Shown here piece by piece: positions 1 through 64,000 of a stretch of 64,000 nucleotides of DNA. The notes beneath the pieces were generated by a model that had not been told where the DNA came from, did no database searches, and saw only the letters and a program-made list of their open reading frames with translations. Source of the stretch: Verrucomicrobium sp. BvORR106 (GTDB lineage Bacteria; Verrucomicrobiota; Verrucomicrobiia; Verrucomicrobiales; Verrucomicrobiaceae); the NCBI RefSeq assembly GCF_000739655.1, contig NZ_BATR01000112.1, forward strand, positions 62,001 to 126,000. Direction: 5' to 3'. Positions within the stretch are counted from its first letter, which is position 1, and every line of letters begins with the position of its first letter. The position numbers and the translations under genes are program-made.

Positions 1-1
1 C

Positions 2-445
2 GTGCTGGGCCTGCTGGAGCGCGGGGCGAGTATGGTGGCAGATGATGCCGTCCATTTCCGCATGATCGAGGAGCGTGAGATCCATGGTCGGGCTCCTGAC
101 CTGACCCGCAACCTGATCGAAGTCCGCGGAATTGGCCTGCTCAATGTCGCCGCCATCTTCGGGGTGGGGGCCGTCCGGCTGTCGAAACGGCTGGATCTGG
201 TCACCCAGTTGGTGCCAGATGCAGATCTAAGTGAAGTCGAACGGTTTGACGCGGGCACTCACACAGTTAACATTCTGGGAATGGATGTTCCGCTTCTTCA
301 AGTTCCGGTTGTGGCCGGTCGAGATGTGGCTGGACTCATTGAAATCGCCGCCCTAAACCACAAACTGAGAACCTTTGGCTACAATAGCGCTGCGGAATTT
401 GACCAAAGGCTCTTGAAAAAAATGGCGGATGAGCAATCAGGGTAG
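2..445 (+). CDS. hprK: HPr kinase/phosphorylase, C-terminal part (5' truncated by window)
   Basis: This is the C-terminal 147 residues of the bifunctional HPr kinase/phosphatase, which phosphorylates and dephosphorylates a serine of HPr. The visible part starts inside the kinase domain with ERGASMVADDAVHFR, matching the family motif in which the substrate-binding VADD follows the P-loop region. It continues with a conserved EVRGIGLLNV stretch and ends with a typical C-terminal helix. The Walker A motif lies upstream, outside the window. HPr begins 39 bases downstream and enzyme I follows, so the three form a likely operon. The true start is not visible; the first base pairs of the window are already coding. 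Family identity is confident from the motifs and from the HPr partner. Confidence 0.9.
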   Translation: MLGLLERGASMVADDAVHFRMIEEREIHGRAPDLTRNLIEVRGIGLLNVAAIFGVGAVRLSKRLDLVTQLVPDADLSEVERFDAGTHTVNILGMDVPLLQVPVVAGRDVAGLIEIAALNHKLRTFGYNSAAEFDQRLLKKMADEQSG

Positions 446-484
446 TCTCAGATCGCACTCTTGGCCGTTAGGAAAAAAGACAGC

Positions 485-760
485 ATGAGCACTTGCACCC
501 AAGAATTTACCATCAGCAACAAACTGGGCATGCATGCGCGCCCTGCAGCGCAATTCGTCAAGAGAGCCAGCAAGTACAAGTGTAATGTCTGGGTGGAGAA
601 GGATGACGAGCAGGTGAACGGCAAGAGCATCATGGGTCTCATGATGCTGGCTGCCGGTCACGGCGCGAAAATCATCGTCACTGCGGAGGGGGCCGATGCT
701 GAGGCCGCCGTCAAGGAACTTGGCTCCCTGATCCAAAGTGGGTTTGACGACGGGGACTGA
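485..760 (+). CDS. ptsH: HPr phosphocarrier protein
   Basis: Small cytoplasmic phosphocarrier of the phosphotransferase system, 91 residues, the normal HPr length. The enzyme I phosphorylation site is His17 in KLGMHARPAAQFV. The regulatory serine is Ser48 in VNGKSIMGLMML, the site HPr kinase would use. The ATG at 485 is chosen because it gives a standard HPr N-terminus and has GGA 11 bases upstream; a TTG at 461 would add eight non-conserved residues. It lies between hprK and ptsI in the same orientation. With HprK beside it, this HPr is probably a regulator through Ser phosphorylation as well as a phosphoryl carrier. Confidence 0.93.
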   Translation: MSTCTQEFTISNKLGMHARPAAQFVKRASKYKCNVWVEKDDEQVNGKSIMGLMMLAAGHGAKIIVTAEGADAEAAVKELGSLIQSGFDDGD

Positions 761-867
761 CGCTGCTTGCATAGGCGCCTCAGTTCACCTTCTTATCCCT
801 TGCTGGCATGATTCCCGCTAACGCGGGGCTCGTCATGTGTCTTCAAGGGGGTCATTCCTCATCTCTC

Positions 868-2637
868 ATGCCCGAAACCGCCATCAAGACCGAGCGCGTA
901 TTTTTAGGAACGCCCGTCTCAGGCGGCGTGGCCCGCGGGGTCGTGCGCCTCATTGGAGGCGCATTTGAAGAACCCCATCGCCGGGTCATCCCCAAGGGAA
1001 AGATCGACGCAGAGATTGAGTGCTTCTACGCCGCCGTGGAGGCGACGCGGGAGGAACTGGAGGCCCTCATCGCTCGCATGGACGGGGAGGAGGACCGCCA
1101 CTCCAGGGAAATCTTGGAAATGCACACCATGGTGCTGAACGACAGCCTCATCACCGACCAGGTGGAGGAGGCGATCCGGGAGTATCGGGAATGCGCGGAG
1201 TACGCCTACTACCGGGTGGTACGCAAGTGCATCGATTCATTCCAGCGTATCCCCGACTCCTACATGCGCGAGCGTGCGCTCGACATTCGGGACGTCGCCC
1301 AGCGCGTTTTGCGCCATCTCACGGGGGACAAGCGGGAGGATGACCACTCCGACACCCCTGCGGTGTGCATCGCCCACGATCTGACTCCCAGCGAGACCGC
1401 TCAGCTGGATCGCAATCAGGTCCTCGGGTTCGCCGTGGAACTCGGCAGCAAGACTTCCCATACGGCCATCGTCGCCCGGTCGCTCAATCTGCCTGCCGTG
1501 GTGCGTCTGCACGGCATTTGCGAAGAGCTATACAATGGAGATGAGGTGCTACTGGACGGGGACGAGGGTCTGTTAATCCTCAATCCCACCAAGGAAACCC
1601 TGGCTCGCTATCGCAAGCGTGAGGCTGCCGCAGAAAAGCGCGAAGCCGCCCTGTTGGCACAATGCGGCGAGCCCGCCGTCACGCAAGACGACCGCCGGAT
1701 CACCGTCGCAGCCAACGCAGAGTTCGTGGAGGAGATTCCCCACATTCAGGAGTGTGGGGCGGAGGGCGTAGGCCTGTTCCGTACCGAGTTCCTCTACCTA
1801 GAAAATCCAGACGCTCCTGAGGAAAAGCTCATCGAAGTGTACACTGAGGTGGTCAAGGCGATGGCACCCCAGTTGGTGGTGTTCCGCACGCTGGACCTGG
1901 GCGGTGACAAGCTGGACCCCGCGTATGCTGAGGAGGTGGAGCAGAACCCCTTCCTGGGATGGCGGGGCATCCGTGTTTCCCTGGCACGTCCAGAAGTGTT
2001 CAAGCGCCAGTTGCGCGCCATCTTGAAGGCCAGCCGGCATGGGCGTGTGGCCATCATGTACCCCATGGTGTCGAGCGTTCGTGAAGTGGTCGAGGCGAAT
2101 CAGCTGCTCGACGAATGTCAGGCTGAACTCACCGCGCTCGGAGAAGCCTTCGATCCCAAGATCCAGCGGGGTGCCATGATCGAGATTCCCAGTGCCGCGG
2201 TCATCGCAGATTTGCTGGCACCGCACGTGGACTTTTTCAGCATCGGTACGAATGACCTCGTGCAGTACACCCTGGCAGTGGACCGGGTGAATGAGCGCGT
2301 GTCAGAGCTGTACCAGCCCACCCACCCAGCCGTGCTTCGGCTGATCAAGACGGTGGTGGAGGCGGCGCACCGACAGAATGTCTGGGTGGGAATGTGTGGG
2401 GAAATGGCTGGCGATATCGCCGTGACGCCTTTGCTCGTGGGTCTGGGGCTTGATGAACTAAGCGCCTCGAGTGGTCAGGTGGCCAAGGTGAAGCACGCCA
2501 TCCGGAAGCTCAACTCTGTCGATTGCGTGCAGCTTCTGGAGCGCAGCCTGAAGGAGTCTGACGCTCTCAAGATCCAACACGAGACGCAGAAGTTCGCCCG
2601 GAAGCACTACGGCGACATCATGCCTGAGACTCACTAG
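868..2637 (+). CDS. ptsI: Phosphoenolpyruvate-protein phosphotransferase (enzyme I)
   Basis: Enzyme I takes a phosphoryl group from phosphoenolpyruvate and passes it to HPr. The 589-residue reading from the ATG at 868 is close to the usual 570-590. The N-terminal domain carries the phospho-histidine His198 in KTSHTAIVARSL. The C-terminal PEP-binding barrel shows FRTEFLYL, FRTLDLGGDKLDP, NPFLGWRGIR and FSIGTNDLVQYTLAVDR, and the active-site Cys510 in GMCGEMAGD. An ATG at 808 would add 20 residues with no family similarity; neither start has a strong ribosome site, although AAGGGGG lies at 844-850. It completes an HprK-HPr-EI set. No EIIA, EIIB or EIIC gene is visible, so the chain may be mainly regulatory. 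Confidence 0.93.
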   Translation: MPETAIKTERVFLGTPVSGGVARGVVRLIGGAFEEPHRRVIPKGKIDAEIECFYAAVEATREELEALIARMDGEEDRHSREILEMHTMVLNDSLITDQVEEAIREYRECAEYAYYRVVRKCIDSFQRIPDSYMRERALDIRDVAQRVLRHLTGDKREDDHSDTPAVCIAHDLTPSETAQLDRNQVLGFAVELGSKTSHTAIVARSLNLPAVVRLHGICEELYNGDEVLLDGDEGLLILNPTKETLARYRKREAAAEKREAALLAQCGEPAVTQDDRRITVAANAEFVEEIPHIQECGAEGVGLFRTEFLYLENPDAPEEKLIEVYTEVVKAMAPQLVVFRTLDLGGDKLDPAYAEEVEQNPFLGWRGIRVSLARPEVFKRQLRAILKASRHGRVAIMYPMVSSVREVVEANQLLDECQAELTALGEAFDPKIQRGAMIEIPSAAVIADLLAPHVDFFSIGTNDLVQYTLAVDRVNERVSELYQPTHPAVLRLIKTVVEAAHRQNVWVGMCGEMAGDIAVTPLLVGLGLDELSASSGQVAKVKHAIRKLNSVDCVQLLERSLKESDALKIQHETQKFARKHYGDIMPETH

Positions 2638-2667
2638 GCTGGACGGGATTTACTCCCTTCCCGCTGC

Positions 2668-3447
2668 TCAAGCAGGCATCGCGGCGGTTGGGGCAGGCTT
2701 CTTGGTTTTGGCAGATTTTTGACGTGCGGGGAGGCGATCGTTGACCGCGACAGCTGCACGGAAGGTGTCCCCAAACAGGAGGCGACGGGCGGGATCGAAC
2801 TGAGCGGACACTTTGACCAACCAAGTGTGGAGCAGGGCTTGAAGGGGCATCTGGGTCCATTCGTGCGCCAGCACATCGGAAAGATCGAGATCGATCGTAT
2901 GGATCTCATCTGCCAGCTCGGCAGACGGTGCGGGGACAGTGACGTCCACACCATCCAGCAGGTCCATCAACCGGGACGCTTTGCTGTTTTCCCAGACGGA
3001 CTCGTCCTCATCGTACTCGCTGCCCGTGGCCATGTGGAATACAGCATACTGCACCTGGTCTCCGTAAGTCCGCGCCGCGGAGGTGACGCCATCGAAGCTC
3101 TCTTCGTCGCTGGTCACCGGCATCGCCACCAGGATCTCCATGCCGTCCTGCCCGAGAGAGGCCAACACACCGGTGTGCTCGAAGTACTCAGAAACCGCTT
3201 CTGCCAACCCGGACTCCACCTCCAGCAGCACCAAATCCACCGCATGGAGATAAGGGGCCAGGCCATTGCGATAGAGAGCATCCACGGGCAGACGATGGAC
3301 TCCATCGTCATCGTTCCCATCCGCTTCCGTGAGGCACAGCGCCAGATGAGGCACTTGATGACGATCCAAATACCGCTGGATTGTGCGCATCAGGGTGGTC
3401 TTGCCGGACCCTGCGAAGTCGTTCTGGATGAGAATGAGCCTCTTCAT
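2668..3447 (-). CDS. P-loop NTPase-like protein of unknown function
   Basis: A 259-residue cytoplasmic protein starting MKRLILIQNDFAGSGKTTL. Residues 11-18 form a deviant Walker A loop of the ParA/CobQ type (FAGSGKTT with Lys16). A second hydrophobic strand, LVLLEVESG, could carry the acidic Mg-binding residue. The middle is rich in Asp and Glu, and the last 25 residues are basic and proline-rich, looking disordered. There is no signal peptide or membrane segment. I do not recognise a named family; a nucleotide-binding partitioning or accessory ATPase is possible but unproven. It converges on ptsI with a 30-base gap and has its own upstream AT-rich promoter region. Confidence 0.75.
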   Translation of the reverse strand: MKRLILIQNDFAGSGKTTLMRTIQRYLDRHQVPHLALCLTEADGNDDDGVHRLPVDALYRNGLAPYLHAVDLVLLEVESGLAEAVSEYFEHTGVLASLGQDGMEILVAMPVTSDEESFDGVTSAARTYGDQVQYAVFHMATGSEYDEDESVWENSKASRLMDLLDGVDVTVPAPSAELADEIHTIDLDLSDVLAHEWTQMPLQALLHTWLVKVSAQFDPARRLLFGDTFRAAVAVNDRLPARQKSAKTKKPAPTAAMPA

Positions 3448-3476
3448 AGAAAGTGGTGGTGGCTTAACTTTAATAA

Positions 3477-3505
3477 AATATGTAATTACTATGATTAGCG
3501 GTCAA
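3477..3505 (-). promoter_or_regulatory. Putative sigma-70 type promoter of the P-loop gene
   Basis: Read on the minus strand, TTGACC at 3500-3505 is followed after 17 bases by CATATT at 3477-3482, about 30 bases before the ATG at 3447. The surrounding 3460-3590 stretch is much richer in A and T than the flanking genes. The spacing is ideal for a housekeeping promoter, but the -10 match is only partial. Confidence 0.35.
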
Positions 3506-3727
3506 TATGAAAATTATGGTTTTATTTATAATTTCCCATTTGGCTGTGTGTGACGACATGGTGCTTGTCGCAAATTTTTAAACAACCTGGAAGTTCACCC
3601 CCATTTGGGTGGGGGCGACATAACTGGCATGTGGCCAAGCTGGACACGCCCGTCCGTGGTTTGCTCCAATAGACGAACTTCAGCCGCGTACTCTGGCGCG
3701 AAAGGAGGGCAGATTTCTGGATTCGTC

Positions 3728-3749
3728 CAGTACCTCTCTAGAGGTACTG
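3728..3749 (-). terminator. Hairpin at the end of the RmlD-like gene
   Basis: A perfect 9-base stem, CAGTACCTC and GAGGTACTG, closes a TCTA loop. It overlaps the last codons and stop of the minus-strand reductase gene at 3738. There is no run of T after it in the direction of transcription, so it may stabilise the mRNA end or assist Rho-type termination rather than act as an intrinsic terminator. Confidence 0.35.
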
Positions 3750-4628
3750 ACTGCGAAGGTAGTCTTCCAGAGCATCTTGCCAGGCGCGAGGCGTGCTACC
3801 GGAGAGTTCCACGTATCGACTGATGTCGAAAGCGGTGAACTCTGGGCGGTCCGCTTTGAAGGCGGGGAAGTTCACCCGCGACTGACCCTGTACGGTGGTC
3901 GCCCGCAATGGCAATCCAAGTGCCGCGGCGATGTCGAGCGTCTTTTGCCCGTACTCCTGCCAGGTGCATGAGCCGCTATTGCAGAGGTGGAGGATGCCGC
4001 GATACCGGATGTCTGACATCATCGGCTCAATCCATTCCGCGAGATCGTCGCTGAACGTGGGGCAGGAGACCTTGTCGGCGATGGCGAAGACTTCGTCGTT
4101 CTCCAGCGCTCGTTTGAGAATCATGTCTGGGAAACTCGGGCGATCCTTGCCAAAAAGCCACGAAACACGGACCACCAAGAAATCCGGAGAGGCGTTCAAC
4201 ACGGCGTGCTCACCCGCCAGTTTGTGTCGACCGTAGACGTTGATCGGCTCGGTCGGATCGCTCTCTGTACGGAGCGCAGGGTCGTTTCCCGCAAAGACAT
4301 AGTCAGTGCTGATGTGGATCAGCCGTGCACCGTGTTGCTTGCAGTACTCAGCGAGGCGGGCAGGGGCCTCGGCGTTGGTCTTGAGCGACTCTTCAGGATG
4401 CTCCTCACAGAGGTCCACGTTGGTGGTGCCGGCGGTGTAAATCACGACGCTCGGGTTCAAGCTCTGCAAGAAAGGGGCGATCGTCTCAGAGCGCGAAAGA
4501 TCAAGGTCTGAGCGACGCACTGCCACCACATCATGCTTCGGGGCATACTTCGTCACGAGCGCTGAGCCCAGCCGCCCGCCCGCTCCGATAATGACAACCT
4601 TTCCGCCCTGAGTCATGCGAGCGGCCAT
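3738..4628 (-). CDS. SDR-family sugar reductase, dTDP-4-dehydrorhamnose reductase-like
   Basis: An extended short-chain dehydrogenase of the RmlD type, which reduces a nucleotide-linked 4-keto sugar with NAD(P)H. Near the N-terminus VVIIGAGGRLGSAL is the GxxGxxG dinucleotide site. HISTDYVFAG supplies the serine region, and VYGRHKLAGE holds the catalytic YxxxK pair. The C-terminal part has RVSWLFG and CPTFSDDLA, both typical of RmlD substrate domains. The reading frame runs open to 4778, but the first 50 residues have no similarity, so I chose the ATG at 4628; an ATG at 4616 is equally possible. No other rhamnose genes adjoin it, so the real substrate is uncertain. Confidence 0.85.
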   Translation of the reverse strand: MAARMTQGGKVVIIGAGGRLGSALVTKYAPKHDVVAVRRSDLDLSRSETIAPFLQSLNPSVVIYTAGTTNVDLCEEHPEESLKTNAEAPARLAEYCKQHGARLIHISTDYVFAGNDPALRTESDPTEPINVYGRHKLAGEHAVLNASPDFLVVRVSWLFGKDRPSFPDMILKRALENDEVFAIADKVSCPTFSDDLAEWIEPMMSDIRYRGILHLCNSGSCTWQEYGQKTLDIAAALGLPLRATTVQGQSRVNFPAFKADRPEFTAFDISRYVELSGSTPRAWQDALEDYLRSQYL

Positions 4629-4953
4629 AGTGGCGTGATCAGGGGGGGAGGCAAGCAGTTTCTGCTGATCGCATTCTGGTGGTATGGAGGAAAATCTGTG
4701 CGGTCCAGGCTTTCGATCTCCCTGAAGTTCAGGTTCGTGCCACGCTGGCCCGCCTTCACCCGGTGCGGCCTTTGGCACAGCCCTCGCAGGCCTGCTGATA
4801 CATCCTCCGTGAAGGGTGACCTCAGCAGTGTCTCACACCAAAAGAGATACGCCGAGCCCGCGTAAATGTTCTACGAATTCCACCTTGGGCTGTAGGTCCA
4901 CCCTGAGAATTTCGGTGCGAATGTCGCCATTCCTGATGAGCCCAAAGCGGCGC
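4629..4953. other. Intergenic stretch upstream of the RmlD-like gene
   Basis: No convincing gene fills this interval. One minus-strand open frame (4833-4997, 54 residues, ATG at 4997) has a protein-like C-terminal half ending FVEHLRGLGVSLLV. It overlaps the end of the preceding membrane-protein gene by 44 bases and has no clear ribosome site. The rest, 4629-4832, shows no recognisable structure. Confidence 0.4.
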
Positions 4954-5139
4954 TCATCTCTGTGCCCCGGCGGGCTGGACGGCTTTCTCAGCCTCATCAT
5001 GACCGTGCGTCCAGAGCACGCCCCAGGTGACGATGGTGGCGATGAAGGCAAACAAGATGGCGAGGATGACTCCGATGAGCAGGGCTCGATTCTTCGGGAT
5101 GGGCGTGGGATTGGGGGGCTCCAGTTTCATGGTGACCAT
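4954..5139 (-). CDS. Small single-pass membrane protein
   Basis: A 61-residue protein starting MVTMKLEPPNPTPIP. It has one clear membrane segment, about residues 18-40, with LLIGVILAILFAFIATIVTW, followed by a charged C-terminal tail. The frame is open upstream to 5241, but the extra residues look random, so the ATG at 5139 (or the one at 5130) is preferred. It is the last gene of the minus-strand set that starts with the caspase/trypsin protein. The gap to the lipoprotein gene is about 110 bases. Function is unknown; it may be a small envelope anchor or simply an unrelated neighbour. Confidence 0.6.
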   Translation of the reverse strand: MVTMKLEPPNPTPIPKNRALLIGVILAILFAFIATIVTWGVLWTHGHDEAEKAVQPAGAQR

Positions 5140-5248
5140 GGGGGTTGGTAGGAGACAAGCTCCTGCCCCTGAATCGCCCGACCCCTGGTGAATGATCGCG
5201 AGGAAGATGCCGCAGGCTGGTGCCGCGGGTGCTTCCCTCAAAGGGGGG

Positions 5249-5701
5249 TCAGTGCGGTGGATTCTTTGCCAGTGCCGTAGTGGTTTCCGCAGCGGGGGAC
5301 GGGGCCGTTGCTGTCACAGGGAAGCGGCGTCTCACGTAGACTGCGCTCCGCACCTCAGGCTCCTGTCCGGGTGGATCGATGAGCTTCCAGCCGCACATGC
5401 GCAGCAGGCTCAGTCGCCCCGGCGGCTTCTCCATGTAGATTTCCCATGACGCCCAATGTGGCACCCAGATCTCTTTGACCCACCAGTAGTCTTTGTACAC
5501 CCAGGTTTCCCCTCTCACATGCTGTCGTTTACTGGTGGGGGACCCCATTTCCTCCACGACTTCCAATGCCGTGGCACCAGGGCGCAAGTTGGCTGGATTT
5601 CCGCCCATTTTATAAGGCAGGATGCTCTGGCATGAGCAAATGAAGGCAGCAAGACCAAGGGCTGCTGTGACCTGAAGAGAGGGCTTGGACAGTCGGGTCA
5701 T
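5249..5701 (-). CDS. BamE/SmpA-like outer-membrane lipoprotein
   Basis: A 150-residue predicted lipoprotein. After the ATG at 5701 comes a hydrophobic leader ending AAFICSCQS, in which Cys24 is the likely lipidated residue. The following LRPGATALEVVEEMGSP and GETWVYKDYWW resemble SmpA/BamE-type proteins, where a GxTxxEVxxxxGxP segment precedes an aromatic strand. The frame is open to 5755 and would overlap the next gene, but that extension has no signal-peptide character. It starts 40 bases after the stop of a secretin gene, in the same direction. A natural inference is that it acts as a pilotin or assembly lipoprotein for the secretins; that is not proven by sequence. Confidence 0.75.
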   Translation of the reverse strand: MTRLSKPSLQVTAALGLAAFICSCQSILPYKMGGNPANLRPGATALEVVEEMGSPTSKRQHVRGETWVYKDYWWVKEIWVPHWASWEIYMEKPPGRLSLLRMCGWKLIDPPGQEPEVRSAVYVRRRFPVTATAPSPAAETTTALAKNPPH

Positions 5702-5741
5702 GGGTGGAGATGTTAGGGGTAAGAACCTTGGTGGCGCTGGT

Positions 5742-7661
5742 TCAGGGGGTGCCATCCTTTTTGAACAGCCGCTTGAGCCAGCTTGTACGCCGGGGCGGAG
5801 GGTTGACGCTGTCGCTTGAAGGGGGAGGGGCCGTCACGGTCGGCGTGGCCGCTGGATTGAGCGGCCGGCCAGCCTCCTCCAGCGTGGCGGGGTCGATGGG
5901 AATGCTCGTTTGCGGTCCCAAGGTGGCCTGGATTAGCTCGTCGGTTTGGGCTTGGGGATCGTCCGGATTGATGATCCGAGGGGTTATGAGGTAGAGCCGT
6001 TGGAAACGGCCGTTGGTGACCTTCTTGTTCTTGAACGGCAGGCCTACGACAGGAATCTTGCTCAGGATGGGAATGCCGGATTCTGACTTGACCTCCTGAT
6101 TGCGATACCTGCCTCCGATCAGAAGACTCTCACCATGCTGCACAACGGCCTGGGTGATGACGCGATTGTCATTGGTGGCCGCTGCCACATTGGTGTTGGC
6201 GAGTTCAGCATCGGTGAGAGTTCCGTCTCCCACTTCGATACCTAGATAGACTCTCCCGGGCCCTCCGTCGGGGTGGTTCATGATTCTGGGGAGAACCACC
6301 AGATCCAGGCCAGATGCCACCTTGTAGAGGTAGGACTGGCGTTCTCCCGCAACTGGCAGCACAGCGCTCGTTTGATCAGTGAGCCGGGCAGGCTGGTTGT
6401 CCATGGTCAGCACGGAAGGCCGGGAGAGCACCTGGGCTTTGCCTCGTTGTTCCAGCGCACGGATGTTGGAGAGCACCGCGTAGCTGGAGCCTACGATCAA
6501 AGTGGTCTGGTTCAGGCCCAATGCGCCGGTGGTGAGGGCGGCGGGGATCTCCGGCGGGTCCTTGTCAAAAGGGGAGCCGGTGATGGCGCCTGTGGTGGGA
6601 TTGGTGTCGAAGAATCGTCGGTCAGCGCCAAACCCGACGCGGAACGGCACTTCCCGGCTCTCGATCTTCTGGGTGCCTTTGACGAGGAAGCTGCTTTGCC
6701 AGTCCAAGCCATCGCTCACTTCCAAGTCCACGATGGCGGCGGTGATCTCCACCATGAAACGGGGGATATCCAGCATATCGATGATCTCGCGGTAGCGGGG
6801 CTCGCGGCTGGCATCATCTACAATGATGACTGCGTTGCGCGTGGGGTCGGCGATGATGAAGGGTTCATCGGTCGTGGGTTTGGCCAGATCCGCGATGAGC
6901 ATGGAGCGCAGGATCTGCACCACTCCGGCGCTCTCCCGCACATCCACGGCTCCCGTGGCGGCGGCGCTGCCCAAAACCGTGGCGCGAAGCTGGTTGCGTT
7001 CGGGTTCGGCCCGGGCGTACTTCAAGGGAAAGATCATGGCCGTCTTGCCCGCAGGGACTGGAGGTGTCGCAGCAGCAGCGGCCGTCGGAGCTTCAAGGCG
7101 GATCCCCAGCTTCACCGCCACGCTTTGCACATGGTTGACGTAGGCGTCCGGGCCGCTGACGGACAGTGTGGTGGTTGCAGTGTCGTACTTGATCTCCGGC
7201 CCTGCGACACTGGAAACGAGGGCGGACCTCAGCGCTGGCTCGTTGACGGCAGGAACCTTGTACTTTCGATCCAGGCTGGCGTCAGGCTTGAAAATGAGAA
7301 GGTTTCGCGTGCCTTTGAAGAAGCAGGCATCCAGGCCGTTTTTGGCCAGCAATTCTTGAAGATAGGGGGTCCGCATCCCTTGGGCAGGAGGCGTGAATTT
7401 CTTGAGGCTATCCACATTTTGGAACTCAAGAGTGATGCCTTCCCCGCGACTCAGTTGGGTGAGTGATGCTTTGAGTTTCGCTACTTCTGTCTGAGTGGAG
7501 GCATCCAGCTTTTCCTTGAAAACCTCAGTGGGCTGCCGCCAGAAGTTGTCATCTACCGTGATCGCGGACAGGTGCCCGACCGTCCAGAAGACCAGGACGC
7601 ACAGGCCCAGCACGGTCTGGCAGGGTCGCGAGGGAAAGGGGACGAAGAGCGGACGACTCAT
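5742..7661 (-). CDS. Secretin, type III secretion SctC-like (short paralogue)
   Basis: A 639-residue outer-membrane secretin that should form a multimeric pore. A hydrophobic leader (about residues 15-33) precedes N-domains. A secretin_N domain follows with IFPLKYARAEPERNQL and IIADPTRNAVIIVDD (about 209-300). The C-terminal secretin domain has VEITAAIVDLEVSDGLDW, AQVLSRPSVLTMDN, GESLLIGGRYR and IPILSKIPVVGLPFK, and finishes with LYLITPRII at 556-564. The NAVIIVDD strand and the (L/F)xLITPR ending are features I associate with SctC rather than GspD or PilQ. Its ATG overlaps the stop of the longer secretin gene as ATGA, which suggests translational coupling. The proline-rich, basic C-terminal tail (600-639) could bind the lipoprotein encoded next. 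Confidence 0.88.
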   Translation of the reverse strand: MSRPLFVPFPSRPCQTVLGLCVLVFWTVGHLSAITVDDNFWRQPTEVFKEKLDASTQTEVAKLKASLTQLSRGEGITLEFQNVDSLKKFTPPAQGMRTPYLQELLAKNGLDACFFKGTRNLLIFKPDASLDRKYKVPAVNEPALRSALVSSVAGPEIKYDTATTTLSVSGPDAYVNHVQSVAVKLGIRLEAPTAAAAATPPVPAGKTAMIFPLKYARAEPERNQLRATVLGSAAATGAVDVRESAGVVQILRSMLIADLAKPTTDEPFIIADPTRNAVIIVDDASREPRYREIIDMLDIPRFMVEITAAIVDLEVSDGLDWQSSFLVKGTQKIESREVPFRVGFGADRRFFDTNPTTGAITGSPFDKDPPEIPAALTTGALGLNQTTLIVGSSYAVLSNIRALEQRGKAQVLSRPSVLTMDNQPARLTDQTSAVLPVAGERQSYLYKVASGLDLVVLPRIMNHPDGGPGRVYLGIEVGDGTLTDAELANTNVAAATNDNRVITQAVVQHGESLLIGGRYRNQEVKSESGIPILSKIPVVGLPFKNKKVTNGRFQRLYLITPRIINPDDPQAQTDELIQATLGPQTSIPIDPATLEEAGRPLNPAATPTVTAPPPSSDSVNPPPRRTSWLKRLFKKDGTP

Positions 7662-10225
7662 TTGAAGCGCGGGGCAGCAGGTTGAGTGGGGAAGAGCGCG
7701 GGATCAGGTGCGGGGGGCGGCACCACTGGCGCGGGCAGTTCTGGCCCCAACGGGTGGACTTCCTCAGGACCAACGAGACGGGGGGTGATGAGAAACAACC
7801 GTTGCAGTTTCAAGTCTGAGTTCTGGCGGTCTTTGAACGCCAGGCCGACCAGGGGAATACGGCTCAGCAGGGGCACGGCGCCAGTTTGCTTGCGTTGTTC
7901 ATGGCGGTAGCGTCCCCCGAGCAAAAGGCTTTGGCCGCCGTACACGAGGGCCCGGGTGTAGATAGAGCTCTCGGTGAGCAAGGCGGAGTGCTTGGCGCTG
8001 GCGTTGACGGTGCCGTCATTCGCCGTGGCGGTCACGTTGTCGTCCTTGATCTCTATTTCCAGCAGCACCGCGCTCTCCTGATCGCGGTGCATGACCACTG
8101 GCTTGATGCGCAAGGCCAATGGAGCATTGATCCGGAAGAGATCGGCGTTGAACTCCCCGGGCACAGGCAGAAGCAGGGAATTGTTGTCATAGAAGAGGGC
8201 CTCAGTGTTTGCGACTGTCAGGAGGACTGGGCGGGAGACCACTTGGGCCCGGCCGTTGGACTCGAGAGCCTGCACTCTTGCGGCAAGTTTCCCGCTGGTG
8301 CCGGTGATGAGGGTGGACACGTTCAGCCCCACGGGATGGAAAACCTTGTCGGCCGTCAGCACCCCCGCCGGCGTAGTGAGCAATCGTAGGCCGTTGGCTG
8401 CCCCCTCGCCGCCAAATTTCAGGCCGCCGTCAAAGGAACTGGCCGCCGTACCCACGGCTTCGGTTATTTCCTCTTTTCCAAGCCCCGCCCAGTCGACCCC
8501 CCACTCCAGGGTGTCGTTGGCGTTGATATCCATGATGGAAACGCTGATCTCCACCAGCTGAGGGGCTACATCGAGCTGTTGGACGATTTTCTCATAGATG
8601 GGGATTCGTTCAGCAAGATCACAGACGATCAACCGGTTGGTGGCCCTCTCGGCAATCACCGTTCCGCGGAGGGTCGGGAGATTTGCTACGGCGGGAGGAG
8701 CGGTTCCTTTGGGCACGCTTGCGGACTCGTATCCGCGTTTCTCAGCGCCGGCGGTGTCAAACTTGGCGACCGTGGGTTCCTGCTGGATGAAGTCCCTCGG
8801 GTCCACCCGCACCACGCCCTCAGGCAGGAGCTTCTGCACAGGCGGCATCACCTGGATGCGGGAACTCTCAGGCAGATCCGTGTTCCCGGTGCCATGGTCA
8901 CTGCGACCGGTGGTGGGAAAGATCGAGGCGCTCTCTCTCCCGTCTGCGACACTGGCTTTCAGCATGTCCTCCAGCACGGCCGCGGATTCCTCCTGTCCGG
9001 CCATGGGAAATGGTTTGTAATAGTCGGTGCCCAGATTGTTTCCCAGCCGTTGTGCCGTCCCTGCCAGCACGAGTGCTTTTTCAAACGTGTCTGTGCCACC
9101 GCTCGAAACGCGTCTGGGGGCATTGGTGCCAAAAATTTTCCCTGTAATTTCCACGAACGCCGTGGCCACACCGGGGATCTTCACCTGAGTGGGCAGGTCG
9201 GTGGCAGACTTCGGGGATGCGTTTAGGAACTGGCCCTCCACGGAGGCATTGCGCAGCTGGAACACCTTCAGGACCATGCGCCCCAGCTTCAATTCGTTGC
9301 GAGGCACCGCTGGTTGGGCTGCGGGAGTAGGAATGGCAGCTGCTTCATTGGCAGTGAGGGGAGTGACGCCGCCCGTGGGATCGAGTTGCAAGCTTGGGTC
9401 TGTTGCCTTTGGACCCGATGTCCCCATGGAGGTGGTGATCGCCTTGCCATTGATGACCGACGTGGGTGAAGACTCGTTGCCTTTGGATTTCGGCGGCGGG
9501 TAGAAACCGAACATGCGCTCCGAGCGGGTCCGATCTGCCGCGAGCGACACCTCGTCCATCGCGAGCGGGTGGCCCTCGATGCGGCAGCGGGTGTCTGCAT
9601 ACCGCTCCATTTTGAGGTTGGTGCGGGAGGACAGCTCTTCGGCAAGATTTTGCCAGCCCGCATCATCCATGGGCAGGTAAAGTTCCTGCGTGGAACTCCA
9701 TGATGCCAGGTGAAGCTGCGTGTAGTAGGGGGGCTTGTCCGCAGGGACATCGGGTTTCTGGAAATAGTAACGCAGAGGAAACTCGGCAGCGAGGCGGGCG
9801 ATGGTCAGGGTGATGTTCTGAGTGGTGACGCTACGCTTCCACTCCCTGAAAGACGCCGCTTCCTGCTCCTGGGAGCTGGAGGAGGCGTTGCGGTTGGATT
9901 TCAGCCACCTAAGATGGTAGGCGGTGTCGCCCCACTTCAACAGATCGATCCGGCCAGGGCCTGAAGAGGGTTCAACGGATTGGACGTAGGTGCCTGCCAG
10001 TTTCTCCACGAACTCAGCTGGGCTGGTGGAGTCATCGAGAAGCTTCTTGAGTTGATCGTCCGCTGTCTTTTTGGGATTGCCCGGATTTTGAACCGGCGAC
10101 GGTATCGGGATGGGGGCGGGGGTGGGTGTTGGCGGACCGGGCTGGGCGTGACCTGCCGGAACCACCAGCATCAGGGCGGTGATGCCGAGCGAGATGGCAG
10201 CGTGGCGAGTGAGAGCAAGCATCAT
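7658..10225 (-). CDS. Secretin, type III secretion SctC-like (long paralogue)
   Basis: An 855-residue secretin with a signal peptide at about 1-27 (ending VVPAGHAQP) and a proline-rich spacer. A long N-terminal region has no clear match, and the C-terminal secretin domain covers about 555-815. Key segments are VEISVSIMDINANDTLEWG, AQVVSRPVLLTVAN, GGQSLLLGGRYRHEQ, VPLLSRIPLVGLAFKD and the closing LQRLFLITPRLVG. It is related to the following 639-residue secretin in the C-terminal third, but its N-terminal half is unique and much longer. The caspase/trypsin gene ends 25 bases upstream. Its stop overlaps the start of the next secretin by four bases. Two different secretins side by side could form a hetero-oligomeric or nested pore. 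Confidence 0.88.
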   Translation of the reverse strand: MMLALTRHAAISLGITALMLVVPAGHAQPGPPTPTPAPIPIPSPVQNPGNPKKTADDQLKKLLDDSTSPAEFVEKLAGTYVQSVEPSSGPGRIDLLKWGDTAYHLRWLKSNRNASSSSQEQEAASFREWKRSVTTQNITLTIARLAAEFPLRYYFQKPDVPADKPPYYTQLHLASWSSTQELYLPMDDAGWQNLAEELSSRTNLKMERYADTRCRIEGHPLAMDEVSLAADRTRSERMFGFYPPPKSKGNESSPTSVINGKAITTSMGTSGPKATDPSLQLDPTGGVTPLTANEAAAIPTPAAQPAVPRNELKLGRMVLKVFQLRNASVEGQFLNASPKSATDLPTQVKIPGVATAFVEITGKIFGTNAPRRVSSGGTDTFEKALVLAGTAQRLGNNLGTDYYKPFPMAGQEESAAVLEDMLKASVADGRESASIFPTTGRSDHGTGNTDLPESSRIQVMPPVQKLLPEGVVRVDPRDFIQQEPTVAKFDTAGAEKRGYESASVPKGTAPPAVANLPTLRGTVIAERATNRLIVCDLAERIPIYEKIVQQLDVAPQLVEISVSIMDINANDTLEWGVDWAGLGKEEITEAVGTAASSFDGGLKFGGEGAANGLRLLTTPAGVLTADKVFHPVGLNVSTLITGTSGKLAARVQALESNGRAQVVSRPVLLTVANTEALFYDNNSLLLPVPGEFNADLFRINAPLALRIKPVVMHRDQESAVLLEIEIKDDNVTATANDGTVNASAKHSALLTESSIYTRALVYGGQSLLLGGRYRHEQRKQTGAVPLLSRIPLVGLAFKDRQNSDLKLQRLFLITPRLVGPEEVHPLGPELPAPVVPPPAPDPALFPTQPAAPRFK

Positions 10226-10250
10226 GTGATGGGTTCAGTTGGCTGCCAGG

Positions 10251-12962
10251 TTAAGGAATAGGCGTTTCCCAGGCCTTGGCCCATTCGATGATCTGCCCAA
10301 GCACGTCGGGGGTGAGGCGCACGCCGTGGTTGAGCCCCGGGGTGCCTTGTGTGTGGATACCCACCGCGAAGGTATCGAGGCTGTTGGTCACGTGAAGGAT
10401 GGGCCCGCCGCTCTGCCCATCCTCACTGTCGATTCGGTGATTGAGCATCGCCGATCCCGCCGGGCCGATGAATCCGGCGGCTGCCCAGACTTGAAGGCTG
10501 AGGTCGATAGGATAGCCGGCGACAAAGCAGATGAGCCCATTGAGTTGCTGATCGGAAAGGACCGCCGTGCCCATCCAGGGAGCATCAAAATTCAGAAGGA
10601 TCAGGCCGTAGTCATGCTCAGGGCTCTGTCGGGATGCCCACTCAGGATGCACGACATACGTGGTGCTGGTACTGGCGGGAATGACGGTCCTTCCGTCTTG
10701 CAGGCCGGGAAACACATTGATGGAGACTGCCCGGTTACCTTCTTCTAGCAGGCAGTGACCTGCAGTCACCAACAGACGACGTCCCACGCAGAATCCCGAA
10801 CCGCGAAAGGTCTTGCCGTTTTCAAACGTGGCCTCCAAATACGACACGGCATTCCACGGTGAAAACTCCGTGTTTTTCGCCTGTCGTCGATCATTCCCCG
10901 GATCCATGACGTCGCGGGTGGCGGCAGGCGGCGCTACTGATGACGGTGTGGGCGTGCGTTTCGGTGGCCGCGTCAAATGGGCGGGTCGTGCCGCAGGGAG
11001 GTTCTGTGTGACTGGATAAATGCCAAGTGACTGAGCAAAATTTGATGATGCCTTTTCTTCCGGCTTCCACCCATGGCGGGCGGAGGGTTTGGAAGGCTTC
11101 TCGGGTGGTGTTTCCCGTCCAAGCAGCGGAATGGCGCGGCTGGTCTTCCGCCGGGGGCCCAGCAGCACGGGGGTCTGGGCGAATCCGAGGAGTTTCATCC
11201 GCTTCCGTGTCTCCAGGAGCAGTCGCTCGAAGGTCACCGCTTTACCGCCCGCACCCAACTCGCGGAGTGACTGGGCGGTGCAGTAGGTAAAGGCTCCATG
11301 GGCGACAGAGCCATGATCATACTCCGCGGCGAGTTCTGCCTCCTCACAGGCCTGGAGTAGAAGCGGGAGGTAGGGGCCCTTGTGCCCGAGCTCCTCTCTC
11401 AAAGTGTCGTAGCTTGCGTCATCCACCTGCCTCAGCACGTTGGCGCGGCCGATTTTCCTGAGAGTGCCTGACTTGCCAAAGTATCTCGCCTTTTCCGCTG
11501 CCTGCATGGTGCGAGTCTTTGGGCCGACGGCATGGGCAGCGCGCAGTACGGGAGTGAGGGGCCGCTCCTCCCAGATCTTGAGTCCGGCATTCCACTGCAT
11601 GCCACGGTGGCGGATGTCTCCGGGAGCCTCGATGCCGCGAACCCGCTGCGGACCCCGGTGGGCGCCACCGGCATGGCAGCAATCCAAGATGGCAATGAAA
11701 TCTGCCTCGTAAGGGAGCTGGGAGTAAAGCCGCCAGAGATCATCGTCCACGATCGCGGAATCCCTGCTGAAGGTGAAGTCATGCGCGACGAGGCATTCAT
11801 CCTGGCGGTCCACCACCTCACCGGTGCTGTAGGACTCCAGTTGGGCGCCATGACCGCTGAAGAACAGGACCCTGCTGTCGCCCGCAGCGGCTCCATCCAG
11901 GAGCCAGTCCAGTCGCTCGCGGATGGCTGAGGCGGTGGCTCTCTCATTATGCAGCATTCTGATCTGCTCGGGTGCCATGCCGCACTCCTGCAGCACGGAA
12001 CTCATAAGGTACGTGTCGTTGACGCAGCCCTTCAGTTCTGGGATGGAGGCATGCTGGTAACGGTCAATCCCAATCAGCAGGGCTCGATGAGTGGGCTGGA
12101 AGACGGAATTCTCTGCCTTGCTTGCTTGAAGGGAAGTCCGCGAGCGGCGTCGCGGACGCTGGTTGCGGTGCGGTATCGAGGGCAGGCGTCCGGCGTATCG
12201 GAGGACATCCGGCCAGAGCCATTCCCGGGCGGCGGGGTGGTCCAGGTATCCGTGCCGGTCAGAACCGGCGGCGATGACCTCGTGGTTCAAGGAGCCATCA
12301 GCACTGACAAACGGCGTCAATACCTCCACGAACGCCTCATCTCGGAGGCCTGGGGTGGAGGCGAAGGTGCGATCATGGGGATTGTGCAGGTGGTACCAGC
12401 GCGAAGACCCGACCGGCAGCATTCGACCCCCATAGACATTTCGCACGATGGGATGGCCCAGCGGAGATCCTGGGGTCACAAGAAGGCACTTTTGGGCCAG
12501 GTGAGGGTTACTGAGAAGGCAGTCGTAGGCGGCCAGGGATCCCACTCCTGGGGCGATCACAAGCAGAGGGAGCGGGCCAGCGGAAGTTTGGGCAGCCAGT
12601 GCGGCAGCCAACTCGTCGCTCATTTGCCGCCGGAGTTGTGCATTGCTGGTCCATACCGAGATAAGCGCGGCACAGTCTGCTATCTGTTCAGCGGCGGCAG
12701 ATACCACCTGATTGCCACGCAGCAGATCGCCCATACCGCGGATGACCTGTCCTTGGGCGAGCTGGGCGATGGCCTGCCTTCGGTCGTTTGCGTCAAGCGC
12801 CGCGACGGCCGTCCGCCATGCCGTCAGCGGGAAGTCGGTGCCTGTGGCCTGAGTGCCAGGATGCCATTGCTCCAGTTCATCTTGCAGCACCTGGTGCCAT
12901 TGTTGCCAAGAAGCCAGTTGGCGCGGATTGCGCCCTTCGCCGTGAATCCAGAGGACATTCAT
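10251..12962 (-). CDS. Multidomain protease: caspase-like domain fused to trypsin-like domain
   Basis: A 903-residue protein without a signal peptide. Residues 1-260 look like an alpha/beta-hydrolase fold, but the expected nucleophile elbow reads APGVGS (137-142), so the catalytic serine seems lost. Residues 290-600 are a caspase-like (peptidase C14) domain: ALLIGIDRYQ, the His371 of FFSGHGAQ, and the Cys429 of AILDCCHAGG. A proline-rich linker (about 615-690) leads to a trypsin-like domain. Its triad is His736 in VTAGHC, Asp784 in HDYGLI and Ser851 in DGQSGGP. Two proteases in one chain suggest self-processing or a proteolytic cascade. The gene lies 25 bases upstream of two secretins. Caspase and trypsin domains are both known in bacterial conflict and cell-death proteins; a defence or death role here is inference. 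Confidence 0.88.
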   Translation of the reverse strand: MNVLWIHGEGRNPRQLASWQQWHQVLQDELEQWHPGTQATGTDFPLTAWRTAVAALDANDRRQAIAQLAQGQVIRGMGDLLRGNQVVSAAAEQIADCAALISVWTSNAQLRRQMSDELAAALAAQTSAGPLPLLVIAPGVGSLAAYDCLLSNPHLAQKCLLVTPGSPLGHPIVRNVYGGRMLPVGSSRWYHLHNPHDRTFASTPGLRDEAFVEVLTPFVSADGSLNHEVIAAGSDRHGYLDHPAAREWLWPDVLRYAGRLPSIPHRNQRPRRRSRTSLQASKAENSVFQPTHRALLIGIDRYQHASIPELKGCVNDTYLMSSVLQECGMAPEQIRMLHNERATASAIRERLDWLLDGAAAGDSRVLFFSGHGAQLESYSTGEVVDRQDECLVAHDFTFSRDSAIVDDDLWRLYSQLPYEADFIAILDCCHAGGAHRGPQRVRGIEAPGDIRHRGMQWNAGLKIWEERPLTPVLRAAHAVGPKTRTMQAAEKARYFGKSGTLRKIGRANVLRQVDDASYDTLREELGHKGPYLPLLLQACEEAELAAEYDHGSVAHGAFTYCTAQSLRELGAGGKAVTFERLLLETRKRMKLLGFAQTPVLLGPRRKTSRAIPLLGRETPPEKPSKPSARHGWKPEEKASSNFAQSLGIYPVTQNLPAARPAHLTRPPKRTPTPSSVAPPAATRDVMDPGNDRRQAKNTEFSPWNAVSYLEATFENGKTFRGSGFCVGRRLLVTAGHCLLEEGNRAVSINVFPGLQDGRTVIPASTSTTYVVHPEWASRQSPEHDYGLILLNFDAPWMGTAVLSDQQLNGLICFVAGYPIDLSLQVWAAAGFIGPAGSAMLNHRIDSEDGQSGGPILHVTNSLDTFAVGIHTQGTPGLNHGVRLTPDVLGQIIEWAKAWETPIP

Positions 12963-13140
12963 GCGATGGGAGATGCTGAGGATTAAAAGATTACGCCATG
13001 GGTGCGTGAAAGGCGTCTGGCCCTTCTACAGTGGGATCGCGAAAAGTAGCAACTGCTTTCTTGAGTAAGTTTTTCTATGGAGATGGAACGGAGCGGTGAA
13101 AGGCGAGCACCTGAGAAGAGGGCTTCATGGCGCAATAATA

Positions 13141-13171
13141 ATGCCGTGCCCTCTTTAAAAGGGCACGGCAT
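13141..13171 (-). terminator. Hairpin downstream of the esterase gene
   Basis: A perfect 11-base stem, ATGCCGTGCCC and GGGCACGGCAT, encloses a 9-base loop. It lies 42 bases after the stop of the minus-strand esterase gene. The bases that follow on that strand are AT-rich but not a T run, so it is a probable, not a classic, intrinsic terminator. Confidence 0.55.
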
Positions 13172-13212
13172 GCGCAAAACAAGTGGATGGAGGCTGAGGT
13201 GCTGGCGAGCGC

Positions 13213-14193
13213 TTATTTGGCGGGAGCCGGTGCTGGCGTCGTGGCGGGCTTCTTTACGGGGGTGCTCGGCAGGGTGCTGTTTCCCAGGTTGAAGGGGGCG
13301 GCGGGCTTTTCGCCTAGCAGTTGCAGCTTGAACCACTCGGCCATGCGGGCGGTGTCTTGGGGCATCTCCTGCCAGCCGCCGTGGCCGGCACCATCGCGAA
13401 TGACGAGCTCGCACTTCACTCCGAGCTCCTGGCACTTTTCATGGAACCTTGTGGATTGGGTGTGCGACACCTGGGGGTCGGCATTGCCGTGGACAATGAA
13501 GATCGGCGGCTGGCCCTTGTGCACCCAGTAGATCGGGGAAACAGCGCGCCCCAGCTTCTCACGACCTTCCGGGGTGTCGGACTCAGGTCCAAAAGCATCT
13601 TTGTAGGCGGCGAGCCGGCCGATGCCCACGGCGTTGTCTCCGGGCTCGAACCAGTTGAGATAGTCCGTGGGAGGGTAGAAGCAAGCCACGGCATTCACGG
13701 CGCTGCTCTCTCTGTCCACAGGGTCTTTGGCGTTGGGGGTGCCTTCACCACCGCGCGTGGCGAGCATGAGGCTGAGGTGTCCGCCCGCACTGCTGCCCGT
13801 CACTCCCAGCTTGTTCGGGTCCACGCCATACTTCGTGGCGTTGGCGCGGATGAACCGCACGGCCCGATTGAGGTCGGCGACGATCTCCTCCACATGGAAA
13901 CGCGGCTGGGTGCCGTGCACCACCACAAAGGTCGTGAAGCCAGCCTGGGGCCAGCCTCCGTCATTGATGCCGTTGTGATTGGACTTCCATCCACCACTGA
14001 CGATCTTGATCACTCCCGCGCCGTTCGGTTGGGCAGGCTTGAAGATATCCATGGTCAGAGCTACGCCATCATGTTTGGTGTAGATCACATCACTAATGCG
14101 CTCCACCGGGGCGGGGGATTCGGCATGGAGTGAACCGCAGCCGAGGGTGAGTCCCAGGGCGAGTAGGGAGAGGAATCGAGCAGGTTGTTTCAT
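13213..14193 (-). CDS. Exported alpha/beta-hydrolase, esterase/lipase family
   Basis: A 326-residue secreted or periplasmic serine esterase. The signal peptide is at about 1-24 (ending GCGSLHAES). The catalytic serine is Ser135 in VTGSSAGGHLS. The acid is the Asp of VHGNADPQV and the histidine is in DGAGHGGW, all in the order expected for the fold. VDPNKLGVTGSSAGG and the FIVHGNAD loop match acetyl-xylan or carboxylesterase relatives of the BD-FAE/HSL type. The last 35 residues are proline- and alanine-rich, probably a disordered tail or wall linker. It follows the 3-hydroxyacyl-CoA dehydrogenase gene on the same strand with a 35-base gap. The real substrate cannot be told from sequence. Confidence 0.87.
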   Translation of the reverse strand: MKQPARFLSLLALGLTLGCGSLHAESPAPVERISDVIYTKHDGVALTMDIFKPAQPNGAGVIKIVSGGWKSNHNGINDGGWPQAGFTTFVVVHGTQPRFHVEEIVADLNRAVRFIRANATKYGVDPNKLGVTGSSAGGHLSLMLATRGGEGTPNAKDPVDRESSAVNAVACFYPPTDYLNWFEPGDNAVGIGRLAAYKDAFGPESDTPEGREKLGRAVSPIYWVHKGQPPIFIVHGNADPQVSHTQSTRFHEKCQELGVKCELVIRDGAGHGGWQEMPQDTARMAEWFKLQLLGEKPAAPFNLGNSTLPSTPVKKPATTPAPAPAK

Positions 14194-14228
14194 GAAATCG
14201 AAGCGGGAGGGAGGAGGATGGAGGTTGC

Positions 14229-15215
14229 TCAGGCCCCGGTCGTGGGGCGGTCTTCCAGGGCACCTTGTTCCTTCAGGAACTGAAGTTGCTGCACCACTTG
14301 CCGGTCACGGAGGGCCACCACCTCGGCCGCATCCCGCTGTGTCCAGTCATAGAACCCCTGACCGGCTTTCATGCCCGTGTGGCCCTCCTGGACGCGGGTG
14401 GTGAGGGATCTGGCCGGCTCCCGGTCCACGGCCAGATGGGGGAATAGGTAACTCTCGATGCTCTGCACCAGGGGCAGACCCACGAGGTCCATGTTTTCAA
14501 ATGGACCCAAAACTGGCAGACGGAGGGCGAAGGTCCATTTCACGACTCGGTCCACATCCTGCGCTGTGCAGACACCGGCATCCACGAGTGCGAGAGCCTC
14601 CCGCCACATGGCGTGCTGGAGGCGGTTGCCGATGAACCCGGGCACATCGGCGCAGCGCACTGCGATCTTGCCGGCATGCTGGAGCAGCGTCATGGCGCGT
14701 TGCACCTGGGTTTCCGGCGTGCCCTCCCCGGGGATCACCTCCACGACGGGGATAAGGTGGGGCGGATTCCAGAAATGTGCTCCCACCAAGATGCCCACCA
14801 GACCGCTGCCTCGGGCCATGTCTGTGACGCAAAGGGCGCTCGTGCAGGTCATGATCAGGGCCTTGCGTTCCCGGCAGTGAGGAAGCTGGCTGAGGAGGGC
14901 GGTTTTTTGATCCATCTCCTCCGCCACGCATTCCAGGATGGCATCCGAGGTCTCGTCCACCTGTGCAAGTCTGGATTCAAGAGTCAACGTTCCGCCGCTG
15001 TGTGGCGCAGGGCCGAAGTGCTGGTTCAGGAATGCCTCTGTGGCATCGGTGGTTTCTCTGATTTGGGTGTGCTTGGCTTCGTTCCGCGCCCAGAGTGTCA
15101 CCTCATGCCCGGCCCGGCGAAACAACACGGCGGCTGCGGCTCCCATCTGCCCAGCACCCAGGATGCCAATGCGTAGAGGGTCGAGCGATGGAGCAGGGGA
15201 GGTGGCGGAGGACAT
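14229..15215 (-). CDS. 3-hydroxyacyl-CoA dehydrogenase, NAD-binding
   Basis: A 328-residue stand-alone 3-hydroxyacyl-CoA dehydrogenase that oxidises an L-3-hydroxyacyl-CoA with NAD. The Rossmann motif is RIGILGAGQMGAAAAV near residues 15-30. The catalytic-site region includes GAHFWNPPHLIPVVEVI, where the His-Asn pair belongs to the active site. DVPGFIGNRLQHAM leads into the C-terminal helical domain, and GMKAGQGFYDW is the conserved final motif. The ATG at 15215 is preferred over a TTG at 15257 because it gives a compact N-terminus. No thiolase or enoyl-CoA hydratase lies nearby, so it may serve a hydroxy-acid pathway rather than ordinary beta-oxidation. It is divergent from the maltokinase gene. 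Confidence 0.88.
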   Translation of the reverse strand: MSSATSPAPSLDPLRIGILGAGQMGAAAAVLFRRAGHEVTLWARNEAKHTQIRETTDATEAFLNQHFGPAPHSGGTLTLESRLAQVDETSDAILECVAEEMDQKTALLSQLPHCRERKALIMTCTSALCVTDMARGSGLVGILVGAHFWNPPHLIPVVEVIPGEGTPETQVQRAMTLLQHAGKIAVRCADVPGFIGNRLQHAMWREALALVDAGVCTAQDVDRVVKWTFALRLPVLGPFENMDLVGLPLVQSIESYLFPHLAVDREPARSLTTRVQEGHTGMKAGQGFYDWTQRDAAEVVALRDRQVVQQLQFLKEQGALEDRPTTGA

Positions 15216-15352
15216 GGGTGTGAAGGGGAACTGGCTATAACGGAGGGTCGGTGGCAAACCAATCTTGTTGAATGCAAAACGAGGGATTCAACTGGATTCA
15301 CCCCCGGTCTCCGTTAGCGTGGACACAGTCTTCTTCCAGACAGCACCTGAGC

Positions 15353-16957
15353 ATGACCGACTCGCCGGAAACGAATGGCAACCCTGGGATCAATCTTTCG
15401 GGTCGGGCCGCAGACTGGCCGGAGGCGCTGGTCAGGCATCTTGAATCTCAAGTGTTGATCGAATACTTCCGGTCGAGCCGATGGTTCGGGGGCAAACGAC
15501 GGGCGGTGCAGCAAGTGCGGCTGACCTGTGAGGTGCCGGGACCGTGGCCAGCAGAGACCCGCTTCTTCCTTGCTGAGGTCGTGTATGCGGACTTTGAAAG
15601 GGAAATGTACCTGATGCCCCTGGCGGTGGTGTCGAAGGTGCGGCTTGAACATGAGGTGGAGGGCCGGCCGGCTACAATGGTGACTGAGGTGGGGTCGGAC
15701 GACTTCGTGGTCGATGCCCTGGGTCTCCCAGCCTTTCGCGCTGCCTTACTGGCGGTTCTGAACGGGGCAGGGGGCGTCGATGGCGGCCTGTGGCCTGCCG
15801 GCGAGGGTCTGGCGACTGTCTTGGCGAAAGGCGGCGAGGAGAGCCGGCTCATGAGCGTGGAGCAATCCAATGCCTCGATCGCAGTGGGATCCCGGCTCTG
15901 GCTCAAGGTGTATCGCAAACTGGAGCCTGGGCTGCAGGTGGAAGTCGAGATGATGGATTACCTGCACCAGTCGGGTGCCTTTCCTCATGTTCCACCCGTT
16001 CACGGCAGTCTCAAGCTGACGTCGGAGCAGGGAGATTCCACTGTGGCCGTCCTCATGGAAAAGGTGGGCCATGTTGGCGATGGCTGGGCCTCGGCGCTGA
16101 CCTGCCTGGCCGCAGGATTCGACGAGTTGATGGCCAGTGATGCCGCAAGAGCCGCGAAGACGGAGCGGGCATTCCCCTTGCCGATGCGGCGGTTCCTGGC
16201 CCGCGCCCGACAACTGGGGGGACGGACGGGGGAGCTGCATGGAGCTCTGGCGGTGAGCGGAACTGGGAATCAAGCATTCACTCCAGAACCTTGGACCGCA
16301 GAAGACACGCTGGAATTGCAGGAGACCACCCATCTGACGGTGACAAGGCTCCTCGCGAGCCTTGAAGATGGAGCCACCAGTTTGCCAGAAGAATGGGCCC
16401 CCCTGGTTCACGAAGTTTTGGCGGGACGAGAAGCTCTGTTGGGAATCTTGGATCGCCCGGCGGCCGCTTTGGTTGGGGGGCAGAAGATTCGCATCCATGG
16501 GGACCTGCACCTCGCGCAGGTTCTGGACATGGCGGAGGACTTTGTCTTCATCGACTTCGAAGGGGAGCCAGTCCTGACGATGATCGAGAGGAGGGGTAAA
16601 CGTCTGCCTCTAAAGGATGTGGCAGGCATGTTGCGCTCCTTCCACTATGCCGCGGCAGCCGCGCTAAAAGGGCGTCCGTGCGAGGAGCGGGCGATGTTGA
16701 GTGAGGTGGCGGAGGCGTGGGCCGCCGAGGCTGGCCGGGCGTTTCTCGCGGGATACCGGGAGGCCACTTGCGGGGCGAATTTTCTTCCAGAATCGTCGCT
16801 AGCTTTTGATGCCCAATTGGCGATCCTCCTGCTCGAGAAGGCGGCGGCGGAGGTCCAGTATGAATTGAGCTACCGTCCCTTCTGGGCAGACATCCCATTG
16901 CGGGCGGTCTGTAGTTTGATAAATCCAGACGAAACCGCGCTCTCGAACTCGTTGTGA
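15353..16957 (+). CDS. Maltokinase-like aminoglycoside-phosphotransferase family protein
   Basis: A 534-residue cytoplasmic kinase related to maltokinase, which makes maltose 1-phosphate for glycogen synthesis. LIEYFRSSRWFGGKRR near the N-terminus is the typical maltokinase cap segment. The kinase core shows LWLKVYRKLEPG, the catalytic HGDLHLAQVLD at 382-392, and the metal-binding FIDFEGEP with Asp401. In many bacteria this kinase is fused or linked to trehalose synthase; here neither trehalose synthase nor GlgE adjoins it. The ATG at 15353 is chosen as the last start before the conserved part; an earlier ATG at 15272 would add 27 residues without similarity. The amidase gene follows 53 bases downstream. 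Confidence 0.82.
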   Translation: MTDSPETNGNPGINLSGRAADWPEALVRHLESQVLIEYFRSSRWFGGKRRAVQQVRLTCEVPGPWPAETRFFLAEVVYADFEREMYLMPLAVVSKVRLEHEVEGRPATMVTEVGSDDFVVDALGLPAFRAALLAVLNGAGGVDGGLWPAGEGLATVLAKGGEESRLMSVEQSNASIAVGSRLWLKVYRKLEPGLQVEVEMMDYLHQSGAFPHVPPVHGSLKLTSEQGDSTVAVLMEKVGHVGDGWASALTCLAAGFDELMASDAARAAKTERAFPLPMRRFLARARQLGGRTGELHGALAVSGTGNQAFTPEPWTAEDTLELQETTHLTVTRLLASLEDGATSLPEEWAPLVHEVLAGREALLGILDRPAAALVGGQKIRIHGDLHLAQVLDMAEDFVFIDFEGEPVLTMIERRGKRLPLKDVAGMLRSFHYAAAAALKGRPCEERAMLSEVAEAWAAEAGRAFLAGYREATCGANFLPESSLAFDAQLAILLLEKAAAEVQYELSYRPFWADIPLRAVCSLINPDETALSNSL

Positions 16958-17010
16958 GTCAACACCGTGGCAGCTCTCTGCCCGGCGTAGGCATTGAACA
17001 AATCTACATC

Positions 17011-18288
17011 ATGCGCCCCAAGCTCTTTGTATTCGGGTTGGTCTTTGCAGTGGCAACGTCAAGCAGCCTCACCAGCTGCAAAAGCCCCGTCAAGAAGCTG
17101 AGGGGAGACCGAGCCTTCATCACGTACCGGCCTCCGCCTGAGGGCTCTGACTATGTCAAGGTAGCGGTCAAAGACCTGATCGACGTCAAAGGCGAGGTCA
17201 CCACCGCTGGCTCTGAGTACCTCTACAAACACGCGGCTCCGGCTGAACATGACGCGGCTTGTCTGGGCCCTGTGCGGCAGAGAAATGTCTGGATCGTGGG
17301 AAAGACAAATCTCAACGAACTGGCGCTGGGAGCGACAGGTATCAATCACTACTTTGGCACGCCTAAGAACCGGCTGACCGGCCAGCGCCGGCTCATGCCA
17401 GGAGGCTCCTCCAGTGGATCAGCTGTGGCGGTGGCCAATGGCAAGGCGGACATCGCGATCGGCACCGACACGGCGGGTTCCATCCGCACTCCCTCCGCGT
17501 GCTGTGGTGTTTTCGGTTTGAAAACGACAAAAGGCCTCATCTCCCTGAAAGGGGTGCACCCGATCTCTCCCAAAAACCTGGATACCGTGGGGCCAATGGC
17601 CAAGAGTATCCCCAAGCTGGTGGAGGGCATGGACCTGCTCAAGCCGGGATCGGCGGCCGCGTATGCGGAGCAGGTGGCGGATCAACCCAGCGGCAGAGGC
17701 ATTCGGGTGGGGCGTCTGTACGTTCCGGGCACAGACAAGGCCGTGGACGATGCGGTGGACCGTGCCCTGACCGACGCGGGATTTAAGATTGTCCGGCTGA
17801 ACAAGGCCTTCGAGGAGGCATGGGATCAGGCCCAGACCCACGGCAACACGATTGCGGTGGCAGAGGGGTATGAGAGTGACAAGGATTTCCTCGACAAACG
17901 GGGTGTTTCTTCCGCGACTAAGGCGGCCCTGTTACTCGGGGATCTGAAGCATGACCGCCGGAGCTATGATGATGCTCTGGCTTGGAAATCGACATGGCAA
18001 CGCACCCTGAATCGAAAATTTTTGCAGGTCGATTTCATCGCTTTGCCCACTTTGAAGGGGCCGCCGCTGCGAATTCCGTTCATCGGGAAGTCGGCCGTGT
18101 TTGAGGCGCTCGTCCTTGGCTATCAGAACACAGTGCCAGTGAATTACGCCGGAAATCCGGCGGTAGCCATTCCCATACCGCTTGAGAACAAACGGATTCC
18201 GGTCACGAGTCTTCAGCTAATCGGGCCGAAAAATAGTGAAGCAAAGCTTTTGAACGCCGCCAGAATCGTTGCGTCCAAGAGCGCATGA
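17011..18288 (+). CDS. Amidase-signature lipoprotein
   Basis: A 425-residue amidase-signature hydrolase, about the family length or slightly short. The leader MRPKLFVFGLVFAVATSSS is followed by LTSCKS, a lipobox, so the protein is probably membrane-anchored. The Ser-cisSer-Lys triad is present: Lys in VAVKDLIDVKG, the glycine/serine loop PGGSSSGSAVAVA, and the nucleophile Ser in GTDTAGSIRTPSACCG. Substrate cannot be predicted; relatives hydrolyse amides of aryl, acyl or amino-acid type. The start at 17011 gives the lipoprotein leader; an earlier frame opening at 16954 overlaps the maltokinase stop. Its stop overlaps the start of the TPR gene (ATGATG), so the two are translationally coupled. 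Confidence 0.85.
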   Translation: MRPKLFVFGLVFAVATSSSLTSCKSPVKKLRGDRAFITYRPPPEGSDYVKVAVKDLIDVKGEVTTAGSEYLYKHAAPAEHDAACLGPVRQRNVWIVGKTNLNELALGATGINHYFGTPKNRLTGQRRLMPGGSSSGSAVAVANGKADIAIGTDTAGSIRTPSACCGVFGLKTTKGLISLKGVHPISPKNLDTVGPMAKSIPKLVEGMDLLKPGSAAAYAEQVADQPSGRGIRVGRLYVPGTDKAVDDAVDRALTDAGFKIVRLNKAFEEAWDQAQTHGNTIAVAEGYESDKDFLDKRGVSSATKAALLLGDLKHDRRSYDDALAWKSTWQRTLNRKFLQVDFIALPTLKGPPLRIPFIGKSAVFEALVLGYQNTVPVNYAGNPAVAIPIPLENKRIPVTSLQLIGPKNSEAKLLNAARIVASKSA

Positions 18289-19070
18289 TGTGCCTTCCCC
18301 CTTACCGCCTTGGCAATCGTGCTGGGGTCCTTCTTACGTCGGCCCTGCTGCTTGCCGGGGCCTGTGTTCAGGCTGAATCTCCTGAGCAGCTCATGAAAGA
18401 AGCTGATGCTCACGACACGAGGCTGGAAGCCTCGCAGGCGCTGGAAGACTACCTGAAGCTTGAGCAGCTGGAACCAAACAATGCGGACGTGCTGGTGCGA
18501 ATCGCCCGCCAGTACCGGCATCTGATGGCGGACGCCAAGTCCTCGGGCGAGAAGCAGCGACTCGGGGCCACTGCCCTGGAATACGGTCGGCGGGCCGCGG
18601 CCATCGCTCCAATGAACTCGGATGCCCAGCTCTCCTGTGCGATCAGCTACGGCAAGATGCTTCCCCTGCAGAGCAACAAGGAGCAGGTCGCCTGTTCGAA
18701 GTTGATCAAGGAAGGGGCGGAGAAGGCCATCAAACTGAACTCCAACAATGACCTGGCCTGGCACATCTTGGGCCGTTGGCATCGTGGGGTGGCCAGTGTG
18801 GGGGCGGTCAAGAAGGCGCTGGCTTCCATGATCTACGACAAGCTGCCCGACGCGACCAATGAGGAAGCTGCAGAGTGCCTGGAAAAGGCCGTCAAACTCA
18901 ACCCCAACCGCTTGATGCACCAGATCGAGCTGGGCCGCACCTACGCCCAGATGGGGCGCACGGAAGATGCCCGCCGCTGCTTGAAGAAGGGGCTGGCCAT
19001 GCCTACTCTGGAGAAGGATGACGCCGCCATGAAGGAAGCCGGACGGGAAACCCTGGCATCCTTGAACTAG
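18285..19070 (+). CDS. Exported TPR-repeat protein
   Basis: A 261-residue exported protein with a signal peptide (ALLLAGACVQAESPEQL) and several tetratricopeptide repeats. The repeats include YLKLEQLEPNNADVLVRIA, AIKLNSNNDLAWHILGRWH and AVKLNPNRLMHQIELGRTY. The arrangement, and the WHILGRWH motif, resemble the RMDN (regulator of microtubule dynamics) type of TPR protein found in bacteria and eukaryotes. It overlaps the amidase stop by four bases and probably works with that lipoprotein in the periplasm as a scaffold. Either ATG at 18285 or 18288 can serve as the start. It converges on the asparagine synthase gene, with a strong hairpin between them. Confidence 0.85.
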   Translation: MMCLPPYRLGNRAGVLLTSALLLAGACVQAESPEQLMKEADAHDTRLEASQALEDYLKLEQLEPNNADVLVRIARQYRHLMADAKSSGEKQRLGATALEYGRRAAAIAPMNSDAQLSCAISYGKMLPLQSNKEQVACSKLIKEGAEKAIKLNSNNDLAWHILGRWHRGVASVGAVKKALASMIYDKLPDATNEEAAECLEKAVKLNPNRLMHQIELGRTYAQMGRTEDARRCLKKGLAMPTLEKDDAAMKEAGRETLASLN

Positions 19071-19104
19071 CTGATTCTTTTCAGTTTCAACCCCCAAAAC
19101 CTAC

Positions 19105-19144
19105 TCCGGGGCCTGTCGTTCGCGTATGCGGGTGGCAGGCCCCG
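19105..19144. terminator. Bidirectional hairpin between convergent TPR and asparagine synthase genes
   Basis: A perfect 10-base GC-rich stem, CCGGGGCCTG and CAGGCCCCGG, is separated by 20 bases. It sits in the 89-base gap between two converging genes, the usual place for a shared terminator. Neither side has a clear T run. Confidence 0.55.
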
Positions 19145-19159
19145 GTGGCGTTTGGTCGG

Positions 19160-21163
19160 TCAGTGAGTGGTCACTGGTGGCAGACCCTGCTCAGCTGGCG
19201 GTACGATGGCGGTCCAGTCAGGCAGGCTGCACAAAGAGCTGTCGATGTACAAGTGATGCCACAGCTGTGTGGACACCACTGCGGCGAGGCCCATTTCCAC
19301 CGAAAGTCGCGGCATGGATCCTTCCCGCAGATTCTGATAGGATTTGCGCCATTGGCTCACGGCCGCAGCGTCGAAATAACCGCTGCGGTTCAGAGACTCC
19401 TCACTCAGCAGTTCGTTGATGAACTCCGGAGAGGGGTCGAGATGGAAGCTGTCGAGCGGAGCGCGGAAGATGACCTTGCCCCGTTTGTAGACAGAAGGCG
19501 GTACCCACCGCTCGGCCAGCAGACGGAGGATGTGCTTGTCCCGGAAGCCGTTGAGCTTCCACTTCGGATGAAGCTTGGAGGTGAAGTCGAACACCTCCTC
19601 ATCCAGAAACGGATACCGGACTTCGACAGAGGAGTGCATGGCGACACGGTCGCCCTTTGCCTGAAGCAGATGCCCTGCGAGCGTGACCCGGCCGGCCATC
19701 CAGACCCCGCGATTGGCGGGGGCCCACCGCTTGGCCCTGGTCAGGTCCATCTGGAGGGATTCCCAAGGCTCAATCGTGTCCAGCATGGGGCGCATGGCCT
19801 CGCTGTAGAAGCGGAACTTGGTGATGCTAAGCAGTCCGTATGAATCCACCCAGGCATTGGGGCCACCGATCACGTCCTCGATCTGCCGGCGGATGGCGCG
19901 GGAGTACTGGGGGACCTTGTTCATCCGCAAGTAACCGCGACGCATCCAATCACTGAGGCGGACGTTGGGCAGCACGTCCAGGTACCCCAGCACCTTGGAA
20001 AGTTTGTACCAGGGATAACCCATGAGCCACTCATCCGCGCCTTCTCCCGTCAGCACCACTTTCTGACCGCTGGCGTTGACCTTTTGAGCGAGTTGGAGCA
20101 GGGCTGCACAGGAGGTGTCAATGACGGGAGCTTCTGCCGCCTGAATAAGTCGGGGATAAGTGTTGAGGATATCCTCTGTTCGGAAGTTCTGAACTATGGG
20201 AGGAGGCGCGCCAATGTGACGGGCCACCATGCTGGCAGCATCGAGTTCGTCCAGCTCGGGATGGTCGACGCGGACCGTGTAGGTGTGCACGTTCTTGCCA
20301 TGCAGATGACAGGCCAGAGCCAGGATCATGCTGGAATCCACCCCGCCGGAGAGATAGGAGCCGACGGGCACATCCGCCCGCAGTCGCATGCCGACCGCGT
20401 GGAGTAAAGTTTTCTCGAAGCGATCTACAAGGTCTTTCTCGTTGCCATCCTCCTCCTGTCCCTGGTCGGGGAAATCCATCTTCCAGTAGGAGCGCTCGTC
20501 CAGGGTGGGGCCCGTGTTGGGACCTCCTGGTTGGATGCGCAGGTAGTGTGCCGGGGGCAGCATGCGCACCCCTTCGAAACAGGTGGTTGGTCCCGGGAGC
20601 GCTGCGAAGGTGAAAACTTGATCGATGCCCTTGCGATCAGGCCGGGCAGGTACCAGGCCGGAGGCCAGCAGGGCTTTGATTTCAGATGCGAAAAGCAGCC
20701 AGTCGCCCTGGCGGGTCCAGAAGAGGGGAGCAATGCCAAAGCGATCGCGCCCCAGAATCAGTTGCTTCTTCGAATCATCCCAAAGGGCAACAGAAAACTG
20801 CCCCCGTAGTTTTTCGAAGAAACCCTCTTGAAAATCTTCCCACATATGGGGAAGGATTTCGGTGTCGCAATGGGTGCGCAGCACATGGCCGCGCTCCGTC
20901 AGTTCCCTGCGTTTTTCAATGTGGTCAAACAGTTCACCATTGAACACAACATGAACGTTGCCCGACTCGTTCTTCATGGGCTGCTGGCCATCCGCCAGGC
21001 CCACGATGCTGAGCCTCCGGGAGGCCAGTCCGACGCCCGGGCGGATGAAGAATCCCTCTTCGTCCGGACCGCGATGCACGATCGCCCGGGCCATCCTGCG
21101 GAGAACCTCTTCTGGCACGGTCCGCTCACCGCTCAGATCCAGCATGCCTGCAATGCCACACAT
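19160..21163 (-). CDS. asnB: Asparagine synthase (glutamine-hydrolysing)
   Basis: A 667-residue class II amidotransferase. Cys2 of MCGIAGMLDL is the glutaminase nucleophile, and RRLSIVGLADGQQPM and VVFNGELFDH complete that domain (about 1-220). The synthetase domain shows the ATP loop SYLSGGVDSSMILA and VVLTGEGADEWLMGY. It is about 110 residues longer than E. coli AsnB and closer in size to the AsnO-like and surface-polysaccharide amidotransferases. That leaves room for a role beyond asparagine, such as amidating a secondary metabolite. It is divergent from the polyketide synthase gene across 240 bases of AT-rich DNA, so co-regulation is possible but not shown. Confidence 0.9.
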   Translation of the reverse strand: MCGIAGMLDLSGERTVPEEVLRRMARAIVHRGPDEEGFFIRPGVGLASRRLSIVGLADGQQPMKNESGNVHVVFNGELFDHIEKRRELTERGHVLRTHCDTEILPHMWEDFQEGFFEKLRGQFSVALWDDSKKQLILGRDRFGIAPLFWTRQGDWLLFASEIKALLASGLVPARPDRKGIDQVFTFAALPGPTTCFEGVRMLPPAHYLRIQPGGPNTGPTLDERSYWKMDFPDQGQEEDGNEKDLVDRFEKTLLHAVGMRLRADVPVGSYLSGGVDSSMILALACHLHGKNVHTYTVRVDHPELDELDAASMVARHIGAPPPIVQNFRTEDILNTYPRLIQAAEAPVIDTSCAALLQLAQKVNASGQKVVLTGEGADEWLMGYPWYKLSKVLGYLDVLPNVRLSDWMRRGYLRMNKVPQYSRAIRRQIEDVIGGPNAWVDSYGLLSITKFRFYSEAMRPMLDTIEPWESLQMDLTRAKRWAPANRGVWMAGRVTLAGHLLQAKGDRVAMHSSVEVRYPFLDEEVFDFTSKLHPKWKLNGFRDKHILRLLAERWVPPSVYKRGKVIFRAPLDSFHLDPSPEFINELLSEESLNRSGYFDAAAVSQWRKSYQNLREGSMPRLSVEMGLAAVVSTQLWHHLYIDSSLCSLPDWTAIVPPAEQGLPPVTTH

Positions 21164-21403
21164 AATCTTCGTATCGCTTTTGGATGACCTTTAGGACAGT
21201 CTTTTCTGTGAAAAACTGTTGCATTAAAAAAAGACAAAATGTTGGCAGGAAAAGCGCGACAAACCCCCTCACCGCGAATAGAAGGGGTTCAGTTTCTGCA
21301 TGGTTGCGGAATTTCGTTGAAAATCGTTCATGCTTCCCGAAGTGTAGATGTTCTCGTACAGCAGTAATTCAGTGATTCACGTATATTTGAAGACAATTCT
21401 TGT
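21164..21403. promoter_or_regulatory. Divergent promoter region between asnB and the PKS gene
   Basis: This 240-base interval separates two divergently transcribed genes and must hold both promoters. It is clearly richer in A and T than the coding DNA on both sides, notably at 21200-21240 and 21340-21400. I see no unambiguous -35/-10 pair and no strong ribosome site before the PKS ATG at 21404. Confidence 0.45.
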
Positions 21404-24400
21404 ATGAACAAAGAAGGAATTGCCATCGTTGGTGTCGGATGCCGCTTCCCCGGAAAGGTCGCGGACATGGAGTCCTACTGGAAGCTGCTTGCCGAAGGCC
21501 GTGAGGCCGTTGGTGAAGTTCCTGCAGACCGGTGGAATTTGGAACGTTACTACGATGCGGAGGCCGGGATTCTCGGCAAGTCGATCGCCAGCCGGGGTGG
21601 GTTCGTGGAATCACTCGAGCAGTTCGATCCCCAGTTCTTTGGTATTTCCCCACGTGAGGCTCCGTTTGTGGACCCGCAGCACCGCCTGCTGCTGGAGACT
21701 GCCTGGGAGGCGATTGAAGACGCCGGTCTGGTGCTGGACTTTGAGAAGGGCACCGATCTTGCCGTGTACGTGGGCATCTCCCACAACGACTACCAGATCA
21801 TCCAGGCCTCCCCGTATGATTCCTCGGGCATCAGCCCTCATACGGCCACGGGCAGTGCGCACAGCATTGCGGCCAACCGTATCTCTTACTGTCTCAATCT
21901 TACTGGCCCCAGTGTGGCCATGGACACCGCGTGCTCCTCTGCACTCACGGCCGTGCATGCGGCATGTGAGCACATCTGGAGCGGACGTGGTGAAGTCGCC
22001 CTCGCGGGCGGCGTGACCATCATGATCAACCCTGGTGGGTTCATCGGGTTCTCTCAAGCGTCGATGTTGTCACCTGATGGTCGTTGCAAAGCGTTCGATG
22101 CTTCTGCGAACGGCTTTGTGCGTGGTGAAGGCGCTGGCATGGTCTTGCTGAAGCCGCTTTCGAAAGCGATTGCCGATGGCGACCCCATCCATGGCGTCGT
22201 GGTGGGCACCTCTATCAACCAGGATGGTCACACCAATGGTATCTCCCTGCCCAGCCCTGAGGCTCAGGCCCGGTTGGTGCGTGATGCCTGCCGTGATGCC
22301 GGTGTTGATCCTTCGAAGATCGGTTTTGTCGAAGCACATGGTACGGGCACGGCAGTGGGCGATCCGATCGAGGCCACCGCGCTGGCGGAAGCTCTCTGTG
22401 CCGGCCGTGCATCGGATGATCCGCTGCCAATTGGTTCGGTGAAGACCAATCTTGGGCACCTGGAGACCGCCGCAGGGGTGGCCGGGCTTCTGAAGGCGCT
22501 GCTGGTGCTGAAGCACCACCAGATCCCGCCGAGCCTGCATTTTGAAACTCCCAGCCCGCACATTGATTTCCCGGGCCTGAAGCTTCGCGTTCCGACCTCA
22601 CTGGAGCCGTTCCCGGCGATCGATGGTGAGCGCCTGGTCGGGGTGAACTCCTTCGGGTTCGGTGGTGCCAACGCTCACGTGATCGTGTCTGAGGCTCCCG
22701 CACGTCCGCAGCCGGACGGTCCGGTGCTGGCAGATGGCCGCGCCTGGCCGCTTGTGCTTTCCGCCCGTTCGGAAGAAGCGTTGCGTGGCAACGCGGGTCG
22801 CATCGCCGACTGGCTGGAAGCCCGCTCCAACGCGAATGGCAGTACACCTTTGTTGCCGGACCTGACTTACACCCTCGGGGCCCGTCGCAACCATCACCAG
22901 TATCGCATGACGCTGGTGTCCCAAACGATGCCTGAGGCGATCGAAGAACTGCGGGCCTATGCCGCAGGCACTCCGGGGCCGAAAGTGCAGGAGGCCTTCA
23001 CTCCGCGTCCGGAGCAGGCTCCCAAGGTGGGTTTTGTGATGAGTGGTCAAGGACCCCAGTGGTGGGGCATGGGCCGTGAACTGATGAAGCATGAGCCGGT
23101 GTTCCGCGCCACGATGGAGCGCTGCGCCGAGGCCATGAAGCCTTGGGCCCGGTTCTCCCTGCTTGAGGAGCTGGCCCGCACCGAAGATACGTCCCAAGTG
23201 GCCCGTACCGAGGTGGGGCAGCCGGCGATCTTCGCCATGCAGGTGTCTCTTGCTGCCCTCTGGCAGTCCTGGGGTGTGAAGCCCGCCGCCGTTGTCGGGC
23301 ACAGTGTGGGTGAAGTGGCAGCTGCCTGCGTGGCTGGCATCTTCAGCATCGAAGAAGGCGCTCGCATCATCGTGCAGCGCGCCCGCTTCATGGAAGACTG
23401 CGCCCGTGGTGAAGGCACTATGCTGGCCGTGGGGCTTGCCGAAGAGGAAGCCCGCGCCGTCATCGCACGTCATGATCGCACCGTGAGCATCGCGGCCTTC
23501 AACGGCCCGCGCTCCCTCACCATGGCGGGGTCGCGTGTCTCCCTGGAGGCCATCCAGTCTGAACTTGATAGCCAGGGCGTGTTTGCCCGGCTTGTGAAAG
23601 TGGACCATCCCTTCCACCACGCGCTCATGCAACCTGCCGCAGATGCCCTGGTGGCTGCGCTGGCGGAGATGAAGCCTCTGGCGGACACGATCCCGTTCTT
23701 CAGTACGGTGACAGGTGAGCGCTGCGCCGGTGAATCCTGTGATGCGGCCCACTGGGGTCGTGGCATCCGCCAGCCGGTGCTTTTTGCCCCGGCAGTGAAC
23801 GCCCTCGCCGACTACGGTGTGGACGTCTGGCTGGAGATCAGTGCGCATCCCGCGCTGGCCCACTCGATCCAGGAGTGCCTCACCGCACGCGGAGTCAAGG
23901 CTCCGGTTCTTTCCTCGATCCGCCGTGAACGCGAGCATGAGACCATGCTTGAGACGGTGACCAATCTGCACCGCAATGCGGTGGAGGCGGACTTCACTGC
24001 CATCACCCCGTCCCGCCGTCAGTTGCCGCTGCCTGCTTATGCATGGGATCGCAGCCGTTGGTGGAGTGAGTCTCCGGACTGGAAAGAAGGTCGTCTTGGC
24101 AAGGGTGGCCGTGGTCTGCTGGACACGCGTCTGCCACGGGCGACCCCGACCTGGTCAGCCCGCCTGGATTCCCGCCACATGTCCTTCTTGAAGGACCACA
24201 AGGTGGAAAGTCACGTCATCTTCCCCGCAGCGGGTTTTGTGGAGCTGGTCCTGGAAGCAGGGGTGCAGCTCTTTGAAGGCCGCCCCTTTGCTGTTGAGGA
24301 CTTTGAGATCCGCAAGCCGCTCATCCTGCCGGAAAACCCGTCCAGCATCCAGCTGGAGGTGACCTACGAGAGCAACGAGCGCACGTTCACGATCCAGAGC

Positions 24401-27400
24401 AAGTTTGAGAACGCAGCTTCGTGGTCGGTCCACGTGGTGGGCACGATGCGCAGCGAGCGTACGGAGTCGACCTTTGCCGGCACCGACTGGGAGTCCGCCT
24501 CCAAGGAAGTGCAGGGACTGGAGAAAGTGGATCTGACCCACTTCTATGATCACATGGCCGACAAGGGCCTGCGTTACGGTGAAGAGTTCCGCGGTGTGCG
24601 TGAACTCGCTGCCGCCGGTGGCCGCTCTTCCGGGCGGGTCGCCTTGACGGATGCTTCCGCGGTCCGCGCAGGGGAGTATCAGCTGCATCCGGTGCTGATG
24701 GACGGTGCTCTGCACGTGTTCTCTGCAGGTGCTCGCACGGTGGAAGGTCGCAAGGCCCGGCTCAAGCTGCCGGTGCGCTTTGCCCGCATCCTCTTCCTTC
24801 GTTCGCCAGGGGCCTCCTGCAAGGTGGAAGCTGGAGTTCAAGGATTTAACGATGAGTATCTCCAGGGCCGCCTCGGCATCTACGATGAAGAGGGCAACCC
24901 GTGCGTGCTGGTGGATGGCTTCCGTGCCATCGCCGTGGCCGGGGTGCGTCGTTCCGGCGGCGGGGGAGGCATCCGGGATCTCATCTATAATGTGGGCTGG
25001 GAGCGCAAGCCGCTGGCTGGTGTTCCGGCCACTCTTGAGCCGCTGCCGCTGTCCCGCCTTCAAGAGGCGGCCGGTGTGGCCCTTGATGAGGTGGTGAATG
25101 CCCGTGGGCGTGCCAAGCTGGAAGCCGCACTGGCGGCAGGCGATACGCTCGCCGCGGCTCACCTCGCGCAGGGACTGCGCAAGATGGGTGCGGGTGATCT
25201 GATCACGGCAGAGGCGCTGGGCGTGGCTCCGGCACTGCAGCCGGTTTTTGGTCAGCTCATGACCGGCCTCGTGCTGCGTGGACTCGTGGATGCGAAGGAC
25301 GGTGGCTATGTGCCCACCGCAGAGTTTGACAGTGCGGCCGCCACGGCGGACGACACGCTGCGCGAGTACGTGGAGCAACATCCCGGCCATCTGCCGGAGG
25401 CGCTGCTCTGCGTCGCGAACTGCGCCGAACTGACCCCGATTCTTCGTGGTGAGAAGGAGGCCGTGCAGGTGCTCTTTGGCGGAAGTGGTGCGGATCTTCT
25501 GGACCAGTTCTACGGTGACGGTCTCTACACGAGTCACTGGCTGGCTGCGATCGCAGCCACGGTGCAGGAGGCGGCCAAGGCGCTGCCGGAAGGGCGTGGT
25601 TTGCGCATCCTTGAAATCGGTGCAGGCACAGGCGGTCTCGCCTCGTACCTGCTGCCGAAACTTGAGCGCGGTCTGCATAGCTACACGTTCACCGATATCT
25701 CCGCCTCGTTCTTTTCCGGTGCCATGCAGAAGCTGGCCGGATTCCCCGAAGTGGAGTACCGCGCGTACGACTTGGAGCGTGGCCCTGCGGAGCAGGACTA
25801 CAAGCTCGGCTCCTATGACTTTGTAATTGGCACGAACTGCGTGCACGCCGTGAGCGACGTGCGGGTGGCCCTCGGTCATCTGCGTGATCTCCTCGCACCC
25901 GGCGGCAGCCTGGTGTTCATGGACACCGCCTCGCCCCAGCTCTGGACGGAGACCGTCTTCGGTCTCACGAGCGGCTGGTGGAGCCTGACGGATCGCGAAC
26001 TTCGTCCTGTGCAGCCGCTCATGGAGCGGGAGCAGTGGGAGAAGGTGCTGAAAGAAGTTGGGTTCGAAGAAACTGCCTCCCTCCCGGGCCTGATTGGTCC
26101 GCGTGGTGGGGAAGGGCAGATCGGCGTGCTGGCCCGCAAGGCCTGGACGACGGAAGCCGCCCCGGCCGAGATCGAGGAAGCAACGGCAGAAGAGGCGGCC
26201 GAAGGTGTTGACCTGGAAACCTCCTGGCTGGTCTTTGCTGATGCTGGCGGAGTGGGCGACCAGCTCGTGTCCCGCCTGCGTGAGGCTGGTGCCCGTTGCC
26301 GCGTGGTGACACGCGGGGGTGCCTATGCTTCTGACGGCCAGGATCTGTTTACAGTACGGGCAGAGGCTCCGGAAGACTGGACTCAGCTTGTGACTGAGGT
26401 GGTGGCTGAGGCTGCTCCTGAGCGCTTGGTGTATCTCTGGACGCTTGATGAGCCGGCTACACCGACGAATGAAGACGACGTGCTGGGTGGGACGGATGCC
26501 CTGTTGCATCTGGCCCAGGCCCAGGATTCCATCTGCCCGGCGGCCAAAGTTCGCCTGGACCTGATCACCCGTGGCGCCCAGTCAGTGGGTCAGGAAGTTC
26601 CGGTTACGACGGTGGCTCAGTCTCCGGCCATCGGGATTGCCCGTGTGATTCACAATGAGCAGCCCAGCATCTCGTGCCGCTGCGTGGATCTGCCGCCGGT
26701 CGCCTCGGAAGGGGATGTGGATCTGCTGTTGGGTGAACTCGGGAACCGCGACGCAGAGCGCGAAGTGGCCTTCCGTGGGGAAGCCCGCTACGCCATGCGT
26801 CTGACGCGTGGACGTTCCGTGCAGGAACAGTGGCTCGATGCCTCGGTGCCGCTTCGTCTGGAGTCGAAGGATCGTGGTCACCTGGATGCTCTGGCGTTCG
26901 CGCCGTTTGAGCAGCCAGCGTGCGGTCCGGATGATGTGGTGATCGATGTCATGGCCGCAGGGATGAACTTCCGCGACGTGCTCAAGGCCCTGGCGTTGTA
27001 TCCTGGTGAAGCCCCGGATGCCCGAATCTTCGGGGACGAAGTGGCTGGGATCATCACTGCCGTGGGTGCGAATGTGGATCACGTGCAGGTGGGCGACCGC
27101 GCCTTTGGTCTGGCCGTGTTCGGCATGGCCACCCAGACGCTGGCCCGTGGCTGTGACGTGCGCGTCATGCCGCCCGCGTTGAGCTTCGAGGAAGCAGCAA
27201 CACTGCCGGTGGTCTTCATGACCTCGTGGCATTCCCTGGTGAATGTTGCCCGCATGCGTGCGGGGGAAACCATCCTCATTCACGCCGGTGCCGGCGGGGT
27301 GGGTATGGCCGCCATCCAGATCGCCCGTCACCTGGGTGTGGATGTCATCGCCAGTGCGGGTAGTGCCACCAAGCGCGCCCTCCTGCTGAACATGGGGGTG

Positions 27401-29131
27401 AAGCACGTCATTGACTCCCGCCGTGGCGACTTCGTGGAGGCCGTGATGGCTCTCACTGATCGTCGTGGGGTGGACGTGGTGCTCAACGCACTGGCCTCCG
27501 AGGCCATCCCGATGGGGCTGGCATGTCTCTCAGAATTCGGCCGGTTCATTGAAATCGGCAAACGCGACATTTACCAGAACTCCCGCATCCCGCTCTGGCC
27601 GCTGCGTAACAACGCCTCCTTCCACGTCGTGGCCATGGATGCGGTGTTCAGTGGCGATGGCAAGCTGGCCCGCCAGCTTCTGGCTGATGTGACGGAGCGT
27701 GTGGAGCAGGGGGCATTGCACCCGCTTCCCTTCCGGGCCTTCCCGGCGTGCCGCGTGGACGCTGCCTTCCGCCAGATGGCGCAAGGCAAGCACATCGGCA
27801 AAGTGGTGGTCTCGTTCGCTCCTGAGTTCGTCTCGCGGCGTGGTGAGGCTCCCGTGCCTGCCTTTGAGGTCCGTCCTGACGGAGCTTATCTCATTACCGG
27901 TGCCTTCGGTGGCTTCGGCCGCGTGCTGGCCAACTGGCTGGTGGAGGCAGGTGCCCGTCATCTGGTCATGAGCAGCCGTAGCGGCTTGAAGACCCCGGGT
28001 GCTGCAGAGTTTGTCCAAGGTCTGGAAGCCAAGGGTGTGCAGGTGCTGACCGTGTCGGCCGACGTGGGCTCCAAGGATGATGTGGCCCGTCTCTTCAACG
28101 AGATTGGCCAGCTCGAGGTGCCACTCAAGGGGGTGATGCATCTGGCGATGGTCATTGATGACGCCCCGCTCGGGGTGCTCAATCGCGACCGCATGAAGTC
28201 GGTGCTTACGCCCAAATCCTATGGTGGCTGGTTGCTCCATGAGCAGACCGCTGGCCTGGATCTGGACTGCTTCTTGATGTTCTCCTCGGTTTCCAGCGTG
28301 TTTGGCAACCCGGCGCAGGCCAACTATGCGGCGGCGAACGCCTTCCTCGACTCTCTTGCCCACCACCGTCGTGCGCTCGGCTTGCCGGCGCTGACTGTGA
28401 ACTGGGGTGTGCTGGGTGGGGAAGGTTATGTGGCCCGCAATGAGAAAGTGGCTGAGTTCCTGGCGCGCCAGGGGACGGCGGCTCTCTCACCTGGTGAGGT
28501 GGTCGCCCTGCTCGAAGGATTCCTTGCCGCGGGCACTGCTCAAGGTGTCGCCATCCGGGTGGATTGGAACAAGTGGCGTCAGTTCTTCCGTGGTATGCAG
28601 GAGAACCCCTTGCTGGAACGCATCTTCGCCACGGGCATGGATGACGAGCAAGCTGGTGGTGGCACCAGCGACTGGCGTCTCCGCATTGAGTCCGCCTCTG
28701 CTGACGAACGGGAGGGCGTCATCGGCGCCGCCGTGCGGGATGTGGTGGGCGGGGTGCTCCGCGTGAAGCCGGACAGCCTGCGCAACGACCAGCCGCTTAC
28801 CGATCTGGGGCTGGATTCCCTCATGGGTGTGGAAATCGAGAACTCGCTGGAAGCGGCGATTGGCGTGGCTCTGCCACCTACTAGCCTGATGCGGGCTCGC
28901 ACCATCGGTCAGATCGTGACCCTCATCGCGGAGCGTGTGGGAGGCAGCAAATCCGGGGCAAGCCCAGCTGCATCAAGCGCGCCAGCGGTGGTGGAGACAC
29001 CTGCCGCAGTGGAAGAGGTGGATATCGAGTCCCTCAGCGATGAGGACCTTGACCGCCTCTTGGGGGACGACTCGTCCGACGATGTGACGCCGCGTGCCGG
29101 TTCCACTGGTACGACTTCTGCGATCTCCTGA
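21404..29131 (+). CDS. Highly reducing type I polyketide synthase, KS-AT-DH-MT-ER-KR-ACP
   Basis: A 2575-residue single-module synthase that should make a reduced, possibly C-methylated acyl chain. KS: Cys177 in MDTACSS, His312 in EAHGTGT, His352 in KTNLGH. AT: Ser634 in VGHSVGE; HPFH at 735-738 points to malonyl-CoA. DH: His932 in the HxxxxxxxxP motif and Asp1100 in LMDGALH; the usual glycine is Ser936. Methyltransferase: EIGAGTGG near 1404-1411. ER: starts near 1835, with HAGAGGVGMA near 1959. KR: LITGAFGGFG near 2160 and Tyr2308 in QANYAAANAF. ACP: Ser2472 in GLDSLMG. There is no thioesterase. The tail after 2515 ends in an acidic motif near 2543, LSDEDLDRLL, like known docking motifs. The next gene encodes a condensation protein that may release the product. 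Confidence 0.95.
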   Translation: MNKEGIAIVGVGCRFPGKVADMESYWKLLAEGREAVGEVPADRWNLERYYDAEAGILGKSIASRGGFVESLEQFDPQFFGISPREAPFVDPQHRLLLETAWEAIEDAGLVLDFEKGTDLAVYVGISHNDYQIIQASPYDSSGISPHTATGSAHSIAANRISYCLNLTGPSVAMDTACSSALTAVHAACEHIWSGRGEVALAGGVTIMINPGGFIGFSQASMLSPDGRCKAFDASANGFVRGEGAGMVLLKPLSKAIADGDPIHGVVVGTSINQDGHTNGISLPSPEAQARLVRDACRDAGVDPSKIGFVEAHGTGTAVGDPIEATALAEALCAGRASDDPLPIGSVKTNLGHLETAAGVAGLLKALLVLKHHQIPPSLHFETPSPHIDFPGLKLRVPTSLEPFPAIDGERLVGVNSFGFGGANAHVIVSEAPARPQPDGPVLADGRAWPLVLSARSEEALRGNAGRIADWLEARSNANGSTPLLPDLTYTLGARRNHHQYRMTLVSQTMPEAIEELRAYAAGTPGPKVQEAFTPRPEQAPKVGFVMSGQGPQWWGMGRELMKHEPVFRATMERCAEAMKPWARFSLLEELARTEDTSQVARTEVGQPAIFAMQVSLAALWQSWGVKPAAVVGHSVGEVAAACVAGIFSIEEGARIIVQRARFMEDCARGEGTMLAVGLAEEEARAVIARHDRTVSIAAFNGPRSLTMAGSRVSLEAIQSELDSQGVFARLVKVDHPFHHALMQPAADALVAALAEMKPLADTIPFFSTVTGERCAGESCDAAHWGRGIRQPVLFAPAVNALADYGVDVWLEISAHPALAHSIQECLTARGVKAPVLSSIRREREHETMLETVTNLHRNAVEADFTAITPSRRQLPLPAYAWDRSRWWSESPDWKEGRLGKGGRGLLDTRLPRATPTWSARLDSRHMSFLKDHKVESHVIFPAAGFVELVLEAGVQLFEGRPFAVEDFEIRKPLILPENPSSIQLEVTYESNERTFTIQSKFENAASWSVHVVGTMRSERTESTFAGTDWESASKEVQGLEKVDLTHFYDHMADKGLRYGEEFRGVRELAAAGGRSSGRVALTDASAVRAGEYQLHPVLMDGALHVFSAGARTVEGRKARLKLPVRFARILFLRSPGASCKVEAGVQGFNDEYLQGRLGIYDEEGNPCVLVDGFRAIAVAGVRRSGGGGGIRDLIYNVGWERKPLAGVPATLEPLPLSRLQEAAGVALDEVVNARGRAKLEAALAAGDTLAAAHLAQGLRKMGAGDLITAEALGVAPALQPVFGQLMTGLVLRGLVDAKDGGYVPTAEFDSAAATADDTLREYVEQHPGHLPEALLCVANCAELTPILRGEKEAVQVLFGGSGADLLDQFYGDGLYTSHWLAAIAATVQEAAKALPEGRGLRILEIGAGTGGLASYLLPKLERGLHSYTFTDISASFFSGAMQKLAGFPEVEYRAYDLERGPAEQDYKLGSYDFVIGTNCVHAVSDVRVALGHLRDLLAPGGSLVFMDTASPQLWTETVFGLTSGWWSLTDRELRPVQPLMEREQWEKVLKEVGFEETASLPGLIGPRGGEGQIGVLARKAWTTEAAPAEIEEATAEEAAEGVDLETSWLVFADAGGVGDQLVSRLREAGARCRVVTRGGAYASDGQDLFTVRAEAPEDWTQLVTEVVAEAAPERLVYLWTLDEPATPTNEDDVLGGTDALLHLAQAQDSICPAAKVRLDLITRGAQSVGQEVPVTTVAQSPAIGIARVIHNEQPSISCRCVDLPPVASEGDVDLLLGELGNRDAEREVAFRGEARYAMRLTRGRSVQEQWLDASVPLRLESKDRGHLDALAFAPFEQPACGPDDVVIDVMAAGMNFRDVLKALALYPGEAPDARIFGDEVAGIITAVGANVDHVQVGDRAFGLAVFGMATQTLARGCDVRVMPPALSFEEAATLPVVFMTSWHSLVNVARMRAGETILIHAGAGGVGMAAIQIARHLGVDVIASAGSATKRALLLNMGVKHVIDSRRGDFVEAVMALTDRRGVDVVLNALASEAIPMGLACLSEFGRFIEIGKRDIYQNSRIPLWPLRNNASFHVVAMDAVFSGDGKLARQLLADVTERVEQGALHPLPFRAFPACRVDAAFRQMAQGKHIGKVVVSFAPEFVSRRGEAPVPAFEVRPDGAYLITGAFGGFGRVLANWLVEAGARHLVMSSRSGLKTPGAAEFVQGLEAKGVQVLTVSADVGSKDDVARLFNEIGQLEVPLKGVMHLAMVIDDAPLGVLNRDRMKSVLTPKSYGGWLLHEQTAGLDLDCFLMFSSVSSVFGNPAQANYAAANAFLDSLAHHRRALGLPALTVNWGVLGGEGYVARNEKVAEFLARQGTAALSPGEVVALLEGFLAAGTAQGVAIRVDWNKWRQFFRGMQENPLLERIFATGMDDEQAGGGTSDWRLRIESASADEREGVIGAAVRDVVGGVLRVKPDSLRNDQPLTDLGLDSLMGVEIENSLEAAIGVALPPTSLMRARTIGQIVTLIAERVGGSKSGASPAASSAPAVVETPAAVEEVDIESLSDEDLDRLLGDDSSDDVTPRAGSTGTTSAIS

Positions 29132-29135
29132 GGAC

Positions 29136-30485
29136 ATGTCTGACGACAAGCGCGCCCGGCTCAAACAGCTCCTCGCCAACGGGGAAATCAAGCTTCATCC
29201 ACTCTCCCTCTCCCAGAGGGAGTTGTGGGAAACAACGCCGGTGCCGGTTTCGGACCCTGCCAACCACATCTGCAGTCTGATTTTCATGCGGGGCAAGATC
29301 CCGCCTGAAATGACGCGGCAGGTGGTACAGCGGGTGGTGGACCGGCAGGAAGCGCTACGGCTGTCCTTTCTCCCGGGAAAGGACCAGCCGTTTCAGATGG
29401 TGCGTGCGACAGGGGAGGCGAACATCAAGTTTCGTGATCTGCCCGAAGCCCAGCAGCGTCCTGATGCGCTGGAGGAGGCGGTGCAGGAGATCTTCGGTGA
29501 GCCGTTTGATCTCATGCACGGGCCTCTCTATCGGATCGAGATGTTGTCCCGCTCGGCGGATGACATCGTGCTCGTTTTTGCCGCTCACCACACCATCGCT
29601 GATGGCTGGAGTCTGGGGGTGTTTGTACAAGACCTTTGGGCCTCATGTCTGGGCTTGATGAAGGGGGCGAAAGGCCCCCTGCCTCCGGTGCCGATGACCT
29701 ACTCTGCCTGGAGTGCCGCGGAGCGCGCCCAGTGGCCAGTCACTGAGCTGGAGCAGCGAGCCACCTATTGGAAGCCGTTGCTGAAGGATGCTCCGCGTTT
29801 GTGGACCCCGCCGGTGAGGCGTCCTGGTGAACCTCATGCGTTGCGTCGATGGGTGACGGAGATTCCGGCCCCGTTGACTCAGGCCATTCAGGACCTTGCC
29901 AAGAAACATCACGCCACTCTCTACAGCACCATGTTGTCGGCGTTTCAGACCACGCTTTGTCAATGGACGGGTGGGGAGGATATCGTCGTGGGTTCGCCGG
30001 TGGCGAACCGCACTCATCCTTCCATGAAGGAGACGATGGGCTATGTGTCCGGCGTGGTGCCAGTGCGTGGGCAGGTGGTGCGAGACCGCCCTTTTTCGGA
30101 GACCTTGAAGGTGGTGCATGAGTCCACCATGGATGCGTTTGCCAATGCCATGCCCTTTGCAGAGCTGGCGAAGGCGGTGGGGGATGTGCCATCGCCCGGC
30201 CACAATCCGCTCTTTGATGTTCGTTTTGCCTTGCAGAATCACCCCGTGCCAGAAGTGGGGTTGCCAGGCATCTCCATGAAGCTGCGCATGCGCTCCACTG
30301 GCACGGCCAGGTTCGATCTGGCCTGTGAAGTGACGCAGGATGGAAATGTGCTGGAATTGGTCTGGTTGTCCCGGGATTCCCTGTTCACCCAGCCCGAGAT
30401 TGAAAAGCTCAATGACCTGTATCAACTTGTGCTGACGCGGGCCTGCCAGGCACCCGGCCAGACCAGTGCCGCGCTCATGTCTTGA
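29136..30485 (+). CDS. Stand-alone NRPS condensation-domain protein (acyltransferase)
   Basis: A 449-residue free-standing condensation domain with no adenylation or carrier domain. The catalytic motif is HHTIADG with His151, His152 and Asp156, followed by WSLGVFVQDLW. LSLSQRELWETTPVP is the typical C1 motif. DIVVGSPVANRTHP and ETMGYVSGVVPVR are later C motifs, and HNPLFDVRFALQN resembles C6/C7. It probably transfers the acyl chain from the preceding ACP to an amine or alcohol. The N-terminal 20 residues (DDKRARLKQLLANGEIKL) are charged and helical and could be a docking element. The ATG at 29136 has GAGGA five bases upstream and follows the PKS stop by four bases, so coupling is likely. Confidence 0.92.
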   Translation: MSDDKRARLKQLLANGEIKLHPLSLSQRELWETTPVPVSDPANHICSLIFMRGKIPPEMTRQVVQRVVDRQEALRLSFLPGKDQPFQMVRATGEANIKFRDLPEAQQRPDALEEAVQEIFGEPFDLMHGPLYRIEMLSRSADDIVLVFAAHHTIADGWSLGVFVQDLWASCLGLMKGAKGPLPPVPMTYSAWSAAERAQWPVTELEQRATYWKPLLKDAPRLWTPPVRRPGEPHALRRWVTEIPAPLTQAIQDLAKKHHATLYSTMLSAFQTTLCQWTGGEDIVVGSPVANRTHPSMKETMGYVSGVVPVRGQVVRDRPFSETLKVVHESTMDAFANAMPFAELAKAVGDVPSPGHNPLFDVRFALQNHPVPEVGLPGISMKLRMRSTGTARFDLACEVTQDGNVLELVWLSRDSLFTQPEIEKLNDLYQLVLTRACQAPGQTSAALMS

Positions 30486-30517
30486 CGACTTGACGGAACA
30501 CCCTCCTTACGATCGTG

Positions 30518-31495
30518 ATGAACACTGCCCCAGTTCAAGCACCCGCACCGGCAAGCAATCCGCTTGAGGATCCGCATGAGCCTCACTGGGTGAGCCGTGC
30601 TGCGTTTCCGCTGCTGACCTTGATGCTGGTCATCAATCTCGCGGGAATCTTTTTCGCGCTTTTCTACAACAACTACTGGGTGGCGATTCCACTCATGCTG
30701 ACCGCCAGCCACCTTATGCATGGGAACCTCATTGGTTTCCATGAGGCATCGCACGGCATGCTGCGCAAGAGTCGTTTCCTCAATGAGGTGGACGGTGTGC
30801 TCATCGGACTGCTGAGCAACACCAGCTTCAGCCTCTACCGGGCGGCACATCAGACGCATCATGCGCATCTCTCATCCGAGCGGGATGAGGAGTTCTGGCC
30901 GTTTGTGGATCCCAAGCAGCCCCGCTGGTTCCGGGTGGTGGCCGCCGTCGCAGAGCTTTCCTGTGGTCTGTATGTCACCCCGATGGTCTTCCTGCGCACG
31001 TTCCTCCGGAAGAACTCGCCGATCCGCAGCAAGAAGGTGCGTCGCCGCATCTGGAACGAGCTGATCTTCATTGTGGGGTTCTGGACGGTGACGGTGGCCC
31101 TGGTGGCTTACTTCGGTGTATGGAAGTACTTCCTTGGCCTGTATCTGGTGCCCGGGTTTATTGCCGGGAACCTTCAGGCCTGGCGCAAGTATATTGAGCA
31201 TGTGGGTTTGACGGGCTCGACCATCCGCAGCGCCACCCGCAGCATTGTGGCAGACTCGATCATGGGCCGCATCGTGTCATTCTCGTTGCTTCATGAACCC
31301 TTCCATGGTGTGCACCACCAGCGGGCGGGTCTTCCGCACGCCGAACTGCCTTTGCATCGGGCGGACCTGATGCCGGTGCACGAGGATGATCATCCGCCGT
31401 TTCCCAGTTACTGGCATGCTTTCCTGCACCTCCTCGGATGCTTGAAAGACCCTCAAGTGGGAGCGCAGTGGCGACGGGCCGGAGCCCAGAAATAG
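30518..31495 (+). CDS. Membrane fatty-acid desaturase
   Basis: A 325-residue membrane di-iron desaturase or hydroxylase. Three histidine boxes are present in the correct order: GFHEASHG (His75, His79), AAHQTHHAH (His111, His114, His115) and HEPFHGVHHQ near 255. Several hydrophobic segments (about 30-62, 160-180, 185-205) fit a membrane-embedded enzyme. The ATG at 30518 follows a GTG at 30515 in frame. The gene starts 32 bases after the condensation gene and ends before a terminator, so PKS, condensation protein and desaturase form one unit. It probably introduces a double bond or hydroxyl into the polyketide chain; it could also act on membrane lipid. Confidence 0.9.
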   Translation: MNTAPVQAPAPASNPLEDPHEPHWVSRAAFPLLTLMLVINLAGIFFALFYNNYWVAIPLMLTASHLMHGNLIGFHEASHGMLRKSRFLNEVDGVLIGLLSNTSFSLYRAAHQTHHAHLSSERDEEFWPFVDPKQPRWFRVVAAVAELSCGLYVTPMVFLRTFLRKNSPIRSKKVRRRIWNELIFIVGFWTVTVALVAYFGVWKYFLGLYLVPGFIAGNLQAWRKYIEHVGLTGSTIRSATRSIVADSIMGRIVSFSLLHEPFHGVHHQRAGLPHAELPLHRADLMPVHEDDHPPFPSYWHAFLHLLGCLKDPQVGAQWRRAGAQK

Positions 31496-31886
31496 CCGCA
31501 TAGGGGCGAAAAGCCCATGACGCCAGTGGCGTCAATCCAACGGCCCGGGACGGAGATTGCTTTGCAGTCTGACCCCGGGCTCTTTTGTTTTGCGCAGAGG
31601 GTGAGGGGTTCGTGTATTCAACGCTCTGTCGAGGGTGCGCGAGAAGCTGATGCCGCGCTCTTCTCGAGAGGATGGTTTCCGGGGCGAGGGGGCAGGTTTT
31701 GGGCCGTCCATCCCCAGGAAAAACCTCTGCGTCTCCCTCATGCTCAATCGGTTGCCAGTCGCAGAACGATCTCACCCAACCATCTCCGGGGTACTGCCCG
31801 ATCCCTTGCGAAGACCGGACACGCGGTTCTCTACGCGTTGTGACGGTGTCCAGATGCAAGAACTGAACCCTACCAAGAACCCCAAC
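31496..31886. other. Intergenic region with hairpin and terminator after the PKS unit
   Basis: No gene is supported here. A 7-base hairpin with a three-base loop (TGACGCC, GGCGTCA) lies at 31518-31534, and the intrinsic terminator at 31543-31591 follows. The remaining 295 bases must contain the promoter of the repeat-protein gene at 31887; I see no clear promoter sequence. Open frames in this stretch lack protein-like composition. Confidence 0.5.
31543..31591 (+). terminator. Intrinsic terminator of the PKS-condensation-desaturase unit
   Basis: GCCCGGG at 31543-31549 pairs with CCCGGGC at 31574-31580 and is followed directly by TCTTTTGTTTT. It lies about 50 bases after the desaturase stop. 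The loop is long (24 bases), but the T tract is good. Confidence 0.7.
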
Positions 31887-32645
31887 ATGAATACGACTGC
31901 CAAAACATCTGCCGCCAGCCTGGTCGCTGCGGCATTCATCTCAATGAGTACCGTGGTCTCCGCCCAGGTCACGGTCGCGGAGACTTCGACAACCGGCTAC
32001 GGCACCATCACGACTTATTCACCCGGGCAGACCCTCGTGGTGAATCAAGAGTCCGGTTCGCCAATCAGCTATTCCGTCACCAAGCAGACGACGTTTGTGG
32101 ATGAGGCGGGACAACCCGTCGAGGCTACTCACATCACTTCCGGCGTTCCGATTTCGGTGAGCTATGTGCGTGATGGCGACCGCATGGTGGCCTCTCGGGT
32201 GATTGTTAAGAAGACCGTGACGACGACTGGCGGCCCGGTGGCGACCCAGACCACCCGCACGACCACTACAACCACTACGGGTGCCGGGACGATCTCGCAG
32301 TTCAGCCCTGGCCAGACCATTGTGCTGCGTTCCACCTCGGGACCTCTGACCTATGCCACCTCCAGTTCCACCGTGTATGTGGATGAAACGGGTGCCCCGG
32401 TAGCGGTGGAGAAAATCTCAAGCGGTGTGCCTGTGACGGTGCACTATGTGCAGGAAGGGGACCGTATGATCGCCAATCGCGTGGTGGTGACCCGCACTAC
32501 CGCTGTACCCACCCGTCCGCTGACCAAGGATGAGCGTGAAGATCTGAAGGAGCAGCGGGAAGAGGCGAGGGAGGATGCCCGGGAACGCCGCAAGGAAGCA
32601 CGAGAAGAGGCGAAGGAGCGCCGGGAAGATCTCAAGGACGACTAA
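31887..32645 (+). CDS. Exported two-repeat protein with charged coiled-coil tail
   Basis: A 252-residue exported protein with a signal peptide at about 1-27 (ending STVVSAQV). It has two tandem copies of a roughly 70-residue unit. Copy one starts GTITTYSPGQTLVV and ends DGDRMVASRVIVKKT; copy two starts GTISQFSPGQTIVL and ends EGDRMIANRVVVTRT. A threonine-rich linker joins them. The last 40 residues alternate Glu, Arg, Lys and Asp in EREDLKEQREEAREDAR style, a strong charged helix or coiled coil. I recognise no named family. It lies between the PKS unit and the LolA-like gene but is bounded by terminators on both sides, so it is probably an independent gene. An ATG at 31854 is an alternative start. 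Confidence 0.85.
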   Translation: MNTTAKTSAASLVAAAFISMSTVVSAQVTVAETSTTGYGTITTYSPGQTLVVNQESGSPISYSVTKQTTFVDEAGQPVEATHITSGVPISVSYVRDGDRMVASRVIVKKTVTTTGGPVATQTTRTTTTTTTGAGTISQFSPGQTIVLRSTSGPLTYATSSSTVYVDETGAPVAVEKISSGVPVTVHYVQEGDRMIANRVVVTRTTAVPTRPLTKDEREDLKEQREEAREDARERRKEAREEAKERREDLKDD

Positions 32646-32673
32646 GTGACGCTTCCTTCAAAGTTTTTTCTTT

Positions 32674-32725
32674 CAGGCAGCGGTATCCCTCGCGATGATT
32701 GGGGGACCGCTGCCTGTTTTGTTTC
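32674..32725 (+). terminator. Intrinsic terminator of the repeat-protein gene
   Basis: A perfect 11-base stem, CAGGCAGCGGT and ACCGCTGCCTG, with a 21-base loop is followed by TTTTGTTTC. It lies 29 bases after the stop of the two-repeat protein gene. Confidence 0.75.
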
Positions 32726-32773
32726 TGCAACGACGTGTCAACACCCTGCGTTAACCATCATCGCTGAGCTTCT

Positions 32774-33562
32774 ATGAAACTGGTACCCTTTCTGACTGCC
32801 CTCGCTGGCGGCGTTTTCTTGTCCACCGCTGCGCTGGCAGCCGATGCCCCCGGCGCGGCGGAACTCGCGGCAAAGCTGAGTGATCTCCAGCAGGATGGCA
32901 ATACGTTCATCCGGGTGAAGATGATCGTGAGCTCCCCGGCCAATCCTTCTGATCCGAAGACCACGCTGCAGCTTCAGATCAAGTCCCGACGCACTTCGGC
33001 GGGTCAAACGGATGTGCTGTATCAGGTCCTCTTTCCCAAGGAACGGAAGGGTGAGGCGGTGCTCATCAGCAGCAATGGCAGCGGGGCGACCTTCACGCCT
33101 CCCGACAAGGTCCAGCCCTTCGACGCCTCAAAGTTCAAGGAATCCCTGCTGGGAGGCGATCTTTCCTATGACGACGTTTCGGACAATTTCTTCGCCTGGA
33201 AAGATCAGAGTCTGGCGGGTACCGAGACCGTCGGCAATGTGAGCTGCCAGATCCTGGAATCCAAGCCGAAGGGCGCACGCTCCACCTATACGATGGTGAA
33301 GTCCTGGATCGACACGAAGCGCATGGTCCCACTGCGGGTGGAGAAGTACTCTGGCAACCAACTGGTGCGCCGGATCGATACCTCCGACGTGGCCAATGTG
33401 GACGGGCGCAACGTGCTGGCCATGCTGGTGATTCGCAGAGCCGGGCAGCCCACCGCCACAGAGATGGATGGCTCCCGCATCAAGCGCGGGGTGAGCTACA
33501 CCGACGCGGATTTCAGCGCAGAAGGGCTCAAGAACTTGAACGGGCCCAAAGGGGGCGAGTAG
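32774..33562 (+). CDS. LolA-like outer-membrane lipoprotein-sorting protein
   Basis: A 262-residue exported protein with signal peptide MKLVPFLTALAGGVFLSTA ending ALAAD. The mature part fits the LolA/LppX-like fold of the outer-membrane lipoprotein-sorting family: FIRVKMIVSS, VLYQVLFPKERKGEAVLI, SYDDVSDNFFAW, and SWIDTKRMVPLRVEKYSG. These proteins hold a hydrophobic ligand in the periplasm. It is followed 37 bases later by an ABC ATPase and then an FtsX-type permease, a classic arrangement for lipid or lipoprotein export. Because a PKS-desaturase unit lies upstream, a lipid-like product could be the cargo; that link is an inference. Confidence 0.87.
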   Translation: MKLVPFLTALAGGVFLSTAALAADAPGAAELAAKLSDLQQDGNTFIRVKMIVSSPANPSDPKTTLQLQIKSRRTSAGQTDVLYQVLFPKERKGEAVLISSNGSGATFTPPDKVQPFDASKFKESLLGGDLSYDDVSDNFFAWKDQSLAGTETVGNVSCQILESKPKGARSTYTMVKSWIDTKRMVPLRVEKYSGNQLVRRIDTSDVANVDGRNVLAMLVIRRAGQPTATEMDGSRIKRGVSYTDADFSAEGLKNLNGPKGGE

Positions 33563-33599
33563 TCCTTCTCGAAGAACACGGCGCATCAAGTTGGGTATC

Positions 33600-34382
33600 A
33601 TGAATGAACAACAATCGTCTGGACCATCTGAAGCTCCCCGTGTAGCCTCCGGCATGGCAGAAAACGCGCCGTCGGCATCCACACCTTCCGTGTATGAGGC
33701 AAGGGGATTGAAAAAGGAGTTCGACGGCGGCAAAGTGGCCGCATTGCGGGGCGTGGATTTGGACGTGAGGGAAGGGGAGTTTGTTGCCATCACGGGCCCA
33801 AGTGGCTGTGGCAAGAGCACACTCCTGCAGCTGCTGGGATCTCTGGCATTGCCCTCTGAAGGTTCTCTCAAGTTCCGAGGACGCTCCATTCCGGACATGC
33901 CGGATCCGGCCCATTACCGGTCTCACGATATCGGATTTGTTTTCCAGGCCTTCCATCTGCTGCCCACCTTCACGGTGCTGGAGAATGTGCAGATCCCCAT
34001 GTTCGAAGGGGGGTTGACGAAGTCCCAGCGAAGAGACCGTGCGGCGGAACTTTTGGAATCTGTCGGCTTAGGACACCGCCTCACCCACTTTCCCTCCGAG
34101 TTATCGGGCGGGGAGCGTCAGCGAGTGGCGATCGCCCGTGGCCTGGCCAACGGACCCTCTGTGGTGTTGGCGGATGAACCCACGGGCAATCTGGACAGCG
34201 CCAACGCTGAGCAAATCCTGGACTTGCTGCTGAAGCTGCACCGCGATCGCAAGGTGACGCTGGTGCTCGTCACACATGATCTGGGCATCGCCGGACTGGC
34301 CACCCGCACCATCCGGATGAAGGATGGTCGCGTCGTTTCTGAGACCTCCCCTTCAACGCCGTCTCCTGCCAATCACCCATGA
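33600..34382 (+). CDS. ABC transporter ATP-binding protein, LolD/MacB type
   Basis: A 260-residue ABC ATPase. Walker A is GPSGCGKSTL with Lys72, the Q-loop is GFVFQAFHL, the signature is LSGGERQRVAIARGLA and Walker B is VVLADEPTGNLDS. The set matches the LolD/MacB/FtsE group that works with FtsX-type permeases rather than transport through a channel. The N-terminal 30 residues are low-complexity and variable. The ATG at 33600 is used; a TTG at 33591 adds only three residues. Its stop overlaps the permease start as ATGA. It probably powers extraction of a lipid, lipoprotein or secondary metabolite towards the periplasm. Confidence 0.94.
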   Translation: MNEQQSSGPSEAPRVASGMAENAPSASTPSVYEARGLKKEFDGGKVAALRGVDLDVREGEFVAITGPSGCGKSTLLQLLGSLALPSEGSLKFRGRSIPDMPDPAHYRSHDIGFVFQAFHLLPTFTVLENVQIPMFEGGLTKSQRRDRAAELLESVGLGHRLTHFPSELSGGERQRVAIARGLANGPSVVLADEPTGNLDSANAEQILDLLLKLHRDRKVTLVLVTHDLGIAGLATRTIRMKDGRVVSETSPSTPSPANHP

Positions 34383-35494
34383 CCTTTTTCACTATTGTAA
34401 CTCGTGGATTGATGCGTCGTCCGGTGCGGACGGGGCTCACGCTGGCCGGTATCTCCATTGGCATCGCTGCGGTGGTGGCGCTGGTGGGCATGGCCTGGGG
34501 CTATGAGAAGAGCATCGGCAAGCAGCTCGACGTCATTGGCATCGACATGATTGTGAGCAACATGGGCGGAGGCATCATGCCGAAGGTCTTCGACGCAAAC
34601 GTGGAGGAGAAGGTCGCCAGCCTGCCGAAGATTAAGGAAACGACATCTCTGCTGATGCAGCTGATCAGCGTGGAAGACGCGCCCATGATCATGGTGTCCG
34701 GCCGCAAATGGGGTGGGTTTACATGGCACCAGCTCAAGGTGGTAGAAGGTCGCATGATCAAGGACGAACATGAACCGGCGGTGGTGCTGGGACGGCTCGC
34801 GGCCGAGGTGTTGAAAAAGAAGATCGGTGACACCGTTCTTCTGGATAGTGAAGAGCTGAATGTGGTGGGGATCGTCGATGGCGGATCGGTCGTGGAGAAT
34901 GGCGCCATCATCCTCTCTCTGGCTGTCATGCAGAGGGTTACCCTCAATGAAGGCAAGGTGAACTTCATCGACATCCGCCTTCAACCGGGCACTGACAAGA
35001 ACGGGGTGACAGAAACGGCGGCGGAGATCAAAAAGATCTTCCCGGAAGGGCGTGCCGTGAAGGCCAGTGAAGTGGTGGGTACCAGCCAGGGCTTCCGGGT
35101 GGCCCAGGCGATGAGCTGGAGCACCTCCATCCTCGCCATCGCGGTGGGGATTCTGGGGGTGATGAACACCATGCTCATGACCGTGTTCGAGCGGACGCAT
35201 GAGATTGGCATCCTGCTGGCAGTGGGCTGGCGGAAGCAGCGGGTCATGCTGATGGTGCTGTTTGAGTCGGCGCTCCTGGGCCTGCTGGGCGGGATTCTGG
35301 GAGTGCTGCTCGGTGCGGCAGGACTCTTGATCCTGGAAACCACGCCCGCCATCAAGGGGATGCTGGAGCCAGATCTGAGCCCGAAGCTCCTGATCACCTC
35401 AGTGCTCATTGCGGTGGTGGTGGGCTTGATCAGCGGGCTCTATCCTGCGTGGCGCAGTTCCAGGCTTTCCCCTGCCGTGGCCATCCAGAGCTGA
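34379..35494 (+). CDS. ABC transporter permease, FtsX/MacB type
   Basis: A 371-residue permease. An N-terminal membrane segment (GLTLAGISIGIAAVVALVG, about 20-40) precedes a periplasmic domain of about 190 residues. Three C-terminal membrane helices follow, near 245-270, 295-320 and 340-360, the MacB/LolC architecture. It starts inside the ATPase gene stop (ATGA), so the two are translationally coupled and likely form one complex. The closing LYPAWRSSRLSPAVAIQS is typical of the family. Together with the LolA-like protein it makes a complete inner-membrane-to-periplasm lipid-type exporter. Confidence 0.94.
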   Translation: MTFFTIVTRGLMRRPVRTGLTLAGISIGIAAVVALVGMAWGYEKSIGKQLDVIGIDMIVSNMGGGIMPKVFDANVEEKVASLPKIKETTSLLMQLISVEDAPMIMVSGRKWGGFTWHQLKVVEGRMIKDEHEPAVVLGRLAAEVLKKKIGDTVLLDSEELNVVGIVDGGSVVENGAIILSLAVMQRVTLNEGKVNFIDIRLQPGTDKNGVTETAAEIKKIFPEGRAVKASEVVGTSQGFRVAQAMSWSTSILAIAVGILGVMNTMLMTVFERTHEIGILLAVGWRKQRVMLMVLFESALLGLLGGILGVLLGAAGLLILETTPAIKGMLEPDLSPKLLITSVLIAVVVGLISGLYPAWRSSRLSPAVAIQS

Positions 35495-35629
35495 GTTGAC
35501 GCAGATTTACTGCGAGTTGACCCGCCCGCCTCTGGCGATGGCCCGATTCATTTTTTACACAGACCGGTGCAGCATCTGCTTCTGGGCGATGAGCATCTTG
35601 GTTCTTTGGCTGTCTAAAGCGTCACTCGC

Positions 35630-36748
35630 ATGAAGAATTTGAAACCGATGGAGGCTGTGGCCGTGTTGTACGCAACCGGCCAGGAGGACGTGTCGCGGGC
35701 GATCGTGGCGAGCTTGAGTCAGACCATTTTTGGTGGAACTGGGCTGGAGCCGGCGAATCGTGCCAAGCAATTGCTGGCCCGCATCTCCTACAGGTTGTTG
35801 AAGTGGACCACGCGTTCGGTGTTGCCGGATGGGGCGAGTCACGGGGATGCCACGGTGTACCGGAACGTCATTCTGGACAGGTCCGGGCACCCCTACGCAG
35901 CCGCCCTGATGGGAACGACGAGCAAGGCGACGCAATGTCTGGTGGAAGGTGGGGATCCCATGAACAGCCAGTACATGATGATCTCCCCAGAGATTCGGCA
36001 GAACGCCGGCACGTGGGACCGGATTTTCCTAGACTCAGTGCAGGGGAAGGACGTGCGACTGCGCATGGTCTGGGAGACTCTGGCAACGTACGAGGCGGCC
36101 CGGGCCCTGCTGGATGGTGGCAAGAGTGTGCGAATGAAGGCGGTGGCTGCGGGAACGGGCCTGAGCCTGATCCTGGTGTATGACCGGCTCATTCGTGACG
36201 GTTTCGATCCCAGCCGGATCACGGTGTCCATCACCGACCGTGACCCGGTCAACATCGAGAAGGCAAACCGGCTGATGGACAAGATTGAGACCACCAAGGG
36301 GCGCACGGCGGTGCAGGAGCGAAGCGGTGGCATCCTGGCCAGGCCAGAGGACCTTTTTGCCAGGCTGGGCCATGGCGACACCGGCCTGGAGCCCTATGAT
36401 GTGGTCACGGCCATCGGCATTCTGGAGTACTTCCACGGGCATACCTACACCACCACGGAACACCATCTGAACCTGTCTGTGCAGGCGGAGGCTGCTTCGG
36501 CGATCGACCTCGTGCAGCGCCTGGATGAGATGGTGTCGGACCAGGGGAGCGTGGTGGTCAATACTTACCGGCGGAATGCTGCCACCCAGCTTCTGGAGTT
36601 GTTCGGGCGGCGCTTCGACTACCGCGACCACGAGAATCTGACGGCTTTGATGGCGGCGGCCAATTTTGAACTGACCCGGCTGATGGGTTCCGGTCACGTG
36701 TACGACGTGGAGGTGTACGGAAAAAAATCCGTCACAATGGCTGCGTAG
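35630..36748 (+). CDS. Putative class I SAM-dependent methyltransferase
   Basis: A 372-residue soluble protein. The central KAVAAGTGLSLILVYD resembles SAM-binding motif I, followed after about 30 residues by ITVSITDRDPVNIEKAN, where the acidic residue fits motif II. YDVVTAIGILEYFHG matches motif IV and GSVVVNTYRRN a later strand. The N-terminal 150 residues are helical and of unknown type. I would call it a class I methyltransferase with moderate confidence; the substrate is unknown. It is separated from the permease by 135 bases and could be a tailoring enzyme for the upstream biosynthetic genes or simply a neighbour. Confidence 0.75.
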   Translation: MKNLKPMEAVAVLYATGQEDVSRAIVASLSQTIFGGTGLEPANRAKQLLARISYRLLKWTTRSVLPDGASHGDATVYRNVILDRSGHPYAAALMGTTSKATQCLVEGGDPMNSQYMMISPEIRQNAGTWDRIFLDSVQGKDVRLRMVWETLATYEAARALLDGGKSVRMKAVAAGTGLSLILVYDRLIRDGFDPSRITVSITDRDPVNIEKANRLMDKIETTKGRTAVQERSGGILARPEDLFARLGHGDTGLEPYDVVTAIGILEYFHGHTYTTTEHHLNLSVQAEAASAIDLVQRLDEMVSDQGSVVVNTYRRNAATQLLELFGRRFDYRDHENLTALMAAANFELTRLMGSGHVYDVEVYGKKSVTMAA

Positions 36749-36811
36749 GCGGGTGGGAAGCGAAGGTCCGCTTGACGAGTGCCCTATTCGGCATTTACAG
36801 GCGGGCCAACC

Positions 36812-38563
36812 ATGCGCTTGCCGACGACTCTCTGTGCCGCTGTTCTCTGGATAGTCACCGTGTGTGTGACGGGGTGCTCCGGGTATTCCTCGGTGCGAAT
36901 CAAGCGGCCAAAGGCCAAGGCTGAGAGTCTCTCCGGAGCGGTGCTGAAGAAGGCGCTGGGGGATCCACGAAAAGAGCCCGAACTGCAAATCGGGCGTCTG
37001 CTCAATGCAGCGTCGCTGGCGTCAGACAAGCTGCGTCGCAACCCAACGAACAACCAGGCCCGTCGCGACTACAACTTTGCCATTGGCCGCATCTTTGAGG
37101 TGATCCACGAGGCAGGCCTGGAGCCGTGGAAGCAGCCGATCAAATGCCCGGGCAAAGACGGGCCGTGGACCTTCTCCATCAAGACCGATGGTGATCCTAC
37201 GCACGATCCTTCGCTCTTCCGCATCCTGCCAGCCGACCGGTTTGAGTTTAACGGCAGCCTGGTGAAGCAACGCACGGTGAAGCAGGGCATCGGCGCGCCC
37301 ATGGTGGCTTCCAGCAAGCCCGGGCTGGACTTCACGAAGAAGGACCGCTTCATCATGGGGCAGAACGTGTACTACGGGCTGACGGTGCTGATCCGGTTTG
37401 ACGGTCAGCGTTGCACAGCCGTTTCCTATGACCCTCTGCAGGTGGAGAACGTGCAGTTGTCCGGCCACAGCTTCCCACTCGCCGCGGATTTCACTGCCGC
37501 GATTGGACTGGCACTGGCGGAGTTGAAGCCCCGGCGCACGGAGTTGGAGCGGATGTTCCGTCCAGACCAGTTCGCGGGTACCAGCCGTCTGGCCAGACTG
37601 CAGCCCTATGAGGCTCATAAGATCCCGATTCTGTGCATCCATGGTCTGGGTGACTCCCAAGCCACTTGGGCCCCGATGATTGAAGCCTTGCGTGGGGACC
37701 CGGTCATCCGCCAGCACTACCAGTTTTGGTTCTACACCTATCCCACTGGTTTCCCTTATCCCTTGATGGCGGCGGATCTGCGGAAAGAGCTGGATGACAT
37801 GTCAGCCAGGTACCCCGGACACAAGAAGTTCGTCGTCATTGGCCACAGCATGGGCGGGATGATTGCGCGTGAGCTCATCACGGACAGCGGTATGAAGCTG
37901 TGGAACGCCTACTTTGATGTGCCGCCGGGTGAGCTTAAGGTGTCTCCGGAAGGCCGCAGCATCCTGGAAAACACTTTGATCTTCAACCACCGGAGCGACA
38001 TCTCCCGGGTGGTCTTCCTCTCTGCCTCCCTGGGGGGCAGTGACGTGGCAGTGGGATTCTTTGGCAGGCTGGGCAAGAAGCTCATGGGCAACAGCACGGC
38101 CATTCTCGGTGACATGGACGACACCATGAAGGCGGTGAAGGCTGCCAAACCGGCCAACACTGGTGAGCCGATCCTGGCGATGCCTAACAGCCTGGATGCG
38201 TTGGATCCGGACAATCGCTTCCTAACCACGATCAACAACATTCCTCCCACGCCGGGAATTCCGTACCACTCCATCATCGCGGACCGCGGCAAGGGTGGCA
38301 ATCTGGACAAGACCAAGCCGGTAAGCACTGATGGTCTGGTGCCCTACTGGAGCAGCCATATCGACGGGGCGCAGAGTGAACTGATCGTGCCCAGCGGGCA
38401 TTGGTCCAATCAAAACCCGCAGGCGATTGCCGAGGTACGGCGAATTCTGCTGTCGCACATTGGTCGGAAAGCCAGCCCGGTGGCCCCGTCCGCCCCTGAG
38501 CGGCAGGATCTCAACACGAATGAACTACAGTTGCCCGCAGGGGCTGCCCGCATCCTGGATTGA
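36812..38563 (+). CDS. Lipase-like alpha/beta-hydrolase lipoprotein
   Basis: A 583-residue predicted lipoprotein. The leader ends VTVCVTGCSGYSS with a lipobox cysteine, so it is anchored to the envelope. The N-terminal 270 residues are unique to this group and probably a beta-rich accessory domain. The C-terminal hydrolase starts ILCIHGLGDSQATWAP, the oxyanion strand. The nucleophile serine is in VVIGHSMGGMIAREL, and PSGHWSNQNP near the C-terminus may supply the histidine. This order matches lipases and PGAP1-like acylhydrolases. The start at 36812 gives the lipoprotein leader; a GTG at 36779 would add 11 residues. It ends the plus-strand run that began with the PKS. Confidence 0.85.
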   Translation: MRLPTTLCAAVLWIVTVCVTGCSGYSSVRIKRPKAKAESLSGAVLKKALGDPRKEPELQIGRLLNAASLASDKLRRNPTNNQARRDYNFAIGRIFEVIHEAGLEPWKQPIKCPGKDGPWTFSIKTDGDPTHDPSLFRILPADRFEFNGSLVKQRTVKQGIGAPMVASSKPGLDFTKKDRFIMGQNVYYGLTVLIRFDGQRCTAVSYDPLQVENVQLSGHSFPLAADFTAAIGLALAELKPRRTELERMFRPDQFAGTSRLARLQPYEAHKIPILCIHGLGDSQATWAPMIEALRGDPVIRQHYQFWFYTYPTGFPYPLMAADLRKELDDMSARYPGHKKFVVIGHSMGGMIARELITDSGMKLWNAYFDVPPGELKVSPEGRSILENTLIFNHRSDISRVVFLSASLGGSDVAVGFFGRLGKKLMGNSTAILGDMDDTMKAVKAAKPANTGEPILAMPNSLDALDPDNRFLTTINNIPPTPGIPYHSIIADRGKGGNLDKTKPVSTDGLVPYWSSHIDGAQSELIVPSGHWSNQNPQAIAEVRRILLSHIGRKASPVAPSAPERQDLNTNELQLPAGAARILD

Positions 38564-38605
38564 GGTGGGGCGGGTGCAGCTCTGCGGAGGCCTGGAGTGG
38601 AAACG

Positions 38606-39139
38606 CTACTCTACGAGCCACAATTTCCTTAAACCCCCGTCCTTTCCCAGCACGGGGTCAAAGTCGGGCAGGGGAACTTGCTTCACACGATCCAGAGCCT
38701 GGGGGCGCTCGCCAGGTTCCCCAGTGAGGATGTCGCATTCCCTGCCATCGGGGTAGGCACCCACCACACCGAAGTCGTGGCTGTGCTCGATGCACATGTG
38801 CCCGACGCCCGCAGGGATGACGACTACGTCCCCGGCTTGAACCTGTGTCACGTGCCCGTTCGCGCCGCCCAGCTTGAGGGTGGCGGAGCCTCGGTACACT
38901 CCCAGAACCTCATGGGTGTTGCTGTGGTAGTGGTGGTAGGGATAGACTCCGTTTCGCCACGAACGGGTCCACTGGTTGGTCGCGAACTGTTGCTCGAACA
39001 CCACTGCCAGATCTTGCTGAGCATCCTCCGCCAGTCTCACCGTGCCTTGGTAAAGCAGGAGGGGGAGCGGACTGTTGGGGATACGCCCGTCGTCCGCAAA
39101 CGTGAAGGTGTCTGGAGCGGGGGGATGAAAGTCAGACAT
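38606..39139 (-). CDS. Cupin-domain protein, YjlB-like
   Basis: A 177-residue cupin. The metal-binding part is YHHYHSNTHEVLGVYRGSA, with three usable histidines and a glutamate. The second cupin motif, VIPAGVGHMCIEHSHDF, provides a further histidine. The overall pattern resembles the YjlB group, whose function is not established. The ATG at 39139 is chosen because the 27 residues encoded upstream in frame are proline-rich without similarity. It lies just downstream of the TonB-dependent receptor gene, with a gap of 68 bases, and converges on the lipase-like gene. Confidence 0.85.
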   Translation of the reverse strand: MSDFHPPAPDTFTFADDGRIPNSPLPLLLYQGTVRLAEDAQQDLAVVFEQQFATNQWTRSWRNGVYPYHHYHSNTHEVLGVYRGSATLKLGGANGHVTQVQAGDVVVIPAGVGHMCIEHSHDFGVVGAYPDGRECDILTGEPGERPQALDRVKQVPLPDFDPVLGKDGGLRKLWLVE

Positions 39140-39207
39140 GGGTGGGAGCGGGCGCGATTGGGCGGGCTTTCGCGAATGAATCGCACCTGGAGGCTGGCTG
39201 GGCGGCT

Positions 39208-41322
39208 TCAAAAGGCCCACGAAACCTTCACTCCGAACCAGCGTGGAGCACCAATGCTGACCAGATCATCTCCCGAGCGGCCGGTTTCGACCTCTTCATC
39301 AAATACGTTCTCCATCACCAGGGACACGCGCAGTTGTGAGTTGATCTGACAGCTGATGGAGGCGTCCCATACGAGGTAGGAGTCCAGTATCTGCGTGTTC
39401 AGATCGTCCTCAAACTGTTCACTGCCATATCGCGCCTGGATGAGGGCCTGCCAGCGCTGCGCAGGCCGCCAGGTGACGCCTCCGGTCAGGACATGAGGAG
39501 GTGCCTGGGCGAGTTCACGCCCATCCAGGGCTGCGGAATGCGCTTTCACTTCGGTGTCCGTGTACAGGTAGCCTGCATTCATTTCCAGCCAGGTGGTCGG
39601 CTCCCAGCGAGCCTGAAGTTCCAGCCCGGTCGAGACAACCGAGGACACATTTTGCCGTTGGCGGTACACGCCTCCGTCTGGCACCACTGTACCGTCAGGG
39701 GCGGTGCCCGGGCCATTCAAGAGGGTGACGTTGGCCACGGCATCCTTCAGTTCGTTCCAGAAGACGGTTGCCCCCAAGTGCCAGGCCTTGACTGGTTCCC
39801 AGGTCACCCCGGCTTCCACGCCGGTGAGTCGCTCAGGTTCCAAGCTGGCATTTCCCACCGTGATGTCATTGCGCACGCGGAAGGGGCGATAGAGTTCATT
39901 TAGCGTGGGGACTCGAAAGCCGGTGTAGGCGGCGCCACGCAGCACCACTCCCTCCATCACCGTATGAGTCAGCCCCAGACGGCCGTTGGCCACCACGCCA
40001 TCACGGTCGGGGTAGTCCACATCCAGCAGAGGGCTGTTGGGGGCGATGACGTTTTCCCGACGATGGCCGGAGGCAAGCCGCCAGTAGTCCGCCCGGCCCC
40101 CTAAGGTGAGTGCCCAGTCGTCAGGGAGTTGCCAAGTCTGCTCGGCAAAGAGGCCTTGCAGCCACTGTTCACCGCCAGCCACGCGGTGGTTCAGGAAATG
40201 ACCGGAGTCAAACCGGAAACGTTCGCGGGTTTCGCCTTCGATCCAGCGTCCATCCACACCGAAGATCAGGCGGGAGCCCTCCTTGACCGCGACCGGGAGA
40301 GGGAGCCCTCCCACCCAGGTGGTGGTGAGGCTGTAGCCCAGGGAGTGCGCGGGCACCTGGTACTGATCCAGCGCAGATGTCTCTGCGGTGCGGTCGGCAT
40401 TCACCGAGCTGAAGGTGCTGGCAAACTCGCGGTCCTGGTAGTAGAGCAGAGCTTCCCAGCGGACATCGCCAGCCGGCCCCCGCAGGCCGAGGCTGAGATC
40501 CAGGGCCTCGGTGCGATTGCCGGTGTAAGGCGTGCCGTTTCCGCGATTTTCCTCGAACCATGCTCCCCGCAGGGTTACCTCAGTGCCTGACTCGAGGGTG
40601 GTGGCAATGCCTGTCTCGGCCAGGAAGGAACGTGAGTCTGCGTGGATGTCCACCGGGCCACGCTGGCCAGCCTGCACTACGGGGTACCCATCCGTGGCCT
40701 GTTCATGGAAGGTGGTGGTGATGCGGAACCGACCGGCATCCACCTGGGAGAGCAGGGTGGCTGCATGGGTCTCCCGGTCGCCGGCGAGAGCCTCCACCGT
40801 CACGTGTTCCGGCTGGTGCCGGGTGAGGTAGAGCGTGCCGCCCAAGGCGTTGTTGCCAAAGAGCCCCGCGCCGCCGCCCTGCTCCACCTGAACGGTCCCG
40901 AGCAGGGCAGGAGGGAGGCGGTTCCAGTACACCCAACCTCCGAACGGGTCATTCTGGGGCACGCCATCCAGAAGCACCAAGGTGCGGCCAGCTCCGTTCG
41001 GCCCAAGGTTGCGCAGGCTGGGGCCTTGTGTGGTGGGATTGGCCACCTCACTACCGGTGCGCCGGAAGAGGCTGAAGCCCGGCACTGCGGTCTTCAACAC
41101 TCCGTCCAGGGTTCCTTGAGGGAGATCGAGCACCTCCTGCCGCGTGAGAGAGGTCACTCCAAACGCGCTTTGTGCGAGGGAATCCACCGGATAGCGGGAG
41201 GAAACTACTTCCACCTGCGGCAGCTCCTCTGGCTGCTGGGCGCAGAGGGTGGTGGCAAGGGAAAAGAGCAAGAGGCAGCCGGTGGAAAGCTGAAAAGGGG
41301 AGGGATGGCGAGGAACTGGCAT
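39208..41322 (-). CDS. TonB-dependent outer-membrane receptor
   Basis: A 704-residue ligand-gated outer-membrane receptor. The signal peptide (about 1-29) ends ATTLCAQQP and a short TonB-box-like stretch LPQVEVVSSRY follows. The plug domain is clear: GRTLVLLDGVPQNDPFGGW and GGGAGLFGNNALGGTLYL. The remaining two thirds form a beta barrel of alternating strands, ending in an aromatic VSWAF as expected for BAM recognition. The ATG at 41322 gives a good leader; frames open further to 41421. The substrate (iron complex, cobalamin or sugar) cannot be told. No riboswitch fits in the 157-base gap to the divergent gene. Confidence 0.92.
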   Translation of the reverse strand: MPVPRHPSPFQLSTGCLLLFSLATTLCAQQPEELPQVEVVSSRYPVDSLAQSAFGVTSLTRQEVLDLPQGTLDGVLKTAVPGFSLFRRTGSEVANPTTQGPSLRNLGPNGAGRTLVLLDGVPQNDPFGGWVYWNRLPPALLGTVQVEQGGGAGLFGNNALGGTLYLTRHQPEHVTVEALAGDRETHAATLLSQVDAGRFRITTTFHEQATDGYPVVQAGQRGPVDIHADSRSFLAETGIATTLESGTEVTLRGAWFEENRGNGTPYTGNRTEALDLSLGLRGPAGDVRWEALLYYQDREFASTFSSVNADRTAETSALDQYQVPAHSLGYSLTTTWVGGLPLPVAVKEGSRLIFGVDGRWIEGETRERFRFDSGHFLNHRVAGGEQWLQGLFAEQTWQLPDDWALTLGGRADYWRLASGHRRENVIAPNSPLLDVDYPDRDGVVANGRLGLTHTVMEGVVLRGAAYTGFRVPTLNELYRPFRVRNDITVGNASLEPERLTGVEAGVTWEPVKAWHLGATVFWNELKDAVANVTLLNGPGTAPDGTVVPDGGVYRQRQNVSSVVSTGLELQARWEPTTWLEMNAGYLYTDTEVKAHSAALDGRELAQAPPHVLTGGVTWRPAQRWQALIQARYGSEQFEDDLNTQILDSYLVWDASISCQINSQLRVSLVMENVFDEEVETGRSGDDLVSIGAPRWFGVKVSWAF

Positions 41323-41479
41323 GAGTTTGGCAGGCTCTTGAAAACGGTGGAGGTGCCGCGGATTCAGCATGGGATTCACGGCAAACTCGATCAAGTGCCC
41401 GCGTCTGGGAAGATGAACCATCTTTTATTCGCTCTTGGCAAACGAGGGGACAGGATCGAGTCCCGCATTAGCCGTCCCT

Positions 41480-42654
41480 ATGAATATTGATCGTCCAAGC
41501 CAGCCATCACTTGCTCACTGTGGTGTCGAGGGGATGGCAGGCTTGCGGGTGACCCGGCGCGACCTGGCGAGGGGGCTGCTGGCCGGGGTTTTCAGCAGGA
41601 TGACATCGTGCCGAGAGGCGGAGCCCGTGGAGGATTCCGAGAGCACCCGCCCGGCCCAAACATGGCGTCGGCGACCTCCGGCGGAACTCGGCTTGGATGC
41701 GAGGAAGCTAAGGGCCTTCACAGAGCACGTGGGCGGCAACGGCTGCATCATCCGGCGAGGCTGGCTGGTGCACGACTGGGGGCATCCTACAAAGACGATT
41801 GAGGTGGCTTCTGCGGGCAAGCCTGTGGTGGCCCACTTTCTGTATCGTGCGATCGAGTTGGGGCTGCTTCCCGGGCTGGACAGTCTGGTGATGGACCATG
41901 AGCCTCGTTTGGGGGATCTCAATGCGCGGCTGGGTTTCAAAGACCGGCAGATCACCTGGAGGCATCTCCTACAGCAGACTGCCTGTTACGGTAGCGCCAA
42001 TGCTCCGGGTACCTTGACTACAATGACCTGCAGATGGCGTTGTTCTGGAGGGTATTGATGTTCAAGGTTTACCGGACGCATATGGAAACGGTCAATCACC
42101 ATGTGCTTCTGAAGCATCTGACGAGAAAGATCGGCTTGGAGGACCGGCCGTGTTTCATCAAAGGAGGGGAGCTTACTTCCCCCGGCCATCTCAAGATCTC
42201 GGCACGGGATTTTTGCCGGTTCGGGCTGCTGTATGCGCGGGGTGGCAAGTGGAGGGAGAGTGGGCTACCACCTCTATCACCAGAGAGCGTGCACGAGGCT
42301 TTGCGGCACCCCCTGCCGACGAACATGCCCAAAGCGCACGGAAAGGCGGATGTCATCAGCGGTGAGGTCTCCTATGGAGGCGGCACCCAGCAGGAGGAGA
42401 ATCTCGGCTGCTACAGTAACATGTGGTGGATCAATGGCGTGGACGCCAGGGGGGTAAGAACGTTTCCGGATCTGCCTCATGAGATGTTCTCCGCGGTAGG
42501 GCAAGGGGGGACTCACGTGATGGCGCACCTCACTTCCCCCGGCCTCACCGTGGCCTGGACGCGTAGCAAACTTCCTGCAGCTACAAAGATGACGGGTGCG
42601 GGCAAAGACCGGGTGAACTACGCCTTGAGCCTCTTGCTTCGCGCCGTGGGTTAG
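41480..42654 (+). pseudogene. Serine hydrolase (beta-lactamase family), frameshifted
   Basis: Two adjacent frames make one beta-lactamase-type serine hydrolase of about 390 residues. The first frame (41480-42058) has a twin-arginine leader (RVTRRDLARG) and the catalytic SxxK in VASAGKPVVAHF. It drifts into nonsense after ACYGSANAPG. The next frame picks up DYNDLQMALFW around 42016 and runs to 42654 with KISARDFCRFGLLYARGG and GYCSN-like WWING segments. A missing T in the ACCTTGAC at 42011-42018 would explain the break, as ACCTTTGAC would restore the frame. Everything else looks intact, so it is either a very recent inactivation or a base-calling error. The ATG at 41534 may be the true start. 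Confidence 0.72.
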
Positions 42655-42748
42655 AGAAGGCGTGACGGGGACCGGTACAAGGGTGTTGCGTTTTGCCCAT
42701 GGACGTCCACACTGGAGACTTCTTCACCCCCTCTGACCTCCCCAAGCC

Positions 42749-43144
42749 ATGAGTGATCGCAACGCGAAATCGGAATACCTCGTCCTCTCCCGCGGCCAGT
42801 GGGACAAGTCGCTTTCCAAAGAGCAGATTCAGACCGCCATCGACTCGTTTTACGTCTGGATCGAAGGCATGATCGATGAGGGCAAGATGAAGCATGGTCA
42901 GCGGCTTGCCGTGGGCGGAAAGACGGTGGGAGCCAAGGGGGTGATCGTGGATGGCCCATTCGGCGAATCGAAAGAAGTGATCGGAGGCTACTGGTTCATT
43001 GTCGCGGAGAATCTCGACGAGGCCGCAGAGTACATCTCGGGCAATCCCTGTATCCAGTGCGGGCTCTTCTTTGAACTGCGGCCTCTGGAACTGGAGCGTG
43101 CCAGAGCGTATGCCGAGACGAATGAAACGCCGGTGGAGGCGTAG
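42749..43144 (+). CDS. YCII-related domain protein
   Basis: A 131-residue protein of the YCII-related (DGPF) superfamily, often found with ECF sigma factors. The hallmark VIVDGPFGESKEVIGGYWF lies at about 66-84, followed by the helix NLDEAAEYISGNP. These small proteins have a ferredoxin-like fold; an enzymatic role is suggested for some but not established. It follows the frameshifted serine hydrolase by 94 bases and converges on the first response-regulator gene. An ECF-like sigma factor gene lies 2.3 kb away, not adjacent as in the common pairing. Confidence 0.87.
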   Translation: MSDRNAKSEYLVLSRGQWDKSLSKEQIQTAIDSFYVWIEGMIDEGKMKHGQRLAVGGKTVGAKGVIVDGPFGESKEVIGGYWFIVAENLDEAAEYISGNPCIQCGLFFELRPLELERARAYAETNETPVEA

Positions 43145-43224
43145 ATGACGAACGGAGGGAAGGAGGGCGCCGACAAAGGTTGCGACCCATACCCGCTCCC
43201 TCATGGGTTCATGGAGGCAACGCA

Positions 43225-44019
43225 CTATGAAGCATCCGGCGGCGGTGCCTCCAGGTGTCCCGTCATGGCGTGCCACTCTGTTGCGAGCCGGCGGGTGGAG
43301 GCTGCGTCAGGCATGTGCAGCTTCTTTCGGATGTTGGCCCGGTGGGTGTCCACGGTCTTCACCCCCAGGTCGAGCTGACGGGCGATTTCATGCGTATCCA
43401 GGCCCTGGCCAAGGCAGCGGAAAACATCCAGTTCGCGGCCGGAGAGGGGAGTGAGGAAATCACGGGTGCCTCCGCCAGCATCCAACAGTGCCTTGATGAC
43501 GATGTGTTGTCGGAACGTCCGGCTGACGTGGGGCTCATGCCGGGCGGCCTTTTTCAATGCGGAACAGAGGCTCCTGAGCGGATCGTCCTTCCGGGTGTAT
43601 CCCACTGCACCCGCAGAGAGGGCAAGGGCGGCGTACAGAGGCTCCTCGTGGTGAGACACGATCAGAATGGCGACATCGGGATCCCGTCCTAGCATTTCCA
43701 GGAGGATGCCAGTGCCGTCTCCTTCAGGGAGGCAGGGGTCGAGCACCACCATGTGCGGCCGCTCCGTCTGGAAGACCTCCAGCGCGGTGGTCGCCGTCCC
43801 GGCCTCCCCGCAAACGGCAAAGCCGCTGAGCTGGCGGAGGATGGCCCGGACGCCGAAGCGGAAGATGGGATGGGCATCCACCAACAGCACCCGGCAAATG
43901 CTCCGAGAGTCAGGCGCAGGGATGCTGCCCGACTCCCACTCCGCAGGGGTAAGGATCTCTGCGGAGGAAGGGGGAGGCGAGGTCGGCTGTGCAGTCACTT
44001 CAGCACGGTGAGATTCCAT
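43225..44019 (-). CDS. NarL/LuxR-type response regulator (first of three)
   Basis: A 264-residue two-component response regulator with an N-terminal receiver and a C-terminal LuxR helix-turn-helix. The phosphoacceptor is Asp94 in VVLDPCLPEGDG. The acidic pocket reads LLVDAH, so the usual second aspartate is an alanine, which may weaken phosphorylation. The DNA-binding part is LSGRELDVFRCLGQGLDT and KTVDTHRANIRKKL. The 40-residue N-terminal extension before the receiver is proline-rich. No histidine kinase gene adjoins it. It is the most divergent of three related regulators in this region and probably acts at different promoters from the other two. Confidence 0.9.
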   Translation of the reverse strand: MESHRAEVTAQPTSPPPSSAEILTPAEWESGSIPAPDSRSICRVLLVDAHPIFRFGVRAILRQLSGFAVCGEAGTATTALEVFQTERPHMVVLDPCLPEGDGTGILLEMLGRDPDVAILIVSHHEEPLYAALALSAGAVGYTRKDDPLRSLCSALKKAARHEPHVSRTFRQHIVIKALLDAGGGTRDFLTPLSGRELDVFRCLGQGLDTHEIARQLDLGVKTVDTHRANIRKKLHMPDAASTRRLATEWHAMTGHLEAPPPDAS

Positions 44020-44148
44020 GGCCCGAATGGTGAGGCGGGGCGTGCCGATCCTTTTTCCCTGAATCGTGCGTGGGATCGGTGCCGGAGCATGGATGTGATA
44101 AAGAGTACTGCCTCCTGACTGATTTCCCGCCGGGCACGTCTCTTCTCG

Positions 44149-44886
44149 TTAGTTGCGCCCTGCCGCCATCCGGTTGGCGGGCTTTTCCCCCAGCAGTTTC
44201 CACTCCCGGGCGAGCTTCACCATATCCTCCGCTGATTCCAGGGAGAGTTTGGTCTTGATGTGAGCCCGGTGGGTTTCGATGGTTTTCACACTCAGGCCCA
44301 GACGGTCAGCGATTTGTCGGGTGCCCAAGCCCTTGCCGAGCCAGTGGAACACTTCCATTTCGCGGTCGGAGAGTCCTTGAAGAGTGTAGCTTTCCTGGGG
44401 TTGGCCGTTGTTCTGTAGGAACTGCTGAATGAGATGCCGCTTAAGCCGGGGACTCAGATAGTAGTCCTGCCGCAAGGCATGCTCGATGGCATCCTCAAGC
44501 TGATCGAGAGAGTCATCCTTCCGCAGGTAACCACAGGCACCGGCCCGCAAGGCCCGGAGGCCATAGAAGGCTTCATCATGCATGGAGACGATGAGGATGG
44601 GGGTGCGGGGGGCTTCCGCCTTCATCATCTTTGTCAGTTCAATGCCATCTCGTCCGGGAAGGCTAATGTCCAGCAGGACGAGGTCCGGTTTCAGTTCCCG
44701 GAAGGCAGCCAGGGCAGTGGCAGCGTCTTCCGCCTCTCCACAGACCTCGGCCATGGCCATATCGCTGATCAATTCCCTGAGCCCAAACCGAAAGGCTGGG
44801 TGATCGTCCACCACCAGGATGCGAGACTTCGTCGGCGCGTTGATGACGGATTGGGGAGGTTCTAAAGATGTGTCTCCTGCCTTCAT
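44149..44886 (-). CDS. NarL/LuxR-type response regulator (second of three)
   Basis: A 245-residue response regulator. Receiver: ILVVDDHPAFRFGLREL with the acidic pair, phosphoacceptor Asp73 in LVLLDISLPGRDG, and the lysine in GYLRKDDSL. LuxR domain: LSDREMEVFHWLGKGLGT and KTIETHRAHIKTKL. The ATG at 44886 is chosen since the residues encoded upstream to 44985 lack similarity. It is strikingly similar in both domains to the regulator at 50150-50893, sharing FYGLRALxAGAxGYLRKDD, so the two are paralogues. No kinase gene is adjacent. Confidence 0.92.
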   Translation of the reverse strand: MKAGDTSLEPPQSVINAPTKSRILVVDDHPAFRFGLRELISDMAMAEVCGEAEDAATALAAFRELKPDLVLLDISLPGRDGIELTKMMKAEAPRTPILIVSMHDEAFYGLRALRAGACGYLRKDDSLDQLEDAIEHALRQDYYLSPRLKRHLIQQFLQNNGQPQESYTLQGLSDREMEVFHWLGKGLGTRQIADRLGLSVKTIETHRAHIKTKLSLESAEDMVKLAREWKLLGEKPANRMAAGRN

Positions 44887-45451
44887 ACCATCACATGGGA
44901 ATCGCCGCTCCAGCCACTGGTGCGTGGACCACGCAGAAAAGAGGCAGAAGATAAGTCCTCCGGCTCGCCCTTGCAGCTGGAGCAAAGACAGCAGGAAGTG
45001 TGCTAGAGCGTGGGACGGACGGAGTGACGCAGAGAAAGAATGTCATGCAATGAGTATGGCCGCCACGTCATGAGCAGGCGGGATGAGATGGGACCGAAAA
45101 TCGCCAATCCTGATCGGATGCTGGCAAGATGATTCATCACCCCCCCCTGATGGATGGCTCAGGGGAGACCTTGGGTGCTAATGCTCGACCGGCAACCGGA
45201 AACTGCCATAGTAGCAGGGTCATGCATCGAGTGTGATGACTTGTTGTGGATGTAGATGACGGCCCGTATCGCACGAGGGTGCAGTGCGGGCCGTCTATGC
45301 GTCTCTGGTGGTGGTGCCCAAGATTTTTGTGGAGGAGCTTGCCCTCGAACCGCCTGGGTTCATGAAACACTCCAGGGCCGGCATTTTGAAAGGCGGAACC
45401 CTTCCTTTGAATTGATTGCCGGATGTGTCTGAATGCCATCCTCGTCATGCG
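44887..45451. other. Intergenic region with a structured hairpin
   Basis: No gene is supported in this 565-base interval between the second response regulator and the sigma-factor gene. The notable element is at 45258-45295: GACGGCCCG pairs with CGGGCCGTC, enclosing a smaller GCAC/GTGC hairpin. Both stems are perfect. It lacks a T run and is about 160 bases from the sigma-factor stop, so it may be a terminator, a small structured RNA or an mRNA-end hairpin. The rest shows no clear feature. Confidence 0.45.
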
Positions 45452-46075
45452 CTAGGGTGCCAGGAGGGTGGCCAGAGTGCGGGAAAGCTTTTTGAGAGCG
45501 AGTACGAGACGGGTCTTCACCGTGCCCAGGGGCAGGCTCAGGTGGCTGGCGATCTGTCTCTGGCTCATGCCTCGGAAGTAGGCCAGTTGCACGGCGTGGC
45601 GCTGATCCTCGGGCAGCCCGTCCAGGCCGGACTGCAGGAGATGATGCAGTTCATTGTGCCGGACCTGCCCGTCAACTGTGACCGTGCTGGCTTCCTCCCG
45701 ATCACGACAGGACTCATAGTGGAGCGCCAGGTTTTGAGCCCGGGTAAGCACCCGGGTGGCATCCATGGCCCGGCGTTTCGCGATGGTGACGATCCAGCCG
45801 TAGGGCTGGCCTTTTTCAGGATTGTAATTTTGGGCCTGGAGCCAGATTTGCAGCAGACATTCCTGCACCACATCATCGCAATCTGCATTGGATGGGAGGA
45901 CCTTCCGGGCTACGGCCTGGAGGTGGCTGCGGTACCGCCGGTGCAGTTCTTCCAGACAAAGTGGGCAGCGTCGCTGGCTGATCAAGCGGATGAGCTCCTG
46001 ATCAGAGAATGAGGCAGGGTAGGAAGGGAGGTGGGAATCCACCTCATGAGAGGGGCTCGGGAGAGCGTCTTCCAT
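45452..46075 (-). CDS. ECF-like RNA polymerase sigma factor
   Basis: A 207-residue sigma-70 family factor with regions 2 and 4 only. Region 2 contains ELHRRYRSHLQAVARKVL and CDDVVQECLLQIWLQA, with the -10 recognition helix PYGWIVTIAKRRAMDATR. Region 4 has GLPEDQRHAVQLAYFRGMS and the helix-turn-helix RQIASHLSLPLGTVKTRL. The layout is similar to SigK-type ECF factors. No anti-sigma factor gene is adjacent. The ATG at 46075 is used. Next to orphan response regulators, DUF892 and a porin, it is likely to control envelope or oxidative stress, which is an inference from neighbours. Confidence 0.92.
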   Translation of the reverse strand: MEDALPSPSHEVDSHLPSYPASFSDQELIRLISQRRCPLCLEELHRRYRSHLQAVARKVLPSNADCDDVVQECLLQIWLQAQNYNPEKGQPYGWIVTIAKRRAMDATRVLTRAQNLALHYESCRDREEASTVTVDGQVRHNELHHLLQSGLDGLPEDQRHAVQLAYFRGMSQRQIASHLSLPLGTVKTRLVLALKKLSRTLATLLAP

Positions 46076-46167
46076 CGCTAGAAGAGTCGAGAGTCTCGAT
46101 GTAAGATAAAAGGCCTGGGCTGGCAGTGTCCTGCAAACCATCGCCGAGAGTCAGGGAATGCCCCGCT

Positions 46168-46440
46168 TCACGGCCGATCCTGCCACACACTCCGTTCCGG
46201 GGCCATGAAGAGACCCAGATCCCCGTCGCTGGCGACGTCCTCAGTGCGAGCCCACTCGAGAAGGGTGGAGACGAAGGAACCGAAAGACATGCCCATGCGC
46301 GCAGCCTCAGAGTCCACCCATACGGCGAGTTCGGCATCCAGCGCCACCTTGCGTACGCAGGTGTCGGTGGGAATGGGTTGAGGGGGAGAATGGACTGGGG
46401 ACTGGGCGGCAGTGCCGAAGAGCGGATGGATGGATTGCAT
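46168..46440 (-). CDS. Small ribbon-helix-helix-like protein
   Basis: A 90-residue protein starting MQSIHPLFGTAAQ. After a proline-rich N-terminal part, RKVALDAELAVWVDSEAARM and SFGSFVSTLLEWAR have the strand-helix-helix pattern of CopG/Arc-type DNA-binding proteins. The frame opens upstream to 46512 but without similarity, so the ATG at 46440 is chosen. It lies 92 bases upstream of the sigma-factor gene on the same strand. It could be a small repressor or an antitoxin-like protein, but no toxin-like partner is visible. Confidence 0.5.
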   Translation of the reverse strand: MQSIHPLFGTAAQSPVHSPPQPIPTDTCVRKVALDAELAVWVDSEAARMGMSFGSFVSTLLEWARTEDVASDGDLGLFMAPERSVWQDRP

Positions 46441-46760
46441 GAATGCAAAGATGGCTGGGCGTGAAATCCGCGGTGAGGGGGGAGACTGCGGCAGGAGTCT
46501 GAGCAGCACCATAACGCAGGGTCTGCTGACCTCTGAATGTTAAGTGCATCCCTGATCGATTTCTAGGGGTTCTTTCTTAGACTTTCGGTTAGCTGGTAGT
46601 TTCTTTCTCAGGCGCGCCCCAGAGGAAGCGCAGTCGCGATTGGTCAGAGACAGCCATTCGGGCACTGCGTCGAGGCAGCAATTACCCCAAGACGTTGCAC
46701 AAGAATTGCTTGCGCCAGAGGCAAGGCGGACTATTTCCGAAACCGCTTCACCGACTCGAC

Positions 46761-48143
46761 ATGAGCAAATATTCCTCCGCCATCCGTCCCGTGCCGTCTC
46801 GTCATCGCGTTTCTGGGAAGCTGCTACGGGCAAAGAAGCTGGGATGTTCCCTGATGGTGATGGGATTATGGGGTGGGGCGCGTGCCTATGCACAACCGGA
46901 CGCGGTGCCGGTGCCACCTTCTTCTGTGGAGCAGGGGCAGACCCCTCTGGAGGAGGCTTTCAGCGGCCGACCTCGTCGGGCGCAGGCGGCTCAGGCTGCG
47001 GTGGAGGCCCCGCCGGGGACGAAGTTTAGTCTGGACTTCCGCACCATGTATCTGGGGCGGCAGAACTACGACGGCTCCGAGACGGAGAGTCTGGCGACCG
47101 GGGGGTGGGCTGGGGTGAAGACCGACTACTTCCTCGACCATTTCTCCTTCGGTGCCACGGGGTACACCTCCCAGAAGCTGCATGGCGACGCTGACGAGGA
47201 TGGCGCGCTCCTCTTGGGACGTGGTCAGCATGGTTACGAGGTGCTGGGGGAGCTCTATGCGGATGTGAAGATCGTTGAAGGGCTGAACCTCACAGTGGGG
47301 CGCAAGGAGTATGACACCCCCTTCATCAACCGGAACGACTCCCGGATGACTCCAAACACGTTTGAAGCCATCTCCCTGATGGGTGGCACCAAGATCGGAA
47401 ACAAGGGGGCGTCCTTGCGATACGGACTGGGCTACGTGGACTCCATCAAGGAGCGAAACTCGGACGAGTTTGTCTCCATGTCGGTGGACGCGGGTGCCGA
47501 AGTCGAACGGGGCGTGATTGCGGCCGGGGGATTGTACAAGCAGGGGGGCTTCTCCCTTGGGGCGCTGGACTACTACTGCCCGGACATCGTGAACATCGGC
47601 TTCGCGGAGGCCAAAATGGAATTCAACATCCGGGAGGGATTCGCCCCGCGGCTGGCGGTGCAGTTCATTGATCAACGGAGTGTCGGGGATGATCTGCTGC
47701 TGAACCCTGGCGACAGTGGCCAGCAGTACGGCATCAAAGCCGAACTGCCAGTGGGGCAGGCGCTCTTCACCGCGGCGTACACGAACATCAGCGGTGAGAT
47801 GGGCATGATGAGCCCCTGGGCTGGATATCCGGGCTACACCAGCGTGCAGGTGGAAGACTTTAACCGCGCAGGAGAAGCTGCCTGGATGCTGCGCGCCGCG
47901 TATGAGTTCAAGGAAATCCAAGGGCTCAGCACCTATGCGCTCTGGGTGCATGGCCTGGCGCCGGATGAGCCCGGGAAGCAGGCCCGGGATGAGTACAACT
48001 TCAACCTTCAGTGGAATGCACCGGATGGGGCGTTCAAGGGCCTCTCTCTGCGGCTGCGCTATGCGCTGGTGGACGAGCGAGCGGCGGCGACGGATGAACT
48101 TACGGATCTCCGACTGATCTGCAACTACGCAATCAGTTTCTGA
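46761..48143 (+). CDS. Outer-membrane porin, OprD-like
   Basis: A 460-residue exported protein with a signal peptide ending GGARAYAQPD and an alternating beta-strand barrel through to the C-terminus. Segments such as FSLDFRTMYLGRQNYDG, GVKTDYFLDHFSFGATGY and LTVGRKEYDTPFINRNDSR resemble the OprD porin family, which passes small nutrients and cations. The last strand ends in the aromatic NYAISF, as outer-membrane barrels do. It is divergent from the ribbon-helix-helix gene and convergent with the DUF892 gene. The ATG at 46761 gives a normal signal peptide; the frame is open further upstream to 46695. Confidence 0.85.
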   Translation: MSKYSSAIRPVPSRHRVSGKLLRAKKLGCSLMVMGLWGGARAYAQPDAVPVPPSSVEQGQTPLEEAFSGRPRRAQAAQAAVEAPPGTKFSLDFRTMYLGRQNYDGSETESLATGGWAGVKTDYFLDHFSFGATGYTSQKLHGDADEDGALLLGRGQHGYEVLGELYADVKIVEGLNLTVGRKEYDTPFINRNDSRMTPNTFEAISLMGGTKIGNKGASLRYGLGYVDSIKERNSDEFVSMSVDAGAEVERGVIAAGGLYKQGGFSLGALDYYCPDIVNIGFAEAKMEFNIREGFAPRLAVQFIDQRSVGDDLLLNPGDSGQQYGIKAELPVGQALFTAAYTNISGEMGMMSPWAGYPGYTSVQVEDFNRAGEAAWMLRAAYEFKEIQGLSTYALWVHGLAPDEPGKQARDEYNFNLQWNAPDGAFKGLSLRLRYALVDERAAATDELTDLRLICNYAISF

Positions 48144-48330
48144 CGCAGCGGAAAGGCGGGTGGATTCGGGGCCCAAGGATCACAGCCCCTGGTCATCTGC
48201 TGGCCCGATCCTGACTAAGGGAAACCGGGGGCGGAGCGGCCAGGGGCTGGATTGGGGGTCAGAGATGCGTGAGGCTGCTTCTGGATGCAGCGATTTTCCC
48301 CACGCAAAATTGGGGTCGAATAAAAGAGAA

Positions 48331-48834
48331 TTACGGGGCTGCAGCCTGAGCCTCGACGTTCACGGTGTTCATGGCCAGCTTGGTGAGCTTCTTGTCTGTG
48401 TCACCTTCCTCGTCCAGAGTGGTCTGCAGCACGCTGGCGGCAGCTGACTCGCCCAGGATTTCTGCGAAGGTTCGAGCCGTGCCATAGGCGGCAATTTCAT
48501 AGTGCTCCACCCTCTGGGCGGCACCGATGAGCAGGGCATCCACCACCTCGGGAGTCCCTCCCTTGCTGATGAGGTCTGAGCCTTCAGCGATGAGGCCCTC
48601 CATGGCTTTGCACTTCTCCACCCGGGAGGTGGTCTCGCCCATGTCGGACAGGATCTTCTCCAACCGGTTCACATGTTCCTCGGTCTGGCTGAGGTGTTCT
48701 TCAAATCCCGCGGCGAGCTCTTCATTGGAGCTGGCTTTGGCCATCTTTGGCAGGGCCTTGGTCAGCTGGCGCTCAGCGCTGAGAAGGTCCTTGAGTTCAT
48801 GCACGTAAGCGTCGTGAAGTGTTTCGAGTTTCAT
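48331..48834 (-). CDS. DUF892 ferritin-like protein (YciE/YciF type)
   Basis: A 167-residue four-helix protein. MKLETLHDAYVHELKDLLSAERQLTKAL (here split across the first helix) is the diagnostic start of the YciE/YciF (DUF892) family. GFEEHLSQTEEHVNRLEKI and AAQRVEHYEIAAYGTARTFA carry the Glu and His residues that would bind a di-iron centre. The last helix includes LQTTLDEEGDTDKKLTKLA. Members are stress-induced and often lie beside catalase or regulatory genes. Here it converges on the porin gene and sits among stress regulators. The ATG at 48834 is preferred; a longer frame has no matching residues. Confidence 0.92.
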   Translation of the reverse strand: MKLETLHDAYVHELKDLLSAERQLTKALPKMAKASSNEELAAGFEEHLSQTEEHVNRLEKILSDMGETTSRVEKCKAMEGLIAEGSDLISKGGTPEVVDALLIGAAQRVEHYEIAAYGTARTFAEILGESAAASVLQTTLDEEGDTDKKLTKLAMNTVNVEAQAAAP

Positions 48835-49058
48835 ACATGGTGGCATCGCGGAGTTGGCAGAGGTCGGGGGTGACGGATGCACCCCTGATGGCAGGTTCAG
48901 GGATCACCATTTCCGTGAATGGGGTTCAAGGACTAATATATTCGACATCGAGGGGGCGGCCCATCGCGGCGAGACCTTCTGGGTGTGATGCACACGATGC
49001 GACATGCAACGCCGCACTCGGAGGAATGCGGCTCCGCTACGCCCTGGTGAATCCCGGG

Positions 49059-49535
49059 TCAGTCTTCGTGAGCCAACACCAGGGCTTCTGCAGGAGTGGA
49101 AACTGCCACCGCAAAGTCACCGCGCAGGATGCGCAGAGCGAGACGTTCCTCATTGATCTCCCGTGCCGTGCGTACTCCCAGACGACGGAGCACTGGCAGA
49201 GGTGGGCACCAGCCCTGCACCGCGTGTTGCAGCAGGAAGGCTCCCACAGCCAGGGTGAGCCAGCCCCAGCGGCGGTCTTCCACGATCGCCAGCGTGGCAG
49301 AGGCAAGTACGATCGTGGAGGCATTGGCCTCGAGCACGCGTTCGATGTCCCACTCCTGTTCCAGCACCAGGAGACGTTGTGTGATGGCATCCTTGTCACC
49401 TGCGGCCAGTTGGGTCAGGCGATCCTCCATCTTCCGGCGGATGCGAAGGTTCACCTCATCGGCTGTGTTGGCGGCCACGCGGTCATCGGTGGCAGGCGAG
49501 GAATAGCTGGAACGGATGGTATTGGCTGAATTCAT
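49059..49535 (-). CDS. DUF2892 inner-membrane protein
   Basis: A 158-residue protein. The C-terminal half resembles the YgaP-type DUF2892 membrane domain: two hydrophobic stretches (about 75-110, including LTLAVGAFLLQHAVQGW), CPPLPVLRRLGVRTAREIN and a charged tail. The N-terminal 60 residues are soluble and helical (LTQLAAGDKDAITQRLLVL). In YgaP the domain anchors a rhodanese; here no rhodanese is attached. The ATG at 49535 is preferred. It lies between the DUF892 gene and the divergent proline-rich lipoprotein gene; a stress-linked role is suggested only by context. Confidence 0.85.
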   Translation of the reverse strand: MNSANTIRSSYSSPATDDRVAANTADEVNLRIRRKMEDRLTQLAAGDKDAITQRLLVLEQEWDIERVLEANASTIVLASATLAIVEDRRWGWLTLAVGAFLLQHAVQGWCPPLPVLRRLGVRTAREINEERLALRILRGDFAVAVSTPAEALVLAHED

Positions 49536-49754
49536 CGTCAGTCGGGGTGAGGGGCAGGAGGGAGCCGTTAGGAGCTCCATTCCTGTACCTGGGTTTGATT
49601 TCCCGACTGAATCGACGCCCAACCGGATTCCCAACGCCTCCAATGCAGCAAACTGGCCTGTGACCAGCCGCCTGATGGGGAAATAGGGGAATCGCCCGAC
49701 CTGCGTGGGACGGGATGGGGCCGATCTGTATGAAAAGACCCTGTCCCCACACCC

Positions 49755-50111
49755 ATGAACGCCCTCCGCCCCTTCCTCCTGGTCTGCTCTGGTTGTTTCC
49801 TCGTGTTTGCTGCCACGGCATGCGACCGCAACAAAGAGCATGGGCCGCGGCAGGAAGGGCCGCCCACGCGGGATTACGACACGCCACGCGATACCGGATC
49901 CGATCCCACACGTCCGGCCACACCCATACCCCCGCAAGGCGGCAGTGCCACTCCGGAGGGCGCTCCTGCTCCGCCTGCTGTGCCGGGCGCGCCCGCTGCA
50001 CCTGCTCCAGGGCCGCCGCCTGCGCCTACCCCGGCACCGAGCGCTCCTCCTGTGCCAAGTGCGCCAGCGCTGCCGCAGGCGCCGCCAGCGACCCCGCCTT
50101 CACAGGAATAG
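49755..50111 (+). CDS. Proline/alanine-rich lipoprotein
   Basis: A 118-residue predicted lipoprotein: MNALRPFLLVCSGCFLVFA is followed by the lipobox ATACDR. The mature chain has a charged N-terminal part and then a run of Pro-Ala-rich sequence (APAPPAVPGAPAAPAPG and similar), expected to be extended and disordered. It resembles spacer or tether lipoproteins rather than an enzyme. It is divergent from the DUF2892 gene and converges with the third response-regulator gene. Low complexity prevents family assignment. Confidence 0.7.
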   Translation: MNALRPFLLVCSGCFLVFAATACDRNKEHGPRQEGPPTRDYDTPRDTGSDPTRPATPIPPQGGSATPEGAPAPPAVPGAPAAPAPGPPPAPTPAPSAPPVPSAPALPQAPPATPPSQE

Positions 50112-50149
50112 GCCGACTGGCTGGCACTTGTCCCACTTGAGCGAGGTCT

Positions 50150-50893
50150 TCACCTCTCCTCGTGGGCGTTGCCAGCGTGCGCCAAGGCGCAGGATTGTTC
50201 GTCCAGCTCATGCCACTCACGAGCCAGCTGAACGATCGACTCCGATGTGGGCATGCGCAGTTTGCTTTTGATATGCGCCCGATGGGTTTCAATGGTTTTG
50301 ACGCTAAGCCCAAGTTGCATCGCGATCTGCCTGGTGCCCAGCCCTTTGGCGAGCCAGTGAAATACCTCCATCTCCCGGTCGGAGAGTCCTTGAATGCCCT
50401 GCTTGCCCTCTGGCTCCACCGTGGCGGTGTGCGAGAGCTTCGTGACGAGATGAGCGAGGAGCTTGGGGCTTACATAGTGGATTCTGCTCGCGGTATGGCG
50501 GATGGCATCAGCCAGTTGGGAGAGGGTATCGTCTTTGCGCAGGTATCCATAGGCCCCGGCCTTGAGGGCACGCAACCCGTAGAACAGCTCGTCATGCATG
50601 GTGAGGACCAGCACGGAGGTAAGTGGGCGTTCGGCGAGCATCATCTTTGTGACCTCGATACCGTCCCTGCCGGGCAGGCTGATATCCATCACCACCAGAT
50701 CGGGCTGAAGATCACGAAATGAGTCCATGGCAGAGGCTGAATCAGCAGCCTCACCGCACACCTCGAATCCTTCGATGTCGTGCAACATTTCGACGACGCC
50801 AAGTCGAAAGCCCGGGTGATCATCCACCACCAGGACCCGTGAAGTGCGAGCGGACTTCTGAGCGGCAGCAGCGGGAAGAACGGAGGCAGGCAT
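50150..50893 (-). CDS. NarL/LuxR-type response regulator (third of three)
   Basis: A 247-residue response regulator with an intact receiver: VLVVDDHPGFRLGVVEML, phosphoacceptor Asp70 in LVVMDISLPGRDGIE, and GYLRKDDTLSQL. LuxR domain: LSDREMEVFHWLAKGLGT and KTIETHRAHIKSKL. It is a close paralogue of the regulator at 44149-44886, with the same recognition-helix core, so both may bind similar sites. There is no kinase gene nearby. It converges on the proline-rich lipoprotein gene with only 38 bases between stops. Confidence 0.92.
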   Translation of the reverse strand: MPASVLPAAAAQKSARTSRVLVVDDHPGFRLGVVEMLHDIEGFEVCGEAADSASAMDSFRDLQPDLVVMDISLPGRDGIEVTKMMLAERPLTSVLVLTMHDELFYGLRALKAGAYGYLRKDDTLSQLADAIRHTASRIHYVSPKLLAHLVTKLSHTATVEPEGKQGIQGLSDREMEVFHWLAKGLGTRQIAMQLGLSVKTIETHRAHIKSKLRMPTSESIVQLAREWHELDEQSCALAHAGNAHEER

Positions 50894-51064
50894 GACGCGA
50901 TGAATCGCGGCAAATGTGCCTGCCGGGCGTATCGCAATCGCGGTGGGTAACTATCGCTGAGTTTGGTTTTTACCGCGAATTAATGCTGACAGAGCCTTAG
51001 TTTGCAGCGGAAACTCGCATGCTCCCGGCCGGGCAGTTGCTACCCGGCCAGGGCGAGAGGTCAG

Positions 51065-51358
51065 CTAGCGGTGCCCATAGCACTTGTAGACGCGGTGATG
51101 CCGGCCGTACCAGATGTGGACGTGGTGATGACGATGGCTGCCACAGAAGCGCTGCTCAATGCGTGGACGACGATGGTGATGGTGACCATGCCGGTGGCCG
51201 TGACGATGGCCGACGGTTTGAACCTCATGAGTGGCCTCACCATGGCGGTGATTGTGACCTTCACGTGCTGAGGCTGTGGTCGGCATCAAACTAGTGGCCA
51301 GGACCATGGTCGCTGCGGCAAGCATGGCGAAAAAGGGGCGGCTGGAGGGGGGCTTCAT
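51065..51358 (-). CDS. Histidine-rich exported protein
   Basis: A 97-residue protein with a signal peptide ending PTTASAREG. The mature 66 or so residues contain about 20 histidines, in groups such as GHRHGHRHGHHHHRR and SHRHHHVHIWYGRHHR, plus two cysteines and several aromatic residues. Such composition suggests binding of Ni, Zn, Cu or Co in the periplasm. I recognise no named family. It stands alone between a response-regulator gene and the giant repeat-protein gene, with no metal transporter beside it. A composition artefact is possible, but the signal peptide supports a real gene. Confidence 0.72.
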   Translation of the reverse strand: MKPPSSRPFFAMLAAATMVLATSLMPTTASAREGHNHRHGEATHEVQTVGHRHGHRHGHHHHRRPRIEQRFCGSHRHHHVHIWYGRHHRVYKCYGHR

Positions 51359-51525
51359 GTGCGTCAGGGGGGAGGGGTTTGGGGATGGAACGCGGTTCGC
51401 GGAGCAACGTCTGCTACCGGCACTGAATCTTTGATGGAATCAGATGAGTGTTTATTCATCTGAACTAAGATTCGTTTGGGAATCGTCCGCGCGCCCCAGG
51501 GAGGACGGGATCGTCACCTTCATGA

Positions 51526-51559
51526 AGAAGGGCGGGGTGATTGCTCACCCCGCCCTTCT
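51526..51559 (-). terminator. Strong hairpin downstream of the giant repeat-protein gene
   Basis: A perfect 15-base stem, AGAAGGGCGGGGTGA and TCACCCCGCCCTTCT, has a four-base TTGC loop. It lies 65 bases beyond the stop of the giant minus-strand gene. No good T run follows on that strand, but the stability of the stem makes a terminator likely. Confidence 0.65.
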
Positions 51560-51623
51560 ATTGACATTGCTGATGCCTGCTCTCGTTTGTCTGAGAGGCC
51601 CCTCCGGGCTTGGTTCAAATAAA

Positions 51624-54600
51624 TTACATGCGGCGCTTCCTTCTGAGCACCAGCATTCCCAGGGCGAGGGCCAGCATCGCGAAGCGCCCGGGCTCAGGGA
51701 CGGCACTGAGGTAGACGGTCCCCGTGGTGCTGAAGAGATCGGTACGCCACACCAGCCCGAGAGTGGAGACGTCCACTCCGGTGAAGTTGAACGTGTAGCC
51801 GTTGTTGACGAAGGCGCTGTTGATCAGGGTCCAGTCGATGAGGTTGAAGCTGCTGCTGTCCGTGGGGGTAAACCCGGCATCCAGCGCGACATTGATGGTG
51901 CCGGTGAGTGTGAGTCCCGTCAGGCCATTGATGGCATCGTAGCCGGCAGTGGAGGCCCCGCGATCAGCCCCTTTGATGTCAAAGAAGAGGCCGCTGGTGG
52001 CGGTGGTGGTGAGGGCGCCATGGATGGTGGCCAGCCCGGTGGCACCGCCGCTGCCGATGACCAGGTTGCCAGAGGAGTCCACTCCATGACCGTTGATGGT
52101 GCCCAGAAGGTCCAGCGTGGCTCCGGAGGACACACTGACCTGGCTGCTGAGGGAGCCGTTGACGGCAATGGCCAGGGTGCCGCCCGTGACCTGGGTGCTC
52201 CCGGTGTAGGTGTTCACGCCAGACAGGGTGAGGATGCCTGCGGTGCTCTTGATAAGGGCCACTTGTGCGCTGGCACCATCCACGATGGTTCCGGCGTAGG
52301 TGCTGGTGCCCGTGACGGTAAGCGTGCTGGTTCCTGACGCTGCACTGTTGGTCACCACGGCCTGGCCGGTGCCGGCACGAGAGAGCCCGGTGATGGTTTC
52401 ATTGTACCCGTTCAGGTCGTAGGTGCCGTTGCTGTTGGCGGTGGCGTCACCCAGCGCCACGGTGGTCCCGTTGGGGAGCACCTCAGAGGCCCCGTTTTTC
52501 AGGGTGCCTCCACCCTGCACCACCGTGTTGCCATTGTAGTTGTTGGTGGTGTTGGTGAGGGTGACCTGGGCGTTGGAGATGATGGTGTGGGAATTCGCAT
52601 TCGTACCGGTGATGTTCCCCGTGATGAGGAAGGCCCCCTGCGAGAAGGTGAGCGGGCGGGCATTGTGGGTGAGGATGCCGCTGAGCGTGAGAAGGTGGCC
52701 GCTGGAGTTCTTGATGATGCCGCCGCCCACGCCAGAGACCGTGAAGTTGCGGGCCAGCGTTGCGTCCACCAGACCCGTGTAGTCCAGCGTGCCGGTGGTG
52801 GTCGCTGAGCCCAGGGTGATGGCAGCGGCACCGGTGCCCAGAGCCTGGGCGGTGCCAATAGCGGCAATGTTGCTGACGCGCAGGGTGCCATCCGTCACGG
52901 AGACGGCACCGGTGTAGGTGTTGTTTCCGTTGACCGTCCAGATGCCGGTGCCGCTCTTGGTGATGCCCACCACCTGGCTGGTATCGCTAATCACACCGTT
53001 GAGCTCGCCCTCCGCAGGGCCATCCAGCGAAAGGGTGCGGCCGGAGGTGGCGGTATTGGAGTCGATATTGCCGTTGATGATGAGCTTCCCGGCCTGGGCG
53101 TAGATCTTGGCCTGGCCGCCGCCGCCGTTGGTGAGGTGGATGACGCCGTTGATGGTGTTGGTGCCGGCCAGGTTGATGAGAGCGCCGAGGGTGGCGGTGC
53201 TGCCATCACTGCTGAGATTCCAAGAGTAGTTTGCTCCCAGAGTGAGGTTGCCTGAAGTGCCGTCAAGCACCACAGCGGGACGGGCGGCATTGGCCACGTT
53301 GATGGTCTTGTTCCCCAAGCCCAGGTTCTGATTCCCGGTGACGACGAGAGTGCCGTTGTTGACGTTCACGTCTCCGGTAAACGTATTGGCGGAGGTCAGG
53401 ATGGTCTGGCCGGCTCCGGTATGAGCGAGGCTGCCGCTGCCAGTGATGATGCCGCTCACTCGCAAGATGGTCGAGGCTGCAGGTTGCAGACTCCCACTCC
53501 CATTCAAGATGATCTCACCCGTGACGGTGCCGAGCGTGCCGGTGGAGGTGCCCACCGCGCCGCCGTTGTAGAGTTCAATGATCTCTGAGATGCTGAGTTC
53601 TGCGATGTCGAGGAGAGCGGTGGAGTGGACTCGCGTGCGGTCGGCGAAGGAGTTGAGACCCAACCCGTTGACGTGGGCAAGTTTGAGCGTGCCGTCCAGG
53701 ATGTTGGTGATGCCGGCGTACTGGTTGGAGGCGGCCAGGATCAGGGTGCCGAGACCGGACTTGGTGAGGCCGTTCTCGATGCTGCCAAGCAGGACACTGG
53801 AGAGAGTGAGCGTGTCGGTGGCCAGGTCTGTGCGGACAAGGAAGTCCCGGTCGTCACCACTCGCAAGTCCCAGACCGGTGCCGCCGCTGATCTCAGAGGC
53901 ATTGCCGCCCGCCTTGAGGATGCTTTGCACCTCCAGGGTGGCTCCAGCCGCCAGGGTGATGTTGTTGTTTCCAGCAATCCGAAGGGTGTTGAGCGTCTCG
54001 CTCGTCTGGGCGGTGATGTGGCCGGTGCCGATGATCTGCAGGTCCTTGCCGGTGGCGGTGGTGTCCACCAGCACCTCTCCCAGGGTCGCGACATCGACCG
54101 TGAGCAGCGCATTGGCGGTGTTGGTATCTGGGGTGGTGTCCCCCAAGAGGGAATCGCCCACATAGTCAAGACCACGGAGGAATCCGGTGTTGTAGTCGAT
54201 GGTGGCGAAGGAGTTGCCGTTGAAGTAGATGCCACTGTCGAACAGAACATCTGCGGGCAGGAAGAAGTCACTGAAGCTGTAGCGGTACACATCTGTGGCC
54301 GTTACGCCAGAGAAGGCAAAGTTCCCGGCGGCACCGATCTCGCGGGTCAAGGTGCCGTTGAGGGTGAAGAGGCTGTTGGTGCTGTTGTTGGACTTGCTCA
54401 GGGTAATGGTGCCGAGGCCGCCCTGGAAATGCACGCTGTTGGCGACGATGGTGGCAGCCACGGCTGCGCCCCCGTTGTTGTTGGCCAAGAGGTTGCTGGT
54501 ACCGGTGAAGTAGAGATCTGTAGCGGACGGGAGTCCCTGGGCCTGGTTAATCCGCACATCCAGCGTACCTTGATTCAGATAGAGACCGCCGGAGAAGGTG

Positions 54601-57600
54601 TGGCCACCGACGGTATTGGTGGCGCTGCTGAAGACCAGCGTACCGGCGCCGGTTTTCACCAGGGCGATCTGGCGACCATTTGCGCCATCACGGATCCAGC
54701 TGCCGAAGGTGTTGCTACCGGAAGCGATGTTGACGGTGAGAGTGGTGATGCCAGGTGTGGACGAGTTGTCGGTGACCTGCACGAGAGCGGCGGGGTTCTG
54801 CGGAGCTGTGAATCCGCCGACGGTGACATCGTACCCGTTCAGGTCCACGGTGGTGGTCGAGCCAGCGGTGTACTGCAGGGCCAGGATGTTCGTGGCGGCC
54901 CCCAGGGCGGTGGCGCTGTTCAGCTTGAGCAGACCTGAGGAGATGGAGTTGGTGCCCACGTGGGTGTTGTTTCCTGAGAGCACCACCGTGCCGCCATTTC
55001 CGATGGTGATGCCGCGAGTCCCAGTGAGATTGCTGGCCACGGTCAACACGCCACCGCCGCCGCCAAAGAGGTAGCTGGTGCTGCTTACCGTGAGCGAGCC
55101 AGAAAAGGTGAGGTCAGAAAGGGCCCCAAGGCTGACAGCGCTGTAAGCGGAGAGATTGAGGTTCGAGGAAGTGTTGGTGCCGAGCGCAAGGACGAAGGCG
55201 TTGGTGGTGGTGGCCACACGTGTGTCCAGCAGTGCCTGATCAATGGCCAAACTAAAGCCAAGAACGGTGCCGGCTGACACAGTCACCACACCCGTGGTGG
55301 GAAGGGACGAGGCGTTGGAAAAGACGAGGGTGCCTCCGTTGAGCAGTGTGCCACCGGCGTAGGTGTTGGTACCGCTCAGCACCAGTTTGCCTGTGCCTGT
55401 CTTGGTGAGGCTGCCTGCGCCGTCTATCACCCCCTGCAGCAACAGGTTGGTGTTGAGGGCGGCGTCCACCACTGAGGCTGCGGTCAGGGTGATGCCCCCC
55501 GTCACCGTGGCGGTGCCAGTGGAGTTGGTGAGCTTGCCGCCCTGAAGGTCCAGGGATTCGCCCACGGTCTGACCTGCGAGGTCCAAAGTGGCGGCGGCCT
55601 TCACCACGGTCTGGTTACCGGAGCCAACTGCACCCAATCCAGTGGCATGCCCCAGGCGGACCAGACCCTGATCCAGCGTGGTGACGCCTGTGTAGGTGTT
55701 GGCTGAGGCGAGGATGAGCGTGCCGGCCTCTCCTTTGGTGAAGCCGCCAGTGCCTGAAATGATGTCGTCCACCGTGAGCTGGGAGTTCAGCGCGGTGTTG
55801 ATGGCGCCCCCATTGTCGAGAGTGATGGTGCCTCCCAAGTAGTTCTCCAATCCGGACGTGACGGCCAGCTTGCCCCCGCGAACAAGGAGGTGGTTCTCTA
55901 CGTCGTAGCCGGTGGTGTCGAGGGTGCCGTTCACCCCCACCTCAATGGCGGCGGTGCCGAAGGCGCTGTCGTAGCCGGCCTTGAGTGTGCCGCTGGAAAC
56001 TAGGATGGAGCCGCTGAAGCCGCTGTTGCCGCCAGCCAGCGTGATCACGTTGCTGCCCTTCTGAACGATCGTGCCGCTGCCCTGGATCACATTGCTGATC
56101 GTCAAGTTCTGGCCGGGGGCGAGGAAAAACTCCAGCCGGCCCGAGGCGGCGATGGCGATGGCCCCGGTGCCGGGTTGCGTGATGCCGGTTGTGGCCCCAT
56201 CACCCAGTTGCAGGGTGCCGTTGTTGAGGGAGATGCCTCCGCTGAAGGTGTAGTTGCCCGTGCCGGCAAAAATGAGAGTGCCGGTGCCATTTTTTGTGAG
56301 ACCTCCCGTTCCTGCGAGGGCACCACTGCCAGCGAAGGTGTAGGTTTTGGTGCTGTTGTTGACGGTCGTGGAGATAGGAGTGAGCTCGGTGGTCAGGTTG
56401 ACGGTCGTGTTCGTTGCCAGGTCATCAAAAAGCACGCTGTCCGTGCCAGCCGGACCCTGGAGGTAGGTGGTGGTGGAGCCAGCGGTGACGAGGGACCAGT
56501 TCGTGGTGGTATTCACATCCCAGTTGTTCCCTGCGAGACCGGTCCACCGGGGCACATCCACGCCGGTGATCTTGAGGTCGATCGTTTTGGCAGATGTGTT
56601 GTTGATGAGCTCAGCCAGGGTTCGGGCGGGGAGGCTGCCTAGGACGAGGTCTGTAAAGTTGCCCGTGATGGTGCTGTAGCTGAGAAGGCTGAACTGACCA
56701 AGGGAAAGGGCTGAACCGCTGAGGTCGATCTGTGAAAGGGCACCAATGGTGAAGGCCCCCACTTCCAGGACCGGAGCGCCGGTGGCGGGATTGGGCAGGG
56801 TGCCCAGATCGATGACGAGGGTGCCGCCATCCAGCGTGAGGGAGCTGGCGACCAGCGAGTCGCCTGCTGTGGTCAGGCCGACGGCGAGCCGGGCACCGGT
56901 GTTCACTGTGAAACCTCCGCCCCCGGCATGCTGAGTGGTCACCTGGAGGGTGCCCGCGTTGACCGTGGTGAGGCCGGAGTAGGTGTTGGCTGCAGTCAGC
57001 CAGACGGTTCCGTTGGTGTTCTTCACCAGATTGACTCCTGAACCCGCCAGCACTGCGCTCACCACACCGGATTGAACCTCGTACGAGGTGGCGGTGAGGG
57101 CGGCGGTGCTGCCGGTGTTGACAATGCTGCCGCCAGCGAGAACGACGGCGCCTACGTGGTTGTTGTGCCCGGAGATGTCCAGCGCACCTCCGTTGACCTG
57201 CACGGATCCCGTGGGGGAGAGGAGGTCGGCACCGTCCAGCAAGAGGATGCCCTCGTCGATCTGGGTGCCGCCGGTGTAACTCTGGACGCCGGTGATGGTC
57301 ACCGTGCCGCTCGTGGTCTTGGTCAGCTTACCGCCGCCCAGTGAGGCTGCGATGGAGCCGCTCTGGGCGATGATGTCGGTGGCCGCGAGGGTGGAGGCGG
57401 CACCGGTGTTGACGATGCTTCCCGCCGTCAAGGTGAGGGTGCCCAAGGTATCGGTGAATCCGTTCAAGTCCAGGATGGCCCCGTTCACGGTGAAGGCATT
57501 GGTATCGCCAAAGACGTTGTTGGCCCCCAAGCGGATGGTGCCGCCGCGAGCCACGGTGCCCCCCGTGAGATTGACGGTGCCGGAGAGGGTGATGACGCCG

Positions 57601-58436
57601 GTGTCATCAGCTATACCGAGCTGGAGGACGTAGGCGCCGCCGGTCTCACCGATGGCACCTGCCAGGGTGCCGGTGCTTTGATAGGCGGTGATGAGCGCGT
57701 CTCCGCTGAGGGTGATGCTGCCGGCTACCGCAGCACCATTGGCAAGACGCAGGGCTCCCAGCTTGGTGGTTTCCTGACCCCAGCCGGTGCCGGAGAGATT
57801 GAAACTGTTGGCGTAGGTGCCGGTGGCGGTGAGGTAGGCCTGACCTGTGGGGTTGATCTTCTGGATGACGGCCGCAGTGGCCCCAAGAGACGTCGCCGTG
57901 CTGGCGTTCACCCGCACGCCCGTCACATTGAGCCCCTTGGTCATGATGTTGCTGGCCAGCAGGTTCAGTTCACCGGTGCCGATGACGGTGACGTTGCCGG
58001 CCCCCTGCAGGCGGGCACTGCCCAAGGTGAGGGTGTTGGATCCCAGGTTCCAGGTCTGGTCCACATCCGCCTTCAGACCGCCGATAGTGAGGCTGCGATG
58101 CCCGGTGGAGAGATCGATACCTCCTGCGCCCAGGGCGACGAAGTTGGCGACGGCAGTATTGTTGATGGTGATGAGAGAGGTCAAGGTCCCCTCTACGCGG
58201 AGCCCGAAGTAGGTGAGAGGAGCCCCGGTGCCGAAGTTGCCGGTTTGGGTGTAGATATCGCTGATGACAAAGGTATCCGCGCTGGTGGGCAGGACACCAC
58301 CCGACCATGACGCTGCCTGCGAGATCTGGGTGTTGTTGTCAGCTTTATAGACGTCTGCGGCGGGTGTGCTTCCGATGGGAAGAAACGACAGGATGGGCAG
58401 GGCGGCAAGGACCAGGGGGCGGGGCAGCAATGACAT
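51624..58436 (-). CDS. Giant autotransporter-repeat protein with PEP-CTERM tail
   Basis: A 2270-residue exported surface protein. The signal peptide is at about 1-27. The body is a long series of autotransporter-associated beta-strand (PATR) repeats. A typical unit has GAGTLVFSSATNTVGGHTFS, then LYLNQGTLDV-like strands. Variants such as SGTNTYAGGT and AANTYSGLTTVNAG recur dozens of times and should form an extended beta-helix. The C-terminus is a PEP-CTERM sorting signal: AVPEPGRFAMLALALG, a hydrophobic segment and the basic RRKRRM end, which exosortase would process. No exosortase gene is in the window. It is probably displayed on the cell surface or released as matrix. Its neighbour upstream is the Verru_Chthon A gene on the same strand. 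Confidence 0.93.
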   Translation of the reverse strand: MSLLPRPLVLAALPILSFLPIGSTPAADVYKADNNTQISQAASWSGGVLPTSADTFVISDIYTQTGNFGTGAPLTYFGLRVEGTLTSLITINNTAVANFVALGAGGIDLSTGHRSLTIGGLKADVDQTWNLGSNTLTLGSARLQGAGNVTVIGTGELNLLASNIMTKGLNVTGVRVNASTATSLGATAAVIQKINPTGQAYLTATGTYANSFNLSGTGWGQETTKLGALRLANGAAVAGSITLSGDALITAYQSTGTLAGAIGETGGAYVLQLGIADDTGVITLSGTVNLTGGTVARGGTIRLGANNVFGDTNAFTVNGAILDLNGFTDTLGTLTLTAGSIVNTGAASTLAATDIIAQSGSIAASLGGGKLTKTTSGTVTITGVQSYTGGTQIDEGILLLDGADLLSPTGSVQVNGGALDISGHNNHVGAVVLAGGSIVNTGSTAALTATSYEVQSGVVSAVLAGSGVNLVKNTNGTVWLTAANTYSGLTTVNAGTLQVTTQHAGGGGFTVNTGARLAVGLTTAGDSLVASSLTLDGGTLVIDLGTLPNPATGAPVLEVGAFTIGALSQIDLSGSALSLGQFSLLSYSTITGNFTDLVLGSLPARTLAELINNTSAKTIDLKITGVDVPRWTGLAGNNWDVNTTTNWSLVTAGSTTTYLQGPAGTDSVLFDDLATNTTVNLTTELTPISTTVNNSTKTYTFAGSGALAGTGGLTKNGTGTLIFAGTGNYTFSGGISLNNGTLQLGDGATTGITQPGTGAIAIAASGRLEFFLAPGQNLTISNVIQGSGTIVQKGSNVITLAGGNSGFSGSILVSSGTLKAGYDSAFGTAAIEVGVNGTLDTTGYDVENHLLVRGGKLAVTSGLENYLGGTITLDNGGAINTALNSQLTVDDIISGTGGFTKGEAGTLILASANTYTGVTTLDQGLVRLGHATGLGAVGSGNQTVVKAAATLDLAGQTVGESLDLQGGKLTNSTGTATVTGGITLTAASVVDAALNTNLLLQGVIDGAGSLTKTGTGKLVLSGTNTYAGGTLLNGGTLVFSNASSLPTTGVVTVSAGTVLGFSLAIDQALLDTRVATTTNAFVLALGTNTSSNLNLSAYSAVSLGALSDLTFSGSLTVSSTSYLFGGGGGVLTVASNLTGTRGITIGNGGTVVLSGNNTHVGTNSISSGLLKLNSATALGAATNILALQYTAGSTTTVDLNGYDVTVGGFTAPQNPAALVQVTDNSSTPGITTLTVNIASGSNTFGSWIRDGANGRQIALVKTGAGTLVFSSATNTVGGHTFSGGLYLNQGTLDVRINQAQGLPSATDLYFTGTSNLLANNNGGAAVAATIVANSVHFQGGLGTITLSKSNNSTNSLFTLNGTLTREIGAAGNFAFSGVTATDVYRYSFSDFFLPADVLFDSGIYFNGNSFATIDYNTGFLRGLDYVGDSLLGDTTPDTNTANALLTVDVATLGEVLVDTTATGKDLQIIGTGHITAQTSETLNTLRIAGNNNITLAAGATLEVQSILKAGGNASEISGGTGLGLASGDDRDFLVRTDLATDTLTLSSVLLGSIENGLTKSGLGTLILAASNQYAGITNILDGTLKLAHVNGLGLNSFADRTRVHSTALLDIAELSISEIIELYNGGAVGTSTGTLGTVTGEIILNGSGSLQPAASTILRVSGIITGSGSLAHTGAGQTILTSANTFTGDVNVNNGTLVVTGNQNLGLGNKTINVANAARPAVVLDGTSGNLTLGANYSWNLSSDGSTATLGALINLAGTNTINGVIHLTNGGGGQAKIYAQAGKLIINGNIDSNTATSGRTLSLDGPAEGELNGVISDTSQVVGITKSGTGIWTVNGNNTYTGAVSVTDGTLRVSNIAAIGTAQALGTGAAAITLGSATTTGTLDYTGLVDATLARNFTVSGVGGGIIKNSSGHLLTLSGILTHNARPLTFSQGAFLITGNITGTNANSHTIISNAQVTLTNTTNNYNGNTVVQGGGTLKNGASEVLPNGTTVALGDATANSNGTYDLNGYNETITGLSRAGTGQAVVTNSAASGTSTLTVTGTSTYAGTIVDGASAQVALIKSTAGILTLSGVNTYTGSTQVTGGTLAIAVNGSLSSQVSVSSGATLDLLGTINGHGVDSSGNLVIGSGGATGLATIHGALTTTATSGLFFDIKGADRGASTAGYDAINGLTGLTLTGTINVALDAGFTPTDSSSFNLIDWTLINSAFVNNGYTFNFTGVDVSTLGLVWRTDLFSTTGTVYLSAVPEPGRFAMLALALGMLVLRRKRRM

Positions 58437-58562
58437 GACGCTGGGAGCAGGAGGGGGAGAGGGGAGCTGGCCAGTCCTTCCCGGGCAGGGTCAGTGACGG
58501 TTTCAGGAAACTGAATTAGCAGGCGCGGGCCGTTCCGTGCAGGATCCGGCGGATGGTGCCGC

Positions 58563-61500
58563 TTATTGATCGAGGTACTTGAAGTAAACCACGCGGTACT
58601 TCACCACGGGCTGGGGCGGATTGTAGGCGTCTTCGAGAGAACTCGCGGTGTAATTGATGGTGCCCAGGGCTGACTTGGTGTAGGCATCCATGCCCACCGG
58701 TTCGGGACCGTCAAACTTGGGATAGGTGCCGGTGGCATCCAGATCGAGCCGTTCCCCATCGCCGCTCCGCTTCAGAGGTGGGGAACCGGGCAGCTGGAAG
58801 AGAGTGTCGGTGGTGCCGTCTGCCGTGGTGATCTTGGAGGTCTGCGTGGCGATACGGTCCCACTTGCCCACGTTGCTGGTGTGGCCGTTTCCTGGAACTC
58901 CATCGCGACCGGGCCAGATGTAACGCTCCACGAGGGCGTAGAAGCGCTTCTCACCCGTGACGCGGTCACCGCTCTCAAAGGTGCCGTTGTCCGTGTTGCG
59001 AGGAAGTTTCTTCACCGTCTGAGCAACTCCCCAGACGCCGAAGGTGTTCGTGCGTGTGGTAAGAACGCCAGCCATATTGCGGAGCAGTGATTCCTTGCCC
59101 CACCGCGTGGCAGCGGTCCCATCGTAGCCGGGGACGTTGGCCAGTTCTCCCACGTAGTCAAAGACCTGGCTGTCTGACTGGTAGCTGTCGATTCCGTCCA
59201 CGAGTGAGGTGACCTGTGAATCTGAGCGAAGGTGCTTGAACACGGCTTCCAGCGGGAGCTTGCGGGCGGGAGGATTGAACCAGTCGTTCTTCGGGTAGAT
59301 GCGGGAGTTCAAGTTCACCTGCCCGGCGGTGGAACTCATGTAGGAGGCCGTGGAAAAGCTGTCGGGCAGTTTCTGGTCTATCTTCCACTGGTCATGCGCC
59401 ATGGGGTAGGTCGCGCCGAAGAGATCAAGCAGCAGCCAGTCCGGCGGAGTGTTGGTGGAGGCATTCGCGCTGAGATCGACCGTCTGCCACGGAGTGCCGC
59501 TGCGCATGCCGGTGTGCAGGAGGGACCAGTAGCCGGGGGAGGCGACACGGCTGGTCTGCTCGTACTCGTCGGGGCGGTCGTAGGGTTCCTCACCAATCAA
59601 CGCGTCCTCGGGGGTGCGCTGCACATAGCGGAACTTGCTCTTCTCCGAGGAACCTTCGTCAGGCTCACCGACATTGACCTTGCCGGGCGTGCCGATGGCA
59701 CCTTCCTGGCCGGGGCCAGTCATGACCCACTTGGTGACATCGTGGCTCAGATTGGGATCGGCTATCTGCCAGGACACGACCTGTGGGGTCGTGGTGTTGG
59801 TGAGGTCCACCACATAGCTGGCCTGGAGCGTGTCGTTCTGGGTGAGGCCGAGCGGGATCATCTGCCGGGGGCGGTTGTTCGCTCCGGTGATGCCCTGTCC
59901 GGGACGCCACTTGACGGTGAACTGTGCCTTCCCCTGGGTAAGGGATTTGTCAAAGATGACTGGATCCCAGATGTTGGTCTTTTGCGTCGCGTTGAGGTTG
60001 GGGATGTCGTTGTCAAAGCGGGCTACGGTGTCACTCTTGCCACCGGTGGCGTTGGCGTCGTTGCGCTGCCACTGGCTCACGTAGAATTCCGGGCTCTTTA
60101 CCACCACGCGGTTGGGCACCGCGGCCCCCGCCCAAACGGCACCTGCTGGGCCGATGAGGGTGCCTGCCGCGGGATAGGTGGCAAGGAGGTTCATGAAATC
60201 ATTCTGCCACTGTTTGTCTGCGCGGGTGTCGTTGCCGTCCGTGGGGCCAAACTGCTGTGCTGCCGTCTTGCCGCCGCCGCGGACGTTGAGCTGGAAGTAG
60301 TCCATCCGCGTAGGGAAATAACTCAGGTCCAGCACCGGACCCATCGGGTGCATGTAATACTCCACTTCGTACCAGTATTTGATGTAGCGGGAGTTGGCGG
60401 TGAGGGTGCCGGTTTTGGGTGCAGGCGTGGCCTCGCTGGCCTGGGCGAAGAGACGCACCTCAGTGATGTGCGGGCCGGGCGTCTGGGGCAGCATGAGCAC
60501 GACCTTGTTGGTGGTGGGGTCTTTGAGCCTCCAGTAGAAGCGTTCCGGGGCGTACCCGCTCAATTCCGAGGCATTGGGGAAGAAGATCACGCTTGTGCTG
60601 CGCATGCCCCAGGCATTGCTGAAATTCCCTAGGTTCTTCGCGATCTGGGTGGTGCTCATGCGGGCCTGCTGCAGGATGTTGAGGGCAATCTGGTAGGCGC
60701 CTACTTCACCATATTTCTCCACGAAGCTCCGGTTGTAGCCGGGCCACTTTCTGCGGAAGTACTCTACCAGCATGCGGATCTGGTTCCGGTTCACCATGTT
60801 GGCCTGATCCGAGACATAGCCGCTGGGGCCGGTGATGTCCGCACTGGCGCCGAAGAAGCCGAGGAGTGAATTCAGATGCAGGATCTGATTGTCCTCCAAA
60901 CGCCCGGATTCCAACGTGCCATCGACAAGGTCTCCCTCTACGCCTTTCGGGATGACGACGCCGTTGTTGGAAGAAGGGTCGTAGATGAAAGGCAGCTGAA
61001 AGTTGGGCCCTGCCTCCAGTGAAAGCGGCACATAACTGGTGAAGAGGCGCGAGCGGCCAAAGGCGTTGAACTCCGGGCTGCGATTGTAGAAAGTGAGATT
61101 GAACTTGTTGGCTTCATACCACGCGTCAGGATCAGCTACGCTGATAAAGTCTTTGATGGCTTCAGGGTATCTGGCGAAGCCGTTGAGAAAGGAGTGCGCG
61201 AGCAGTTTCTCGTGATTCAGGTCAGCGGCATTGCTGAAGAGCACATCCAGATTCACGGACTGTGGCTTGCCCAATGCCCACTGGGCAGGCTGGCCATTGG
61301 CGGTGGTGGCGGTGCCGCCACGGGTGAACACGGGCGGCATGAAGCCCGCAGCCACCTGGGTGTCGTAGTGAGAGTCCGCTCCCGTGGCGGGCTTGCCCAT
61401 GGCGGTATTAAAGTTGAGGCGGGTGCTCTCATCATCGATCCAGAAGGCATATCGGCCGGTAATGCGATTGTCGTCGGCCGAGGCGCGGGAGGGGTCCTGG

Positions 61501-62006
61501 AGCAGGTTAACCCATTTAACCCGCATTTCCGGGCGAGCGGAACTTCCGTTCGCAGCAGGCACAATGGCTGGCGACTTTCTCCCCGGCAGAGGTTTGTTGA
61601 GATCCACAGATTCTGCATCACGCAGGACTCCGGGTGCGGGGGCGGTGGTGACTTCTCCGGTGTGAAGCGGGATGTACTTTGGGCCGGTGTTCTCCCTCAA
61701 GATGGTAAGGCGACCGGGATTGGTGACCCAGTTCTCTCCGGGGGCAGTGTCCGGTCCCTCGGAAAGCCGAGCCGGTTCAGGAATGTTGGTCCGCAGCAGA
61801 TCAATCGCATGCGCGACGGCTCCCTGGGCGACGAGCTTGGTCCGTTGTGATTCCTCATAAGCACTGGCAGCCTGCCTTTCCGTCGTCATCGTCGAAAGGA
61901 ATCCGACCACGAGGATGGTCAGCACCCCGACAATAAAAAGGGTCATGATGAGGGCAGCCCCCGACGGGTGTCGGTGGGCTAGTTTGAGAGATGGCCGGGA
62001 ATGCAT
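58563..62006 (-). CDS. Verru_Chthon cassette protein A
   Basis: An 1147-residue protein of the Verru_Chthon cassette protein A family, which is known only from Verrucomicrobiota-type genomes. Residues 16-40 hold a single hydrophobic segment, SGAALIMTLFIVGVLTILVV, like a prepilin or pseudopilin N-terminus. TTERQAASAYEESQRTKLVAQ continues as the long pseudopilin-like helix. The large body is secreted or periplasmic and has no catalytic motif I can name. In its usual setting it lies with companion proteins B, C and D, which are also pilin-like. None is visible here, although the region upstream to 63222 is noncoding, so this looks like a lone copy. It lies 126 bases upstream of the PEP-CTERM gene. 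Confidence 0.88.
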   Translation of the reverse strand: MHSRPSLKLAHRHPSGAALIMTLFIVGVLTILVVGFLSTMTTERQAASAYEESQRTKLVAQGAVAHAIDLLRTNIPEPARLSEGPDTAPGENWVTNPGRLTILRENTGPKYIPLHTGEVTTAPAPGVLRDAESVDLNKPLPGRKSPAIVPAANGSSARPEMRVKWVNLLQDPSRASADDNRITGRYAFWIDDESTRLNFNTAMGKPATGADSHYDTQVAAGFMPPVFTRGGTATTANGQPAQWALGKPQSVNLDVLFSNAADLNHEKLLAHSFLNGFARYPEAIKDFISVADPDAWYEANKFNLTFYNRSPEFNAFGRSRLFTSYVPLSLEAGPNFQLPFIYDPSSNNGVVIPKGVEGDLVDGTLESGRLEDNQILHLNSLLGFFGASADITGPSGYVSDQANMVNRNQIRMLVEYFRRKWPGYNRSFVEKYGEVGAYQIALNILQQARMSTTQIAKNLGNFSNAWGMRSTSVIFFPNASELSGYAPERFYWRLKDPTTNKVVLMLPQTPGPHITEVRLFAQASEATPAPKTGTLTANSRYIKYWYEVEYYMHPMGPVLDLSYFPTRMDYFQLNVRGGGKTAAQQFGPTDGNDTRADKQWQNDFMNLLATYPAAGTLIGPAGAVWAGAAVPNRVVVKSPEFYVSQWQRNDANATGGKSDTVARFDNDIPNLNATQKTNIWDPVIFDKSLTQGKAQFTVKWRPGQGITGANNRPRQMIPLGLTQNDTLQASYVVDLTNTTTPQVVSWQIADPNLSHDVTKWVMTGPGQEGAIGTPGKVNVGEPDEGSSEKSKFRYVQRTPEDALIGEEPYDRPDEYEQTSRVASPGYWSLLHTGMRSGTPWQTVDLSANASTNTPPDWLLLDLFGATYPMAHDQWKIDQKLPDSFSTASYMSSTAGQVNLNSRIYPKNDWFNPPARKLPLEAVFKHLRSDSQVTSLVDGIDSYQSDSQVFDYVGELANVPGYDGTAATRWGKESLLRNMAGVLTTRTNTFGVWGVAQTVKKLPRNTDNGTFESGDRVTGEKRFYALVERYIWPGRDGVPGNGHTSNVGKWDRIATQTSKITTADGTTDTLFQLPGSPPLKRSGDGERLDLDATGTYPKFDGPEPVGMDAYTKSALGTINYTASSLEDAYNPPQPVVKYRVVYFKYLDQ

Positions 62007-62395
62007 GGCTCAGAGTGGACGGTGTCGTCGCAAAAGGGAGGTGATGAAGAAAAGATATTTCATAGAACTAACCAGACGCGGCCCGCCATGAGCAGGTGAG
62101 GCGTGCTGGTCAGAGCAGGGCGCGACACAGCTTCCGGTCTGCGGCAAAGGGCGGCAGGCGGCCTGGCAGTGCACACCCCTGTCCCGGTCAGGCGACCAGA
62201 ACTTAAAGGGGAAATGAGTTAGGCGGGATCAACAGCCCGGGTGGGGCCCGGAGACAATGCTGGGAGGGGAAGGGAGCATGTATTAGCGATGGGTCCGTGG
62301 CCTTCTCATCCTCGAGATCGGTCCACTGGAAGATACTGATTCCATCCGCTGTCTGGATAGGGAAAGACCGTGCAGCCGATTGGAAACTGCAAAGT

Positions 62396-62410
62396 ACACT
62401 AGTTCAGTGT
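62396..62410. promoter_or_regulatory. Palindromic site ACACT-N5-AGTGT (copy 1)
   Basis: ACACTAGTTCAGTGT is an inverted repeat with five-base arms and a five-base spacer. Followed by GAATT, it shares TCAGTGTG-ATT with the longer site at 62858-62882. It is a candidate operator in an AT-rich intergenic region. Confidence 0.4.
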
Positions 62411-62857
62411 GAATTGATCTTACGTCCCGGGTTTGGTTTGTCTAGAGGAATCAACAGATTTTTTAATTCTGACTGTCCAAGTGTACATTTGAATTTATAT
62501 CGAAAAATCTTTACCGGTTGAGGTCACGACATAAATTGAATGCACGGGCGGAACTGAATTGGCCCGTGTACCTCCTGGAGGAAAGCTTCGCTGAGCCGTC
62601 AACGGCAGGCGTTTCCTGCTGGCTTCTGGTTGCCGGTGGCAGCGGACGATGCCGCAGCTTCAGACTGGCGGGACGGATTCCCGCTGCGCTCTGCCTTTAG
62701 GCGACTGGCATCTCGACCCCCTGACGGATCGTTTGACTCAACGAACCAAGTAGCCCTGCAACCGAGGATGAATCAGGCCTGCGGTAAGCCGGAAATGGTC
62801 CATGAGTCAAAAACTCTGGCTTTTCAGGTGGACAACTCAAGTTTGCCACCTAGGTTC

Positions 62858-62882
62858 AATGCACACTGAATCAGTGTGCATT
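62858..62882. promoter_or_regulatory. 25-base near-perfect palindrome (copy 2 of the ACACT-N5-AGTGT site)
   Basis: AATGCACACTGA and TCAGTGTGCATT form 12-base perfect inverted arms around a single central A. The core is ACACTGAATCAGTGT, the same architecture as the site at 62396. With no T tract and no gene end nearby, a dimeric-regulator operator is more likely than a terminator. Confidence 0.5.
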
Positions 62883-63222
62883 TGTTGGCGGCATTGATTC
62901 TGTGGACCCATCCAGATAGCGGAAGGTAATCACGACATCACGATACACTGATCTCCAAGCGAGAAGGGCATCGGGCCTCCCTGACTCTTTTCACCCATGA
63001 TCCTTCCAGTCTCCTGACAGCATCTGCTCGCAACAACCACGCCTTGATGCGGAAGGGCAAAGAGGGGCCTGGGCATTCCCGAGAGGGCTGACCGGTCCAT
63101 ATTGGCCATTCCGCTATTGACGCCGCCAGGCCCGATGAGGCGAGGCGCGCGTGTCGGGAGACGTTGCTGGCAGTGGTCTGATGCCGACGCAGGAGCCGGT
63201 GGATCTTTGAAATAACTTCATC

Positions 63223-64000
63223 ATGTCAAGTTTCCCCACTGTCAGCAAGCCCGCACCTGTCGTGCAGATTCAGGAGCTGCGTCCGCCCGAGGACAATCCC
63301 TGGCACGTCCGCCAAGTGCCGACCCAGGCAACGCAGCCTTCACCTGAGCCCGATAATCTGACTGGGGTACCTGCCGCACCCGCACCGACGACACCGCCGA
63401 CACCGCCGACACCGCCGATTGGGGGCTCTTCATTGCCTGCCGCCTCCCTGCCAGCCTCACCAGTGGTTGCGAGTTACTGGCGCCGGTTGGGTGGGGGTTC
63501 GCTTTTGCTGAGCCTTGGCATCCATGCCGCGTTGCTGACTCTCGCAGCTTTTGTGGTCAGCACGTTGGTGACGGAGCGCAAGGTGGACTTCCTCCCTGGA
63601 GGTGGCAGCAAGCAAGGTCAGGAAGCCACCCGTGAGTTGGCGCATCAGGTGCAGGCCAAAAGATACAATCATCTGCAGAATCCGCTGCCGCGTCAGCGCC
63701 TGGTCAGCACCAGTGACCGGGCTTCGATAGCGCTTCCAGACCTGCCTCTGGAGGCGCTGGAGATGCCGGATTCAGGTGAGTTTCTGGGCACGCAGTCCAT
63801 GAAGGCAGGTGGCTTCGGCTCTCTGGGAAAAGGGGGGGATCGGGCGTGGGCATGGGCATTGGCTCAGCCAGGGGAGTCAGCTTCTTCGGCTTCAGCACGC
63901 CGCTCGATCGCGTGGCTTTCATCCTGGACTTCTCGAACTCGATGAAAGTCTCCCAAATGGATCTGGTGGTGGCGGAGATGGGCAAGACGCTTTCCAAACT
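63223..64000 (+). CDS. Membrane-anchored VWA-domain protein (frameshifted; truncated by window end)
   Basis: The frame from the ATG at 63223 encodes a Pro-Thr-rich N-terminal region and one membrane segment (LLLSLGIHAALLTLAAFVVS, about 93-112). A periplasmic stretch ends at GGFGSLGKGG. After the run of seven G at 63832-63838 this frame degenerates and stops at 63945. One base further on, GIGSARGVSFFGFST and DRVAFILDFSNSMK appear. The latter carries the DxSxS metal-binding motif of a von Willebrand A domain and stays open to the window end. One extra G would join the two. The gene is therefore frameshifted by mutation, by phase variation, or by an assembly error, and its C-terminus is not visible. 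Confidence 0.78.

Follow-up and report, generated by a model that had tools for sequence, protein, structure and literature searches.

The closest described systems combine only some of the elements reported here. Klemencic et al. 2019 (PMC6426788) described alphaproteobacterial proteins in which a serine protease with an intact triad and a caspase p20 domain share one polypeptide; in that description the trypsin domain is N-terminal, the p20 domain is a pseudo-orthocaspase whose dyad is Gln-Cys, and a DUF4384 domain comes after it. Those orthocaspases of cyanobacteria that carry an Abhydrolase domain, for which a Ser-acid-His triad is described, likewise join a caspase p20 to a hydrolase domain in one polypeptide (PMC7475262). 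In the vWA-MoxR conflict systems, as described by Kaur et al. 2020 (PMC7159879), caspase and alpha/beta-hydrolase are coupled as pairs of separate genes, with an ATPase core. The Canu, Hachiman and AVAST systems are described as containing protease-activated pro-nucleases, in which a caspase- or trypsin-like protease cuts a gating segment of its partner enzyme (PMC12799240).

We analysed a window of 64,000 nucleotides from Verrucomicrobium sp. BvORR106, in which a single gene encodes a nucleophile-less alpha/beta-hydrolase-like domain, a metacaspase and a pro-glutamyl endopeptidase (GEPase), in this order (Table 1). The N-terminal trypsin and Gln-Cys dyad of the alphaproteobacterial proteins are absent from this fusion, and a Pfam scan found no DUF4384; here an intact His-Cys caspase with p10 comes first, and the serine protease behind it is of the GEPase type. 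The precedents, as far as these sources describe them, are thus a trypsin with a dead caspase and a caspase with a hydrolase, and what is new is that both proteases are intact and stand in the opposite order. The open-access literature searched yielded no report of a single chain carrying a caspase and a serine protease that are both intact.

Table 1. Features of the fusion gene and its neighbours, in positions of the window
Feature	Position	Strand	Basis
Fusion gene, 903 aa	10251..12962	(-)	ORF and Pfam; full-length relative, 70% identity
Alpha/beta-hydrolase-like domain, residues 1-255	12198..12962	(-)	hhalign and profile match
G139, position of the nucleophile Ser	12546..12548	(-)	Ser in 10/10 stand-alone relatives examined
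Metacaspase-type p20 and p10, residues 288-605	11148..12101	(-)	Pfam, AlphaFold2 model, structural alignment
Catalytic H371	11850..11852	(-)	
Catalytic C429	11676..11678	(-)	
GEPase pro-segment, residues 606-684	10911..11147	(-)	Aligns with N-terminus of stand-alone G014 GEPase
R683-D684-V685, candidate activation site	10908..10916	(-)	Alignment register; unchanged in both fusions
Glutamyl-endopeptidase-type serine protease, residues 685-903	10254..10910	(-)	Best solved relatives 1p3c, 1wcz, 1qy6
Catalytic H736	10755..10757	(-)	Number check and alignment to solved glutamyl endopeptidases
Catalytic D784	10611..10613	(-)	Number check and alignment to solved glutamyl endopeptidases
Catalytic S851	10410..10412	(-)	Number check and alignment to solved glutamyl endopeptidases
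H870, aligned with glutamyl endopeptidase His213 (chymotrypsin numbering)	10353..10355	(-)	Alignment; role as described in PMC5508998
Secretin 1	7658..10225	(-)	PF00263 E 7.4e-27; SctC model 213.8 bits
Secretin 2	5742..7661	(-)	PF00263 E 1.8e-29; SctC model 215.1 bits
Small protein, lipoprotein-type leader (by eye)	5249..5701	(-)	59% identity to G014 gene
Terminator-like stem, 14 pairs, upstream of fusion gene	13141..13171	(-)	3 sites found, 2.2 expected

The reading frame is intact, with 903 residues and zero internal stops, placing a caspase and a serine protease on one polypeptide as a first-pass annotation of this DNA had claimed. The caspase dyad (H371, C429) and the serine protease triad (H736, D784, S851) are intact at the residue numbers given there, and a homologue with both domains does exist: a protein of Verrucomicrobium sp. 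BvORR034 is of equal length, 70% identical, and has both domains with all five catalytic residues, which rules out a sequencing or frame artefact. The two protease domains are not chance matches, because their Pfam scores exceed the cut-offs (Peptidase_C14 at residues 292-600, E 1e-23, 84.7 bits, cut-off 21.4; Trypsin_2 at residues 721-860, E 9.8e-9, 36.5 bits, cut-off 27.6). The first-pass annotation was right about both proteases and overlooked the N-terminal domain; of its domain names, 'caspase' is better given as metacaspase-type, and 'trypsin' is nearest to the V8-type GEPases. The fusion has no secretion leader (hydropathy -0.53 versus 2.2-2.7 in four leader-bearing relatives), and looks cytosolic from its sequence. 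Between the two fusions, for which dS is saturated, dN/dS was 0.009 in p20, 0.05 in p10, 0.10 in the GEPase and 0.16 in the hydrolase-like domain.

AlphaFold2 modelled the caspase core (block-mean pLDDT 66-97 over residues 291-430 and 80-96 over 531-610; 76 for the block of H371 and 86 for that of C429), and residues 291-618 of the model aligned to Arabidopsis metacaspase 4 (6w8r) with Z 26.6 and rmsd 5.3 over 264 residues, which supports a caspase fold. On this model the domain is of the metacaspase type, with p20 and p10 in one fold. It has in common with the type II metacaspases AtMCA4 and AtMCA9 the fold (Z 25-27), the dyad, the p20 and p10 parts and a long insert (here about 90 residues, 446-533); unlike them, it is bacterial and fused at both ends. 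The acidic S1 pocket residues described for TbMCA2 are Cys92, Asp95, Ser156 and Asp211 (PMC4357240), to which C313, D316, S369 and D427 correspond by spacing. None of the four varies across the 28 aligned rows, although only the invariance of C313 and D316 is unbiased, because viral rows among the 28 were retrieved by patterns containing the GHG and DCCH motifs. Arg/Lys specificity is expected for this domain.

The nearest solved relatives of the second protease are glutamyl endopeptidases (1p3c, E 1.8e-25; 1wcz; 1qy6). Since the AlphaFold2 pLDDT was below 50 over nearly all of this part, where the alignment held only two sequences, the triad assignment rests on alignment to these solved enzymes (1p3c). 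The triad, His213 (H870 here, invariant across five aligned rows), the pro-segment and the register of mature residue 1 are common to the fusion and the V8-type enzymes; the latter, as described in PMC5508998, are secreted with a leader, whereas the GEPase of the fusion is leaderless and lies behind a metacaspase. Assignment as a canonical trypsin is weakened by these relatives and by the Gln before S851; in the mammalian activation switch, as described, Asp194 precedes the Ser (PMC5508998). The second protease is closest to the V8-type glutamyl endopeptidases, and is predicted to cleave after Glu.

The hydrolase-like match spans residues 101-250, and residues 1-100 are assigned to the domain by position and a His-Gly at 7-8 only. 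Aligned to six stand-alone relatives, residues 101-250 gave an hhalign probability of 98.9% (E 3.4e-17), and a profile search also found the domain (E 3.5e-10). In the Pfam scan it has no match of its own, and its stand-alone relatives match Pfam hydrolase models below the cut-offs only. Folded alone, the N-terminal domain gave a poor model (mean pLDDT 46.7), whose structural matches were best for LCAT (Z 7.5) and lipases, mixed with unrelated folds, so the hydrolase assignment rests on the hhalign and profile matches. D197 and H237 are retained; the nucleophile Ser is replaced by G139. Because the nucleophile is lost, residues 1-255 probably bind something rather than cut. The loss also separates the fusion from the cyanobacterial orthocaspases (compared by their description in PMC7475262), in which no GEPase follows the caspase as it does here, and from the vWA-MoxR gene pairs (PMC7159879). 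A TIR_2 match (E 0.08) and, in PADLOC, matches to LmuA (E 0.009) and to RT-protease models (E 0.03-0.05) were treated as noise. Of 10 stand-alone hydrolase-like relatives, 6 have a directly adjoining gene that matches a Pfam caspase model (E 0.01 or better). This sample came from 6 of the 15 matching plasmid records and 4 of the 7 matching genomes, and in it the neighbours of L166, L168 and L170 were checked by annotation or ORF list only; L179 has a caspase-like neighbour with no Pfam match.

The stretch between the proteases, called a proline-rich linker in the first-pass annotation, is largely the GEPase's own pro-segment: the start Met of a stand-alone GEPase in genome G014 aligns with fusion residue 606. 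In the alignment to solved glutamyl endopeptidases V685 falls on residue 1 of the mature V8-type chains, which we take to begin at mature residue 1. As described for V8-type enzymes, cleavage frees residue 1, whose amino group completes the substrate pocket (PMC5508998), and the GEPase should therefore stay weak until cut before V685. R683-D684-V685 is unchanged in both fusions, so that the chain could be cut after R683 by the metacaspase or after D684 by the GEPase itself. Each has a difficulty. V8-type forms with 3-15 extra N-terminal residues are described as inactive on proteins, so a cut at R683, which leaves one extra residue, may yield a blocked GEPase; these enzymes are much poorer at cutting when P1 is Asp (a kcat lower by about 150-fold), so a self-cut at D684 may be slow (PMC5508998). 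Conservation of the site is weak evidence, because only two fused sequences exist; pro-segment identity between them is 52%, and stretches besides R-D-V are also conserved.

The fusion gene stands first in a closely packed unit: a gap of 25 bases separates it from secretin 1, the two secretin genes share 4 bases, and a small lipoprotein gene follows. The fusion is probably the true first gene, because a terminator-like stem, with by far the most pairs of the three such sites found, stands upstream. Both secretins score below the cut-off of 238.45 bits of the type III secretin model SctC (TIGR02516), and the same genome encodes a separate SctC with SctV. The likely start of the small lipoprotein is the ATG that it shares with its G014 relative (the listed ORF begins at 5755); a BamE match (E 0.017) was below the cut-off. 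G014 retains this row, as GEPase and secretins without a fused metacaspase, despite different flanks, and the fused metacaspase is thus not needed for the row. Synteny of the window with locus L025 is weak evidence, because the flanking genes are collinear too, and the argument rests on G014.

GEPase copies above 500 bits were found in 3 of 68 family genomes, with a profile that these three copies themselves had supplied. Of 239 order genomes, the same three were the ones with secretin 1 at E 1e-60. Lower-scoring GEPase relatives occur without these secretins: at E 1e-30 secretin 1 had no match in G038 (GEPase relative at 80 bits), and its sole match in G010 lies on another contig. The search for the same fusion elsewhere, which the first-pass annotation had proposed, returned another full-length copy, but one only: it was present in 1 of 56 other genomes and was the sole match among 387 phylum genomes, and a scan of genome contigs, in which 14 stretches fitted the pattern, confirmed that copy alone as full-length. 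None of the 196 plasmid or 6 phage records with a match covers 80% of the fusion, and both domains occur together in 0 of 55 viral loci (fetched stretch, up to 5 kb each side). These scans, which detect close relatives best, gave no sign of a common fusion. The fusion is rare: two fused sequences are known.

The reading that we favour, at a probability of about 0.4, is that the protein is a cytosolic three-module protease zymogen in which the metacaspase, a self-cut or both would free the GEPase. A signal would reach the hydrolase-metacaspase part; the metacaspase would cut the pro-segment, with R683 as the best candidate, and/or the GEPase would cut itself at D684-V685; a Glu-specific protease would be released into the cytosol; and the switch would serve or guard a pair of outer-membrane secretin channels. 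The last step is suggested by the secretins and small lipoprotein that partner the fusion in the same unit. The data show the domain anatomy, the intact active sites, the loss of the nucleophile, the pro-segment and the conservation of the gene row; from these we infer the specificities, the cut, the order of cuts, the signal and the secretin link. A built-in cascade in one chain is plausible. Its strictest form, a two-step cascade in which the hydrolase is the sensor and a metacaspase cut at R-D-V, by making the N-terminus that completes the GEPase pocket, frees an enzyme that acts on or defends the secretins, seems to us quite improbable.

Somewhat unlikely, in our estimate, is that the GEPase activates itself at D684-V685 and the targets of the metacaspase lie elsewhere, so that fusion would do no more than co-deliver two enzymes. 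V8-type pro-forms are described as able to self-process, one natural enzyme as self-activating (PMC5508998). Among GEPase relatives (including those of 9 of the 14 matching plasmid records), the position just ahead of the expected mature N-terminus holds an acidic residue, in a register read by hand, in 9 of 13 leaderless proteins (8 of 13 in a gapless reading, where L161 drops out) versus 0 of 5 leader-bearing ones (Fisher p 0.03 and 0.04, respectively); before L187 and L013, neither of which fits, were included, the count was 9 of 11 (p 0.005). L163 (His), L013 (Arg), and L066 and L187 (no clear motif) are the exceptions. This pattern, however, was read post hoc and is not reproduced by automatic alignments: the corresponding alignment column is acidic in 3 of 17 rows only, and an automatic anchor, with several rows visibly mis-anchored, gave 7 of 13 versus 1 of 5 (p 0.31). 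The two fusions are also close relatives, and before V685 they carry Asp, a poor site, rather than Glu.

The tight spacing of the unit, the co-occurrence of GEPase and secretin 1 in the same three genomes and the G014 row with its different flanks would also fit secretin housekeeping, that is, a regulated quality-control protease for the secretins or lipoprotein that degrades mis-targeted protomers before export, the caspase being an added trigger. We regard this as improbable, as the protein looks cytosolic whereas secretins act in the outer membrane, and the small number of genomes, three, could have received the block by a single transfer. More doubtful is an anti-phage or conflict effector of the caspase and alpha/beta-hydrolase kind that lies beside the secretins by chance. 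The PADLOC caspase model matches the fusion's own caspase domain (E 1.2e-18), caspase genes adjoin most of the sampled stand-alone hydrolase-like relatives, and conflict systems are described as pairing the two (PMC7159879). Yet the search for defence-gene neighbours proposed in the first pass lent no support: 0 of 10 neighbours match PADLOC, which is an incomplete test for MoxR-vWA systems. The EACC1-associated caspase model NF047832 scored 49.6 bits against a cut-off of 140, and the alpha/beta-hydrolase partner of such systems, although present, has lost its nucleophile.

The favoured three-module zymogen would resemble Canu, Hachiman and AVAST in that a protease would cut a gating segment; their target, as described in PMC12799240, is a nuclease, whereas the target proposed here is another protease on the very chain that carries the first. 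More generally, the protease switches of the cited systems, as described, use a separate target protein or a domain of another kind. The presumed parts of the fusion are supplied by a genome whose gene row has an unfused GEPase and by genomes with a caspase-hydrolase pair. Two intact proteases from different classes on one chain, with a pro-segment between them and a site that might serve either, would be a compact test object for the wiring of such cascades and for their origin by fusion. For a caspase-like protein, an association with two secretins in one unit is unexpected. If the strict two-step form is true, the fusion would be a caspase-to-serine-protease cascade that does without separate genes and is tied to an outer-membrane channel.

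The fusion gene (see table) encodes a single stop-free polypeptide of 903 residues, in which Pfam matches Peptidase_C14 at residues 292-600 (E = 1e-23) and Trypsin_2 at residues 721-860 (E = 9.8e-9), bearing out the first-pass annotation of a caspase and a serine protease on one chain. All five catalytic residues lie where they had been assigned (caspase dyad H371 and C429; serine protease triad H736, D784 and S851). A homologue retaining both domains, set beforehand as a test, was found in Verrucomicrobium sp. BvORR034; this protein is of equal length, 70% identical and keeps the five residues. The fused sequences number only two, from finite genome samples and scans that favour close relatives.

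Protease genes compared in the analysis
Feature	Location	Strand	Description
Fusion gene	10251-12962	minus	903 residues, stop-free frame
Stand-alone protease gene of G014 (third genome, protease unfused)	L061 8813-9733		306 residues; same family, other genus

Metacaspases ranked first among solved structures for the caspase part (6w8s, E = 1.4e-46, using a profile of seven related sequences). The core of residues 291-617 was well modelled by AlphaFold2, and the modelled caspase part matched Arabidopsis metacaspase 4 (6w8r; Z 26.6, rmsd 5.3, 264 residues) and metacaspase 9 (Z about 25.5). The p20-p10 spacing, about 90 residues, resembles that of type II metacaspases. The TbMCA2 pocket residues Cys92, Asp95, Ser156 and Asp211, as given in the available text of PMC4357240, correspond by spacing to C313, D316, S369 and D427. 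These four are invariant in all 28 aligned rows (26 of 54 viral caspase loci and the two fusions), although only C313 and D316 give an unbiased count, because the viral loci were retrieved with patterns containing the GHG and DCCH motifs. The metacaspase would be expected to cut after Arg or Lys.

The serine protease had been called trypsin-like; its triad is in place, but its closest solved relatives are glutamyl endopeptidases. With a profile of five sequences these ranked first (1p3c, E = 1.8e-25), and the V8 protease entries 1wcz and 1qy6 scored E = 2e-19 and 3e-19. The triad and H870, at the His213 position, are in register with glutamyl endopeptidases, a register taken from profile alignments; the GEPase (V8-type glutamyl endopeptidase) and hydrolase-like parts were not well modelled. 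Gln stands at 850, directly before the catalytic serine. Residues 6 and 7 of the glutamyl endopeptidase chain pair with N690 and D691, which places chain residue 1 at V685; solved chains presumably start at mature residue 1. According to the available part of PMC5508998, V8-type enzymes build their pocket partly with the amino group of residue 1, so this pocket exists only once the pro-segment is removed, and Asp at P1 is cleaved far less well than Glu.

The start Met of the stand-alone G014 protease aligns with window residue 606. The fusion joint thus lies directly behind the caspase, and the proline-rich linker noted earlier, although present between the domains, is largely the GEPase's own pro-segment. 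This segment is 52% identical between the two fusions, and A681-T682-R683-D684-V685 is unchanged in both, as are some other short stretches. In 18 relatives read by hand, the residue immediately preceding the expected start of the mature protein was acidic in 9 of 13 leaderless and 0 of 5 leader-bearing proteins (p = 0.03), and in 8 of 13 versus 0 of 5 in a gap-free reading (p = 0.04). The corresponding alignment column did not bear out this pattern, having an acidic residue in 3 of its 17 rows. Nor did automatic anchoring, which gave 7 of 13 versus 1 of 5 (p = 0.31) and visibly misplaced several rows. An acidic residue at this position in leaderless relatives may be regarded as a lead.

Residues 1-284 gave no Pfam match above noise. 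A plasmid search returned weak matches (15 records, best E = 5e-3); the six taken up stand alone and carry a nucleophile motif of the hydrolase type. Of five scanned, four had matches to Pfam alpha/beta-hydrolase models (E = 2e-4 to 0.0085), each under the curated cut-off. By hhalign, window residues 101-250 are related to these proteins (98.9% probability, E = 3.4e-17), and the profile of the stand-alone relatives recovers the window domain in its own genome (E = 3.5e-10). The nucleophile Ser, present in 10/10 stand-alone relatives, is Gly (G139) in both fusions; D197 and H237 are kept. A caspase gene adjoins six of the ten stand-alone relatives (Pfam, E 0.01 or better; locus L181 below cut-off), and such a hydrolase gene always adjoins VMAP-associated caspases in the available text of Kaur et al. 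(PMC7159879). In G014, locus L179 (5782-8627) pairs a stand-alone hydrolase relative with a gene that has a caspase-like GHG motif but no Pfam match; it shares a contig with the GEPase-secretin unit, about 33 kb away.

A 14-pair terminator-like stem separates the upstream esterase gene from the fusion gene, which is therefore probably the first of its unit; 25 bases on lies secretin 1, overlapping by 4 bases with secretin 2, and then a small lipoprotein-like gene. Gene order is identical at L025, the other fusion-bearing locus, although collinearity there extends to the surrounding genes as well. The flanks are different in G014, yet GEPase (39% identical to the window over 616-901), secretin 1 (52%), secretin 2 (59%) and lipoprotein (59%) still stand together. 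Three of 68 family genomes have a GEPase copy scoring above 500 bits against a profile that was itself made from those three copies; two further family genomes and a second G014 copy match at 57-91 bits. Secretin 1, at E = 1e-60, was found in the same three genomes among 239 of the order. Loci L096 (7017-10103) and L097 (6147-9639) carry a single secretin and a small lipoprotein-like gene without an adjoining protease. The window secretins score under the SctC cut-off; in a separate type III secretion locus of the same genome (L098, contig C190), SctV and SctC exceed their cut-offs and an SctD-like protein falls under its own. The suggested search for defence-gene neighbours gave no PADLOC match in 10 neighbours, while the PADLOC caspase model matches the fusion protein itself. 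Upstream of the G014 GEPase, about ten small membrane-type proteins that resemble one another are encoded in a row, and most of them begin with MSRR or MPRR (L061:10258-17755). Window positions 19160-30485 hold, by eye, an asparagine-synthase-like gene, a 2575-residue polyketide-synthase-like protein and further genes.

Other caspase fusions were seen. In a 1092-residue protein (G135 L049:3065-6340), a PF04185 phosphoesterase is linked to the caspase that, the two fusions aside, comes closest to that of the window; elsewhere, caspase domains are combined with Amidase_2, and with MAM, PPC and CARDB domains (L058:2855-5635 and L053:5849-10204). Two further adjoining genes with caspase domains lie in BvORR106 itself (contig C135, L060:2621-6093).

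Protease-caspase fusions are a known kind, given the alphaproteobacterial trypsin plus pseudo-orthocaspase proteins of Klemencic et al. 2019 (PMC6426788) and the cyanobacterial orthocaspases fused to an Abhydrolase domain (PMC7475262), each as far as the available text goes. From the known protease-caspase fusions described there, the window protein differs in its order, its intact caspase with p10, its GEPase type and its lost hydrolase nucleophile; the available text of the open literature searched held no report of this three-module architecture. Protease-switched partner enzymes are known from anti-phage systems, according to the available part of PMC12799240.

The chain has no leader and is expected in the cytosol. 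The probable role of its hydrolase-like domain is to bind a ligand or a partner. We infer an order in which a signal would elicit metacaspase activity, leading to a cut at R683 or to self-cleavage by the GEPase at D684. Neither reading is clean, because a cut at R683 leaves one residue extra and Asp is a poor GEPase site; a two-step trim is possible. In either case the cut would release the GEPase.
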